In this document: positions 1 through 44,127 of the stretch, piece after piece | How the letters are laid out: each line of letters starts with the position of its first letter | How positions within the stretch are numbered: position 1 is the first letter of the stretch | NCBI GenBank assembly: GCA_027448865.1 | Contig: DAIDMR010000329.1 | Location: 1 to 44,127 of the forward strand | DNA from: Vampirovibrio sp. | Lineage (GTDB): Bacteria; Cyanobacteriota; Vampirovibrionia; Vampirovibrionales; Vampirovibrionaceae | Length of the DNA: 44,127 nucleotides | Reading direction: 5' to 3' | Program-made: the position numbers and the translations under genes | Notes under the pieces: model-generated | The model's input: only the letters and a program-made list of their open reading frames with translations | What the model was told of the DNA's origin: nothing | Databases searched by the model: none

Positions 1-38
1 GGTACTTGGCGAAACACTGGGCTTTTCTTCATCCAGCG
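1..38. repeat. Terminal inverted copy of bases 1072-1109, probable contig-end chimera
   Basis: The first 38 bases of the window are an exact reverse complement of bases 1072-1109, about 1 kb downstream in the same gene. The match stops abruptly at base 39, where the protein begins to read like a normal PBP (VRQGGLKVYTTMD). The segment is read in opposite directions in the two places, so the duplication makes no sense for the protein. I infer an amplification or assembly chimera at the contig end; a real small inversion-duplication is less likely. Roughly the first 12 codons of the PBP reading frame should be distrusted. Confidence 0.8.
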
Positions 39-1322
39 GTGCGTCAGGGTGGTTTGAAAGTCTATACCACCATGGATGAGCCCGTGCAGGAACTGGCCGA
101 AAAAGCACTTTATGACGAGATGGACAAGATCAAATACTCCGGCGCTTCGGAAGGCTCCTTCATCGTACAAAACCTGTCCAATGGGCATATTTTGGCATTG
201 GTGGGCGGCCGGGACTTTGAAAAGAACCAGTTCAACCACGCCACCCAGCAGCACCGTGCCATTGGTTCCACCTTCAAGCCGCTGGTGTACCTGACGGCCT
301 TCCGCCTGGGGCTGGTGTCTCCGGAAAGCCAGATTTCCGACAGCCCGGTGTGCTTTAACAACGGCTACAGCAACTGGTGCCCCCACAACTGGGACGGTCG
401 CTACATGGGTTCTATGACCATCCGCAAGGCCTTAACCCTCTCTCGCAACACCCCTACGGTTAAATTAGGGTTAAAAATGGGCATTGATCCGGTCATTGAG
501 ACCGCCCGACTGGCAGGCATCACCTCCCCCATTGATGCCAATTTCTCCAGCCTGCTGGGTTCCGCGGGGATTTCTCCGCTGGAGGTGATTACGGCCTACT
601 CCACCATCGCCCGTGGCGGTATTTACCTGCCGCCCACGGTATTAATGAAAGTGGAAGACAGCCGGGGACGGGAAATCCACCTGGAACGCCCCCAGCCGGA
701 GCGTCGCTTTGAAGAAGGGCCGGTCTACAACCTGATTTCCATTCTGCAAGACGTAGTGGAAAAAGGAACCGGTAAGAACGCCATTATTCCCGGTCGGGCC
801 GTGGCCGGAAAAACGGGTACCACCGATGAAATGCGGGACATCTGGTTCAGCGGCTTCACCGCCGATATGGTGGGTAGCGTGTGGATGGGCAACGACAAAT
901 ACGTGCCCCTGCGGGGCGTTTTCAGTTCCAACTCGGTGACAGTGTGGGGTAATTTTGCCCGGGAGTACTACAAAATGTACCCGATTCAGGCGGTTGAGTT
1001 TCCCAAGCCGCCCAAAATTCTGGTGGAAAAAAAGTATCTGGGGCCCAGACAGGAAAGTCCTGAAAGCGCAGCGCTGGATGAAGAAAAGCCCAGTGTTTCG
1101 CCAAGTACCCCCACCGCCAAGGCCCCTGCCGTGGACGACCCGGCGTATGGCTATTCTCCCTTGCATCCCGGCGCTGGTGGCATTCCCATGAATAACGACA
1201 ATAACAGCGGAGAACTCAAGCCCCTCATCGATCCCGGTGCCAATCGCCGTCCCGCGACGCTGGCCGCACCATTACCGGCAACCGGCGGGGCCAACACGAA
1301 CCCTGAAAGTGGTGTACACTAG
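3..1322 (+). CDS. Class A penicillin-binding protein (PBP1A type), 3' part
   Basis: This is the transpeptidase half of a bifunctional peptidoglycan synthase that cross-links stem peptides outside the inner membrane. In ORF-track numbering all three penicillin-fold motifs are present: the serine motif STFK at residues 88-91, SRN at 146-148 and KTG at 269-271. The family signature GGLKVYTTMD lies at residues 15-24. The glycosyltransferase domain and membrane anchor are missing because the gene is cut by the window start; the TTG at base 6 is not a real start, since the frame is open to base 3 and the first ~12 codons come from a suspicious inverted segment. The last ~90 residues are a Pro/Ala-rich tail, common in this family. 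The DUF366 gene follows after 4 bases, so the two are probably co-transcribed. Confidence 0.93.
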   Translation, partial: YLAKHWAFLHPAVRQGGLKVYTTMDEPVQELAEKALYDEMDKIKYSGASEGSFIVQNLSNGHILALVGGRDFEKNQFNHATQQHRAIGSTFKPLVYLTAFRLGLVSPESQISDSPVCFNNGYSNWCPHNWDGRYMGSMTIRKALTLSRNTPTVKLGLKMGIDPVIETARLAGITSPIDANFSSLLGSAGISPLEVITAYSTIARGGIYLPPTVLMKVEDSRGREIHLERPQPERRFEEGPVYNLISILQDVVEKGTGKNAIIPGRAVAGKTGTTDEMRDIWFSGFTADMVGSVWMGNDKYVPLRGVFSSNSVTVWGNFAREYYKMYPIQAVEFPKPPKILVEKKYLGPRQESPESAALDEEKPSVSPSTPTAKAPAVDDPAYGYSPLHPGAGGIPMNNDNNSGELKPLIDPGANRRPATLAAPLPATGGANTNPESGVH

Positions 1323-1326
1323 TGCT

Positions 1327-1896
1327 ATGAAGTATCACTTTGTGCCAGAAGAAACGCCTTATACAGGCAAGGAACTCAACAACCACTGGATTTACCGGAA
1401 CTACGGTATTCTGGGTGATTCTGTCGTGGCTTTTATCGGTCCCTGCGAAGTGGATCAGGACAGCATGGTCGATCTGGAAGACGTGCTGAATGATGACTAC
1501 ATTTATTCTAAAAAAATGCTGAATTTTATTGTGGAAGTGTTCGGCATCACCCTGCAGGAAGGCGTCCTGCTACAGCGCCTGTTCACCTCCATCATTCAGG
1601 ATCGCATCAACCTGTTAAACCCGGAAGCGCGTATCCGGCGGCGGGGAGATGATTTGTTTTTTGAGGACACCGCCAAGCTGTCCGTGTCGATTTGCACGCT
1701 CAGCCCCACCTCCATCCTGATCCATACCGGTATCAATATCGACCCGCAGGGCGCCCCGGTGGAAGCCTCTGGCCTGGCTACCGAGCTGGGCATGGGCGAT
1801 CAGGTAGAACCCTTCGCCCTGGCCTGCATGCGTACTTTGGCCGAAGAATGGGCCGACATCCGGTTATCCTGTTGTAAAGTCCGGGCCGTCGTCTAA
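1327..1896 (+). CDS. DUF366 family protein
   Basis: A 189-residue protein that I recognise as DUF366 from its opening pattern (MKYHFVPEETPYTGKEL), the GDSVVAFIGPC block and the MVDLEDVL block. The family has no established function that I can name. The ORF track begins 30 codons earlier inside the PBP gene, but the family N-terminus starts at the ATG at 1327, four bases after the PBP stop, so I use that start. There is no clear Shine-Dalgarno sequence in front of it; translation may be coupled to the upstream gene. Acidic overall, with no signal peptide or membrane segment, so probably cytoplasmic. Confidence 0.85.
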   Translation: MKYHFVPEETPYTGKELNNHWIYRNYGILGDSVVAFIGPCEVDQDSMVDLEDVLNDDYIYSKKMLNFIVEVFGITLQEGVLLQRLFTSIIQDRINLLNPEARIRRRGDDLFFEDTAKLSVSICTLSPTSILIHTGINIDPQGAPVEASGLATELGMGDQVEPFALACMRTLAEEWADIRLSCCKVRAVV

Positions 1897-1959
1897 TTAG
1901 CCACAACCCTCGTAGTTCACACAGAAAGCAGAACCAAAAGCAGAAAGAGATTCAGTGTA

Positions 1960-2586
1960 ATGGGCCCCAAGAACTTATTAATCCTCTTTTTCTCCACCGT
2001 GGCCGTTTCCCTGGTGATTCTGATCATCTTTTTCAGCCTGTTTTTCAAAAACGTGAATCTGGACTTTAATACCCGCCTACCAGAATCGGCCCCAGACATT
2101 GGGGGCGCCTTCAACCAGACGTCCACCATGAGCCCCGACAGCAAGGCTGAGGGCCTGACGCGCTCCACGGTCAACGTGCCATCGGACTCCCGGGAGGTTG
2201 ACTTCAGCGGAAAACCGGCAGATGGCGGTAAAAAAGACGCTGACGAGCCCCCCATGGCTGGCGACGTCAATCTGCCTCCCATTTCGGATGATGCCTTGCT
2301 GGAAAACGAGTACCCTCAACCTTTACCGGATAAATTGCCCCCACCACCCACGGGTAACGAAAAACAAGCCCCCCCCTTCGGCCCCCCGGGTAACGATAAA
2401 ATCCCCGCTGGCGCCAGTGGCAATCGTTCTTCCATGACAGCCCCGCCCCCCCGTATACCTCGTTCCTCCCAGGGCCCCTCACAGGAAGTACGCCGAGAGA
2501 CACCTCCTGCACAGGCGATGCCCCAGACCATGGAAGCCCCCTTGGGCCCGGAGCCTGAAGCGCAACAAGGCCCGCCCGTACCCTGA
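1960..2586 (+). CDS. Membrane-anchored proline-rich protein of unknown function
   Basis: 208 residues with no recognised family. Residues ~5-28 form one strongly hydrophobic helix, followed by a long, low-complexity tail rich in Pro, Gly, Ser and Asp/Glu. The likely topology is a single N-terminal anchor with a disordered domain outside the membrane. The start is the ATG at 1960, after a purine-rich stretch (AGAAAGAGA) that can act as a ribosome site. It lies in the same direction as the PBP and DUF366 genes, 63 bases after the latter, so it may belong to an envelope-related transcription unit. Function cannot be assigned. Confidence 0.65.
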   Translation: MGPKNLLILFFSTVAVSLVILIIFFSLFFKNVNLDFNTRLPESAPDIGGAFNQTSTMSPDSKAEGLTRSTVNVPSDSREVDFSGKPADGGKKDADEPPMAGDVNLPPISDDALLENEYPQPLPDKLPPPPTGNEKQAPPFGPPGNDKIPAGASGNRSSMTAPPPRIPRSSQGPSQEVRRETPPAQAMPQTMEAPLGPEPEAQQGPPVP

Positions 2587-2639
2587 AGCACCTAACCGGA
2601 CGCACGGTTAAATCAGACGGGAAAACGGACGGAAAAGTG

Positions 2640-3041
2640 AAAAGAGACAGCCATAAGCCGGGTTCTGTTGTAAACGATCATCTGTCTCGACTGGCTGTTT
2701 CCAGCCAGCTCTAGCGGGATACGGGAAGCGGACGAGCAGCCCTTGCAATTGAATGCGGCTTCCATTGGAGACTTGCAAACAGTTGCCTACAGTATCTCCG
2801 GCACCTTGCACCTGTCGGGGTTTACCTGGCCAGGGCCTCTCGACCCTGCCGGTGGGCTCTTACTCCACCGTTGCACCCTTACCTGTGCCTTGCCTTGCGG
2901 CTCGGCCATCGGCGGTCATCATTTCTGTGGCACTATCCTCACGGTCGCCCGCACCGGGCGTTACCCGGCTACATGCTCTGTGGTGCCCGGACTTTCCTCA
3001 GGCGTAGCGCGTACGCCCGCGATCGTTTGTCCGTCTCTTTT
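2640..3041 (-). ncRNA. rnpB: RNase P RNA, bacterial type A
   Basis: On the minus strand this ~402-nt stretch carries the hallmarks of RNase P RNA, the ribozyme that removes tRNA 5' leaders. The 5' universal block GAGGAAAGTCCGGGC lies at about 2985-2999 and the 3' block ACAGAACCCGGCTTA near 2653-2669. The outermost helix P1 is visible as AAAAGAGAC (3033-3041) pairing with GTCTCTTTT (2640-2648), which sets the ends. Further motifs such as ACAGAAA and GCAAGGCAAGG are in the expected order. No protein is encoded here; the ORFs listed in this stretch are shadows. Confidence 0.96.
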
Positions 3042-3049
3042 CAGGGGTC

Positions 3050-3078
3050 ATCATACCCCCTTTGCATAAAACTGTATA
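3050..3078 (-). promoter_or_regulatory. Likely rnpB promoter
   Basis: Reading the minus strand, TATACA (3073-3078) and TATGAT (3050-3055) are separated by 17 bases. The -10 matches the sigma-70 consensus at 5 of 6 positions and the -35 at 4 of 6. Transcription would begin 8-9 bases after the -10, at the first base of helix P1 of rnpB, which is the best support for it. Confidence 0.55.
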
Positions 3079-3163
3079 GGGTGCGTCAGGTCAAAAACTA
3101 TCAACATTTTTGAGGTTTCGGGTTTTAAATAATTAAGTGTGTCGTCTGTTGAATCAATCGACG

Positions 3164-3169
3164 TATAAT
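3164..3169 (+). promoter_or_regulatory. Candidate -10 element for the small gene at 3211
   Basis: A perfect TATAAT hexamer lies 41 bases before the ATG at 3211. The hexamer 16 bases upstream (TCGTCT) is a poor -35, so activity is uncertain. It lies between rnpB (minus) and the small plus-strand gene, where a promoter is expected. Confidence 0.4.
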
Positions 3170-3210
3170 TTTGACGTTGTTGGTTTAGTTCGAAGTTAGG
3201 AAAACCAGTT

Positions 3211-3507
3211 ATGCTTCCCTCTGTGGGCTTTTCTTTATTTCCGACCAACTTGGCCATTGATAGTGCCGGTGCAGCTTTTGGCGCCAATCAGGCCCGAATG
3301 GCTCTGGCCAACACCGCCCCCACCGATGGTAATCCAGCCAGCGTCGCCTCTTTGGCCGCGCAGGATAAAGCGCTGACCTTGCAGGGAATTAGCGCCCAAA
3401 CCAACTACCTGGTGGCCCAGGCCATGCAGGAAGGCGGTCGGGGACTGCTGAAAAAGAATTTTGAGCAACGGCAGCGCATGATGGATAGCGGAGCGCTATT
3501 CTTCTAA
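3211..3507 (+). CDS. Small hypothetical protein
   Basis: 98 residues, not recognised. The body is rich in Ala, Gln and Asn and looks helical (QDKALTLQGISAQTNYLVAQ), ending in a basic stretch and an aromatic C-terminus. No signal peptide, cysteines or known motif. It stands alone between rnpB and a convergent secreted-protein gene, with its own candidate -10 upstream and a weak AGGAAAA ribosome site. Gln/Ala-rich small proteins of this shape sometimes accompany flagellar genes, but nothing here proves that. Confidence 0.55.
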   Translation: MLPSVGFSLFPTNLAIDSAGAAFGANQARMALANTAPTDGNPASVASLAAQDKALTLQGISAQTNYLVAQAMQEGGRGLLKKNFEQRQRMMDSGALFF

Positions 3508-3555
3508 ATCGCCCGTGAAATGCGTTCATGGCAAAGCCGCCAGGTTCTACTTGCG

Positions 3556-4407
3556 TTAAAACGCAGTGGTCACAATGGGCATGTGCTGACCCGACAGGTT
3601 GGGAAAGACCATCAGCTTGCCGTCATCATCCCGCCAGCGTACCCAACCGATAGGGGTGTTGCGCTCAAAATCCAGCACTTCCACCAGTAGCCAGTTGCCA
3701 CGCACATGCTTGACCTTTAAATCCCGGATTATGGTCACCGGAATGAGTTTGGCCTCATCCGTATCGCTACTGCGAATGGAGCGATAGTATTCTTTCACCC
3801 CGGTTAGCCAGTAAATTCCGTGGGCCTTGGCATTCAGCTTCATAAACTCCTGCCAGGTCTGGTAAACCCCAAAATGGGCAGGTTCCGCAGCCGCCATTTT
3901 GGAGCCGGACTGGGCGCTGGCTGGACTGGCCGCCGGTTCCGGTTGCAGCCGGGTTTGCACCCAGCCGGTTTTACCACTGGCCTGATCGTAGATGACCTCC
4001 ACCCAGCCATCGTCCGTATCGCTGGTCACGGCCATCATAGCCACATCCAGCAGGGGATAGAAACAGAAGAAAGTATGATCGGCGTAAATGGCATGGCGAT
4101 CGCCAGCCGGAGAAATCCACTCAATATTGTTGCCGCTGGTTTTTCGGCTCCAGCGAATCGCCCCGATGGGTTCCGCGCCTGCCTTTGGCTCACTGTAGAG
4201 GGTAAAGGCATAGGGGGCAAAGAAGATGCCATTACCGTAACTGTATCCGCTTTGATAGCGCTGTGGGGCGAAGCCGTACCCATTGCCAGCCGCCTGGGCC
4301 ACCGGAGCCAGCGGGGGAATCGTCACAAACAGGCTAAAAACCGTGACGGTCATTGCCATCACTGCCCACAAGGGTCGCTTTAAACGCTGGTAAATGCATT
4401 GCATCAA
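3556..4407 (-). CDS. Secreted protein with SH3-like modules, function unknown
   Basis: 283 residues. The N-terminus is a typical Sec signal: basic start (QRLKRP), a hydrophobic core and a cleavage-like APVAQAAG at about residues 35-41. The mature part has two stretches resembling bacterial SH3-like barrels: residues ~65-150 ending in GKTGWVQTRL, and ~205-275 with VRGNWLLVEVLDF followed by IGWVRWRDDDG. The WVEV/GWV phrasing is typical of SH3b domains that bind cell-wall peptides, so a periplasmic role at the envelope is a reasonable inference. No catalytic domain is visible. The gene is divergent from engB. Confidence 0.7.
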   Translation of the reverse strand: MMQCIYQRLKRPLWAVMAMTVTVFSLFVTIPPLAPVAQAAGNGYGFAPQRYQSGYSYGNGIFFAPYAFTLYSEPKAGAEPIGAIRWSRKTSGNNIEWISPAGDRHAIYADHTFFCFYPLLDVAMMAVTSDTDDGWVEVIYDQASGKTGWVQTRLQPEPAASPASAQSGSKMAAAEPAHFGVYQTWQEFMKLNAKAHGIYWLTGVKEYYRSIRSSDTDEAKLIPVTIIRDLKVKHVRGNWLLVEVLDFERNTPIGWVRWRDDDGKLMVFPNLSGQHMPIVTTAF

Positions 4408-4593
4408 CCGATTCTCCCCAGCTTAGGAAACCATGTTACTGACCGCTGACCCGACGGGCCTTCTGCCCCGATGAAAAGGGTTCGACTTCCCAGTTCGTGC
4501 CTGATACTATGCTTTTCTATTCTTTTTTTTATTTATTATCCCCTTTTTAAACGCATTGGCCACCCCTTGGCTGGTGGAGAAACCGAAACGCCC

Positions 4594-5262
4594 ATGAAAA
4601 TCCTGACCGCCGATTACATCATCAGCGCCCCCAGCCTGAAGGACTGCCCCGACTTTCAGGGATGCCCGGAAATTGTGCTGGTAGGCCGCTCCAACGTGGG
4701 CAAATCCTCCTTTATCAACAGCCTGACCCAGCGCAAAAATCTGGCCCGCACCAGCAACACCCCCGGAAAAACCCGCTACATCAACTTCTACGATGTCAAC
4801 TACGCCAAAACCAAGTCCAGCAAGGACAAAGTCATGATGGTGGACTTGCCCGGCTACGGCTTCGCCAAAATTTCCAAAACCGAGCAGGAGAAATGGCGCA
4901 GGAATCTGGAAGCCTATTTGTCCAAACGAGAGAGTATTCGGATGGTTATCCAGCTGATTGATTCCCGCCATGGCCCCCAGGATAACGATATCCAGATGTA
5001 TGAATGGCTTCAGTACAACGGCAGGCGGGTTCAGGTAATCCTCACCAAAACGGACAAGCTGTCCAAGAACGAAGTGGCCAAACAAATGGCCCTATCCGCC
5101 CGGGCCCTGGATTTGAGCGCCAGTGATTTAATCGCCTTTTCCGCCGAAACCAACGCCGGGCGCGATCAAGCCTGGGCGGCCCTTCTGGAAGCCTTGTCCA
5201 TCCCCCAGCGACCCACCCTCGATAATGACGGCGAGCACTCGGCAGAAGATTTGGCCGAATAA
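4594..5262 (+). CDS. engB: Ribosome-biogenesis GTPase EngB (YsxC/YihA)
   Basis: A GTPase of the TrmE-Era-EngA-YihA class needed for late assembly of the large ribosomal subunit. All G motifs are visible: G1 GRSNVGKSS, the G2 region TPGKTRYINFY, G3 DLPGYG, G4 TKTDK and G5 FSAE. The ORF track starts 41 codons earlier in a hydrophobic, AT-rich stretch that is not part of the family; I choose the ATG at 4594 (MKILTADYI), giving 222 residues, a normal length plus a short acidic tail. A GGTGGAG sequence lies somewhat far upstream. fabI follows in the same direction after ~107 bases. Confidence 0.95.
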   Translation: MKILTADYIISAPSLKDCPDFQGCPEIVLVGRSNVGKSSFINSLTQRKNLARTSNTPGKTRYINFYDVNYAKTKSSKDKVMMVDLPGYGFAKISKTEQEKWRRNLEAYLSKRESIRMVIQLIDSRHGPQDNDIQMYEWLQYNGRRVQVILTKTDKLSKNEVAKQMALSARALDLSASDLIAFSAETNAGRDQAWAALLEALSIPQRPTLDNDGEHSAEDLAE

Positions 5263-5369
5263 ACGACGACTTACGCTGGTGCCAGCTTCAGCTTTTGTTT
5301 GAAAACGGGGTTTGTTCCAGCTACGCTATGGGGATATTTCAATGATTCAATCCAGAAAAGGAGCATCCC

Positions 5370-6185
5370 ATGCCTGCCACTGAAGTCAATGAAGTCCCTC
5401 AAGCCGCCGTTAAAGGCTTATTGGCCGGAAAAACCGGCTTAATCTTTGGGGTGGCCCACAAAACCAGCATCGCCTGGGCCATTGCCCAAGCCCTCAGCGC
5501 CGCTGGCATGCGGTTGGCCTTCACCTACCAGGGCGAGCGCCTGGAAAAGAACGTGCGTGAGCTGGCGGAAACGCTGGAAGGCTCCCTGATTTTGCCCTGC
5601 GACGTCACCAACGACGCTGAAATCCAGTCCGTGTTCGACGCCGTGGGCCAGGAATTTGGCCAACTGGACACCCTGGTACACAGCGTGGCCTTCGCCAAAA
5701 AAGAAGATCTGTCCGGCTCCTTTGTAGATACGTCTCGTGATGGCTACCTGCTGGCCCAGGACATCAGCGCCTATTCCCTGACCGCTTTGACCAAGGCCGC
5801 GGTTCCTCTGTTTGAAAAAGCCGGTGGTGGCAGCGTGGTGACCTTAACCTATCTGGGTGGGGAGCGTGTGGTGGAAAACTACAACGTGATGGGCGTGGCC
5901 AAAGCCGCTTTGGAGATGAGCGTGCGCTATCTGGCCGCCGATTTGGGCCAGAAAAACATTCGGGTGAATGCCATTTCCGCAGGCCCCATTAAAACCTTGG
6001 CTGCCCGTGGCATTTCCGGATTCTCCAATATTCTGGGATACATGGAAGAGCACACCCCCCTCAAGCGGAACACCGAAACCGGCGAAGTGGCCGATACGGC
6101 ATTGTTCCTGGCCAGCCATCTGTCCCGTGGCGTCACCGGGGAAGTCATCCACGTGGATTCCGGCTTCCACATCATGGGTTTCTAG
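5370..6185 (+). CDS. fabI: Enoyl-[acyl-carrier-protein] reductase (NADH), FabI
   Basis: It catalyses the last reduction of each type II fatty-acid elongation cycle, trans-2-enoyl-ACP to acyl-ACP. The 271-residue protein has the FabI form of the Rossmann start (GKTGLIFGVAHKTSIAWAIA), the LVHSVAFA block, and the catalytic Tyr and Lys in NYNVMGVAKAAL (Tyr-x6-Lys), which separates FabI from ordinary short-chain dehydrogenases. It ends in the family-typical VDSGFHIMGF. A strong ribosome site AAAGGAG lies 7 bases before the ATG. A terminator follows the gene. This is the triclosan-target enzyme of the pathway. Confidence 0.96.
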   Translation: MPATEVNEVPQAAVKGLLAGKTGLIFGVAHKTSIAWAIAQALSAAGMRLAFTYQGERLEKNVRELAETLEGSLILPCDVTNDAEIQSVFDAVGQEFGQLDTLVHSVAFAKKEDLSGSFVDTSRDGYLLAQDISAYSLTALTKAAVPLFEKAGGGSVVTLTYLGGERVVENYNVMGVAKAALEMSVRYLAADLGQKNIRVNAISAGPIKTLAARGISGFSNILGYMEEHTPLKRNTETGEVADTALFLASHLSRGVTGEVIHVDSGFHIMGF

Positions 6186-6212
6186 ACGGTCTCCAAAAAA
6201 ATCGCACCCTTT

Positions 6213-6259
6213 CAAAGCCCGCTTCTGATACCAGTGGCGGGCTTTGAGCGTAATTTTTT
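6213..6259. terminator. Rho-independent terminator after fabI
   Basis: A perfect 10-bp stem (CAAAGCCCGC with GCGGGCTTTG, loop 14 nt) followed within a few bases by TAATTTTTT. It closes the engB-fabI unit. The metallothionein gene ends on the other strand just beyond, so the hairpin may serve both directions. Confidence 0.85.
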
Positions 6260-6275
6260 GAGCAAAAAAAGACAG

Positions 6276-6500
6276 TTATGAATGAGAGTCGGTTCGTTCT
6301 GCCGACACTTTGCCCATGTCATCGGTGGGCAAGGAGTAACAGGTGCAATTGGCGTGCCCGCAGCCCGGATAGTTCTGGTGGCCTTCGGCGCATTGCTTGC
6401 CGCAATAATAAAGACCGCCCTTAATGACCACACCGGGGTCCTGATGATCCACCTCGCACAAACAGCGGGGACAAGCGCAAACTTCCATAATCGTTGTCAT
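6276..6500 (-). CDS. smtA: Cyanobacterial-type metallothionein (SmtA/BmtA family)
   Basis: A 74-residue zinc-binding protein that buffers or detoxifies zinc and cadmium in the cytoplasm. It carries the whole ligand set known from Synechococcus SmtA in the same order: CACPRCLC, then YYCGKQC, then a histidine in EGH, then GCGHANCTC, giving nine cysteines and two histidines. It has a ~20-residue tail beyond the usual end. The start at 6500 is chosen because a GGGAGGG ribosome site lies 7 bases upstream; the track starts at a TTG two codons earlier. Gene order places it 42 bases after the pentapeptide-repeat gene in the same direction. No SmtB-type repressor gene is present in the window. Confidence 0.9.
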   Translation of the reverse strand: MTTIMEVCACPRCLCEVDHQDPGVVIKGGLYYCGKQCAEGHQNYPGCGHANCTCYSLPTDDMGKVSAERTDSHS

Positions 6501-6542
6501 TCCCAAACCCTCCCGTTCAAAATCCCGACCTCGGCAGTCCGT

Positions 6543-7370
6543 TTAATCCGACGCCCCCCTTTCCCGCATCCGGTTTCCTGCGGGATCAAACCCCTGCGGG
6601 AAGCGAGTCCGTCCGTCATAGACCGCTCCGGCCAGCAAAGCCTGGCTTAAATGGCTCCCCTCATCAAAACTGGTATCGCATACATCGGCCTTTTCCAGAT
6701 GGGACTCCACCAGATCGGTTCCCTGAAAATAGGCGTGCCGCATGTTGGCCTCTTGCAAGTTACCCTGGTGCATGGGCACCCCTTCAAAATGGGCGCCTTC
6801 CATATTGGCCTGAGACAGATCCACATCCACCATGCTGGAAGGGTTACCCTGTAAGGCCATCAAATGCCCTTCATGTCCCATATCCATGCGAAACAAATTG
6901 GCCTGATGCAGGTTCACCTGTTTCAGCCGGGCACCTTCCAGATCCGCTCCGCTCAGGTTGGCGCCCATCAGGTTGGTACCGGATAAAAGGGCATTAAACA
7001 GGGTGGTACCAGTTAAATCGGCCCCTTGCAGATTGGCATTGGTCAGATCCACGCCGGTTAAAATGGCGTTAAAAATTTTGGCCCCTTGCAAGTCAGCCCC
7101 GATTAAAGAAGCGCCTTTTAAAACCGCGCTGGATAGATCGGCGCCCACCAAACTGGCCCCGTCCAAAATGGCTGCGGATAAGTCCGCGTTGACCAAACTG
7201 GCCTGATTGAAATTGGCATGACCAAGGCTGGCTTGCTTAAAATTGGCTTCATCCAGGGTAGCCTTGGCAAAGTTGGCCTCATGCAAATAAGCGCTCTCAA
7301 AAACAGCTCGAGACAACCGTGCGTACGCATAATTCACCGCTTCCAAATGCTGTCCCTTGCAGCAGCGCAT
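6543..7370 (-). CDS. Pentapeptide-repeat protein
   Basis: 275 residues built almost wholly of A(N/D)LXX-type pentapeptides (for example LVGADLSSAVLKGASLIGAD), which fold as a right-handed quadrilateral beta helix. The start at 7370 (MRCCKGQHLEAVNY) has an AGGGGAGA ribosome site 7 bases upstream; the track extends 54 codons further without repeat character. No signal peptide or membrane segment. Such proteins are abundant in cyanobacteria and their relatives and mostly lack a known role; a DNA-gyrase-protecting Qnr-like role is possible for the fold but not supported by anything specific here. It sits just downstream of fliY and upstream of the metallothionein gene. Confidence 0.9.
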   Translation of the reverse strand: MRCCKGQHLEAVNYAYARLSRAVFESAYLHEANFAKATLDEANFKQASLGHANFNQASLVNADLSAAILDGASLVGADLSSAVLKGASLIGADLQGAKIFNAILTGVDLTNANLQGADLTGTTLFNALLSGTNLMGANLSGADLEGARLKQVNLHQANLFRMDMGHEGHLMALQGNPSSMVDVDLSQANMEGAHFEGVPMHQGNLQEANMRHAYFQGTDLVESHLEKADVCDTSFDEGSHLSQALLAGAVYDGRTRFPQGFDPAGNRMRERGASD

Positions 7371-7580
7371 GGCTGAGTCTCCCCTGAGTTGACGACTGGA
7401 ACGTGCAGGATTTTCAGAATTCAGTCTAGCACTTTGCCCAAAACCCGCCATTCGCCACTCGGACATTTCGACGGTTGAAAGTCCTTGGTGGAAAAGCTCA
7501 GGTGAAGCTGCCTCTGCAAAGCCTCGATCCACAGCGCCTTTTCCGGGCGTCCTCTAGCAGCATTAAAAAGGCCTGAGCCC

Positions 7581-8675
7581 TTACAAGCCCCGCAACCGTT
7601 CCGCCGGAGAAATAATGCTGGTAATCCGCAAGCCAAAGTTATCTTCAATGACCACCACTTCACCCTTGGCGATCAACTTGCCATTGGCCATTAAATCCAC
7701 CGGCTCCCCGGCAATGCGATCCAGTTCAATGACTGACCCTCGGGTCAACTCCAGCACGTCCTTAATGGGTAACTCGGTTCTACCCAGCTCCACGGTCAGG
7801 TTGAGCGTCACATCCATGACCAGAGAGAGATTCTTGTTCTCCTCACCATACACATTGGGCTGATGATCGAACGACCCAAATTCCACCGGACGAACGGTCA
7901 CCGGATCCACGTGAACCCCACTCCCAACTGCGGAGCGAGCATGGGGTGTGGCGGTTCCAGCCATGGCCGGTTGAGGCTCTGCGTGCGCACTGATCTGGGC
8001 AGACGCGGGAGCCTCCATATCCCTGGCGGCAGCATCCATAGTAGCCATTTCGGGCCCACCCCGGGCGGCGTCAATGGACATAAACAGGGCCACCTGCTCT
8101 TTCAACTCCGATGACACCCGAAGCTCCATCATTTCCAGCACCGTTTCCTGGTTGGCCTTCATCTGTAAATTGGTCAACACAAACGGTTCCGATAAAACCT
8201 TGGGCAAGCACTGGGCCAGCATATCGCTGGAATAGGCAATCACTTCCGGGTTGTTGATTTCCACGGTTTCATGCAACACAGAGGCCATCCCGGTGGCTGC
8301 CGAATTCATCATCTGACTCATCAACTCGCCCACAGCGCCCAGTTGCAGCTCGGTCAATTCCTCATCACTGCCTTCCTCCGTGCTGCCCAGCATCATGCCA
8401 GCCAGCTTGCGCACATCGGAGTTTTTAACGATGTACAGGGCCGTGGTAAAAATCCCTTTGACAAACTGCACCATGATGATGGTCTTGGGCGCATCCCCAA
8501 AGGGAATATCCATGCCCGCCAGATTCTCGTATTCACTAATCTGGGGCGGGGCAATCTCAATCTCCTGACCCACCAGAATGCCCAGCGTGGAACCGGCCGC
8601 ACCCATGGCGATACTGGATACTTCGCTAATCGCGTCAAGTTCTTCTTTGCTTAAACCGCCATTCAACTCGTTCAT
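7581..8675 (-). CDS. fliY: Flagellar motor switch protein FliY (CheC-like + FliN domains)
   Basis: Part of the cytoplasmic C-ring that sets rotation direction. Residues ~10-200 form a CheC/CheX-like domain and the last ~80 residues a FliN/SpoA domain (LGRTELPIKDVLELTRGSVIELD), joined by an Ala/Pro/His-rich linker; this two-part layout defines FliY. In both places where CheC-type phosphatases have the E-x2-N site, Ser replaces Asn (SEVSSIAMG, GELMSQMM), so CheY-P hydrolysis may be lost. I use the ATG at 8675, which overlaps the fliM stop as TGATG, a sign of translational coupling; the track begins one codon earlier at a GTG. Confidence 0.93.
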   Translation of the reverse strand: MNELNGGLSKEELDAISEVSSIAMGAAGSTLGILVGQEIEIAPPQISEYENLAGMDIPFGDAPKTIIMVQFVKGIFTTALYIVKNSDVRKLAGMMLGSTEEGSDEELTELQLGAVGELMSQMMNSAATGMASVLHETVEINNPEVIAYSSDMLAQCLPKVLSEPFVLTNLQMKANQETVLEMMELRVSSELKEQVALFMSIDAARGGPEMATMDAAARDMEAPASAQISAHAEPQPAMAGTATPHARSAVGSGVHVDPVTVRPVEFGSFDHQPNVYGEENKNLSLVMDVTLNLTVELGRTELPIKDVLELTRGSVIELDRIAGEPVDLMANGKLIAKGEVVVIEDNFGLRITSIISPAERLRGL

Positions 8676-9718
8676 CACAGGCCAAATCCCTCAATCGATT
8701 CCTCAATTTCCACACTGTCATACATATACACGGCCAGCTTGTCTTTCAACCGCCCGGGACGACAATAAAACTTGGGGCGTCCATTCACACAGGCCAGCAA
8801 ATCATCGGTGGCGGCCCTGTCCAGACGAATGACATCCCCCACCGAAAGGCCCAGCAAATCGCCCACGGTTAATTCGGTTCCACCCAGCAACACCTGAATG
8901 GGAATTTTGGCGTAATTCAGTTTTTGCAGAATTTTTTCCTGCTCTTCAAACGGAATATTAGACTGCTGACGGTGGAAAATATGCTGGGCGCTCAGCTGAC
9001 TAATCACCCCTTCCAGCACCGGGTAGGGAATACACAGACTGATCAGGCCGGAATGCTTGTTGCCCAGATTCACTTCAAAGGTAATCAGGGCCACAATCTC
9101 TCCGGGGGTAGCCACCTGAATCAGGGCGTAACTTTCCTCAAAGCCCACCATACTGGCGTTCACATTCATCATGGAGCGCCACGCCTCTTCCAGCGATAAA
9201 ATGGCCCGATCCAGCACCCGCCGGATCAGGGACTGCTCAATATCGGTCAACTCACGGGCCTTGGCCTCCGGGGTGCCCGGCCCGCCCAGCATGCGATCAA
9301 TCACGCTGGAGGTGACTTCATAACCAAATCCCAACAAAACTTGTCCTGGCAACGGGTCCAGCTCCAGAATGCTGACGGTCATGGGACTGGGCATGGAACG
9401 CACAAATTCGTCGTAAGTCAGCTGATCAACGGAAACCACGTCAATTTCCACGGTCATCCGTAAATAAGCGGTCAGCACCAGCCCCAACTGCCGGGCAAAA
9501 CTCTCGTGGATGGTTTGCAGGGCTCGTAAGTGATCCTTGGAAAATTTATCGGGTCGGCGAAAATTGTACAGCTTATAATTGCGTTTCTCGTGATGCACAG
9601 AAGGCATGGAGGGTTCAGCACCCAGTGCGGCAGTGCCGGTGCCGGGCGCTGGCGCGTTTTGATCCACTCCCACGGAGAGGGAGGAAAGCAGGCTATCAAT
9701 TTCTTCTTGAGATAGCAT
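8675..9718 (-). CDS. fliM: Flagellar motor switch protein FliM
   Basis: The C-ring protein that binds phosphorylated CheY and couples it to the rotor. The N-terminus has the CheY-binding peptide (MLSQEEIDSLLSSL), followed by the KLYNFRRPDKFSKDHLRALQTIHE block, the CheC-like middle domain and a C-terminal SpoA/FliN-like domain (VLLGGTELTVGDLLGLSVGD). At 347 residues it has the usual length. It overlaps fliY and lies 124 bases downstream of fliL. An AGAGG sequence is 13 bases before the ATG, a weak ribosome site. Confidence 0.95.
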   Translation of the reverse strand: MLSQEEIDSLLSSLSVGVDQNAPAPGTGTAALGAEPSMPSVHHEKRNYKLYNFRRPDKFSKDHLRALQTIHESFARQLGLVLTAYLRMTVEIDVVSVDQLTYDEFVRSMPSPMTVSILELDPLPGQVLLGFGYEVTSSVIDRMLGGPGTPEAKARELTDIEQSLIRRVLDRAILSLEEAWRSMMNVNASMVGFEESYALIQVATPGEIVALITFEVNLGNKHSGLISLCIPYPVLEGVISQLSAQHIFHRQQSNIPFEEQEKILQKLNYAKIPIQVLLGGTELTVGDLLGLSVGDVIRLDRAATDDLLACVNGRPKFYCRPGRLKDKLAVYMYDSVEIEESIEGFGL

Positions 9719-9842
9719 TCAGAATCGATGAACCTCTGTCAATTTCCACTGATGACCGATAACCGTGAACCTGTAAACCAAAACCGGATGAAATCCGATG
9801 CCAGAGCGCTTTTTCCGCAGGGCGTCCTGAAGTCTTTATACC

Positions 9843-10625
9843 CTAACGCTGGATAATGAAATCCTGAAAATTCACTCGTAAAATTTGATAATCCGGGGCC
9901 ATAATGGCATTGAGCTGTTCCTTGATTTCATCTTTCAGGGCCTCCTGACCTTCCAGAGTGGCCAGCAACGTGGCGTTGCGTTTCATTAAAGACCCATTGA
10001 CCACGTCCCGAATGGTGGGTACGTACTTGGACATATTTTTCTTGAACACGTCCTCACAACTGGGCCCAGCTTCACCCCCGCTAGCCAGCAGGGTTCTATC
10101 CACCGGCGCCGCAGCACCTACGATTTTGCCCTCACCCAGCGTTCCATCGTTAAGCGGGATGGCCTCGGCATGATGCTCAATGTAGCAATTCTGGGCGTCG
10201 GGAACTTTAACGCTCAAGGCCATTTTGGCCCGTAAATACTGGCTACCCGGTAAGCTCGGATCGGGCTTTAAATTCACCATGAACTCATCCAGTTCCAGGT
10301 TCATGCCCACCTGACTACCGGGCGTTTCCGTGGAAGCGCCATCGTGACCAGCGGGGGCCTCCCCTTCGGCCCCTCCGCCGCCTGCAGCATGGGCCAGTTT
10401 TCCAATTTCGGGCACCACAAACATGGTGGTCATCAGATAGGAGGAACCAACGGAGCCGCCAATGGTGGCCACCAGAATAACCACCACCATAATGATGAAC
10501 TTCAGATCAAGGCCACCGCCGCCACCACCCGAACTACCTTCAGCAGCCGGAGCCGCCGGGGCCGCTGCGCCACCTTCGCCTTCCACTTTGGGTTTTAAAT
10601 CCTTCGGCTTGGTCGGTCTAGCCAT
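9843..10625 (-). CDS. fliL: Flagellar basal-body protein FliL
   Basis: A single-pass inner-membrane protein that surrounds the stator units and supports torque. After a ~40-residue cytoplasmic stretch rich in Ala, Pro and Gly, there is one membrane helix (LKFIIMVVVILVATIGGSVG), then a periplasmic domain with the FliL-type LDEFMVNLKPD and the C-terminal QILRVNFQDFIIQR. At 260 residues it is longer than most FliL proteins, because of the N-terminal extension and an insertion of ~30 residues (NCYIEHHAEAIPLNDG region). It starts 6 bases after motB, with AGAGGA as ribosome site. Confidence 0.88.
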   Translation of the reverse strand: MARPTKPKDLKPKVEGEGGAAAPAAPAAEGSSGGGGGGLDLKFIIMVVVILVATIGGSVGSSYLMTTMFVVPEIGKLAHAAGGGGAEGEAPAGHDGASTETPGSQVGMNLELDEFMVNLKPDPSLPGSQYLRAKMALSVKVPDAQNCYIEHHAEAIPLNDGTLGEGKIVGAAAPVDRTLLASGGEAGPSCEDVFKKNMSKYVPTIRDVVNGSLMKRNATLLATLEGQEALKDEIKEQLNAIMAPDYQILRVNFQDFIIQR

Positions 10626-10631
10626 TGAAAT

Positions 10632-11477
10632 TCAATCCTCTCGACTTGGGGAAATGCCGCCAGCGCCTGATAAATCCTCAGTGGCGGCAGGGGGTTCTTG
10701 AAGGGCCATCGTCTCATTCAATACCACTATATCCACTCGGCGGTTTTTCTGTTTCCCTTCAATGGATGAATTCTGGGCCACTGGTTTGAACTCCCCGTAG
10801 CCGGTCGCGGACAGTTGCTCCGGTCGATAATGCTTGCCCTCGATCAGGTAGCGCACGATATTGGTGGCCCGAGCCGTGGATAATTCCCAGTTGGAGGGGT
10901 AGCGGGATGTGGTGATGGGCGTGTTATCGCTGTGGCCTTCTACTCTGATTAACCGAGCCTGAGCGCCCAGTGTTTTTTTGAGTTGACTGATCAATTGCTT
11001 TAACGTGTTGCGAGCCTTCGGCGATAACTCGGCACTGCCCGGGGCAAACAAAATGTTGTCTTTCAGTGAAATAACCACACCGCGTTCCTGCTGACGAATT
11101 TCCACACCTTGCATTTTTAGGCGCTGCCTGAGTTGAGCCGACAGCGAATCCGATCCGGTCTTTTGGGCGTTCGGCAGCTTTTGGGGAGACTTTAATTTGG
11201 CCTGAGTGGCGACCGCTTGAGCGGCAGGCTTTGAGGCTGGCTGCGGCTTCAGTGGCTCTGGCTGGGCGGCAGTGACCAACACCAGAAACAAGCCTAATAA
11301 CAGCGTCAGCAAATCGGCATAGGGTACCATCCACCGATTGTGGCCGGTATGCACGTTCGATTCCATCTCCCGTTCCAGTGTCTCCAGCTTTCGGAACAAG
11401 GCCCTCACCGGAACAGCCTGAGCAGTGGATACGGCGGAAGAATCCGCGTGGTTGCGCCGATTACCAATGTGCGTCAT
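10632..11477 (-). CDS. motB: Flagellar stator protein MotB
   Basis: The peptidoglycan-anchored half of the proton-driven stator. It has one membrane helix at about residues 48-70 (MVPYADLLTLLLGLFLVLVT) containing the essential proton-carrying Asp in YADLL, a Pro/Ala/Gln-rich linker, and an OmpA-like peptidoglycan-binding domain with VEGHSDNTPITTSRYPSNWE and STARATNIVRYL. The first ~45 residues ahead of the helix are longer than usual; a start further in (MESNVHTGHNRW) is possible but has no good ribosome site. Separated from motA by 16 bases. Confidence 0.93.
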   Translation of the reverse strand: MTHIGNRRNHADSSAVSTAQAVPVRALFRKLETLEREMESNVHTGHNRWMVPYADLLTLLLGLFLVLVTAAQPEPLKPQPASKPAAQAVATQAKLKSPQKLPNAQKTGSDSLSAQLRQRLKMQGVEIRQQERGVVISLKDNILFAPGSAELSPKARNTLKQLISQLKKTLGAQARLIRVEGHSDNTPITTSRYPSNWELSTARATNIVRYLIEGKHYRPEQLSATGYGEFKPVAQNSSIEGKQKNRRVDIVVLNETMALQEPPAATEDLSGAGGISPSRED

Positions 11478-11493
11478 GCCACTGCCTGCCCCT

Positions 11494-12375
11494 TCATTCC
11501 ATCATGTCCACACTGGCGCCCACTTGCAGAAAATCATCCCGCAAGACGGCCTGTGGCGGCAATGCGGTAGCGTACCCATCCGGTCTGTCGGCGTAGGACT
11601 TTCGCCCCGCGCGAGGTACGGTCAGGGTATCTGAACCCGAGATAAAGGCGTTCAATCGCTCTTCGATAATCATGGGATGCTCACCGGCCCGAATGCACAG
11701 GATGGCCTCCAGCAGCAAAGTCAGCATAAACCATTCATCCCGGGCCCGTTGCCGCAATTTACCGGCAATGGGCAGTAAAAACAGGTTGGACAGGGCCACT
11801 CCGTACAGGGTCGCGCTGAAAGCGCTGGCCACCCCCTGACCCAAAATGGCAGGCTGATGGGACGCTTGCACAATGTGGATCAGGCCAATCACCGCCCCGA
11901 TAATCCCCATGGTAGGGGCAAAGCCGCCAGCAGTTTCGTAAACGCGGGCGCAATCCTGACTCTCCCGATAGCAGACCTCAATCTCGGTGGATAAACTGTC
12001 CCGGATAAACTGCTCCGATCGGTTGTCCAGCACCAGTTGCAAGCCCTTGCGCAGAAAGGGAATTTCAATGCTGTCAATAATGGGCTGCAGGGCCAAAATA
12101 CCCTCATCCCGAACAAAGCCCACCACCTCCAGAACATACTGAATGGTCTTGCGGGTTTCCAGATGACTTTCCGCACTGCCGCCCCGCAAGGCCTGCAGCG
12201 CCCGCTTCAGCGTGGGTACATGGAAACTGACCAGCGTGGCGGTCAAGGTGCCCCCAAACACCACCAGCAAGGCTTCCGCATTCAACAGGGTATTCAGCGG
12301 GACATGCCCCAGAACCAAAGCGGCCCCTAAAATCAGGAGCCCCAGGATTAAACCGGCCAGGGTCGTAAAATCCAT
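11494..12375 (-). CDS. motA: Flagellar stator protein MotA
   Basis: The proton-channel partner of MotB. Four membrane helices are visible: two near the N-terminus (LAGLILGLLILGAALVLGHV and AEALLVVFGGTLTATLVSF) and two in the second half (FAPTMGIIGAVIGLIHIV and ASAFSATLYGVALSNLFLLP), with a cytoplasmic loop between them. The GIIGAVIGLIH block is the family signature. I take the ATG at 12375 (MDFTTLAG), which fits the family start; the track starts 8 codons earlier at a GTG. It is the first gene of a minus-strand run motA-motB-fliL-fliM-fliY. Orientation of a proton-type rather than sodium-type stator is not decided here. Confidence 0.94.
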   Translation of the reverse strand: MDFTTLAGLILGLLILGAALVLGHVPLNTLLNAEALLVVFGGTLTATLVSFHVPTLKRALQALRGGSAESHLETRKTIQYVLEVVGFVRDEGILALQPIIDSIEIPFLRKGLQLVLDNRSEQFIRDSLSTEIEVCYRESQDCARVYETAGGFAPTMGIIGAVIGLIHIVQASHQPAILGQGVASAFSATLYGVALSNLFLLPIAGKLRQRARDEWFMLTLLLEAILCIRAGEHPMIIEERLNAFISGSDTLTVPRAGRKSYADRPDGYATALPPQAVLRDDFLQVGASVDMME

Positions 12376-12467
12376 GCGCAACACACCTTCGCTTTCCACA
12401 GAGGATGAACCACTCTCAGCCTAAAAGATTAACCCGGCGCTTTCCTCCTCCGAACAGGGGATCAGCG

Positions 12468-12513
12468 TTTCGCAAAAGCCGAAATGGAAGCGGCCATTTC
12501 GCCAACCGCGAAA
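12468..12513. promoter_or_regulatory. Nested 46-bp palindrome upstream of motA
   Basis: Outer arms TTTCGC and GCGAAA enclose inner arms GAAATGG (12481-12487) and CCATTTC (12494-12500). With one mismatch the inner stem extends to 10 bp. It could be an operator for the flagellar operon or a folded 5' leader. It lacks a T-run, so a terminator is unlikely. Confidence 0.4.
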
Positions 12514-12546
12514 TTCTGCTGTTTTACAGTTTGAGACCCCTCAGTG

Positions 12547-12573
12547 TTGCCTGTTTGTGTTTTAACGTATAAT
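12547..12573 (+). promoter_or_regulatory. Candidate promoter for the acyl-CoA dehydrogenase gene
   Basis: TTGCCT (12547-12552) and a perfect TATAAT (12568-12573) with a 15-base spacer, shorter than ideal. It would give a leader of about 170 nt before the ATG at 12752. Confidence 0.4.
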
Positions 12574-12751
12574 GATGCTTGCGGTGGTTCGCTTCGTGAG
12601 GGTACATTTCATTCCGGGTCAAACAGCAACCCGACAAGCCATTCAATAAGAGGTCACACCACCTGCCAGCATCACGGCGTTTTAAAAGACGTTTTAAAAA
12701 GCATCAAAACCAGTCAACACCTAGTATAAGAGTGATTCGGGGTACTTGCAT

Positions 12752-13972
12752 ATGAATTTTGAATTGACCGAAGAGCAACGGCAAATTTGGCAATGGGCCA
12801 AGGAATTCGCGGATCAGGAAATTGCCCCGGTTGCCGCCATTAACGATCAGGATTCCAAATTTGATTTTGACCTGCTGAAAAAAATCGCCGATCAGGGCTT
12901 TTTCGGGGCCATTTTGCCGGAGGAATACGGCGGACAAGGCATCGACCATATTTCCTACGCCCTGATGACCGAGGAAATCGCCCGGGTCTGCTCCTCCACC
13001 CGCACACTGTTTTCAGTGCAAATTTCACTGGTGGAAAAGCCCATTTGGTACTTCGGCACCGAGGAACAAAAAAAGAACTACCTGCCCCGCCTGGCCACCG
13101 GTGAAATCATCGGTTGCTTTGGCCTGACCGAACCCAACGCCGGAAGCGACGCCGGGAATCAGCAAACCATGGCCACCCCGGATGGGGATTATTACGTGTT
13201 GAACGGTCAAAAAACATGGATCTCCAACGGCTGTATCTCGCAATTAGCGCTGATTATCGCCCAGACCGACAAATCGAAGGGGCATAAAGGCATGTGCGCC
13301 TTTTTGGTGGAAACCGACACCCCCGGCTTCAGCACCCGGGAAATCAAGCCCAAGCTGGGCTTGCGGGCTTCCATTACCTCCGAACTGTTTTTGGACAACG
13401 TGCGGGTACATAAATCCCAAATGCTGGGCCATCCGGGTGAAGGCTTTAAAGTGGCCATGTACTGCCTGGATCAGGGGCGCTTCAGCGTAGCCGCCGGTTC
13501 GGTGGGCGTCAGTCAGGCCTGCATTGATATTTCCACCCGGTACGCTATGGAACGGGAAGCCTTTGGCCAGAAAATCGGTGAGTTCCAGATGCTGCAACAA
13601 CTGATTGCCGATATGGCCGCCGACTGCGAAGCAGGTCGCTTTTTGGTGCTACACGCCGCCGACCTGAAGGACAAGGGCGTACGCAACACCCGGGAAACCT
13701 CCATGGCCAAACTCTTCTGCGCAGAGGCGGCCATTCGGGCCTCCAACAGCGCCGTGCAAATTTTTGGGGGTTACGGCTTCTCGGAGGAATACCCGGCGGC
13801 CCGCTACTACCGGGATGCCCGTGTCCTCAACCTCTACGAGGGCACCAGCCAGATCCATCGCCTGATTATCGCCCAGGATGAATTGGGGATTCGTCCGGCC
13901 AATGGCCCCGGCAGCCCTATGACCCCGCTGGACAGGCTCTCTCCTCGCAAGCCTTTGCCGCCCCGGACTTAA
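12752..13972 (+). CDS. Acyl-CoA dehydrogenase
   Basis: A flavoprotein that makes the alpha-beta double bond in acyl-CoA, the first step of beta-oxidation or of branched amino-acid breakdown. The 406-residue protein has the family layout: N-terminal helices, the FAD-binding CFGLTEPNAGSD and WISNG blocks in the beta domain, and the C-terminal helical domain with ASNSAVQIFGGYGFSEEY and the catalytic glutamate in LYEGTSQIHR. The Glu position is that of short-chain/butyryl-type enzymes, but chain-length preference cannot be fixed. Start at the ATG 12752, two codons inside the track start (a TTG). No other beta-oxidation gene lies beside it; proline dehydrogenase follows. Confidence 0.93.
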   Translation: MNFELTEEQRQIWQWAKEFADQEIAPVAAINDQDSKFDFDLLKKIADQGFFGAILPEEYGGQGIDHISYALMTEEIARVCSSTRTLFSVQISLVEKPIWYFGTEEQKKNYLPRLATGEIIGCFGLTEPNAGSDAGNQQTMATPDGDYYVLNGQKTWISNGCISQLALIIAQTDKSKGHKGMCAFLVETDTPGFSTREIKPKLGLRASITSELFLDNVRVHKSQMLGHPGEGFKVAMYCLDQGRFSVAAGSVGVSQACIDISTRYAMEREAFGQKIGEFQMLQQLIADMAADCEAGRFLVLHAADLKDKGVRNTRETSMAKLFCAEAAIRASNSAVQIFGGYGFSEEYPAARYYRDARVLNLYEGTSQIHRLIIAQDELGIRPANGPGSPMTPLDRLSPRKPLPPRT

Positions 13973-14010
13973 AACCCGGATTTAAAACAGAATAAAGCTG
14001 CCTTCACAGT

Positions 14011-14040
14011 CCACTATCCATTAAGCCACTGTCCATTAAG
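14011..14040 (+). repeat. 15-bp tandem duplication before proline dehydrogenase
   Basis: CCACTATCCATTAAG (14011-14025) is followed directly by CCACTGTCCATTAAG (14026-14040), one mismatch. It lies in the 160-base gap between the acyl-CoA dehydrogenase and proline dehydrogenase genes and encodes nothing. Confidence 0.8.
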
Positions 14041-14138
14041 GAAATGAAACCGAAGGAAAACACAGCGATTCCAAGCCATTTTCAGCTATGATAATCACAG
14101 ATTCAAGCTGAAAAAATCGGCTTGAGATGAGGGCCTTC

Positions 14139-15047
14139 ATGCGGATTCTGGATCAACTCATCGTCCTGACCTTGCCCTTTGCCCCCAAGGCATTGGTCAA
14201 AAAATTCGCATGGCGTTATGTGGCCGGGGAAACCCTGGAGGAAATGCTGGAGACGGTTCGCCGGCTGAACGCCCAGGGGGCCATGGCCACCGTGGATGTG
14301 TTGGGCGAATTCATTCACGCGCCGCAAGAGGCCCATCAGGCCGCTGCCCTTTATAAAACGGTGCTGGAGGCCATCGCCAGAGAGCGACTGGACGCCAATA
14401 TTTCGGTAAAGCTCAGCCAGATGGGCTTGTTGCTGGATAAAACCCTGTGCTATGAGATTATGCACGATTTGGTAGCCACAGCGGCCAAGGCCCGCATTTT
14501 TGTGCGCATCGACATGGAAGATTCGGCCTGCACCGGCGACACCATTGCCCTGTATTTAAAGTTGCGCAAGCAGTTCGATAACGTGGGCATTGTGCTGCAA
14601 GCCTACCTGCGCCGCACCGTGGGCGATGCCCGACAGATTATGAAAGACTTGAGCAAGATTAACAGCATCGCCAATTTTCGGCTGTGCAAGGGCATTTACC
14701 GGGAGCCCCGCACCCTGGCCTGGCCCAATCACACCCTCATCAACAAAAATTACACCCTTATTCTGGAAGAAATGTTCAAGCAGCAAGCCTATGTGGGAAT
14801 CGCCACCCATAACGAGGAACTGGTTTGGGAGGCCCTGCGCCTGATTGATCAGTATCGGTTAAAGCCTCACGAGTATGAATTTCAGATGCTGTTGGGCGTT
14901 GACCCGGAATTGCGGCAAATTCTGCTGAACGCCGGACACCGGGTGCGGGTTTACGTGCCCTTTGGTCAGGACTGGTTTGCCTACTGCACCCGCCGCCTCA
15001 AAGAGAACCCCTCCATTGCCGGGCATCTGCTGAAAAATTTATGGTGA
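14139..15047 (+). CDS. Proline dehydrogenase
   Basis: FAD-dependent enzyme that oxidises L-proline to pyrroline-5-carboxylate, the first step in proline use. The 302-residue, single-domain form is recognised by its barrel motifs: ISVKLSQMG, FVRIDMEDS, LQAYLRRT, FRLCKGIYRE, ATHNEE and the C-terminal VRVYVPFGQDWFAYCTRRLKEN, where the last arginines bind the proline carboxylate. The start at 14139 is preferred because GAGGG lies 5 bases before it; the track uses an ATG four codons earlier. The partner P5C dehydrogenase is not in the window. The stop codon lies inside the left arm of the palindromic element that follows. Confidence 0.93.
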   Translation: MRILDQLIVLTLPFAPKALVKKFAWRYVAGETLEEMLETVRRLNAQGAMATVDVLGEFIHAPQEAHQAAALYKTVLEAIARERLDANISVKLSQMGLLLDKTLCYEIMHDLVATAAKARIFVRIDMEDSACTGDTIALYLKLRKQFDNVGIVLQAYLRRTVGDARQIMKDLSKINSIANFRLCKGIYREPRTLAWPNHTLINKNYTLILEEMFKQQAYVGIATHNEELVWEALRLIDQYRLKPHEYEFQMLLGVDPELRQILLNAGHRVRVYVPFGQDWFAYCTRRLKENPSIAGHLLKNLW

Positions 15048-15190
15048 GGCAGACCCGTCGCAACCCGTTTATAAAGCTGCGTGCAGCTCGAACACACAAT
15101 AGAACTATTTCTGGCAGCACTGCCAAACATCCATTTATAACTCGCTGTACTCAAACAGTTATAAACGGGTTGCGACGGGTCTGCCTCACC
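15043..15190. repeat. Palindromic element, copy A (32-bp perfect arms, 84-nt core)
   Basis: Bases 15043-15074 and 15159-15190 are perfect 32-bp inverted repeats around an 84-base core. The core is alignable without gaps to the 84-base core of a second element at 33054-33197 (about 61 of 84 identical by hand). The last 16 core bases, CGCTGTACTCAAACAG, are identical in both. Internal small hairpins are seen (TGGCA-GCAC-TGCCA; CTGT-ACTCAA-ACAG). The arms differ between the two copies but are self-complementary in each. The stop codon of proline dehydrogenase lies in the left arm. It may be a MITE/REPIN-like mobile repeat or a structured RNA; it has no T-run, so it is not a standard terminator. 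Confidence 0.9.
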
Positions 15191-15243
15191 GATTGACAAT
15201 TAACCAATTAATGATGAGATAGACGTCGGTAACGCATGCACCG

Positions 15244-16905
15244 TTATGGCAAACGGCGAAAGCGTTTCAGCAGGCGTCCGCCAATGCGTTCCTGCAGATA
15301 CTGGGCCTCACTGACCTTCAATTGCAAGGTCACCAGCACGTACACCCCAATGCCAACAGCGGCAGCCAGGGCAATCCGCCCGTATTCCCACAAGGCAGGC
15401 GCCACCGGTAACCCTTGGGTCAAGGGCGTTAATTGCAACAGCCACTGAGTGCCGAAGCAAGTCACCATCATGAGTACACCCGCCATGGCCAACTTGCCAA
15501 AGGGCAGCACCATTTCCGCAAAGCCCAAATCAGGGATGTGTTTTTTAGAGAGAATGCCCAGCAAGGTCATGTTGATAAAGGTCACCAGCGTAATGGCCGC
15601 GGTAATGCCCCCCACGCCCAAGTGCAGTTGCGTCACCAGCAACCAGTTAAGAACCGCTTTGACCCCAATGGCCAATAAGCCCACCATCAACGGGGTGCGG
15701 GAGTCCTGAAAGGCATAAAACACACGGGTAATGGAATCTCTGGCAAAGTAGGGAATAATTTGCAAAGCCTGATAAACCAAGGCCAGCGACACCAGCTCGG
15801 TGGCCTTGGCATCGAACTTGCCGTGCTGGAAAATCAGCCGGATGAGTGGTTCCGTGTACATCATCATCAAAATCAGCAGAGGAATGCTGATCAGCCACAG
15901 GGAAATCACCCCGGTTTTAAAGGTGCGCTTGATCTCTTCAAAGTTGCCATCCGCGGCAGCCCGGCTGAACCGGGGGAAAATAGGAACCAGCAAAGCGGTT
16001 TGCAGCACACCCAGTGGCAACTGCACCAGGCGATTGGACAGCGTGACCGCCGACCAGCCCCCTGCTCCCAGCGAAGCGGCAAAGAACATATCCACATAGG
16101 TCACCAGTTGCCCAATGGTGGTACCCACGGTGGCCGGAAACAACAATTCACCGGCCTGACGAATTTCCGGCGCTTTCCAGTCCAAAGCGGGCTTTAAGGT
16201 AAACTTCTGGCGGAAAAATTCCGGCAACTGCATCACCACCTGCAAAATGCCACCGGCCAACGTCGACCAGGCCAGCACCATGCCCGTGGTGTCGCCGGGC
16301 ACCAGCCACAGCCCCAGCAGGATCGTGACACTCATAGCCACCGGCGATAAGGAGGGCCACACAAAGCAATTGTAGATATTGGATAGCCCGTACAAAATGC
16401 CCACCACCCCACCGGCCAAAATACAGGGACTCATCACTTGCAGTTGGGCAGCGGCGGAATCAATCAGGGAGGGGGCCGCCCCGTGCAAAATCAGCCCCAT
16501 GATGGGACGGGCCAGCAAAAAGGTCAGAACCGACAAGACGGTAAAGACAATGCCGGTCAGGGTGATAAACGTACTGGCCAAACGTCTGGCACGCTCGGAG
16601 GGGGCCTCCTGATCCTGAATCAGGCGGGAAAAAACCGCCACCGTGGCCGTGTGAAACGGCCCGCCCAGCCCACCCAGCAAAATAATGGCGAAAGAAGGCA
16701 ACTGAAAGGCGGCGTAATAAGCGTCGCTGACCAGCGAGGTGCCGTAAGCGTACATGACCGCCCAATCCCGAATAAACCCCAACAGCTTGCTAAAAATGGT
16801 GACCACGGCAATCAGCCCGGCGGCCTTTAACAGGCTGGGAGTCCGGCTGGATTTGGCTTGCGGGACGGGGGACTGATCGTCGGGGATGGGGGATTCTGCG
16901 CTCAT
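15244..16905 (-). CDS. murJ: Lipid II flippase MurJ (MviN)
   Basis: An integral membrane protein of the MOP superfamily that flips the peptidoglycan precursor lipid II to the outside. The protein has about 14 membrane helices, starting with LIAVVTIFSKLLGFIRDWAV, the MviN hallmark, and continuing with SDAYYAAFQLPS. At 553 residues it has the usual length. The track start at 16917 overlaps a TATAAT hexamer; if that is the -10, transcription starts after it and the ATG at 16905 (MSAESPIPD) is the real start. The next minus-strand gene upstream (BioD-like) ends 76 bases before. Confidence 0.94.
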   Translation of the reverse strand: MSAESPIPDDQSPVPQAKSSRTPSLLKAAGLIAVVTIFSKLLGFIRDWAVMYAYGTSLVSDAYYAAFQLPSFAIILLGGLGGPFHTATVAVFSRLIQDQEAPSERARRLASTFITLTGIVFTVLSVLTFLLARPIMGLILHGAAPSLIDSAAAQLQVMSPCILAGGVVGILYGLSNIYNCFVWPSLSPVAMSVTILLGLWLVPGDTTGMVLAWSTLAGGILQVVMQLPEFFRQKFTLKPALDWKAPEIRQAGELLFPATVGTTIGQLVTYVDMFFAASLGAGGWSAVTLSNRLVQLPLGVLQTALLVPIFPRFSRAAADGNFEEIKRTFKTGVISLWLISIPLLILMMMYTEPLIRLIFQHGKFDAKATELVSLALVYQALQIIPYFARDSITRVFYAFQDSRTPLMVGLLAIGVKAVLNWLLVTQLHLGVGGITAAITLVTFINMTLLGILSKKHIPDLGFAEMVLPFGKLAMAGVLMMVTCFGTQWLLQLTPLTQGLPVAPALWEYGRIALAAAVGIGVYVLVTLQLKVSEAQYLQERIGGRLLKRFRRLP

Positions 16906-16915
16906 AGTACTGCCC

Positions 16916-16921
16916 ATTATA
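16916..16921 (-). promoter_or_regulatory. Candidate -10 element of murJ
   Basis: A perfect TATAAT on the minus strand, 10 bases before the ATG at 16905. Transcription from it would give an almost leaderless mRNA. No good -35 lies at the right distance; a TTGACA is present but about 32 bases upstream. Confidence 0.35.
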
Positions 16922-16993
16922 CGCTGAGGTCACGGATTGGGATCGGTGGCGTTTGTCAAAGGAGCCTGAAAAGAGAAGATAAGAGAAAAGAAG

Positions 16994-17728
16994 TTAATAG
17001 GGCACTAGCAAATTCAGGGCCTGCTGAATGGGCAATAAGTCCACGCCCAGTTCCGTATTGCGGAACAGATTGCCCTGCTGCAAGGCTTCCACCGAGATAC
17101 TGGGGCTGTAGGCAATCTCTCCCAGATAGGGAACGTCCGTATGGCCTCGTAGAAACAGAACATCCTGCTCCCATTCGGGCACTCGGGCCGGTTGGGTCTC
17201 CACGGCCAACCAGCCGATGGCTTTGGCATCCCGAGACCACAGATAGGACAACATGGGGGTCATGGTGCCAATGAGGTCAGGCATTTTGGCCGTCACCAAC
17301 ACCAAAGGAATCTCCAGCGCTCTGGACAAATCCACGGCGTCATTCAACGCCAGATCGACAAAGCGAATGGGTGAGGCCAAACTGCCGGGGGCCTCCAGAA
17401 TATAGGGATAGACCCGCTTGCGGCAAAGCTCCTGCAAATGCTGCCAATCTCCGGCGGTCACCTTGCGGGGAGAGGACCTGGAAAATAATTCCAACGGCTG
17501 TTTGGGCGGGCTGAGTCGATCAAAAAAGGCCTGCTCATAACCATCCCGAATGGTCACTTCCGGCTGAAAGCTGAAAGGTTTGATGGCCTGCACGGTAAAA
17601 CCCAGATCATTCAATACCCCGGCCAGCCCGGCACAAGCCACGCTTTTGCCGCATTTGGCATGGGTGCCGACCACCAGCAAGCCCCGGGCATCCAGCAGAT
17701 TTCGATCGGGTGGCTTCACCTCCCACAT
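16994..17728 (-). CDS. BioD-like (dethiobiotin synthetase superfamily) ATPase
   Basis: 244 residues with a P-loop of the BioD kind (VVGTHAKCGKSVA, residues 20-31; typical BioD has GTDTGVGKT) and a second block LEAPGSLASPI in the place of the BioD EGAGG motif. Strands and helices are in the order of dethiobiotin synthetase, which closes the ureido ring of biotin with ATP and CO2. The EGAGG site is changed, and no other biotin gene is near, so the substrate may differ. The gene starts 4 bases after the tRNA nucleotidyltransferase gene, pointing to one mRNA. Confidence 0.65.
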   Translation of the reverse strand: MWEVKPPDRNLLDARGLLVVGTHAKCGKSVACAGLAGVLNDLGFTVQAIKPFSFQPEVTIRDGYEQAFFDRLSPPKQPLELFSRSSPRKVTAGDWQHLQELCRKRVYPYILEAPGSLASPIRFVDLALNDAVDLSRALEIPLVLVTAKMPDLIGTMTPMLSYLWSRDAKAIGWLAVETQPARVPEWEQDVLFLRGHTDVPYLGEIAYSPSISVEALQQGNLFRNTELGVDLLPIQQALNLLVPY

Positions 17729-17732
17729 GCGC

Positions 17733-19406
17733 CTAGCCCCCCGCCTCAGGGTGATGATCCCGCCCTGACTCGGCTTTTAACTCGGCCATACGCTCCGCGT
17801 GGGCAGCCAGCTGATTCTGGATGTATTGCACCTCTTCCAGCCGATCCGGCACATGCCCGGCCAGCTTGGCATGCAACAACTGATCCAGCAACTGGCCAAT
17901 CACCTTGCCTTCGGGCACCCCCAAGCCGATTAAATCATTGCCATCCAGCTCCACCTCGGTTTTTTCCCACTTGCGCTTATATTTTACAAAGGCTTCCAGC
18001 ACGATTTTATAACGATTTCCCCCGGCCAGCGCCAATTCCAGAATACAAGCCACCACGGTAATCAAGTGCAGCCCATGGAACAGATCGTAAATGGCCCCCG
18101 GCGATGAATACTCATGCAAGGTGCTAAAGCGCTCGGGCACCCCATCCTTCAATTTGCGGAACTGCTCCACAAACTCCCGCTCGTTGCGGGTTAACCCCAA
18201 ACGGGCCAGCGTTTTCTGAAAGTCTTCCGGTTCAAAATCCCGAAACAAAAAGCACAGGTAAACATCAAACACAAAATCGGCATCCAGAAAAGGACTCAGT
18301 GGGTCCATCAATTCCGGCAAAAAAGGCCCAAGCCCGGCCAGTTTCTCAATCAATTCCGGGCTGGGAGAAAAAGTAGTTTCCATATTAAACAGTCGGTAAC
18401 ACTGGTGCTGCATAAAGTAACGCAGCCAGTTACTTTTGGCCGGTGATTCCTCCACCCGCAAAAAGCCTTTCAGCTCTTGCTTGATTCGCTCCCCGCCGCC
18501 TTTATAGCAGGCGGCCCCCACCTGCAAAAACCGCTGAAGCAAGGTGGCGGTTTCCTCAGCCAAATCAAAATCGAACCGGGCGCAAAACTTCAGGGCCCGT
18601 AAAATACGACTGGGATCCTCAAAGAAAGAGATGGGGTGCAACACCCGAATCTCCCGCACTTCAATGTCCCGCAAGCCATTGGCGAAGTCCATCACTTGCC
18701 CCAGATGATGCACGGAAAATGAGAGGGCATTCACGGTAAAGTCCCGACGAACAATATCGTTCACCAACGGGACTCCCCGGTTGACCACCACCGGCAAGGC
18801 TCCGCAGTGCGGATAGATTTCCTGCCGGGTCGAGGCCACGTCAAACATCAAATCATCTTTGTAACTGATTTTGGCCGTACCAAACTCGGGAAACTTCTCG
18901 ATGAGGGTAAAATTGCGGGAATTGGCCAGTAAAAAGTCCGCCAAAGCCAGAGCATCGCCTTCCACCGTAATGTCCACATCCCGCACGGACAGACGTTTTT
19001 CCTGATATAGCAGCAAATCCCGTGTGATGCCACCGATTACATAGGCTTTCAGGCCCATCTTCTGAATCAGGGATTGCAATTCGTACAAGGCAGCCACAAA
19101 ATACACCGGAAAAAACGCGGACAAGCGTTTGGCCAAATCCAGGGTCGCCTGCATATTGGCCCGGTTCTCGTGACACAAGGGAGAGCGCTCCGGAATGGCC
19201 ACACTGTCAACGGGTAATTCTCCCAAACCCATGGTGGCCATTTTACTGAGGTCATCGCAAAAAGCCAGCCAAATTCGCCCCTGCACGTCACTGAAGCTGA
19301 CCGCGTCGGCGTGCTGCTCCCGGGCCTGGCTCAGCGCTTCGGCAATGGGCAGGGACTGTGCCACCTCGATTCGGGCATCCTGGTTTAAATGGCGTTTATC
19401 GTTCAT
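17733..19406 (-). CDS. tRNA nucleotidyltransferase / poly(A) polymerase family protein
   Basis: A class II nucleotidyltransferase that adds CCA (or part of it, or poly(A)) to RNA 3' ends. Motifs in order: GGITRD at residues 125-130, RDVDITVEGDA at 142-152 (metal-binding aspartates), RRDFTVNALSF, the head-neck motif EDPSRILRALKFCARFDF, and ERIKQELKGFL. At 557 residues it is longer than common CCA enzymes: ~100 residues precede the catalytic head without a recognised domain, similar to long cyanobacterial forms. Motifs alone do not tell CCA-adding from A-adding. The start codon lies inside a 14-bp tandem repeat; no ribosome site is evident. Confidence 0.88.
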   Translation of the reverse strand: MNDKRHLNQDARIEVAQSLPIAEALSQAREQHADAVSFSDVQGRIWLAFCDDLSKMATMGLGELPVDSVAIPERSPLCHENRANMQATLDLAKRLSAFFPVYFVAALYELQSLIQKMGLKAYVIGGITRDLLLYQEKRLSVRDVDITVEGDALALADFLLANSRNFTLIEKFPEFGTAKISYKDDLMFDVASTRQEIYPHCGALPVVVNRGVPLVNDIVRRDFTVNALSFSVHHLGQVMDFANGLRDIEVREIRVLHPISFFEDPSRILRALKFCARFDFDLAEETATLLQRFLQVGAACYKGGGERIKQELKGFLRVEESPAKSNWLRYFMQHQCYRLFNMETTFSPSPELIEKLAGLGPFLPELMDPLSPFLDADFVFDVYLCFLFRDFEPEDFQKTLARLGLTRNEREFVEQFRKLKDGVPERFSTLHEYSSPGAIYDLFHGLHLITVVACILELALAGGNRYKIVLEAFVKYKRKWEKTEVELDGNDLIGLGVPEGKVIGQLLDQLLHAKLAGHVPDRLEEVQYIQNQLAAHAERMAELKAESGRDHHPEAGG

Positions 19407-19440
19407 GATTTTTCGTTCATGATTTTTGGTTCATGAGTCG
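19401..19440. repeat. 14-bp tandem repeat over the start codon of the CCA-type gene
   Basis: GTTCATGATTTTTC (19401-19414), GTTCATGATTTTTG (19415-19428) and a partial third unit GTTCATGAG. On the minus strand each unit contains an ATG; the annotated start is in the first unit. A gain or loss of a unit would move or multiply start codons. Confidence 0.8.
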
Positions 19441-19449
19441 TTATTCAGT

Positions 19450-19479
19450 GGACTGACCTTTTTGGGACTGACCTTTTTC
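19450..19479. repeat. 15-bp tandem duplication in the cca/zinc-ribbon gap
   Basis: GGACTGACCTTTTTG (19450-19464) followed directly by GGACTGACCTTTTTC (19465-19479), one mismatch, within the 133-base divergent control region. Confidence 0.8.
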
Positions 19480-19504
19480 GGGTCGGTTGTCTTTGGCCTC
19501 TGTT

Positions 19505-19532
19505 TTGACAAGCATGCCAGCTGTACTATAAT
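19505..19532 (+). promoter_or_regulatory. Consensus sigma-70 promoter, leaderless start
   Basis: A perfect TTGACA (19505-19510), a 16-base spacer and a perfect TATAAT (19527-19532). Seven bases later comes the ATG at 19540, where transcription should begin, so the mRNA would start at or next to its AUG. Confidence 0.85.
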
Positions 19533-19539
19533 CCCTAGT

Positions 19540-19851
19540 ATGCCAGAAGATTTCCGAAAGCCCAAGCTGACCCATTACCCCCGCATGACTTTACATTGCG
19601 AGTGCGGCAATGAGTTCAACATCAACGTCATCCGCCTGAAAAACGGCGAACCGGTGTTGTGCCACATCTGCGGCGAACTCTTCCCGGAGGAACTGGGCAA
19701 AAAATTTGCCAACGCCCTGCAAGAAATGTTTACCGTGAAATACGAGCTGGAAAAAATCAACAGCGGCTTTGATTTGTCCTTCATTTACAAATCCACTTTC
19801 AAACAGCCACCGGCTCCTTACCCCTTTGAACCCACCGATTTCCCCGAATAA
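19540..19851 (+). CDS. Small zinc-ribbon protein of unknown function
   Basis: 103 residues. Residues ~16-50 carry two cysteine pairs, LHCECGNEF and VLCHICGELF, the pattern of a zinc ribbon that could bind nucleic acid or protein. The remainder is helical (EELGKKFANALQEMFTVKYELEKI) with a Pro-rich end. The track starts 38 codons earlier, upstream of the promoter; the ATG at 19540 is chosen because a consensus promoter ends 7 bases before it. There is no ribosome site, in keeping with leaderless translation. Confidence 0.75.
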   Translation: MPEDFRKPKLTHYPRMTLHCECGNEFNINVIRLKNGEPVLCHICGELFPEELGKKFANALQEMFTVKYELEKINSGFDLSFIYKSTFKQPPAPYPFEPTDFPE

Positions 19852-19966
19852 TCCTTGTTTTTGCACACCCGGTACCCCGTCCTTTCCCTCATAATGACAA
19901 CAAAAACTGGCAACAAAATGGACTGACCGGTTTTAGTGCCGCTACAAACACAAAGGGCTATACAAG

Positions 19967-20440
19967 ATGAGTAGTATTGCCGGACTGGCGCTCTCCAGAA
20001 GTTCAGGCGCCTGGAATCAGCTTCAGCAAAAACTGGGCGACAATTTATCCGCCGAAAGCCTGCAAGGGGTTACCCGTCAGCTGGAAGGGCAGTTTCCGCA
20101 AATGGTGAACGAGGCCTTTCCCAACCGGGATAACAGCCCGCCGGTTGCCAGTCCCCCAACGCCACAACCGGGCATTGCAACCCTCACGTCCACTCTCGCT
20201 TATCCTGGCTATGCTTATCTTGGCTACTATGGGTATGGCAGGCCACTACCGACAAGCCACAACACGCCTGCCATCATGACAAGCTCGGCTCCAGCTCCCG
20301 CGTTGGCTACAGCAGGCGGAGTGCCTAGCCTTGCCCCGGGGCCGATGATGCCCCAGCCGGTGGGATATGTTGCCCCCAGCGGGTATACAGGTCATGCCCC
20401 AGCCCAAACTGGTCCAGCACCTTACCAATGGTATAGTTAA
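19967..20440 (+). CDS. Hypothetical protein with Pro/Gly/Tyr-rich tail
   Basis: 157 residues, no family recognised. Residues 1-50 look helical (GAWNQLQQKLGDNLSAESLQ); the rest is low-complexity with Pro, Ala, Gly and Tyr (AYLGYYGYG). No signal peptide. The last ~39 codons overlap the 3' end of ubiX on the other strand by 116 bases. Because the conserved part of UbiX ends near the overlap, both reading frames may be real. A weak AAGGG lies before the ATG. Confidence 0.5.
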   Translation: MSSIAGLALSRSSGAWNQLQQKLGDNLSAESLQGVTRQLEGQFPQMVNEAFPNRDNSPPVASPPTPQPGIATLTSTLAYPGYAYLGYYGYGRPLPTSHNTPAIMTSSAPAPALATAGGVPSLAPGPMMPQPVGYVAPSGYTGHAPAQTGPAPYQWYS

Positions 20441-21029
20441 TCTGCCCGTCAATACTGCCAAAGTCCGGCAGGTAGAAGGTCAGCATGGGTGGCAGAATAA
20501 CAGCCCCACACTGGGCCAGCATGCTCAAATTACGCAGATGAATCTGGTTGAAGGGGCTTTCCCGTGGCACCACCACCAGCTTGCGATGCTCTTTCAGGGT
20601 CACATCGGCGGCCCGAGCCACCAGCGTGTCGGTAATCCCGTTGGCGATGCGACCCAAAGTGCCCATGGAGCAAGGAATAACCACCATGCCCTGCGTCATG
20701 TGCGTGCCGCTGGAGGGTGCCGCATCCAGCCGGTTGTTTTCAAACACGTCCAGCAAATCCACCATGGATTCAGGTAGATTGAGATGGTCTAGCACCCGCA
20801 GGGCCTTGTTTTGCCCGCCCATTTTCAGGCCGGTTTCCTCAAAAATGACCTGATAGGACTTTTCGGTAATGACCAGCTGTACCCTCTGACCCAGTTTCAG
20901 CAGCTCTTCAATCAGGCGGAAGCCCAGAATACTGCCAGACGCTCCGGTAATCCCCACCACGATGGGTGGTTTTTTAGTGGGCTTGAGTTCTGGTCTGGAC
21001 GGGGAAGGTTCATTAACCGCGGGTGACAT
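20325..21029 (-). CDS. ubiX: Flavin prenyltransferase UbiX
   Basis: Makes the prenylated FMN cofactor used by UbiD-type decarboxylases, including the one in quinone synthesis. Recognised by VVGITGASGSILGFRLIEEL, the PCSMGTLGRIANGITDTLVARAADVTLKE block, VVVPRESPFNQIHLRNL and the C-terminal VLDQFGL...RW. The N-terminal ~22 residues (Pro/Ser/Lys-rich) precede the domain. After the usual family end (YTRWG) about 15 more residues overlap a convergent gene. No ubiD lies in the window. Confidence 0.93.
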   Translation of the reverse strand: MSPAVNEPSPSRPELKPTKKPPIVVGITGASGSILGFRLIEELLKLGQRVQLVITEKSYQVIFEETGLKMGGQNKALRVLDHLNLPESMVDLLDVFENNRLDAAPSSGTHMTQGMVVIPCSMGTLGRIANGITDTLVARAADVTLKEHRKLVVVPRESPFNQIHLRNLSMLAQCGAVILPPMLTFYLPDFGSIDGQINYTIGKVLDQFGLGHDLYTRWGQHIPPAGASSAPGQG

Positions 21030-21220
21030 GGCGAGGCTCTCCGGTTGGTAAGCGCATGGCTATTGTATCCAAACGAACCCGTTTTTAATATGAGAAAACA
21101 GGCCAGCCAGCGCTTCAACTGTCCATTCTGTAAACCGGAAAGTCACTGACAATTGTGCTTCCTGTTTGGGTTTGTTTCAATCAATTTAATGTGATTTGCT
21201 GCAATCCAAAGGGTTTCATA

Positions 21221-22273
21221 ATGCTGCCTGCTCCACTACCACGGCTGAATCCACAATGGCTAAATCCGCAATGGCCGAATCCACTATTATCCTATCCCTA
21301 TCCGCCAGCCCCGTACCCACCAGCCTCGACCGGCTCACTGCCTACCGCCGCAGGCCCCAGGGGCGTCGTTGCTGTCCCGCAGCATCCGGCCACACCGTCA
21401 CCGGCCTCAGGCTATTTCCGGTTGCCCACACAGCCCACTCCGTCCATATCCACATCCATAATCCCACCCAAGCCGAATCCTTCACAAACGCCTTTAGGGG
21501 ATCAAACGCTAAAAGGGAGACACGGGGTAGGCATTGGGGTCAAAAACGGTTTATTGTTCAGCCTAATCGCCGCTTTGCCCATTTGGGGCGTGGAGTCCTA
21601 CTCCAACAAAGCCTCACTTAAAAAAACGGGAAGATTTAAAGGTAATTTCATTCAGGATTTGGTGGCCACTCAGGAGGCAGTTTTGCGGCCCAACAACATG
21701 AGGTGGACCAAGGCCCTGCTAAAGCCCCTTCCCACCTTTTTAACCAGCGTGACGGGCACCGCCTTAATCGGCATTTCCGCAGGCATGGCTCTGGGCCCCT
21801 GGTTCGTGGGTCACGCTGCCAGCCGGTTTGAAGAAGTCAAAAAAGCAAAAGAAGAAGCCCGGCAAGGGCTTTTTCAACCCAAACCGCCCACCCTGCGGCA
21901 ACGGTTGAAACTGGCCAAGCCACCCATCACCAATCCCCATCAGGCTTATCAAGAGTTACTGGACAAGGAGCTAAACAGCCAACAGGCCTTTAAAGAAGGC
22001 GCCACCGCCGTTTTGATCTTAAAAATGCTCCCCGCCCTGGCCCCTATGGCCATGGTGCTGGCCCTGTGTGGCATTCGAAACCGGCAACTGGGCAAGAAAG
22101 TCCCTTCAGAAATCTGGCAGGCCCTGGATCAGTTTAAGTTGATCGACAACTTAAAACTGTTGATACAACCCGTGTTTCTGGTCAAAACAGCGGCCTTGCC
22201 CATCATGGGCGGTTTTATCGCCCAGCAAACCGTCCCCTGGATCAGGCAACAACTTGGCATTGACCCACCCTAG
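21221..22273 (+). CDS. Multi-pass membrane protein with Pro-rich N-terminus, unknown
   Basis: 350 residues, no family recognised. Residues ~1-85 are very rich in Pro, with a short repeat (LNPQW LNPQW PNP) encoded by a 15-bp tandem repeat. Four hydrophobic segments follow: NGLLFSLIAALPIWGV, FLTSVTGTALIGISAGMALG, AVLILKMLPALAPMAMVLAL and FLVKTAALPIMGGFIA, with a basic, charged loop between the second and third. The start at 21221 is chosen for the AAAGGG upstream; the track starts 22 codons earlier. In general design (helices, large charged loop) it resembles the protein at 26065-27348, but I cannot show homology. Confidence 0.6.
   Translation: MLPAPLPRLNPQWLNPQWPNPLLSYPYPPAPYPPASTGSLPTAAGPRGVVAVPQHPATPSPASGYFRLPTQPTPSISTSIIPPKPNPSQTPLGDQTLKGRHGVGIGVKNGLLFSLIAALPIWGVESYSNKASLKKTGRFKGNFIQDLVATQEAVLRPNNMRWTKALLKPLPTFLTSVTGTALIGISAGMALGPWFVGHAASRFEEVKKAKEEARQGLFQPKPPTLRQRLKLAKPPITNPHQAYQELLDKELNSQQAFKEGATAVLILKMLPALAPMAMVLALCGIRNRQLGKKVPSEIWQALDQFKLIDNLKLLIQPVFLVKTAALPIMGGFIAQQTVPWIRQQLGIDPP
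21230..21285 (+). repeat. 15-bp tandem repeat inside the Pro-rich gene
   Basis: Near 21243-21285 the units CTGAATCCACAATGG, CTAAATCCGCAATGG and CCGAATCCACTATT follow one another in phase with the reading frame and give the protein repeats LNPQW, LNPQW, PNPLL. Confidence 0.7.
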
Positions 22274-22284
22274 GAGAGCAGCTA

Positions 22285-22677
22285 TCAGGCCCAGGCCTGT
22301 TTCTGGATCATGATGCAGGCGTCATGCACCACTTCCATGCCGCCATCTTTGGCTTTTTGAACCGCCTCATCGGATTCTGAACCGGGCTGGAACCAGATGC
22401 GTTTAATGCCCGCTGCCAGACAGTCCTCCACCACCTTGAGGGAAGCGGCAGGCGGCACCACCAAATCCACCACATCGGGGATTTCCGGCAAATCCTTCAC
22501 GGAAGCGTAGCAAGGATCGCCTTCCACGGTTTGCAGCTTGGGATGCACGGCAAACACGGTGTAGCCAGCGTCCCGCATATCGCGGTAAATCTTGTTGCCA
22601 TATTTGGCCCGATCTTCGGAAACCCCCACCACGGCCCATTTACGGTACTTGGGAAACTCAGCGATATAGTTGGACAT
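22285..22677 (-). CDS. CoA-binding domain protein (YccU type)
   Basis: 130 residues that form a single Rossmann-like CoA-binding domain, as in YccU and the N-terminus of succinyl-CoA ligase alpha chains. Motifs: WAVVGVSEDRAKYGNKIYRDM at the start, the VVPPAASLKVVEDCLAAGIKRIWFQPGSES block and VVHDACIMI at the end. A strong AAAAGGAG ribosome site precedes the ATG. The precise biological role of these stand-alone domains is not established. It is convergent with the membrane protein gene, with 11 bases between stops. Confidence 0.88.
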   Translation of the reverse strand: MSNYIAEFPKYRKWAVVGVSEDRAKYGNKIYRDMRDAGYTVFAVHPKLQTVEGDPCYASVKDLPEIPDVVDLVVPPAASLKVVEDCLAAGIKRIWFQPGSESDEAVQKAKDGGMEVVHDACIMIQKQAWA

Positions 22678-22770
22678 AGCAGGCGCTCCTTTTCATCGGC
22701 CAGTCATACGGCTCTCTGGATTGGCATCATTATATCTGGCGGGTGCCCCGCCGAACAGGCATTGGCCGGG

Positions 22771-23238
22771 TCAAAAAACCAGACGCATGCGGTAATGGGG
22801 AATGCCTGCCTCCATAAACTCAAAGCCCTCTTTCACAAAACCCAGACGCTCATAGAAAGGCACGGCCCGGTTCTGGGCGTCCAAAATGGCCTGCTGAAAG
22901 CCCTCTGTCTTGGCATAAGACAGCATCTCACGCATTAGTTTTTCGCCGATGCCTTGCCCCCGACAAGCCTGACTGACAGCCACCCGTCCAATTTTAGCCA
23001 CCGGACGGGCCTGACAAGCCTCCTGATAAGAAAGTATCCGGGCCGTAGCCACGGGCTGCCCGGATTCTGCCTGGAATAACAACCAATGCACGGCCTCCGC
23101 ATCCAATTCATTCCACTCCAACTCCGGCGGAATCCCCTGCTCTTCTATAAATACCGAATTCCTGAGGGCTTGAGCCTTGGCAAAGCTCTCCGGAGAGTCC
23201 TCCGGGCGAAATTGCAGCGTTCGTAAATCTGGACTCAT
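22771..23238 (-). CDS. GNAT family N-acetyltransferase
   Basis: 155 residues with the GNAT acetyl-CoA site IGRVAVSQACRGQGIGEKLM and the C-terminal VPFYERLGFVKEGFEFMEAGIPHYRM, as in ElaA-like enzymes that use small molecules or protein N-termini. The start at 23238 (MSPDLRTL) is preferred because AAAGGTGG lies 7 bases before it; the track begins 6 codons earlier. The acceptor is not predictable from sequence. Separated by 93 bases from the CoA-binding gene in the same direction. Confidence 0.88.
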   Translation of the reverse strand: MSPDLRTLQFRPEDSPESFAKAQALRNSVFIEEQGIPPELEWNELDAEAVHWLLFQAESGQPVATARILSYQEACQARPVAKIGRVAVSQACRGQGIGEKLMREMLSYAKTEGFQQAILDAQNRAVPFYERLGFVKEGFEFMEAGIPHYRMRLVF

Positions 23239-23410
23239 GCTCAAACCACCTTTCATTCAAGGATATCTGACAAGGATCTCTGGGGTGCCGAATTTCCGGC
23301 GATTCTCTGCCATCCGGCGAAACACGCCAACTCAAACGTGGCTTCAACCCAAGGGGCCTGGCGTATTCCCGGGATTTAATATCCCCAGCGTTTAAATTGG
23401 TCTATGATCT

Positions 23411-23416
23411 TATAAT
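23411..23416 (+). promoter_or_regulatory. Candidate -10 of the ABC permease operon
   Basis: Perfect TATAAT with no good -35 at 16-18 bases (GCGTTT at 17). Transcription would begin near 23423, just before the leader ORF. Confidence 0.45.
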
Positions 23417-23430
23417 ACAAAAGAGGATTC

Positions 23431-23475
23431 ATGGCCCGCCCTTATCCTGGCCCAGGAATCCTCCCTGAACCATAA
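23431..23475 (+). CDS. Possible proline-rich leader peptide (14 residues)
   Basis: An ATG followed by 13 codons and TAA reads MARPYPGPGILPEP: five prolines in 14 residues. GAGGA lies 4 bases before the ATG. GAGGATTC (23423-23430) can pair perfectly over 8 bp with GAATCCTC (23456-23463), which hides the ribosome site in the hairpin and would open when a ribosome translates. It precedes a peptide-type ABC permease gene, so sensing of proline-tRNA or peptide supply is a tempting inference. It may equally be chance. Confidence 0.3.
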   Translation: MARPYPGPGILPEP

Positions 23476-23556
23476 AACTGGAAGCCTAAAACGGCCCCAC
23501 GCCCATCCCGTCAGGCAGTGGCCCCCTTCCGAAAAGACTTTTGCAGGCGGAGTTCC

Positions 23557-24645
23557 ATGTCCATTCCACAGTACATTTTGAAACGACTGCTGGCAGCCAT
23601 TCCCACCCTGCTGATCATCTCCATGATCGCCTTTTTCATGATGCGCTACGACTTTACCGTTGGGCCCATCAACATTCCCACCCCCGGTGGACAATGGCAT
23701 CTCCTGGACGCCGTGCGCATCAAGAACCCCATTAACCCGCTGGCCGGAATCGAGACCAACCCGCAAATTTCGGAAGCGGCCAAAGCCCAGCAACGGCACA
23801 TGATGGGACTGGATCAGCCCATGTACATCCAGTACTGGCGTTGGCTGACCAATTTTTTCTCATTTCACCCGGAAGCACTGAAAAGCGGAAATCTGGCCGG
23901 ATTTTTCACCCCCAGCCTGGGCAAAACCTTTGCCAATGAAGACGTTCTGGAGCTATTGGTTCAACGGGGCTGGAATACCGTGCAACTCAATCTGGTGGTC
24001 TTCTTCTTCTCCTGGCTGGTGGCCCTGCCCCTGGGCATTTTTGCCGCCCTACACTGGCGCTCTTACACCGATCGGGCCATGACCGTGCTGGCCTCGGTGG
24101 GCATGTCTTTTCCCGGTTTTTTACTGGCCTTGCTGATGGCTGTCTTCGCCGTAAAAACCGGCTGGTTTCCCCTGGGCGGCATTCAAAGCGAGAATTACCC
24201 CAGCATGAACGTTCTGGAAAAATTCTGGGATCGGGCCCTGCACCTGGCCCTGCCTGCCACGGTGCTGATTGTGGGCTCTCTCTCCAGCATTCAGCGGCAA
24301 ATGCGGGGGAACCTGCTGGATGTACTGGCCGCCGAATATGTGCGTACGGCCCGGGCCAAAGGCCTGCCGGAGCATGTGGTCATCTACAAACACGCCGTGC
24401 GTACCGCCCTCAACCCGCTAATCACCATGCTGGGCTATGAGTTCTCATCCCTACTGGGCGGGGCCATCCTCATTGAAACCGTGCTGGGCTTTCCGGGTCT
24501 GGGACAACTGGCCTACAAGGCGGTGCTGGAAACCGATACCAATCTGGTCATGTCCACCATCATCCTGTCCGCTGTCATGCTGGTGCTGGGCAACCTGATG
24601 GCCGATATTCTGTTGAAGTTTGCCGACCCCCGGATTGAACTGTAA
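23557..24645 (+). CDS. Peptide-type ABC transporter permease (DppB/OppB family)
   Basis: One of two membrane subunits of a peptide/nickel-type importer. 362 residues with six membrane helices; the first is IPQYILKRLLAAIPTLLIISMIAFFMM, typical of the family, followed by a long outer loop. The cytoplasmic EAA loop that meets the ATPase is EYVRTARAKGLPEHVVIYKHAVRTALNPLIT. I use the ATG at 23557 because GGCGGAG is just upstream; the track starts 13 codons earlier. The second permease follows after 13 bases. The binding protein and ATPases are not in this window, so substrate is open. Confidence 0.93.
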   Translation: MSIPQYILKRLLAAIPTLLIISMIAFFMMRYDFTVGPINIPTPGGQWHLLDAVRIKNPINPLAGIETNPQISEAAKAQQRHMMGLDQPMYIQYWRWLTNFFSFHPEALKSGNLAGFFTPSLGKTFANEDVLELLVQRGWNTVQLNLVVFFFSWLVALPLGIFAALHWRSYTDRAMTVLASVGMSFPGFLLALLMAVFAVKTGWFPLGGIQSENYPSMNVLEKFWDRALHLALPATVLIVGSLSSIQRQMRGNLLDVLAAEYVRTARAKGLPEHVVIYKHAVRTALNPLITMLGYEFSSLLGGAILIETVLGFPGLGQLAYKAVLETDTNLVMSTIILSAVMLVLGNLMADILLKFADPRIEL

Positions 24646-24658
24646 GGAAGGCCCGGCC

Positions 24659-25768
24659 ATGCTGAACAAACAGCCCAACACCCCCGAACTGAATTTAATC
24701 CGCCAGATGTACCAGCGGCTGTACCGGGATCGGGTGGCCTTTGTCTCCCTGCTGGTGCTGGTTGGCCTCTATCTGATGGTGGCGCTGGCCGATTTCTTGG
24801 CCCCTTACAGCGAATCGCATTTTGATCGCAGTCTGGCCAAAGCCCCGCCCACCCCGGTCTATATGCTGGATGAAACCGGCGGGCTGACCTGGCCGTATGT
24901 GTTCCGCTACGAAAAACGCTATAACCCGGCCACCTTTACCCAGGAATTTACCCCAATCCTAAGCGAGAAATACCCCATTCGCCTGTTTCCAACGGCGGAA
25001 CCCTACCGCCTGTTCGGGCTGATTCCCGGTACGATTCGCCTGTTCGGGGTGGACGCCCCTGCCCAGATTTCCCTGCTGGGTAACGACATCAACGGACGAG
25101 ACGTATTTTCCCGCATGCTGTATGGCGGGCAAATTTCGCTGACCATCGGCTTCCTCAGTTTGTTTGTGGTGTTTCCCATCGGCATGATTTACGGCGGGCT
25201 GGCCGGTTACTTTGGCGGCAAGGTGGATGATTTAATGATGCGCATTGCCGAAATTGTGATGTCCATTCCCAGTTTTTTCCTGCTGATTGGTTTGGCGGCC
25301 ATTTTGCCGCCCGGCCTGCCCAGTACCCAGCGTTTTGCCCTGGTGGTGCTGATTTTGGCCTTTATCGGCTGGGCGGGGCTCAGTCGGGTTATACGGGGCA
25401 TGGTGCTGTCTATCAAGAACGAAGAGTTTATCGAATCCAGCCGGGCCATTGGCATGAATCCCTTTACCATTATTGTGCGGCATATCTTGCCCCAAACCAC
25501 CAGTTACCTGATGGTGGCCCTAACCCTCAGCGTGCCCGGCTACATTTTGGCGGAATCAGGCCTCAGCTTTTTGGGGCTGGGCATTCAGCAACCGGACGCC
25601 AGTTGGGGCAACATGCTGAAAGAGGCCCAGGATATCAGCAACATTATTGAACGCCCCTGGATGTTGATGCCCGGTTTCCTGATTTTTCTGGCGGTACTGG
25701 CCTTTAACGTGGTGGGCGACGCCGTGCGGGATATTCTGGACCCCAAGTCCCGCCTGGCTCGCAAGTAA
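24659..25768 (+). CDS. Peptide-type ABC transporter permease (DppC/OppC family)
   Basis: Partner of the preceding permease. 369 residues: a cytoplasmic N-terminus, the first helix FVSLLVLVGLYLMVALADFLAPY, a long outer loop of ~130 residues (larger than in E. coli DppC, with the LLGNDINGRDVFSRMLYGGQISL block at its end), then five helices and the EAA loop EFIESSRAIGMNPFTIIVRHILPQT. A GGAAGG ribosome site precedes the ATG at 24659. A hairpin pair follows the gene. The enlarged loop might fit a particular binding protein, but that is speculation. Confidence 0.93.
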   Translation: MLNKQPNTPELNLIRQMYQRLYRDRVAFVSLLVLVGLYLMVALADFLAPYSESHFDRSLAKAPPTPVYMLDETGGLTWPYVFRYEKRYNPATFTQEFTPILSEKYPIRLFPTAEPYRLFGLIPGTIRLFGVDAPAQISLLGNDINGRDVFSRMLYGGQISLTIGFLSLFVVFPIGMIYGGLAGYFGGKVDDLMMRIAEIVMSIPSFFLLIGLAAILPPGLPSTQRFALVVLILAFIGWAGLSRVIRGMVLSIKNEEFIESSRAIGMNPFTIIVRHILPQTTSYLMVALTLSVPGYILAESGLSFLGLGIQQPDASWGNMLKEAQDISNIIERPWMLMPGFLIFLAVLAFNVVGDAVRDILDPKSRLARK

Positions 25769-25819
25769 CTTACTTGAAAAAAACAGCCCTCAATAAAAAT
25801 AGGCCCAAAAAATGAGAAA

Positions 25820-25858
25820 GGGGCAGAACAATGTCTGGCCCCTGGGGAAAAATTCCCC
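25820..25858. terminator. Two adjacent hairpins between convergent genes
   Basis: GGGGCAG/CTGGCCCC (25820-25842, one bulge) and GGGGAA-AAA-TTCCCC (25844-25858, perfect). On the minus strand the first hairpin is followed by TTTCTCATTTTTT, so it should stop transcription of the membrane-protein gene at 26065. On the plus strand no T-run follows. Confidence 0.6.
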
Positions 25859-26064
25859 TCACTTTCCTATTGTACCTCGGAAGCTCAGCTTGGTGTAATC
25901 CTCCAGCTTCCTGATAAGCCCCTCACCCATGAAATCCACTGGAATTGCCAGCGTTCGTTTTTCAATTTCTAACTGCGCTCTCTGTATCCAATCTCCTTGC
26001 ACATTCACTGCAAACAATCGGGCACTGCAAACAACTGCGGCACACCGGTGCCAACGCCCGCCCG
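25859..26064. other. Intergenic stretch with nothing recognised
   Basis: About 200 bases between the ABC permease terminator and the stop of the membrane protein. The small plus-strand ORF here (25929-26159) overlaps the 3' end of the minus gene, has no ribosome site or known motif and is probably spurious. Confidence 0.5.
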
Positions 26065-27348
26065 TTAAGGACGATACCGGGCATAGGGGTATGCCCTCTC
26101 CGTCTGGACGTTCGGCGAACCGTTGGCCTGATTCAACGGCGGGGTCAGCGGGGGGGTAACCTGTCCGGTAAATTTGGCGGTGGAGGCATTGTCTGAAGCG
26201 GTTTCATGATTGCGGTAACCAATGCCGGTGCGGTAACCCGAAAAGGCAAAAAACAGGGGGATAAAGGGCTCCATAATTTCCATTCCGGCCAAGGCCAAGG
26301 CCGTGGGCAAATCGTCCACGTGCAAAATGGCGTCCGCAAATTCAATGCGCCGCTTTTCAGGGGCGTTCTGCGGCTGGGGAACTTTGCCCTGCATTTTATC
26401 AAAGAAGGGATTGACCACTTTGGTGCCCAACTGGTTGGCGATTTTTCCGCCTCCCAGAATGCCCAGACTCAGGCCGGCGCCAATAATGCCAAACTTGCCC
26501 ACTTTAGCCCCGGAAGTCCCCAGCTTTTGCAAAGCGCCCTGTACCTGGGGTAATTCCACAGCCACCAGCCCCGCCGAAGCCCCCACCGCGCACAGGGCGA
26601 TATTGGCCACAAACTGGAAAATCCCCTCTTTGCACATGTTCACATTGGCATCGGGATCTTGCACATGGTTGATTTTATTGGCCAACGCGCCACCCAACCC
26701 GCCACTGATGACCGAGGCCAGACCCACGCTGAAGAAGTCGCGCATTTTCCACAGCTCGCCTTCCTTCACCGAAATGTCGCCTTTTTGCTCCACCTTGGTC
26801 AGCTTTTGCCAAATGGCTTTAGAGAGTTGCTTAAAGTCTTTACCCTCCAAAACTTCGTTATCCCCAATGGGCAACAGTTCATCCAGATCCGCTTCAACCT
26901 TGGCTTTATCCAGGGCTTTATTCAGCTTCGGGGTATCCCGCATACCCTGAATCAAATCCTTGAATTCCCGCACGCTCAACTGCTGGCGTTGTTCAAAGGG
27001 CTGGGCCTTCAGGAGTTGCTGAATGACCGGGTATTGATCCTTCAACTTCACCAGCTTTTCGCCCAGCTCTTTCATTTCATACTGGATCAGCTTCCGGCTG
27101 GGAGGCTTCATCAATACAGCGGCGGCAGCCAGGGTACCCGCCGTGGTGGCCCCCAGCACAATGCCATCCCGAATCAGCACTTTTTTTCGATCCTGCGGTA
27201 TGGCCTTCCAGGCATCGTAGCCCATTAAGGCCCCCAAACCCACCACGCCCGCAGCGCCAGCCACCTTGGTGGAGGAGCGAACCACATTGGGCTGATCCAG
27301 ATAATGCCCAAGGGCTCTCAGGTTTACTTTCGCACTGCTCAAATCCAT
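26065..27348 (-). CDS. Multi-pass membrane protein under Fur-like boxes, unknown
   Basis: 427 residues, no family recognised. Hydrophobic segments in order: VAGAAGVVGLGALMGY, GIVLGATTAGTLAAAAVLM, FFSVGLASVISGGLGGALA, FVANIALCAVGASAGLVAV, FGIIGAGLSLGILGGG and a last one near ALALAGMEIMEPFIPLFFAF. Between the second and third lies ~120 residues of charged, helical sequence. The C-terminus is Pro/Asn-rich. The track starts at a TTG at 27465, which falls on the predicted transcription start; I use the ATG at 27348, preceded by AGGAG at 9 bases. The promoter is covered by three Fur-type boxes, so repression by a metal-sensing Fur-family protein, most likely with iron, is inferred. No transporter motif is seen. 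Confidence 0.7.
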   Translation of the reverse strand: MDLSSAKVNLRALGHYLDQPNVVRSSTKVAGAAGVVGLGALMGYDAWKAIPQDRKKVLIRDGIVLGATTAGTLAAAAVLMKPPSRKLIQYEMKELGEKLVKLKDQYPVIQQLLKAQPFEQRQQLSVREFKDLIQGMRDTPKLNKALDKAKVEADLDELLPIGDNEVLEGKDFKQLSKAIWQKLTKVEQKGDISVKEGELWKMRDFFSVGLASVISGGLGGALANKINHVQDPDANVNMCKEGIFQFVANIALCAVGASAGLVAVELPQVQGALQKLGTSGAKVGKFGIIGAGLSLGILGGGKIANQLGTKVVNPFFDKMQGKVPQPQNAPEKRRIEFADAILHVDDLPTALALAGMEIMEPFIPLFFAFSGYRTGIGYRNHETASDNASTAKFTGQVTPPLTPPLNQANGSPNVQTERAYPYARYRP

Positions 27349-27449
27349 GCCGATGCACTCCTGGAAAGGCCCCGACTGATGTTGAAACAGGGCCGCTGAC
27401 TTGCAATAACTGATCTGACGATTCGGTTGATATAGGAAACCCAATTGGC

Positions 27450-27523
27450 TGAGAATAATTCTCAACAGTCAAATTAAATGATAAAGATTCTCACTTGTAA
27501 AGTACTAATGAGAGTAATTCTCA
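27450..27523. promoter_or_regulatory. Three Fur-family boxes in a row
   Basis: Three 15-bp 7-1-7 palindromes: TGAGAATAATTCTCA (27450-27464, perfect), TGATAAAGATTCTCA (27479-27493) and TGAGAGTAATTCTCA (27509-27523, one mismatch). Their starts are 29 and 30 bases apart, close to three turns of DNA. The pattern matches the Fur consensus TGATAATNATTATCA in its TGA-N3-T frame and the GAGAAT variant known at Fur sites. Zur or PerR cannot be excluded. They overlay the minus-strand promoter. Confidence 0.75.
27473..27501 (-). promoter_or_regulatory. Promoter of the Fur-controlled membrane protein
   Basis: On the minus strand TTTACA (27496-27501) and TTTAAT (27473-27478), each 5 of 6 to consensus, are separated by exactly 17 bases. 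The middle Fur-like box fills this spacer, one box lies upstream and one covers the start point near 27466. This is a textbook repression layout. Confidence 0.7.
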
Positions 27524-27830
27524 AAAAAGTTCTTGCCCCTGCTTCCCTTTTACCTTAAAAAGAAAACATCGAATTCAGGTCGGATTGTTTTTTTGTTTTT
27601 GACAGCGTTCAACAAGTGGGTGCCGATGCCAACGATTACCAAATGGTTCTGGAATGCCATCGCAGTCATTTCATAATGATTTCACAATAATGTTGCAATG
27701 ATTTTTTTGGGGGGATTGGCCCGGAGTGTAATGGATCTCCAGCCAGCGGCCAGGACGGGTTAGTAAGACGCTGGTTACGACCAGAGAGCGAACAATTTGC
27801 ATTTACCAATGGAAGGAGTCGATTCACATT
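27524..27830. other. Intergenic region before the gene at 27831
   Basis: About 300 bases, AT-rich at first, with T-runs near 27587-27600. A TTGACA (27599-27604) has no -10 at the right distance. Three AATGATT/ATAATG words cluster near 27670-27700. A GGAAGGAG ribosome site lies 12 bases before the next ATG. No RNA gene was recognised. Confidence 0.5.
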
Positions 27831-28607
27831 ATGATGACGCGCACGCTGATCCCTCAGGCTGTAGCCAGCCCCCATTTCCCCTGGCGGCACTCACAGAATA
27901 ATGACGGCGCCTCCCGTAAAAAAGCCGACAATATCCCGCCACTGGTTCGCCCCCATCATCCCACCCGCCCGGTTCCCCCACAGGAGAAGCGCGTGACCAC
28001 CCAGCGCGTTTTTGAAACTCTGAGTCATGAGAGTGAGCGAGCCAATGGCAACCCCTATGGCCTGAAAAACTACACACTGAAATATGTGCTGTACCACCCG
28101 CCCACCCAAACTTACTTCAAAGTGGATCGCGGCCAATATCCGCAAGTGGTCACCGCCGAACAGGCGAAGCTGATCTTTGAGAACAAGCTGCAGAAAAACC
28201 CGCATGCGGGTCGTTTGAGCTTTGTGGATGGCTTTCATCAAATCAAACTGTCAGCCGCTCCGTTGCAAGACAAGGAAGGCAGAGTGCTGGTGCGACTGAG
28301 GGGTCCCATTCTCTGGCCTTTGCCCTCTGAAAAAAGCAGTGCCGAAGCGGTGTCCCCGGCAGACCCCGAAAGCGCCAACACAGCTCCCGCCAAACAGCAC
28401 GGCAGGGCCTACCGTCCCTGGCAACTGGCCATACGCCGCTTTCAGTCGGAGCAGGAAAGGGCCAAAGCCAACCAGTCGCCAGAAATGGACATTGTGGTGG
28501 AATTTACCAGCTTGCTGCCCGATGGCTACACCGAGGAACTGGAGGTGTTTCCCACCGAGGATTTACCAAAACTCTGGAGCCAACAGCGGTTGGATCTGGA
28601 AGCCTGA
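27831..28607 (+). CDS. Hypothetical protein
   Basis: 258 residues, no family recognised. The first ~60 residues are Pro/His/Arg-rich and probably disordered. The middle, residues ~70-160, looks like a compact alpha/beta domain (LKYVLYHPPTQTYFKVDRGQYPQVV, then FVDGFHQIKLSAAP). The C-terminus has an acidic beta-rich end (EMDIVVEFTSLLPDGYTEELEVFP). No signal peptide or membrane helix. A GGAAGGAG ribosome site precedes the ATG. The next gene follows after ~107 bases and may be co-transcribed. Confidence 0.65.
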   Translation: MMTRTLIPQAVASPHFPWRHSQNNDGASRKKADNIPPLVRPHHPTRPVPPQEKRVTTQRVFETLSHESERANGNPYGLKNYTLKYVLYHPPTQTYFKVDRGQYPQVVTAEQAKLIFENKLQKNPHAGRLSFVDGFHQIKLSAAPLQDKEGRVLVRLRGPILWPLPSEKSSAEAVSPADPESANTAPAKQHGRAYRPWQLAIRRFQSEQERAKANQSPEMDIVVEFTSLLPDGYTEELEVFPTEDLPKLWSQQRLDLEA

Positions 28608-28714
28608 GCCTCCCAGTCTGGCAACCGGCTACGTAAACATGGGCTTATCGCACACCGAAAAAGGGCACCTGAACAAAACCAGCAGGAAAAACCAGAAGAG
28701 AAAATCCCGAAACG

Positions 28715-29188
<474 letters not shown>

Positions 29189-29260
29189 CGCCTTGAGCCC
29201 GGGGCCGGTCTGGGTTAATTTGGAGACACCCAAGCACCCAACCTCGGAAAGTCCCCGCTT

Positions 29261-29893
29261 TTGAGCCTCCTGATTCTCGACAACTTCGACTCCTTTACCT
29301 ACAACCTGTACCAGATGGTACAGGCCAGAACTAGCCTGCCGGTGCGGGTTCATCGCAACAATGAGCTGGACTGGGAGGCCGTAAAGACCCTTAGCCCTCA
29401 AGGCATCCTCATCTCCCCAGGGCCCGGGCATCCGTCCCGCCCGCAGGATTTTGGCATTTGCAAAACCGTGATTGAACGCCAACAAGAGTTAAACTGTCCC
29501 ATTCTGGGCGTCTGTCTGGGTCATCAGGGACTGGTTTACACATTGGGCGGACAAGTGGTTCCGGCCCCCCAAATCATGCACGGCAAAACCTCGGCGGTTC
29601 GCATTGTACAAAACCATCCGTTGCTGGCCGGGCTCCCCAATCCCTTCACCGTCATGCGGTACCATTCCTGGATGGTTGAAGCGGCCAGCCTACCGCGGGA
29701 CTGGGCAGTATTGGCCGAGACGGAACCGACCCCCACGGAACCCACACCCTTGATCATGGCGGTGGCCCATCGAGATCGTCCGCTGTACGGGGTGCAATTT
29801 CATCCGGAATCGGTGGGAACCCCCGAAGGCGGCCAACTGTTGCGTAATTTCATCCAGCTGGCAAACTGCCCGCTGGTTTTCCCGGGCACTTGA
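29261..29893 (+). CDS. Glutamine amidotransferase, TrpG/PabA type
   Basis: The small subunit that supplies ammonia from glutamine to anthranilate synthase (tryptophan) or aminodeoxychorismate synthase (folate). The 210-residue class I amidotransferase has the family opening LLILDNFDSFTYNL, ISPGPGHPSRPQD, the nucleophile cysteine in GVCLGHQ, MHGKTS and the catalytic His/Glu in VQFHPESVGTPEG. It begins with TTG; no ATG fits the family start and GGAAAG lies about 11 bases before. No trpE or pabB lies adjacent, so the pathway cannot be chosen. Cyanobacteria and many others share one subunit between both. Confidence 0.93.
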   Translation: MSLLILDNFDSFTYNLYQMVQARTSLPVRVHRNNELDWEAVKTLSPQGILISPGPGHPSRPQDFGICKTVIERQQELNCPILGVCLGHQGLVYTLGGQVVPAPQIMHGKTSAVRIVQNHPLLAGLPNPFTVMRYHSWMVEAASLPRDWAVLAETEPTPTEPTPLIMAVAHRDRPLYGVQFHPESVGTPEGGQLLRNFIQLANCPLVFPGT

Positions 29894-30216
29894 GAGCGCC
29901 AAAAGCAATGTGAAACGCAATTTTTAATCATGAGCGTTTTTCTTTCACTAACGTTTCAGTTGCGGTTCACGTCTTTTTACCGTATGATTGCCCTGTTTGA
30001 CGTGGCGGCCATGTTTGCGGAGTGACAATTTGCCAACGTCAAAATTTATTCTGGGTCGTCTGAATCGCAGGATTTTGGGTCATCACATCTGATTTAAATT
30101 CGCCCCAGTACCCCTCAGTTTTCTCGTCATCCACTGGATATGTAGTTAAAAAATAACATCTTCAACCCATTTAACCGCGATTAACCCGCGCGATTAACCC
30201 GAAGGAGGATTAACGG
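29894..30216. other. Intergenic region with tandem repeat before gene 30217
   Basis: 323 bases. Its last part has two exact 13-bp copies of CGCGATTAACCCG (30176-30188, 30189-30201) directly before a perfect AAGGAGG ribosome site (30202-30208) that lies 8 bases before a TTG start. The rest shows no recognised RNA or ORF. Confidence 0.6.
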
Positions 30217-31047
30217 TTGCTGACTACTGTGACTTTAAGAGCGGGCTTGAGAGGCCTTCGAACCCTGAGCCATACCCAAAGTCAACAAGGGCATTTTTCG
30301 CCGGTTCAACAATTCCAGCCCAAGCGGCTGACCTTTGCCGCCCGCTACCCCTCTCCCACAGGCGAGTCCTCCAGACTGACCAGCGAATCCACGACACTGG
30401 ACACGCTGGACTCTCACCCGGTGACCCTTTCCAGCACCAGCAGCAGCACCAGCAATATTTTCCGGCGACTCTCGGCCCTCAGCAGGAGCAGTCAATCCCT
30501 GAAAGAGGCCGTTCACCGGCCGGAACCCATCAAAAGCGGACTTCTGGATCGACGCAGCATTCAGCTTCCCTCGGACAAGCAGAAGCTCACCATCAGTCAA
30601 AAAATCCTGCGCCTGCTCAACGATGAAGAGCAAGCCGTTCAGCAGGACTTTAGACAACTGATGCAGAACCACCTGAGCAATTTACCCAACCCGCAGGCCC
30701 GGGCTTTAACCCTTCAGGCCCTGGATTTTTTCAACAATGGCTTGTCCAAAACCCTGCGCCAGTGGTTTTTACAAGATCTAAACAGTCATCAGCCCAAGCA
30801 CTTTACCAACACCCAGGGGTTAAGCGCCGGACTCAAAAGCTATCAGGGTAACCTGGAGGCGGTTGACGACTTTTTAAAGCAGGCCATGGAAGGTACCCGG
30901 CAACCGCACAGCGCCCATCCCAAAGCAGCTCTGTCTCCTCAGGCCCTTGAGGCCGCCCAGATGCTGGAAAAAACGGAGCAAGACGTTCACGATTATCGGG
31001 ATGCTCTGAATCACCTGATTCTAAAGCCCAGCGCGTTCAAACCTTAA
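30217..31047 (+). CDS. Hypothetical protein, Ser/Thr-rich then helical
   Basis: 276 residues, no family recognised. Residues ~50-90 are rich in Ser and Thr (TLSSTSSSTSN) and likely disordered. From ~115 on the protein is helical with many Gln and Leu (KLTISQKILRLLNDEEQAVQQDF...), including possible coiled-coil stretches and a final helix (EKTEQDVHDYRDALNHL). No signal peptide or membrane helix. It starts with TTG behind an ideal AAGGAGG spaced 8 bases away, which is the reason for the start. Confidence 0.65.
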   Translation: MLTTVTLRAGLRGLRTLSHTQSQQGHFSPVQQFQPKRLTFAARYPSPTGESSRLTSESTTLDTLDSHPVTLSSTSSSTSNIFRRLSALSRSSQSLKEAVHRPEPIKSGLLDRRSIQLPSDKQKLTISQKILRLLNDEEQAVQQDFRQLMQNHLSNLPNPQARALTLQALDFFNNGLSKTLRQWFLQDLNSHQPKHFTNTQGLSAGLKSYQGNLEAVDDFLKQAMEGTRQPHSAHPKAALSPQALEAAQMLEKTEQDVHDYRDALNHLILKPSAFKP

Positions 31048-31068
31048 CCCTGCACTCACGTGCAATCT

Positions 31069-31551
31069 TTATGGCAGCCCTGTTTGGGGTTCAGCCTGAC
31101 TTTTCTTCGCTTCAATATGCTCGGCCAGATCGCGCACGTAATGCACCGCGTCTTTCAGGGAGGCCTCCAGCAACGGCGCACCCTCCGCTTCTGCGGATTG
31201 GGCCTCACTGTTCAGCGGTTGCCAGTCCATGCGGAACTGCACCACCGGCAAGGCCTTGGGATCGTCATTGGCAGGGGGAATCAGCGCATTATAGACAGCG
31301 CCCTGAAACAGCGGATGATCCTCCAGCGCGTAGCGCACCTCGCCCAGCCGCTCATCAATGGTAATTCGCTCCCGCAGTGGAAAACCCTGAATCAGGATCT
31401 CTCGCACGGCGTAATCTTCGGTACTCTCCACAAACTCAAAGGAGTCGATGCCCTGCATGTAGCGTTCCGGATGCTCAATGCGATCCAGCAGTACGTCCCA
31501 AATGGTTTGCAGGGAGGCATTAACGGGGACAAAATACTCCAGCTTGGGCAT
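31069..31551 (-). CDS. SRPBCC-superfamily protein (DUF1857-like)
   Basis: 160 residues with the helix-grip pattern of the SRPBCC/START-like fold: an N-terminal strand (LEYFVPVNASLQTIWDVLLDRIEHPERYM), middle strands (YAVREILIQGFPLRERITID) and a long C-terminal helix (EASLKDAVHYVRDLAEHIEAK). The motif order fits DUF1857/AtaL-like proteins, which bind small hydrophobic molecules; no ligand can be named. The start at 31551 is used because GGAAGGAG lies 10 bases upstream; the track begins at a GTG three codons earlier. It lies 22 bases from the convergent gene at 30217. Confidence 0.7.
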   Translation of the reverse strand: MPKLEYFVPVNASLQTIWDVLLDRIEHPERYMQGIDSFEFVESTEDYAVREILIQGFPLRERITIDERLGEVRYALEDHPLFQGAVYNALIPPANDDPKALPVVQFRMDWQPLNSEAQSAEAEGAPLLEASLKDAVHYVRDLAEHIEAKKSQAEPQTGLP

Positions 31552-31699
31552 GGCAGTCACACTCCTTCCAAGAAGTAAAAGATGAATGCCTCATCATACG
31601 ATGAAAGAACCAGCAGGGTCTATTCTCAGGCCGTGAATGGCCACCCTGAAACGTGAATGCCCGATTTCTCAAAGCCCAGCGCTGGAAACGCCTGTCCGC

Positions 31700-32716
31700 T
31701 TACTGGAACATCTCGCTGACAGACTGGTGATCGTGAATCCGGCCCAGTGCTTCGCCCAGGATTGGCGCTATGGAGAGCTGCACGATTTTTCCGGTACGCT
31801 CCAGTTCCTGAGCCGCGGGACTCAGCGGAATGGAGTTGGTCACAATCACTTCGCTAAAGACGGAGTCCGCAATACGGTCTACAGCCGGGCCGGAGAAAAC
31901 CGGATGGGCCGCCATGGCGTACACCGCCTCGGCCCCTTCGTTTAAAATCAACTGGGCCGCAGAGCAGACCGTGCCAGCCGTATCAATCATGTCATCCACA
32001 ATAATGGCCGTCCGGTTACGCACGTCCCCGATAATATTGAACACTTCGGCCACGTTGTGGGCGCTACGGCGTTTATCGATGATGGCGATGGGGGCGTTCA
32101 GCTTCTTGGCGTAAACCCGGGCCCGCTCCACGCCACCGGCGTCGGGGCTGACCACCACAATGTTCTCCAGATTTTTCTGTTGAATGTAGCGCAGCAAGAC
32201 CGGGGTGGCATACAGGTGATCCACCAGAATATTGAAAAAGCCCTGTAACTGACCGGTGTGCAAGTCCATGGCCACCACCCGGGTAGCCCCGGCGGTGGTG
32301 ATGAGATCAGCCATTAACTTGGCGGAGATAGGCTCACGGCCGGCGGTTTTACGATCCTGACGAGCGTAGCCATAATAGGGAATGACCGCGGTGATGGTAT
32401 TGGCGCTGGCCCGCTTCAGGGCATCAATAATCATCAACAACTCTATAATATTGTCGTTCACCGGGTTACAGGTGGGCTGCACGATAAAGGCATCGCAGCC
32501 ACGCACGTTTTCCTTCACCTGAACGTATGTTTCCCCATCGCTGAAGTTTTTGATTTCCACCTTGCTGAGTTCGGTACCGAGATAACGGGCGATTTCCTGA
32601 GCCAAACGGGGGTTTGCTCGCCCGGTAAAAATTTTAACCTTGCTGGTGTCGTGAATACCGCTTTCGATTTCCAGATCCGGCAAGCGAAGCTCGATAGCCA
32701 AGTCGTTATCCTCCAT
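31700..32716 (-). CDS. prs: Ribose-phosphate pyrophosphokinase
   Basis: Makes PRPP from ribose 5-phosphate and ATP for purine, pyrimidine, NAD, His and Trp synthesis. Recognised by the FTGRANPRLAQEIARYLG opening, FSDGETYVQVKENVRG, IPYYGYARQDRKT, VVAMDLHTGQ, VVSPDAGGVERAR and the PRPP-binding loop IIVDDMIDTAGT. At 338 residues it is slightly longer than most (~315), with an extra N-terminal stretch of ~20 residues. I use the ATG at 32716, preceded by AGAAGG at 8 bases; the track begins at a TTG six codons upstream. Alone on its transcript as far as can be seen. Confidence 0.96.
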   Translation of the reverse strand: MEDNDLAIELRLPDLEIESGIHDTSKVKIFTGRANPRLAQEIARYLGTELSKVEIKNFSDGETYVQVKENVRGCDAFIVQPTCNPVNDNIIELLMIIDALKRASANTITAVIPYYGYARQDRKTAGREPISAKLMADLITTAGATRVVAMDLHTGQLQGFFNILVDHLYATPVLLRYIQQKNLENIVVVSPDAGGVERARVYAKKLNAPIAIIDKRRSAHNVAEVFNIIGDVRNRTAIIVDDMIDTAGTVCSAAQLILNEGAEAVYAMAAHPVFSGPAVDRIADSVFSEVIVTNSIPLSPAAQELERTGKIVQLSIAPILGEALGRIHDHQSVSEMFQ

Positions 32717-33053
32717 AATGGTACCTTCTTGCAAGAGGTGCTTTTAACGAGAGGGAATGATGTAAGACGTTAGTACCTTCGATTGGTGTCGTGGGTGAGA
32801 GAGGGGTGGGGCAGGCCCGGCGGCAACGAGAACTCTGGCAGGACCTTGCCTGACCATCTTTGCCAATCTGCCCGGAGGAAATTTACCAGAGGTTTCGAGT
32901 GAATTTCCCGACTGTTGGATTAGCCTATTTCAATAAAAGATTAACAGAAAAAAAAGTGCTTTTCAGCCTGTAAAAACAGGATTCGCAATTTCAGAATCCA
33001 TTGCCTGGGGGATATCGGAAAGTCCAAAACCGGGAGGCTCACCCTTTAAAATA
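32717..33053. other. Intergenic region upstream of prs, no gene seen
   Basis: 337 bases between prs (minus) and the palindromic element. A GC-rich part near 32800-32880 has small hairpins (GGCAGG-AC-CTTGCC) but lacks the features of tRNA or SRP RNA. No clear promoter for prs could be set. Confidence 0.45.
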
Positions 33054-33197
33054 GGCAGGGCTCCCTTCACCACACGTTTGTAAAACTGCGCTCAGCTCAA
33101 ACAAACTGTGGAACAGCTTTTGGCAAAGTTGCCCAGCATCTATCCTTAACCCGCTGTACTCAAACAGTTACAAACGTGTGGCGAAGGGAGCCTTGCC
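33054..33197. repeat. Palindromic element, copy B (30-bp arms, 84-nt core)
   Basis: Arms 33054-33083 and 33168-33197 pair over 30 bp with two mismatches that are G-T pairs on one strand. The 84-base core matches that of copy A (15043-15190) without gaps. The element is flanked by TTAAAATA on both sides (33046-33053 and 33198-33205), which looks like an 8-bp target duplication from insertion. The right flank contains the stop codon of the gene at 33198. In both copies the element sits at the very end of a gene. Confidence 0.88.
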
Positions 33198-34226
33198 TTA
33201 AAATAACTGGTTGACGAAAGCCAGCCCATCATCGGTCAGGCTGTACTCGCTGACTTCCGCAGTACCGCTTAAATCCGGCACCATGGACAAATACCCCCGG
33301 GACAAGGCCGCCTCCAGGGCACTGTGGTTCACCGGCGTCAGACCGGATTTCACCAGATTGGCGTTAATCCGCTTCAGGGAGAAACAGGCTTGCGCCTCCA
33401 CCTGACTGAGGTAGTAGGCAGCCAGCAGCAAATAATCCTCGGAACTGCCGGGATGGGCCTGATCGCACAAATCGGCCAGTGAGTTCACCAAGTCCAGATT
33501 CATGGGCTGGGCAGCCGACACCGGGGACTGCTCATAAAGCGTCTCAATCACCGGAGCGGTGGGCAACGTCGGCGGGGGAGCTTCCAAATCACGCATCACC
33601 GTATCCATCACCGATTCAAAATCATCCTTGGGCGTTGTACTGGCTGGCTGGACTGTCGCCGATGGCGGCACCACCGATAAAGCAGGCGGGGCCGAAACCT
33701 CTGGAGGCTGGGCGGGCAGAGCAACAGGGGCGGCGGTAACCGATTCAACCGTCGGCGGCAGGGGGACGACGGGCTCCGGGAGCGTTTGCACCGGGGCAGC
33801 CATGGCCGGAGCGGAAGGTTCTGGCACGGAAGGTTCTGACAAGGGAGCCGAGACTGGCAACACCGGGGGTTCCGGGACGATGACTGCTGGAGCAGGCTCT
33901 GAAGCGGGAGAGGCGGGGGACTCAGCCGCAACTGGAACCGGGGCCACAGGGGCAGTGGGGACAACCACCGGCACGGGAGGCGGGATTTCTGGCGTAATCT
34001 CAGAAACCGCGGGGCCAGAAACTACGGGTGTACTGGCCGGAACAACGGGATGGGGGGGGGCCACCGAAGCGGGTTTGGGGAGGCTGACCGGCACATAACT
34101 GTCATCCAGCAAAATGCGAAACCACTTGTCCATTTGCTTGGAGACGAAATAGACATCATCCGAGGACAGGTTGATAAACAGCCCATCTTTTTTAAGGCTC
34201 ATTTCATAACGATGTGGGGCATCCAT
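33198..34226 (-). CDS. Three-part protein: small N-domain, Pro-rich linker, winged-helix end
   Basis: 342 residues. Residues 1-42 form a small domain (YEMSLKKDGLFINLSSDDVYF, then QMDKWFRILL) that resembles the 42-residue product of the neighbouring ORF. A ~190-residue linker of Pro, Val, Ala and Ser follows. The last ~100 residues resemble a winged helix (LLAAYYLSQ...RINANLVKSGLTPVNHSALEAALSRGYLSMV...YSLTDDGLAFV). A DNA- or protein-binding regulator or adaptor is a fair inference. I use the ATG at 34226, preceded by AAGGAG at 10 bases; the track begins 12 codons earlier. A TATAAT lies at 34406-34411 upstream. Confidence 0.7.
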   Translation of the reverse strand: MDAPHRYEMSLKKDGLFINLSSDDVYFVSKQMDKWFRILLDDSYVPVSLPKPASVAPPHPVVPASTPVVSGPAVSEITPEIPPPVPVVVPTAPVAPVPVAAESPASPASEPAPAVIVPEPPVLPVSAPLSEPSVPEPSAPAMAAPVQTLPEPVVPLPPTVESVTAAPVALPAQPPEVSAPPALSVVPPSATVQPASTTPKDDFESVMDTVMRDLEAPPPTLPTAPVIETLYEQSPVSAAQPMNLDLVNSLADLCDQAHPGSSEDYLLLAAYYLSQVEAQACFSLKRINANLVKSGLTPVNHSALEAALSRGYLSMVPDLSGTAEVSEYSLTDDGLAFVNQLF

Positions 34227-34405
34227 GACTACGAGACTCCTTGCCGTGCGGGCCTGGGCCAAATACTATCTCTCTATCAGCGGGTACTCACCCAAAGAAC
34301 GGGGCCCACCATCAGCAACCTGTAAGACATCGACCAAGCCTGGCGACTGGAGAGAAAGCGGAACCAGCAGCCTCATTTTGGGCCAGCCTATTGCCGATTA
34401 AAACC

Positions 34406-34411
34406 ATTATA
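34406..34411 (-). promoter_or_regulatory. Candidate -10 upstream of the three-part protein
   Basis: Perfect TATAAT on the minus strand about 180 bases before the ATG at 34226 and ~100 bases after the stop of the small ORF. No convincing -35. Confidence 0.35.
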
Positions 34412-34513
34412 GGAGGTAATAAGCCATAATACATTCTACGCGTGGTGGAGATTTGAAGAACCAGCCCAACGGGCAGCCTTGGTCACAAAGGGGCCTAAGC
34501 CGGGCGAAAGCGT

Positions 34514-34642
34514 CTACTTCTCTTCCTGTGTGACCAGCATATTGCGCCAGTTGTCCATCTGGGTCTCAATAAACTTGGCGTCATCGCTTTTCAGCTCCAA
34601 CTCCAGATCCCCTTTTTTCAGCTTGAAAACGTATTCGCTCAC
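34514..34642 (-). CDS. 42-residue protein, paralog of the neighbouring N-terminal domain (not in ORF track)
   Basis: A short ORF missed by the track. It begins with GTG at 34642 after AGGGA at 6 bases and stops with TAG at 34514. It opens MSEYVFKLKKGDLELELKSD, and its second half contains DAKFIETQMDNWRNMLV. Aligned without gaps with residues ~7-40 of the gene at 33198-34226, it shares the pattern Y-x3-LKK-x2-L-x3-L-x-SDD-x2-F-x3-QMD-x-W-x3-L. The match at so many spaced positions in two neighbouring genes argues strongly that it is real. Function unknown; it may bind the same partner as the larger protein. Confidence 0.75.
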   Translation of the reverse strand: MSEYVFKLKKGDLELELKSDDAKFIETQMDNWRNMLVTQEEK

Positions 34643-34761
34643 GGTACTTCCCTATCCTTTTCAGCCCTGATTCATCATGGCCGATTCTACCAAATGACTT
34701 GAGCCTTATTATAATACGCCCGATCTTGATGAGGAAACATTTCCCTGACCGCCCCACGCAA

Positions 34762-34795
34762 AAACTCCCTGAAGCCCAAGGCGTTCAGGGAGTTT
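34762..34795. terminator. Terminator after the Pro-rich gene at 34826
   Basis: Perfect 12-bp stem AAACTCCCTGAA/TTCAGGGAGTTT with a 10-base loop. On the minus strand it is followed by TTTTTGCG, giving a short T-run. It lies 30 bases after the stop of the minus-strand gene. Confidence 0.75.
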
Positions 34796-34825
34796 GAAAC
34801 GAATATCAAGCCGGGATCAAACCCA

Positions 34826-35191
34826 CTAGGCTTCCGTATCCAGCTTTTGTCCACAACCAAACATGGGTGCGGCAGGACTCCCAAAAGGCTGCCCTGGCAG
34901 CGGTTGGGGAGCAAACTGAGGAGCCAATGGTTGAGGGCCATACGGTGCAGCGGCCAGCCCGGGGAAAGCACCCGGCAGGGGGGCAGCGTTAGCCGGGAAT
35001 GGCTGAGTGATGCCTGGCGCCGGGAAAGGGGCCGCACCCGGGAAAGAAGGCGCTCCGGGGAAGGGTGCAGGGCCGGGAATAGGGGCAGAGCCCTGTGGAA
35101 TGGCCGGGTCTCCGTAGCCAATGGCGGGCGGAAGCTGCGGCGGGAACTGAGGCGTAAAAGGGGCGCCGGCGGGGGGGAAAGGCATTGCCAT
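34826..35191 (-). CDS. Small proline-rich protein, unknown
   Basis: 121 residues that are nearly all Pro, Ala, Gly and Phe, with repeats of the kind PxPFPGAPSFPGA and PQPLAPQFAPQPLPGQPF. One cysteine pair is not formed (a single Cys, FGCGQ). No signal peptide. The start at 35191 is used because AGGAG lies 9 bases upstream; the track starts 19 codons earlier. A strong terminator follows, which supports a real gene. Low complexity prevents assignment. Confidence 0.6.
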   Translation of the reverse strand: MAMPFPPAGAPFTPQFPPQLPPAIGYGDPAIPQGSAPIPGPAPFPGAPSFPGAAPFPAPGITQPFPANAAPLPGAFPGLAAAPYGPQPLAPQFAPQPLPGQPFGSPAAPMFGCGQKLDTEA

Positions 35192-35516
35192 TAATGAAGT
35201 CTCCTGTTGGAAAAGGGTCGGGGAAACCGCACAAGACCACCCGCTCAAAGTTATCCGGTGAGGTGCATCTTGTGAAGTGATGGTAGCTATGTAAACCCGC
35301 TACAGCCAAAAAGCTGCGAAAGCGTTCTGAATTGTAATAATAATTGTTTTTAAATTTAAAAACCGGGACGCTCACTCCGTCGTCTCCGTCCTCTTGCTCA
35401 AATCGCTGAGATTGGCTAAACTGGTTTTATCGAATTTTTTTTCGATTTTTATTGTCCAACCAATTTTTGCTGTTCGATCAACCTGTAATCTCGCCATTTA
35501 AAAGACGCCAGCCCGC
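35192..35516. other. Divergent region between the Pro-rich gene and dinB
   Basis: 325 bases, AT-rich in the middle (35330-35470) with T-runs and a small hairpin ATCGAA-T5-TTCGAT. The leader of the Pro-rich gene is probably long. No convincing LexA box was found next to dinB. The ORF covering this region on the minus strand is a frame shadow. Confidence 0.45.
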
Positions 35517-36623
35517 ATGACACCGCCCTGCCGAAAAATCATTCATATCGACATGGACGCCTTTTACGCCGCCGTGGAGCAGCGGGACTTCCCACAATAT
35601 CAGGGCTTGCCGCTGGCCGTGGGCGGCACCACGGCGCAACGCGGGGTGATTGCCACCGCCAGTTACGAGGCCCGGGCTTTTGGGGTGAAATCCGCCATGT
35701 CCACCTACAAGGCCCTGAAGCTGTGCCCCCAACTGATTGTCGTACCGGGTCGCTTTGAGGCTTACAAGGAAGTTTCCCGTCAAATCCGGGCCATTTTTGC
35801 CGACTATACCGACCTGATTGAGCCCCTCTCGCTGGATGAGGCCTATCTGGATGTGACCGGGCAGAACGAGGGCAACCCTTCGGCCACGCTCATCGCCTAC
35901 GAAATCAAGCAGCGGATTTTGCGCGAAACCGGTCTGACGGCTTCCGCCGGGGTGTCCTATAACAAGTTTCTGGCCAAAGTGGCCTCCGACTACAACAAGC
36001 CCAACGGCTTGTGCGTGATCCCGCCCCACAAGGCCCAGCGGTTTATTGAGGAGCTGCCCATTGGGCGTTTTTATGGCATTGGGCAAAAAACCGAACCCAG
36101 ACTGAAGGCCATGAACATCCACACCGGCGCCCATCTCAAAGCGCTGAGCATGAAAACGCTGGAGTCTATTTTCGGAAAAAGCGCCGCATTCTATTATGAT
36201 CTGGCCCGGGGAAGAGACGATCGCCCCGTGGAAACAGATTGGGTCCGAAAATCAATCGGGTCAGAAACAACCTTTAGCCAGAATCTCTGCGATCCGGCTC
36301 CCATGCTGACAGAACTCTCCACGCTGGCCGCCGAGGTTCTGGCGTGGATGCGTCGGCATGAGACCTATGGCCGAACCCTGACCCTGAAAGTGAAATACGC
36401 CGATTTCCAACAAATTACCCGCAGCCGAACCCAGGCCACCCCCTTTGACACCCTGGAAAGCATGATGCAGACCTTGACCGACCTGCTAGAGCAAACCGAA
36501 GCGCAGAACCACCGCCCTGTCCGCTTGCTAGGGGTCTCTGTATCCAAGTTGTGGCATCCCGGCGAAGCCGATTCTCCCGTAACGCACCAGCCGGAACAAC
36601 TCAAACTGGCATTGGGCGCATAA
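35517..36623 (+). CDS. dinB: DNA polymerase IV (Y family)
   Basis: Error-prone lesion-bypass polymerase. The 368-residue protein has the Y-family catalytic motifs: IIHIDMDAFYAAVEQRD (first metal Asp), VIATASYEARAFGVKSAM, SLDEAYLDVT (SxDE catalytic site), ASAGVSYNKFLAKVASD and the helix-hairpin-helix-like FYGIGQKTE. The little-finger domain follows. The C-terminal beta-clamp-binding peptide is not obvious; the end is QLKLALGA. The ATG at 35517 has no ribosome site, and family alignment supports a start within a few residues. A terminator follows. Confidence 0.95.
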   Translation: MTPPCRKIIHIDMDAFYAAVEQRDFPQYQGLPLAVGGTTAQRGVIATASYEARAFGVKSAMSTYKALKLCPQLIVVPGRFEAYKEVSRQIRAIFADYTDLIEPLSLDEAYLDVTGQNEGNPSATLIAYEIKQRILRETGLTASAGVSYNKFLAKVASDYNKPNGLCVIPPHKAQRFIEELPIGRFYGIGQKTEPRLKAMNIHTGAHLKALSMKTLESIFGKSAAFYYDLARGRDDRPVETDWVRKSIGSETTFSQNLCDPAPMLTELSTLAAEVLAWMRRHETYGRTLTLKVKYADFQQITRSRTQATPFDTLESMMQTLTDLLEQTEAQNHRPVRLLGVSVSKLWHPGEADSPVTHQPEQLKLALGA

Positions 36624-36760
36624 GCCCTGAGGGCCAGCATTTCAGCAAAGCAACTTTACAAAACGAAACAAAACGTTCCAGACCGACAAATGTTTGTTTT
36701 TATGCAATCACAAGGACAAGGCTGGAACAAATTTAAAACTCTTCTTTCATATTGCGCTTT

Positions 36761-36798
36761 AACGCCATACCCGATTGCTTTTGGGTTCGGCGTTTTTT
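36761..36798 (+). terminator. Terminator after dinB
   Basis: Stem AACGCC/GGCGTT with an inner ACCC/GGGT pairing, then TTTTTTATTTTG. It lies ~140 bases after the dinB stop and 50 bases before the next gene. Confidence 0.8.
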
Positions 36799-36850
36799 AT
36801 TTTGTTAGGCAGTACCCAAGCCCGTAACGCAACAGAAAGAAGATGGAACC

Positions 36851-37429
36851 ATGCCCCTCATTGGTGTTTCGGATTTTGTAAAACGACAAACCCCAGATAG
36901 TAAGTACGATCACTTCGCCGGGGACTGGGATGAGTTGATAAAACTGATAGAGGGTCAGTGGAAACAACGCCAGCCTTCTTCTCACAACAGCGGTGTGCTG
37001 CTGGTTCCTGTGCCGGAGGCTGAGTGTCATCGCTTTTTGGGCAGCGTGATTGCCGTGGATGAAAATACGCCCCTCACCGCTCATTTTGCCCCCCGAATGG
37101 CTGGAGAAGCGGGGTTTATTCAGGTGGAGGTCTGTGGCGGACAAAAAGTACCCGCCCACCGGGCGGAAATTATTCTCTACAGCCATGAGACCCTGGCCCG
37201 GGACGGGGATGCCCCGGCCACCCGGGAGGCCGATTACTATATTGTTTCCATCAATGCCTACGCCTCCGGGCAAGCCGAACCGATGAGCCCGATGACCATG
37301 GCCCGGAACTTTCTGGGACTCAAAGGGGGCACACGGCCGGAAACGCCCTACACCGCCCAGGAGTTCGCCGAGTCCATTATTTATTGGAGCCAGCACGCCC
37401 GCATCGGGCATTCATCCCCCGGCGGGTAA
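36851..37429 (+). CDS. DUF3228 family protein
   Basis: 192 residues. The opening DFVKRQTPDSKYDHFAGDWDELIKLIEGQW and the block SGVLLVPVPEAECHRFLGSVI match what I know of DUF3228, a conserved protein without known function. The next block VEVCGGQKVPAHRAEIILYSHETL and the AEIILYS...YYIVSINA pattern continue it. Soluble, no signal peptide. AAGAAGATGGA before the ATG can act as ribosome site. The gene stands alone between the dinB terminator and a 9-bp hairpin. Confidence 0.8.
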   Translation: MPLIGVSDFVKRQTPDSKYDHFAGDWDELIKLIEGQWKQRQPSSHNSGVLLVPVPEAECHRFLGSVIAVDENTPLTAHFAPRMAGEAGFIQVEVCGGQKVPAHRAEIILYSHETLARDGDAPATREADYYIVSINAYASGQAEPMSPMTMARNFLGLKGGTRPETPYTAQEFAESIIYWSQHARIGHSSPGG

Positions 37430-37778
37430 GACGCTCCGCCAAGTGTTCTGATCGGCCGTTAAGCGCCGATCAGCTGGGCTATCCGATCTCAAAAATCAGG
37501 CCTCAAAAATCAGACCGCCAAATCAAACACGGGGCAGGCCAGTCAAGCGCTTATTCTGATACTGAATCACGCTGATACGCAATCACGCTGCGCAACGACC
37601 ACTTTCAGCAGACCCCAGAACAGGACACTCCCCGGATCGGCTTGGGAACCACGAGTGAAAACAAAATTCGTAAAAGTGGAACCCCTCTATCGGCTAGGTT
37701 TAACTTGGATGATTTTAAACCATATAACTCATGCTGGAATTCTGGAGTTAGCAGAGTCGCCAAGTGGAGCGTCATACC
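37430..37778. other. Repeat-bearing intergenic region
   Basis: Around 350 bases. Besides the hairpin, it has two 14-bp tandem copies CTCAAAAATCAGRC (37488-37501, 37502-37515) and two spaced copies of AATCACGCTG near 37565-37590. The ORF at 37655-37870 has no ribosome site or known pattern and overlaps another small ORF, so it is not called. Confidence 0.5.
37448..37473. terminator. 9-bp perfect hairpin after the DUF3228 gene
   Basis: CTGATCGGC (37448-37456) and GCCGATCAG (37465-37473) with an 8-base loop, 18 bases after the stop codon. No T-run follows on the plus strand, so it may be a 3' stabiliser or weak terminator. Confidence 0.5.
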
Positions 37779-37976
37779 ATGCGAAACGCCATGTCAGTGT
37801 CCAAGTTGAAATACGCCACTCTCAAAAACAGCAGCGGGCTTTACAACTGGAGCGCCACGCACCGGAATGAATCCCGTCCGGAAGCTGAGGACACTGAGAC
37901 AACACACCCGCGACGCCCCGAAACAGACGCTTCCAGCACTGTGAATCCCCCACCCCTACCCAGGGAGCAGGCCTAA
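37779..37976 (+). CDS. Possible small protein (65 residues)
   Basis: MRNAMSVSKLKYATLKNSSG followed by a Glu/Pro/Arg-rich tail. GTGGAGC lies 8-10 bases before the ATG at 37779, which is why I list it. It precedes the small wHTH-like gene by 46 bases in the same direction. No family or domain is recognised, and the composition is near random at the end. It may be a false gene. Confidence 0.3.
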   Translation: MRNAMSVSKLKYATLKNSSGLYNWSATHRNESRPEAEDTETTHPRRPETDASSTVNPPPLPREQA

Positions 37977-38022
37977 TAATTCTCCCCCCAAAAAATACCC
38001 GAAGAGACAAGAGGGCTTTACC

Positions 38023-38340
38023 ATGTTCAAAAGTCAAACCCTGTCGACTGATGATTTCACGACTCAGGCCACCCAAACCTGCACTCAGTTGAGGTCGATG
38101 GACATACAAAGCTACCTGGCCCTCATGTTGTCCCAATATCATGAGGATCGGGAGCAGTGCCTATTTCTGCCCTCCTTGCTCAGTATGGCTGAATGCTTTG
38201 AATGCTCCGCGGTCGAAGTGCATCAAGCCTTGGAGCAACTAAAAACCTTTGGCTGCGACTTTTTTATTATGGGCTTTGAAAGCCCCATTACCCTGTGGTA
38301 TCCAGAACGGTTGAATGGCGCTGCCAATCAATCCGCCTAG
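38023..38340 (+). CDS. Small winged-helix-like protein
   Basis: 105 residues. Residues ~45-95 (LFLPSLLSMAECFECSAVEVHQALEQLKTFGCDFFIMGF...ITLWYPERL) have the helix-turn-helix plus wing layout seen in GntR- or MarR-like DNA-binding domains; the match is by pattern, not family. AGAGGG lies 8 bases before the ATG. A strong terminator follows within 20 bases, so this closes a transcript. A regulatory role is possible; no target is indicated. Confidence 0.6.
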   Translation: MFKSQTLSTDDFTTQATQTCTQLRSMDIQSYLALMLSQYHEDREQCLFLPSLLSMAECFECSAVEVHQALEQLKTFGCDFFIMGFESPITLWYPERLNGAANQSA

Positions 38341-38357
38341 CCCTATCTGAATCCTGA

Positions 38358-38396
38358 AAAAATCCCGCCCTGGCCTTAAACCGGGACGGGATTTTT
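38358..38396. terminator. Bidirectional terminator
   Basis: AAAAATCCCG/CGGGATTTTT stem with inner CCC/GGG and one bulge, with A-run on one side and T-run on the other, between convergent genes (stops at 38340 and 38422). Confidence 0.85.
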
Positions 38397-38421
38397 GAAT
38401 TTAATCCGCTATAGCAGACGA

Positions 38422-38967
38422 CTACCAGTAGCCACGAACGGTGGTGCCACTGGAAGCGCTGCGGGAAGAGCGGCTTTCATAGTAGCGAGGCTCTGGCTTG
38501 GCGGCAGGCTCCTGGTAGGCCACTTTCTGGTTCTCGATGACCTGCTGCAGGGTACTGCCCCAAGCAGCAAACTGCTCTTTGGAAGCGGAAGAGACATTCG
38601 GAACCTGACCTTCCATGCGGCCATTCAAATCCCACTCGGCCACGGTAGCGCCATCGGCGTCCACCACCTTGTAGGCATCACCAGCCTTGTAGGGAACGGT
38701 CACGGTGTTGTTGGAAACCAGGGGAATGTACTGGCCATCGTTACCATTGAAAAACAGGGCCTTACCGGTGTTGTTGATAATGTGGAAAGAAACCTGATCT
38801 TTGGTGATGGGGGCAACAATAGCCGGACTCAGGTTGGAGACCGACGGGTTGGAATTCACTTTAATCTCAAACGTGGCGTAAGGGCCCTCTTCTGCGAATA
38901 CATTCGCCGGAACCATGGCCACAGCAACAGCGGCGGCCAACAGGGCGCCTTTGAAAAAACGATTCAT
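38422..38967 (-). CDS. Secreted protein of unknown function
   Basis: 181 residues. A clear Sec signal peptide (MNRFFKGALLAAAVAVAMVPANVFA, cut after residue ~25) leads to a mature protein with a beta-rich domain (YATFEIKVNSNPSVSNLSP...QVSFHIINNTGKALFFNGNDGQYIPL...TVTVPYKAGDAYKVVD), perhaps an immunoglobulin- or cupredoxin-like fold, and a Ser/Arg/Tyr-rich C-terminus. No cysteines or metal site are evident. I use the ATG at 38967, preceded by AAGGAG at 6-7 bases; the track starts 26 codons earlier. Likely periplasmic or external. Confidence 0.75.
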   Translation of the reverse strand: MNRFFKGALLAAAVAVAMVPANVFAEEGPYATFEIKVNSNPSVSNLSPAIVAPITKDQVSFHIINNTGKALFFNGNDGQYIPLVSNNTVTVPYKAGDAYKVVDADGATVAEWDLNGRMEGQVPNVSSASKEQFAAWGSTLQQVIENQKVAYQEPAAKPEPRYYESRSSRSASSGTTVRGYW

Positions 38968-39244
38968 TTGATTCTCCTTCAACAAATAACTCAACCAAAT
39001 CACACAACGAAAAAGTGATTCTGCAAAGCAAAATGCCCTGCCCAATTACAAACTAAACTGCCAAACGTACATCACTCAATAATTCAATTAAAAATATCAT
39101 AACACACTTTCAGCAAGGGCCTTTTCACCCTTTACAAGCCCTTACATTTCAGACAGAAACAGCCCTGCTCCCCATTTTGCAAATCCGGAATTTAGAGATA
39201 CGCTTACGAGATACGAATCATCGTCATCCCTTAAAGGAGTTTCC

Positions 39245-39997
39245 ATGCCAGCCAGTTCTTCCACCCACCTTCAGGGGCAAGTCGCCATTATCACCGGGGC
39301 CAGCCAGGGCATTGGGCAAGCCATCGCCCACCATCTGGCCCCCTTGGGGATTCATCTGGTTTTATGCGCCCGCAACGTGGAAAAATTAGCTCAACTCTCC
39401 CACGATTTGGCGCTGGCCCACCCCAACGTGCAAACCCTCCCCCTGGCCTGCGATGTGCGAGATGTCGAACAGGTGCAACGGGTCATTGAAACCACCCAGA
39501 AAACCTTCGGTAAAATTGATGTCCTGATCAACAACGCTGGCGTGGCGGCCAAATTGGGCCTGCTTCAGGAAATGAGCATTGCCGATATCGATCGCACCAT
39601 TGATACCAACCTGAAAGGGGCCATTTACTTTATGCACGGAGTGTTGCCGGTCATGGTGCAACAGACGGGCGGCATTATCATCAACATCAACTCGGTGGCC
39701 GGAAAAACCGCTTACCCCTTCTGGGGCGTCTACGATGCCTCCAAATTTGGCCTGTACGCCATTACCGAGGCCGTGGCCGAAGAGCAGCGCAGCAACAACA
39801 TCAAGGTCATTGGCATCTATCCCGGCGCGGTGGATACCGCCATCTGGCAAGGGCTGCACACCGATGACGCCGCACCAAAACGGGAAGGTATGCTGGACCC
39901 GGAACACGTGGCCGAAGCGGTGACCTATATCCTGAACCAGCCGGAGAAAGTGTTCATCAAGGATTTGACCCTGACCCCCCTCAAGCCACTGGTATAG
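39245..39997 (+). CDS. Short-chain dehydrogenase/reductase
   Basis: 250 residues of the classical SDR family using NAD(P)H. The nucleotide site is TGASQGIG, followed by the structural NNAG, the catalytic Ser in IININSVAG, and Tyr/Lys in YDASK. The RN after LCA in ALCARN suggests an NADPH preference by the usual basic-residue rule. The end (KDLTLTPLKPLV) is short and lacks a targeting signal. AAAGGAG lies 6 bases before the ATG. Substrate cannot be told; 3-ketoacyl or sugar-alcohol reductases have this look. Confidence 0.92.
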   Translation: MPASSSTHLQGQVAIITGASQGIGQAIAHHLAPLGIHLVLCARNVEKLAQLSHDLALAHPNVQTLPLACDVRDVEQVQRVIETTQKTFGKIDVLINNAGVAAKLGLLQEMSIADIDRTIDTNLKGAIYFMHGVLPVMVQQTGGIIININSVAGKTAYPFWGVYDASKFGLYAITEAVAEEQRSNNIKVIGIYPGAVDTAIWQGLHTDDAAPKREGMLDPEHVAEAVTYILNQPEKVFIKDLTLTPLKPLV

Positions 39998-40015
39998 AGA
40001 CTTGTATAGAGGCAG

Positions 40016-40093
40016 TCAATCGGGTGTGTTTCTCTTCATAAGCAAGTAGAAATGATCAGGCATCAAATTCCAGTGAGCGACGTTTAAACCATC
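40016..40093 (-). pseudogene. Possible remnant of a Y1 (REP-associated/IS200-like) transposase
   Basis: The minus-strand frame ends in LNVAHWNLMPDHFYLLMKRN, which resembles the LMPNHFHLL core of Y1-type transposases. The catalytic HUH pair is altered (HFY instead of HFH/HVH). The residues before it do not match the family and overlap the start of the protease gene antisense. If real it is a short broken fragment. Confidence 0.3.
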
Positions 40094-40124
40094 GTTCATC
40101 GCCCCACTGGAAGCCCCCTGTACC

Positions 40125-40916
40125 ATGCCCTTTGCCTCTCTCTTTTTCGTGCCCGACAGAATATCCGCCACTTTGACGGGACTCCTCAACCGACCAACCC
40201 CCAATCCAAATCGGGAAAAATCTTTTGCCGTGCTTCGGGAGACCTGCCAAACCCTACAGCGTCAAACAACACGTTGGCTGAGCGGGGCATTGATTGTACT
40301 GGGTCTCTGCACCCTCTACGATCAGGGGGTGGGAGATGGCAAACTCCCCAGCTTCAATGATCTATCCGGTATCCGGGAAATCCGGAGCGCAGCCCGACAA
40401 AACAGCTCCCGGAACCTGAAAGCCCCCGCCAACTGGCAACCCCTCTCCGGCGGTCGCAGCCTGCTACTGGCCCTTTCCCCGCCATTGGCGCACTGGTTGT
40501 ATCAACTGCATCATCAGCGAAAAATTGTTTATGTAACCCCTGCGCACTGGCAGTCTGCTTACGGACAATCTTCAGAGACCCCCCTGTTGGCCGCCTATGA
40601 GCCGTGGAGCGGGAAGCTTTATATTGGCACGGCTTTTTGGGCCCTGGACGACGGGGAAAAAGCGGCTATTTTGGCCCATGAGTATCGCCACGCCCGGCAA
40701 AACTGGCCCAAAGTGATCAGTCATCGGCTGGCCCAATGGTTGATCCACGGACAATTGCAATACCACACCCCGCTAGAGAGCGAGGCCTTTGACTATGAGC
40801 GTCAGGCCCGGGCCGCATTGGGCCTGTCTCCACTAACAGCCCAACGATCGCCCCAGGGCAAACAGTGGCATCGTGCCGCCATGCAGACAGGCAATCCGGA
40901 CGGACAAGGCGTATAA
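40125..40916 (+). CDS. HExxH-motif membrane-linked metallopeptidase-like protein
   Basis: 263 residues. A hydrophobic segment near residues 52-72 (RWLSGALIVLGLCTLYDQG) suggests a membrane anchor. The centre has AAILAHEYRHARQNW, a HExxH zinc-peptidase motif as in M48/M56 peptidases; a possible third ligand lies in LESEAFDYERQARAALGL downstream. Length and layout fit a simple gluzincin but not a named family. The ATG at 40125 has GGAAG about 10 bases before it. Because the frame starts inside sequence antisense to a possible transposase scrap, the exact start is unsure. Confidence 0.65.
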   Translation: MPFASLFFVPDRISATLTGLLNRPTPNPNREKSFAVLRETCQTLQRQTTRWLSGALIVLGLCTLYDQGVGDGKLPSFNDLSGIREIRSAARQNSSRNLKAPANWQPLSGGRSLLLALSPPLAHWLYQLHHQRKIVYVTPAHWQSAYGQSSETPLLAAYEPWSGKLYIGTAFWALDDGEKAAILAHEYRHARQNWPKVISHRLAQWLIHGQLQYHTPLESEAFDYERQARAALGLSPLTAQRSPQGKQWHRAAMQTGNPDGQGV

Positions 40917-41000
40917 TAAACAGGGGGGTCAACAGAAAAAAATCGAAGCTGATTTCGACTTTCTGACCGGCCCGGCTATGTTGAATGGGGACTGAGCGCT

Positions 41001-42701
41001 ATGAGTATCGCACCTGCCATCGAAAACGATTCCGCCTTTCTGGACGCGCTGGAAGAAGCGTTTGCCAGCTCGAACAAAGATTTTGCCAGAGCCTACTATC
41101 TGTTTGCCACGGCCAAACTGGCAGAGACCTACAATTCGCAGGAAATTTACGCCAAGTACCCCATTCTCAGCGATGAGGCCACCTTTCATCGCCTCAAAAA
41201 ACTATACGACCAAAACCCGCAGCACGAAGAAACCAAGCGTTTATTCACCTCGGTGCTGGGCACCTATATTGGCAGCCAACTGGCCGCCCTGTCGGATGCG
41301 TTTCAGAACGCCAAGAATCAGCTAAAAATTCAGGTGGGCGATCTGGGGCTAAAAAATGGCAACGGGGAACGCATTGAAGAGCTCTTGTATGAAGATGTCT
41401 CGGAATGGTTGAAAAAAACCGCCAACAAAGCCACCCGGCAAGCCTTGTACGATCGCATGGCTCAGGCCTACACCGACAATCTGTCCGGCAAGTTTATTGA
41501 ACTGTTTGAAAAAGAAAATCGCCTGCTGGCAGCCTTGGGCTACCACAACGTCATTGACTTCTACAGCCACACCAGCGGCCACGACCTGAAAAAGCTGGGA
41601 GACAACGGCAAAAAACTGGTCACGGAGACCCAGGCCCTCTACACCCGCTTGATGGGACAGCATTATCAAGCGGTCACCGGGCTGGATTTTGCCACTGCGG
41701 CCACCCGCGCCGATATTTCCTATGTCCTGCACGGACACGCCTCCCCGGAGATGGACGCCATTAACCGGCAATTCCCGCAAAGCAAGCTGGTGCCGTTGGC
41801 CACCCAAACCTTTGACGGCCTGGGGCTGGATTTTTCCACCATCGCCCAACCCGCGGATTTCGAAAATCGGGACGCCTACGAGCAGGCCGTGGTTCAAAAA
41901 ACGGATCAGTTCGACCGCAGCCAGCCAGCCTTACGCCGCATTCTTCTGGATATCGCCAACCGGGAAGGCAAGCGATCCAGAGCGTATGTATACCCCGCAG
42001 CAGTGCCCGCTGAAATCTATCTGTCAGTCAAACCCGAGGGGGGGCTGGATGATTACTCGGCCTTTTTCCATGAATCTGGTCATGCCCAGCACTTTGCCTA
42101 CGAAAAACCGGAACTCAGCTTCGCCATGGCCTTAATGGGCAACAACACCACCACGGAAAGCTATGCCTACCTGTTCCAGAATCTGTTTATGAACGCCCAC
42201 TGGCTGACCCACATGGCAGGACTGACGCCGGAGCAGGCCCAATTGGCGGTTCAACGGCGCGCCCTGGAAGATTTATACATGCTGCGCCGCTATGCCAGCA
42301 AAATGCAGTTTGAGTTAGCCCTGTTTGCGGATGTCAATGAGCCGGGTTACACCCTGAGCGACAAAGGGGCCATTTATGCCGGGTTGCTGAGCCTGGGCTG
42401 CGGCTTTAAATACGATGCTGAAGGCTGGACCCGCGATGTGGACGCCGGGTTTTACGTGGCCGACTACTTTACGGCCTGGAGCCTGGAAGCCCAGCTCAGA
42501 GAGTACCTGTGCCAGCACTTTGGCACCCCGGGAACAAACGGGGAAGACTGGTACGCCAACCCCAAAGCGGGCGCCTTTCTGAAAGCCCTGTGGGCTGATG
42601 GGAATTTGCCCCAGCAAGCGTTAAGCGATCGCTTGGGCTATCACGATCCAACGGATTTAGAGCCACTGCTGCGGTTTATGAATACCCACTTGCAAGAATA
42701 G
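41001..42701 (+). CDS. M3-family oligopeptidase (PepF/oligoendopeptidase F type)
   Basis: Cytoplasmic zinc peptidase that trims short peptides. The 566-residue protein is almost all helical with the active site FFHESGHAQHFAY (HExGH, two zinc histidines and the catalytic Glu) and the third ligand region NNTTTESYAYLFQ about 25 residues on. The C-terminal DAGFYVADYFTAWSLEAQLREYL is typical of M3 peptidases. GGGGA lies 10 bases before the ATG. It follows the HExxH protein gene by 84 bases, so the two may be co-transcribed. Peptide import (the ABC permeases) and this enzyme could work in the same route. Confidence 0.9.
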   Translation: MSIAPAIENDSAFLDALEEAFASSNKDFARAYYLFATAKLAETYNSQEIYAKYPILSDEATFHRLKKLYDQNPQHEETKRLFTSVLGTYIGSQLAALSDAFQNAKNQLKIQVGDLGLKNGNGERIEELLYEDVSEWLKKTANKATRQALYDRMAQAYTDNLSGKFIELFEKENRLLAALGYHNVIDFYSHTSGHDLKKLGDNGKKLVTETQALYTRLMGQHYQAVTGLDFATAATRADISYVLHGHASPEMDAINRQFPQSKLVPLATQTFDGLGLDFSTIAQPADFENRDAYEQAVVQKTDQFDRSQPALRRILLDIANREGKRSRAYVYPAAVPAEIYLSVKPEGGLDDYSAFFHESGHAQHFAYEKPELSFAMALMGNNTTTESYAYLFQNLFMNAHWLTHMAGLTPEQAQLAVQRRALEDLYMLRRYASKMQFELALFADVNEPGYTLSDKGAIYAGLLSLGCGFKYDAEGWTRDVDAGFYVADYFTAWSLEAQLREYLCQHFGTPGTNGEDWYANPKAGAFLKALWADGNLPQQALSDRLGYHDPTDLEPLLRFMNTHLQE

Positions 42702-42850
42702 GGCGCGATAGGAGAAATGGTCATAAAGGTTTAATTTCTGATAAACTAATCCATAAAAAGTATATTCAGATAAATAGCCTTGCGATTCCGCATGCTTCTG
42801 AAAACCTTAAAACAGCCAAAACCCCCAGGGAAAGTGATTCAACACGTATT
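42702..42850. other. Short AT-rich gap before the second pentapeptide gene
   Basis: 149 bases, AT-rich with several TAAA words and a candidate -10 TAAACT near 42741-42746. No ribosome site precedes the next ATG. Confidence 0.4.
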
Positions 42851-43786
42851 ATGCTTGCCATCAAAAGCCAAAATGGCGCTTTGCTGCTGGAAATCGCCGC
42901 TGAAAATCTGCTTTACGCGGATTTAAGCGGTCAAGAGCTGCCGAATGCGGAATTCTGTCACTCCGTGCTGTTTAATTCCAATCTCTCGGGGGCCAATCTT
43001 GCCAATGCCAATTTTCGGGGTGCCAACCTGGGCAACAGCACTCTAAAAGAGGCGAATTTAAGCAAAGCCATTTTCAAAGGGGCCAAACTGGAGGGCGCCA
43101 ACCTGAGCAGCGCCATGCTGGAGAAAGCCAACCTGTCCACCGCGCACTGCGTAAAAACCAACTTTACCAGCGCCAATTTGCGGCTGGCCGATCTCAGCCA
43201 ATCCGATTTTGGACAGGCCACTTTGGTCAAAGCTTACCTGGAAATGGCCGAACTGTGGGAGGGCAAGTTTGCCCACGCCAATTTTACGGAAGCCCATCTG
43301 GTCAAAGCCAACTTTTTAAAGGCACAGGCCCACTCTGCCGTATTTGTTCAGGCCAACATGGACAAAGCCGACCTGGAGATGGCCCAGATGGGCTGGGCCG
43401 ATCTGACTCAGGCCAGCCTGCAGGGAGCCTTGATGCGGAACGCCAAGTTCCCTTCAGCCATCCTTCACCGGGCCAACTTACAGCAGGCCAACCTGAACCA
43501 GGCCCAATTCACCCAGGCCAGTCTATGCGACGCTTCCCTCCAGGGCGTTAAAGCCTTTCAGACCAATTTCAGCCAGGCCAATTTAAAAGGGGCCGATCTC
43601 AGCAGGGCGTCTCTGCAAGGGGCGATTTTCACCCTGGCGAATCTGGAAAACACCAATCTCAAAGGGGCTGACCTGCAAGGGGCCATCCTGAAAGGGGCCA
43701 AATACAACGACAACACCGTCTTTCCAAACGATATCAAACCGGAACAACAAGGCCTGATTTACGTAAAACTCATTGAACAAAATTAA
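42851..43786 (+). CDS. Pentapeptide-repeat protein
   Basis: 311 residues. After ~20 residues of ordinary sequence (MLAIKSQNGALLLEIAAEN) nearly all the rest is A(N/D)LXX repeats (LSGANLANANFRGANLGNST...), giving about 50 copies and a long right-handed beta helix. The end KYNDNTVFPNDIKPEQQGLIYV is a common cap. No signal peptide or membrane segment. There is no Shine-Dalgarno sequence before the ATG. It is longer and more regular than the pentapeptide protein at 6543-7370 and not obviously a close copy. Confidence 0.93.
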   Translation: MLAIKSQNGALLLEIAAENLLYADLSGQELPNAEFCHSVLFNSNLSGANLANANFRGANLGNSTLKEANLSKAIFKGAKLEGANLSSAMLEKANLSTAHCVKTNFTSANLRLADLSQSDFGQATLVKAYLEMAELWEGKFAHANFTEAHLVKANFLKAQAHSAVFVQANMDKADLEMAQMGWADLTQASLQGALMRNAKFPSAILHRANLQQANLNQAQFTQASLCDASLQGVKAFQTNFSQANLKGADLSRASLQGAIFTLANLENTNLKGADLQGAILKGAKYNDNTVFPNDIKPEQQGLIYVKLIEQN

Positions 43787-43822
43787 TCACTGCCTAGCGG
43801 AAGGATCTTGCCAAGATCGCTC

Positions 43823-44127
43823 CTAGGCGGAGGCGACCTGACAATACAGATCCGGTAAATTGTCCCGCTTACGCTCGTCAAAAGGCTGGTGAGACAAATA
43901 GCGCTCAATATACCCCCCCCCAAACAACTGCCTGAACGCTGTATCGTAAAAGGCAGCAATCTGGCCCGGGGTAATGGCGGATTGAGCAGTATGCAACGTC
44001 ACTTTCAAACTTCTAGCGGCGTAATCCAACCACTCCACTCGGCCCAACACCGGCGGGGAGTTGTAGCGAATCTTCACCATCAAGTCTTGCGGGAAGGCGT
44101 TCGGTTCGTCCCGTCCGGGGACTAGCC
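43823..44127 (-). CDS. mnmA: tRNA-specific 2-thiouridylase MnmA, C-terminal part
   Basis: The 3' end of a gene cut by the window's right edge. In the minus frame, open to the last base, I read DLMVKIRYNSPPVLGRVEWLD, then VTLHTAQSAITPGQIAAFYDTAF and LFGGGYIERYL, which is the C-terminal beta-barrel of MnmA/TrmU, the enzyme that puts sulfur on U34 of Lys, Glu and Gln tRNAs. The track start (a TTG at 44083) is not real, since the frame continues upstream. The catalytic cysteines and ATP site are outside the window. After the normal end (GGGYI) there are ~25 extra residues. Confidence 0.85.
   Translation of the reverse strand, partial: LVPGRDEPNAFPQDLMVKIRYNSPPVLGRVEWLDYAARSLKVTLHTAQSAITPGQIAAFYDTAFRQLFGGGYIERYLSHQPFDERKRDNLPDLYCQVASA

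Follow-up and report, generated by a model that had tools for sequence, protein, structure and literature searches.

The palindromic repeat that occurs twice in the window (the whole analysed stretch of 44,127 nucleotides of DNA from the predatory bacterium Vampirovibrio) is probably a non-autonomous Vampirovibrio MITE whose arms exchange sequence with each other after insertion, preferably by replication template switching. It represents a new MITE family, in which arm homogenisation and flipping of the core are unusually clear, and, as far as we found, a previously undescribed mobile element in the Vampirovibrionia, non-photosynthetic relatives of cyanobacteria. An earlier note on the same DNA had read the two copies as either a structured RNA or a REPIN/MITE-type mobile repeat, and had attributed the joint variation of their arms to either selection for the stem or correction of one arm by the other.

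Architecture and distribution of the repeat family

The common plan described in that note, inverted arms of 30-32 bp around an 84-base core, agrees with our coordinates and complementarity values for both copies (Table 1). The 32-nt arms of copy 1 (15043-15190) are 100% complementary; those of copy 2 are 94% complementary when delimited as 33053-33083 and 33168-33198, and the natural ends of this copy lie at 33054 (GG) and 33197 (CC). Of the 84 core positions, exactly 61 are identical in the two copies, the last 16 among them, as had been reported. Folding z-scores reach -11.1 for copy 1 as DNA and -9.9 for copy 2 as RNA, with none of 200 shuffles as good in either case. Both copies also touch the stop codon of a gene, copy 1 with its left end and copy 2 with its right target duplication. 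The stop codon at copy 1 is the TGA at 15045-15047, and comparison with sister species shows that the element took the place of the final few proline dehydrogenase codons. Promoter and terminator scans over both copies returned none at the elements. Elsewhere in the window, a bacterial class A RNase P RNA lies at 2639-3038 on the minus strand.

Table 1. Coordinates of the two copies in the window.
Feature	Position	Strand	Remark
Copy 1, left arm (terminal inverted repeat, 32 nt)	15043..15074	+	GGTGAGG end provides the stop codon for proline dehydrogenase gene 14127-15047
Copy 1, core (84 nt)	15075..15158	+	terminates in CGCTGTACTCAAACAG
Copy 1, right arm (32 nt)	15159..15190	+	perfect complement of the copy 1 left arm
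Copy 2, left target site duplication TTAAAATA	33046..33053	+	
Copy 2, left arm (30 nt)	33054..33083	+	
Copy 2, core (84 nt)	33084..33167	+	
Copy 2, right arm (30 nt)	33168..33197	+	
Copy 2, right target site duplication TTAAAATA	33198..33205	+	minus-strand ORF 33198-34262 has its stop codon here

The family extends well beyond this pair and into related genomes, so that the refuting condition named in the earlier note, two copies and none in relatives, does not apply. A covariance model built from 23 copies, the kind of search that the earlier note had proposed, retrieved 31 copies from the genome of the window (G000), 35 from G004, and 26 from G003, that is, 92 copies over three Vampirovibrio species and about 30 per genome. 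At the DNA level, a search of the assembly that contains the window (2.69 Mb in 353 contigs, 76% complete) had given about twenty copies besides the two in the window. The elements measure 80-173 bp, mostly about 144, with arms of about 30 bp, and most start with GG and end with CC; sub-groups with distinct lengths and arms are present, for example L016, L017, and L018 at 151 nt. The distribution is narrow. The covariance model found zero copies in the congeners G001 and G002, the end pattern found none in 13 more genomes of the order, and across a sample of 39 genomes the single match beyond the genus was a 30-nt fragment. The exact core pattern matched Vampirovibrio chlorellavorus NCIMB 11383 as the sole organism in a named genome collection and had no match in IMG/VR; the consensus had none in a plasmid collection.

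Some genomic sites carry a solo left or right end with the other half missing (G003:C1:317601, G003:C3:244696, G003:C10:45807, G004:C23:414689, G004:C27:160584, and G004:C26:449161, the last at the 3′ end of a gene). We considered these six as possible termini of a longer element and rejected them as such, having found no partner end nearby.

A further seven copies reside on MW495066.1 (273,876 bp; loci L172-L177), deposited as 'Microcystis phage MaAM05' (PhiMa05). This record looks like a Vampirovibrio-type chromosome contig rather than a phage genome: it is collinear with window positions 36-18132 and 37682-44127 at about 84-89% identity over long stretches, and it carries housekeeping genes throughout (trpS, glyS, metG, proS, aspS, topA, smc, ftsH, secE-nusG-rplK-rplA, and three tRNAs). 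In each of ten genomes of the family, among them those free of the element, its secE-nusG-rplK-rplA stretch corresponds to one main orthologous place. A published description treats MW495066.1 as a jumbo phage whose set of ribosomal proteins is a record, and also as prophages in Vampirovibrio (PMC13157829, 2026); another found no terminase in it (PMC8093824). The small phage-like structural gene cluster reported for this record could be a prophage remnant.

Target duplications, empty sites, and candidate transposases

The sequences flanking the copies match each other as direct repeats (0.586 versus 0.374 with shuffled partners, sd 0.018), with a sharp peak at a length of 8. The resulting 8-bp target duplication is exact in 11 copies and conserved at 7/8 or better in 26; examples include TTAAAATA on both sides of copy 2, AAAATAAA at L007, and TAATTTAA at L016. 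These eight positions are rich in A/T (81% versus 53% further out). Sister species provide single-copy empty sites, namely L079 versus L102, L078 versus L123, L106 versus L080, and L139 versus L095, and the site of copy 2 is empty in both G004 and MW495066. In G003, the same site (C2 near 293110, locus L162) holds a 12-bp stub, GGCAAGGCTGCC, between two TTAAAATA duplications, apparently what remained after nearly all of the element was deleted between short direct repeats. The family shows several features by which MITEs are recognised: dispersed copies of less than 500 bp with terminal inverted repeats, a fixed 8-bp duplication, empty sites, and no transposase gene.

A search with the end pattern (3 mismatches allowed) of 18 genomes recovered only the elements themselves and solo ends, and no autonomous transposon with matching ends; the transposase loci that we inspected likewise lack ends matching the element. 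The autonomous partner may have been lost, may have diverged, or may lie in missing sequence. Matches to DDE_Tnp_1 were considered as a source and rejected; one of these loci has an inverted repeat (32 bp, 1.2 kb apart), but its sequence is unrelated to the element. The end of the element, GGTGAGGCTGCC, resembles what we take to be the end of IS1, GGTGATGCTGCC, a sequence common in enterobacterial plasmids. A 6.4-kb contig of G003 (G003:C12, locus L145; L143:955-1755) encodes a single 266-aa ORF of an IS1-type transposase (PF03400), which adjoins an 87-aa ORF, and no ends matching the element are present beside it on this contig. An IS1 origin of the element is therefore a weak lead. The RAYT (Y1-type) transposase PF01797 is absent from all five congeneric genomes, with five control genomes positive. 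The MITE half of the earlier proposal is borne out by the 8-bp duplications, the empty sites, and the copy number of about 30 per genome; the REPIN half is not supported, there being no Y1/RAYT transposase in the five congeneric genomes.

Joint change of the arms and inversion of the core

The in-step variation of the arms, previously noted from the two window copies, is real. Arms are 88% identical within a copy and 67% between copies (largest mean in 10,000 permutations, 70%). When 23 copies are aligned, pairing holds for 95.5% of cells, and double changes occur in 23 of 35 pairs, compared with a mean of 10.4 in shuffled controls (0 of 500 as high) and with 6-10 in slid structures. Similarly, the covariation score of the family is 0.354, against 0.106 when shuffled.

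Orthologous insertions, identified as such because their flanks are collinear for up to 1.4 kb, place this change in time: since the arms differ jointly between species at such sites, in-step change occurs after insertion. Across 14 same-site pairs, which are the copies fetched from draft genomes rather than a genome-wide census and rest on automatic alignments of short arms, both arms changed together in 25 columns, versus 4.8 expected under a simple independence model. A further 80 columns changed in one arm alone, so that exchange between arms is not immediate. Copy 1 illustrates the pattern: both its arms read GGTGAGGCAGACCCGTCGCAACCCGTTTATAA in G000, those of G003 are identical save for one left-arm change, and both arms of the MW495066 orthologue read GGTGAGGCTGTCGTCATCCCCCCCTTTATAA, which amounts to six substitutions and two indels, every one of them in both arms.

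The core is inverted between collinear flanks in 4 of 17 same-site comparisons from draft assemblies (L028/L089, L095/L139_2503, L094/L116, and L122/L140), and the cores at these four sites align well in the family orientation and not when reversed. Orientation is kept in the other 13, comprising ten direct comparisons, L137 with MW495066, and two cases inferred from collinear coordinates; the count leaves aside L011/L118 and L080/L106, which are different sites, and L086/L134, which is half deleted. At L028/L089, where the core is reversed, two positions of within-copy arm mismatch remain beside the same flank in the two species, which indicates that the element was not simply reinserted backwards. 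Conceivably, although we would sooner doubt it than assert it, the core still flips in living Vampirovibrio populations, with some 30 loci per genome continuously re-palindromised and reoriented by frequent arm exchange.

The palindrome also reaches into the host DNA. Inverted matches between the flanks exceed those of shuffles at outside positions 1-4, 5-8, and 9-12, and not beyond. At L094/L116, the flanks differ between species yet are palindromic in each (CATTG/CAATG versus GCTTTA/TAAAGC), and at L121 the eight flanking bases form a perfect inverted repeat rather than a direct one. Copying across the element boundary explains these flank palindromes, which a role of the element's RNA would not require.

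Competing explanations and known systems

We propose that the element is a non-autonomous DNA transposon, its core of about 84 bp being too short for a transposase gene, that would have been moved by a transposase acting in trans. Once inserted, its long and closely spaced arms would swap sequence with each other, preferably by replication template switching, in which DNA polymerase would copy one arm from the other (the enzymes performing the exchange are putative). The observed consequences are the joint arm change at a fixed site, the occasional core flip with the arms staying with their flanks, and a palindrome that can extend into the adjoining host DNA and replace the target duplication there. 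Arm homogenisation and spacer inversion, both of which we found at fixed sites, are reported products of template switching between inverted repeats (PMC8604942). By another account, hairpins can arise and persist through it with changes that look compensatory (PMC8794818).

Pre-existing MITE sub-families, with different matched ends already before insertion, could in principle mimic in-step arms, and the family does contain sub-groups such as L016-L018; this account can hardly be right, as one and the same insertion, identified by its 1.4-kb flanks, can have two arms that both differ from one species to another, and bases of the host DNA beyond the element have changed in step too. We consider it rather unlikely that RecA-type or site-specific recombination between the arms, in the manner of an inverton-like switch, makes the homogenisation and inversion in place of template switching. 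Crossing over between inverted repeats would directly give inversion with the arms in place, and for the present data the two mechanisms predict the same outcomes; recombination is the close alternative. Against it, mismatched arms of about 30 bp offer little length for homologous recombination, arm sequences differ between copies, unlike the sites of dedicated invertases, and copying explains more naturally why the palindrome extends into its flanks.

Either exchange mechanism fits better than selection for an RNA stem. A transcribed hairpin (a 3′-end stabiliser, a terminator, or another MITE-derived RNA) kept by compensatory mutations pair by pair would account for the strong RNA-like covariation, the stable folds of both copies, and the better conservation of the core ends than of the core middle among paralogues. 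It would also suit the genomic position of the elements: under simple ORF calls, the neighbouring genes are convergent at 40 copies, tandem at 38, and divergent at 9, compared with 34, 102, and 44 of the other gene pairs in the same loci, so that convergent placement accounts for 46% of copies versus 19% of other pairs (P = 9e-6; divergent, P = 0.008). The element is evidently tolerated where genes end. It may have a role at mRNA 3′ ends, with a mild effect on them, and selection against insertion elsewhere accounts for this placement equally well; under our proposal, the latter rather than a function would have shaped it. The orientation of copies in tandem gaps is even (19:19), which argues against the transcribed hairpin. 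Several further observations do so: the stem covaries, but among imperfect pairs G-U is not enriched over A-C (55:79), and the in-step changes are rich in transversions (12:13 transitions to transversions, compared with 61:72 in the core and 1138:891 in the flanks). Moreover, the arms diverge faster (18.5%) than core (11.9%) and flanks (13.4%), where a constraint on pairing would predict the opposite. The inverted cores and the in-step change beyond the element also count against the hairpin, and Rfam 15, at gathering and lax thresholds, has no match at the elements. Retention of the stem by such selection therefore seems improbable to us. The structured RNA of the earlier note is thus not supported, and of its two explanations for the covarying arms, correction between arms is upheld by the in-step changes at fixed sites and the inverted cores, while stem selection is disfavoured by the G-U counts and the arm divergence.

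Compensatory base changes serve as standard proof that an RNA structure is conserved. The present family mimics this signature, which is better explained here by copying of DNA between arms. Its roughly 100 homologous copies, several of them at orthologous sites in sister species, make it possible to measure the frequency of arm homogenisation and of 84-bp spacer flips. If flipping were indeed ongoing, the loci would be natural replicates for measuring template switching and would show clearly that covariation by itself is no proof of a structured RNA.

In size, long terminal inverted repeats, short target duplication, tens of intergenic copies, and absence of a gene, the element resembles prokaryotic MITEs such as QMITE2 of Coxiella burnetii, which has direct repeats of 7-9 bp, terminal inverted repeats of 23-29 bp, and a core of 113-145 bp (PMC10969869). 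The likeness to QMITE2 is one of description, and the Vampirovibrio element lacks a known source transposon; the sections of that review consulted here do not list in-step evolution of the arms or inversion of the core for QMITE2. Arm homogenisation at a fixed locus and spacer inversion are shared with template-switch mutation at short inverted repeats in yeast (PMC8604942) and in RNA genes (PMC8794818), where the reported inverted spacers comprise a few bases (2-5 substitutions and loops of 4-8 nt, respectively). Unlike those loci, the Vampirovibrio element has a spacer of 84 bp and belongs to a dispersed mobile family. Its core flips between inverted repeats much as in chloroplast noncoding hairpins. 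There, small inversions flip the segment between inverted repeats, and the hairpins are not a mobile repeat family, whereas the Vampirovibrio elements are. Finally, like REPINs and REP elements, the Vampirovibrio elements are dispersed, palindromic, intergenic, and bacterial; they differ from these in the 8-bp target duplications and in the lack of a RAYT/Y1 transposase in their genomes.
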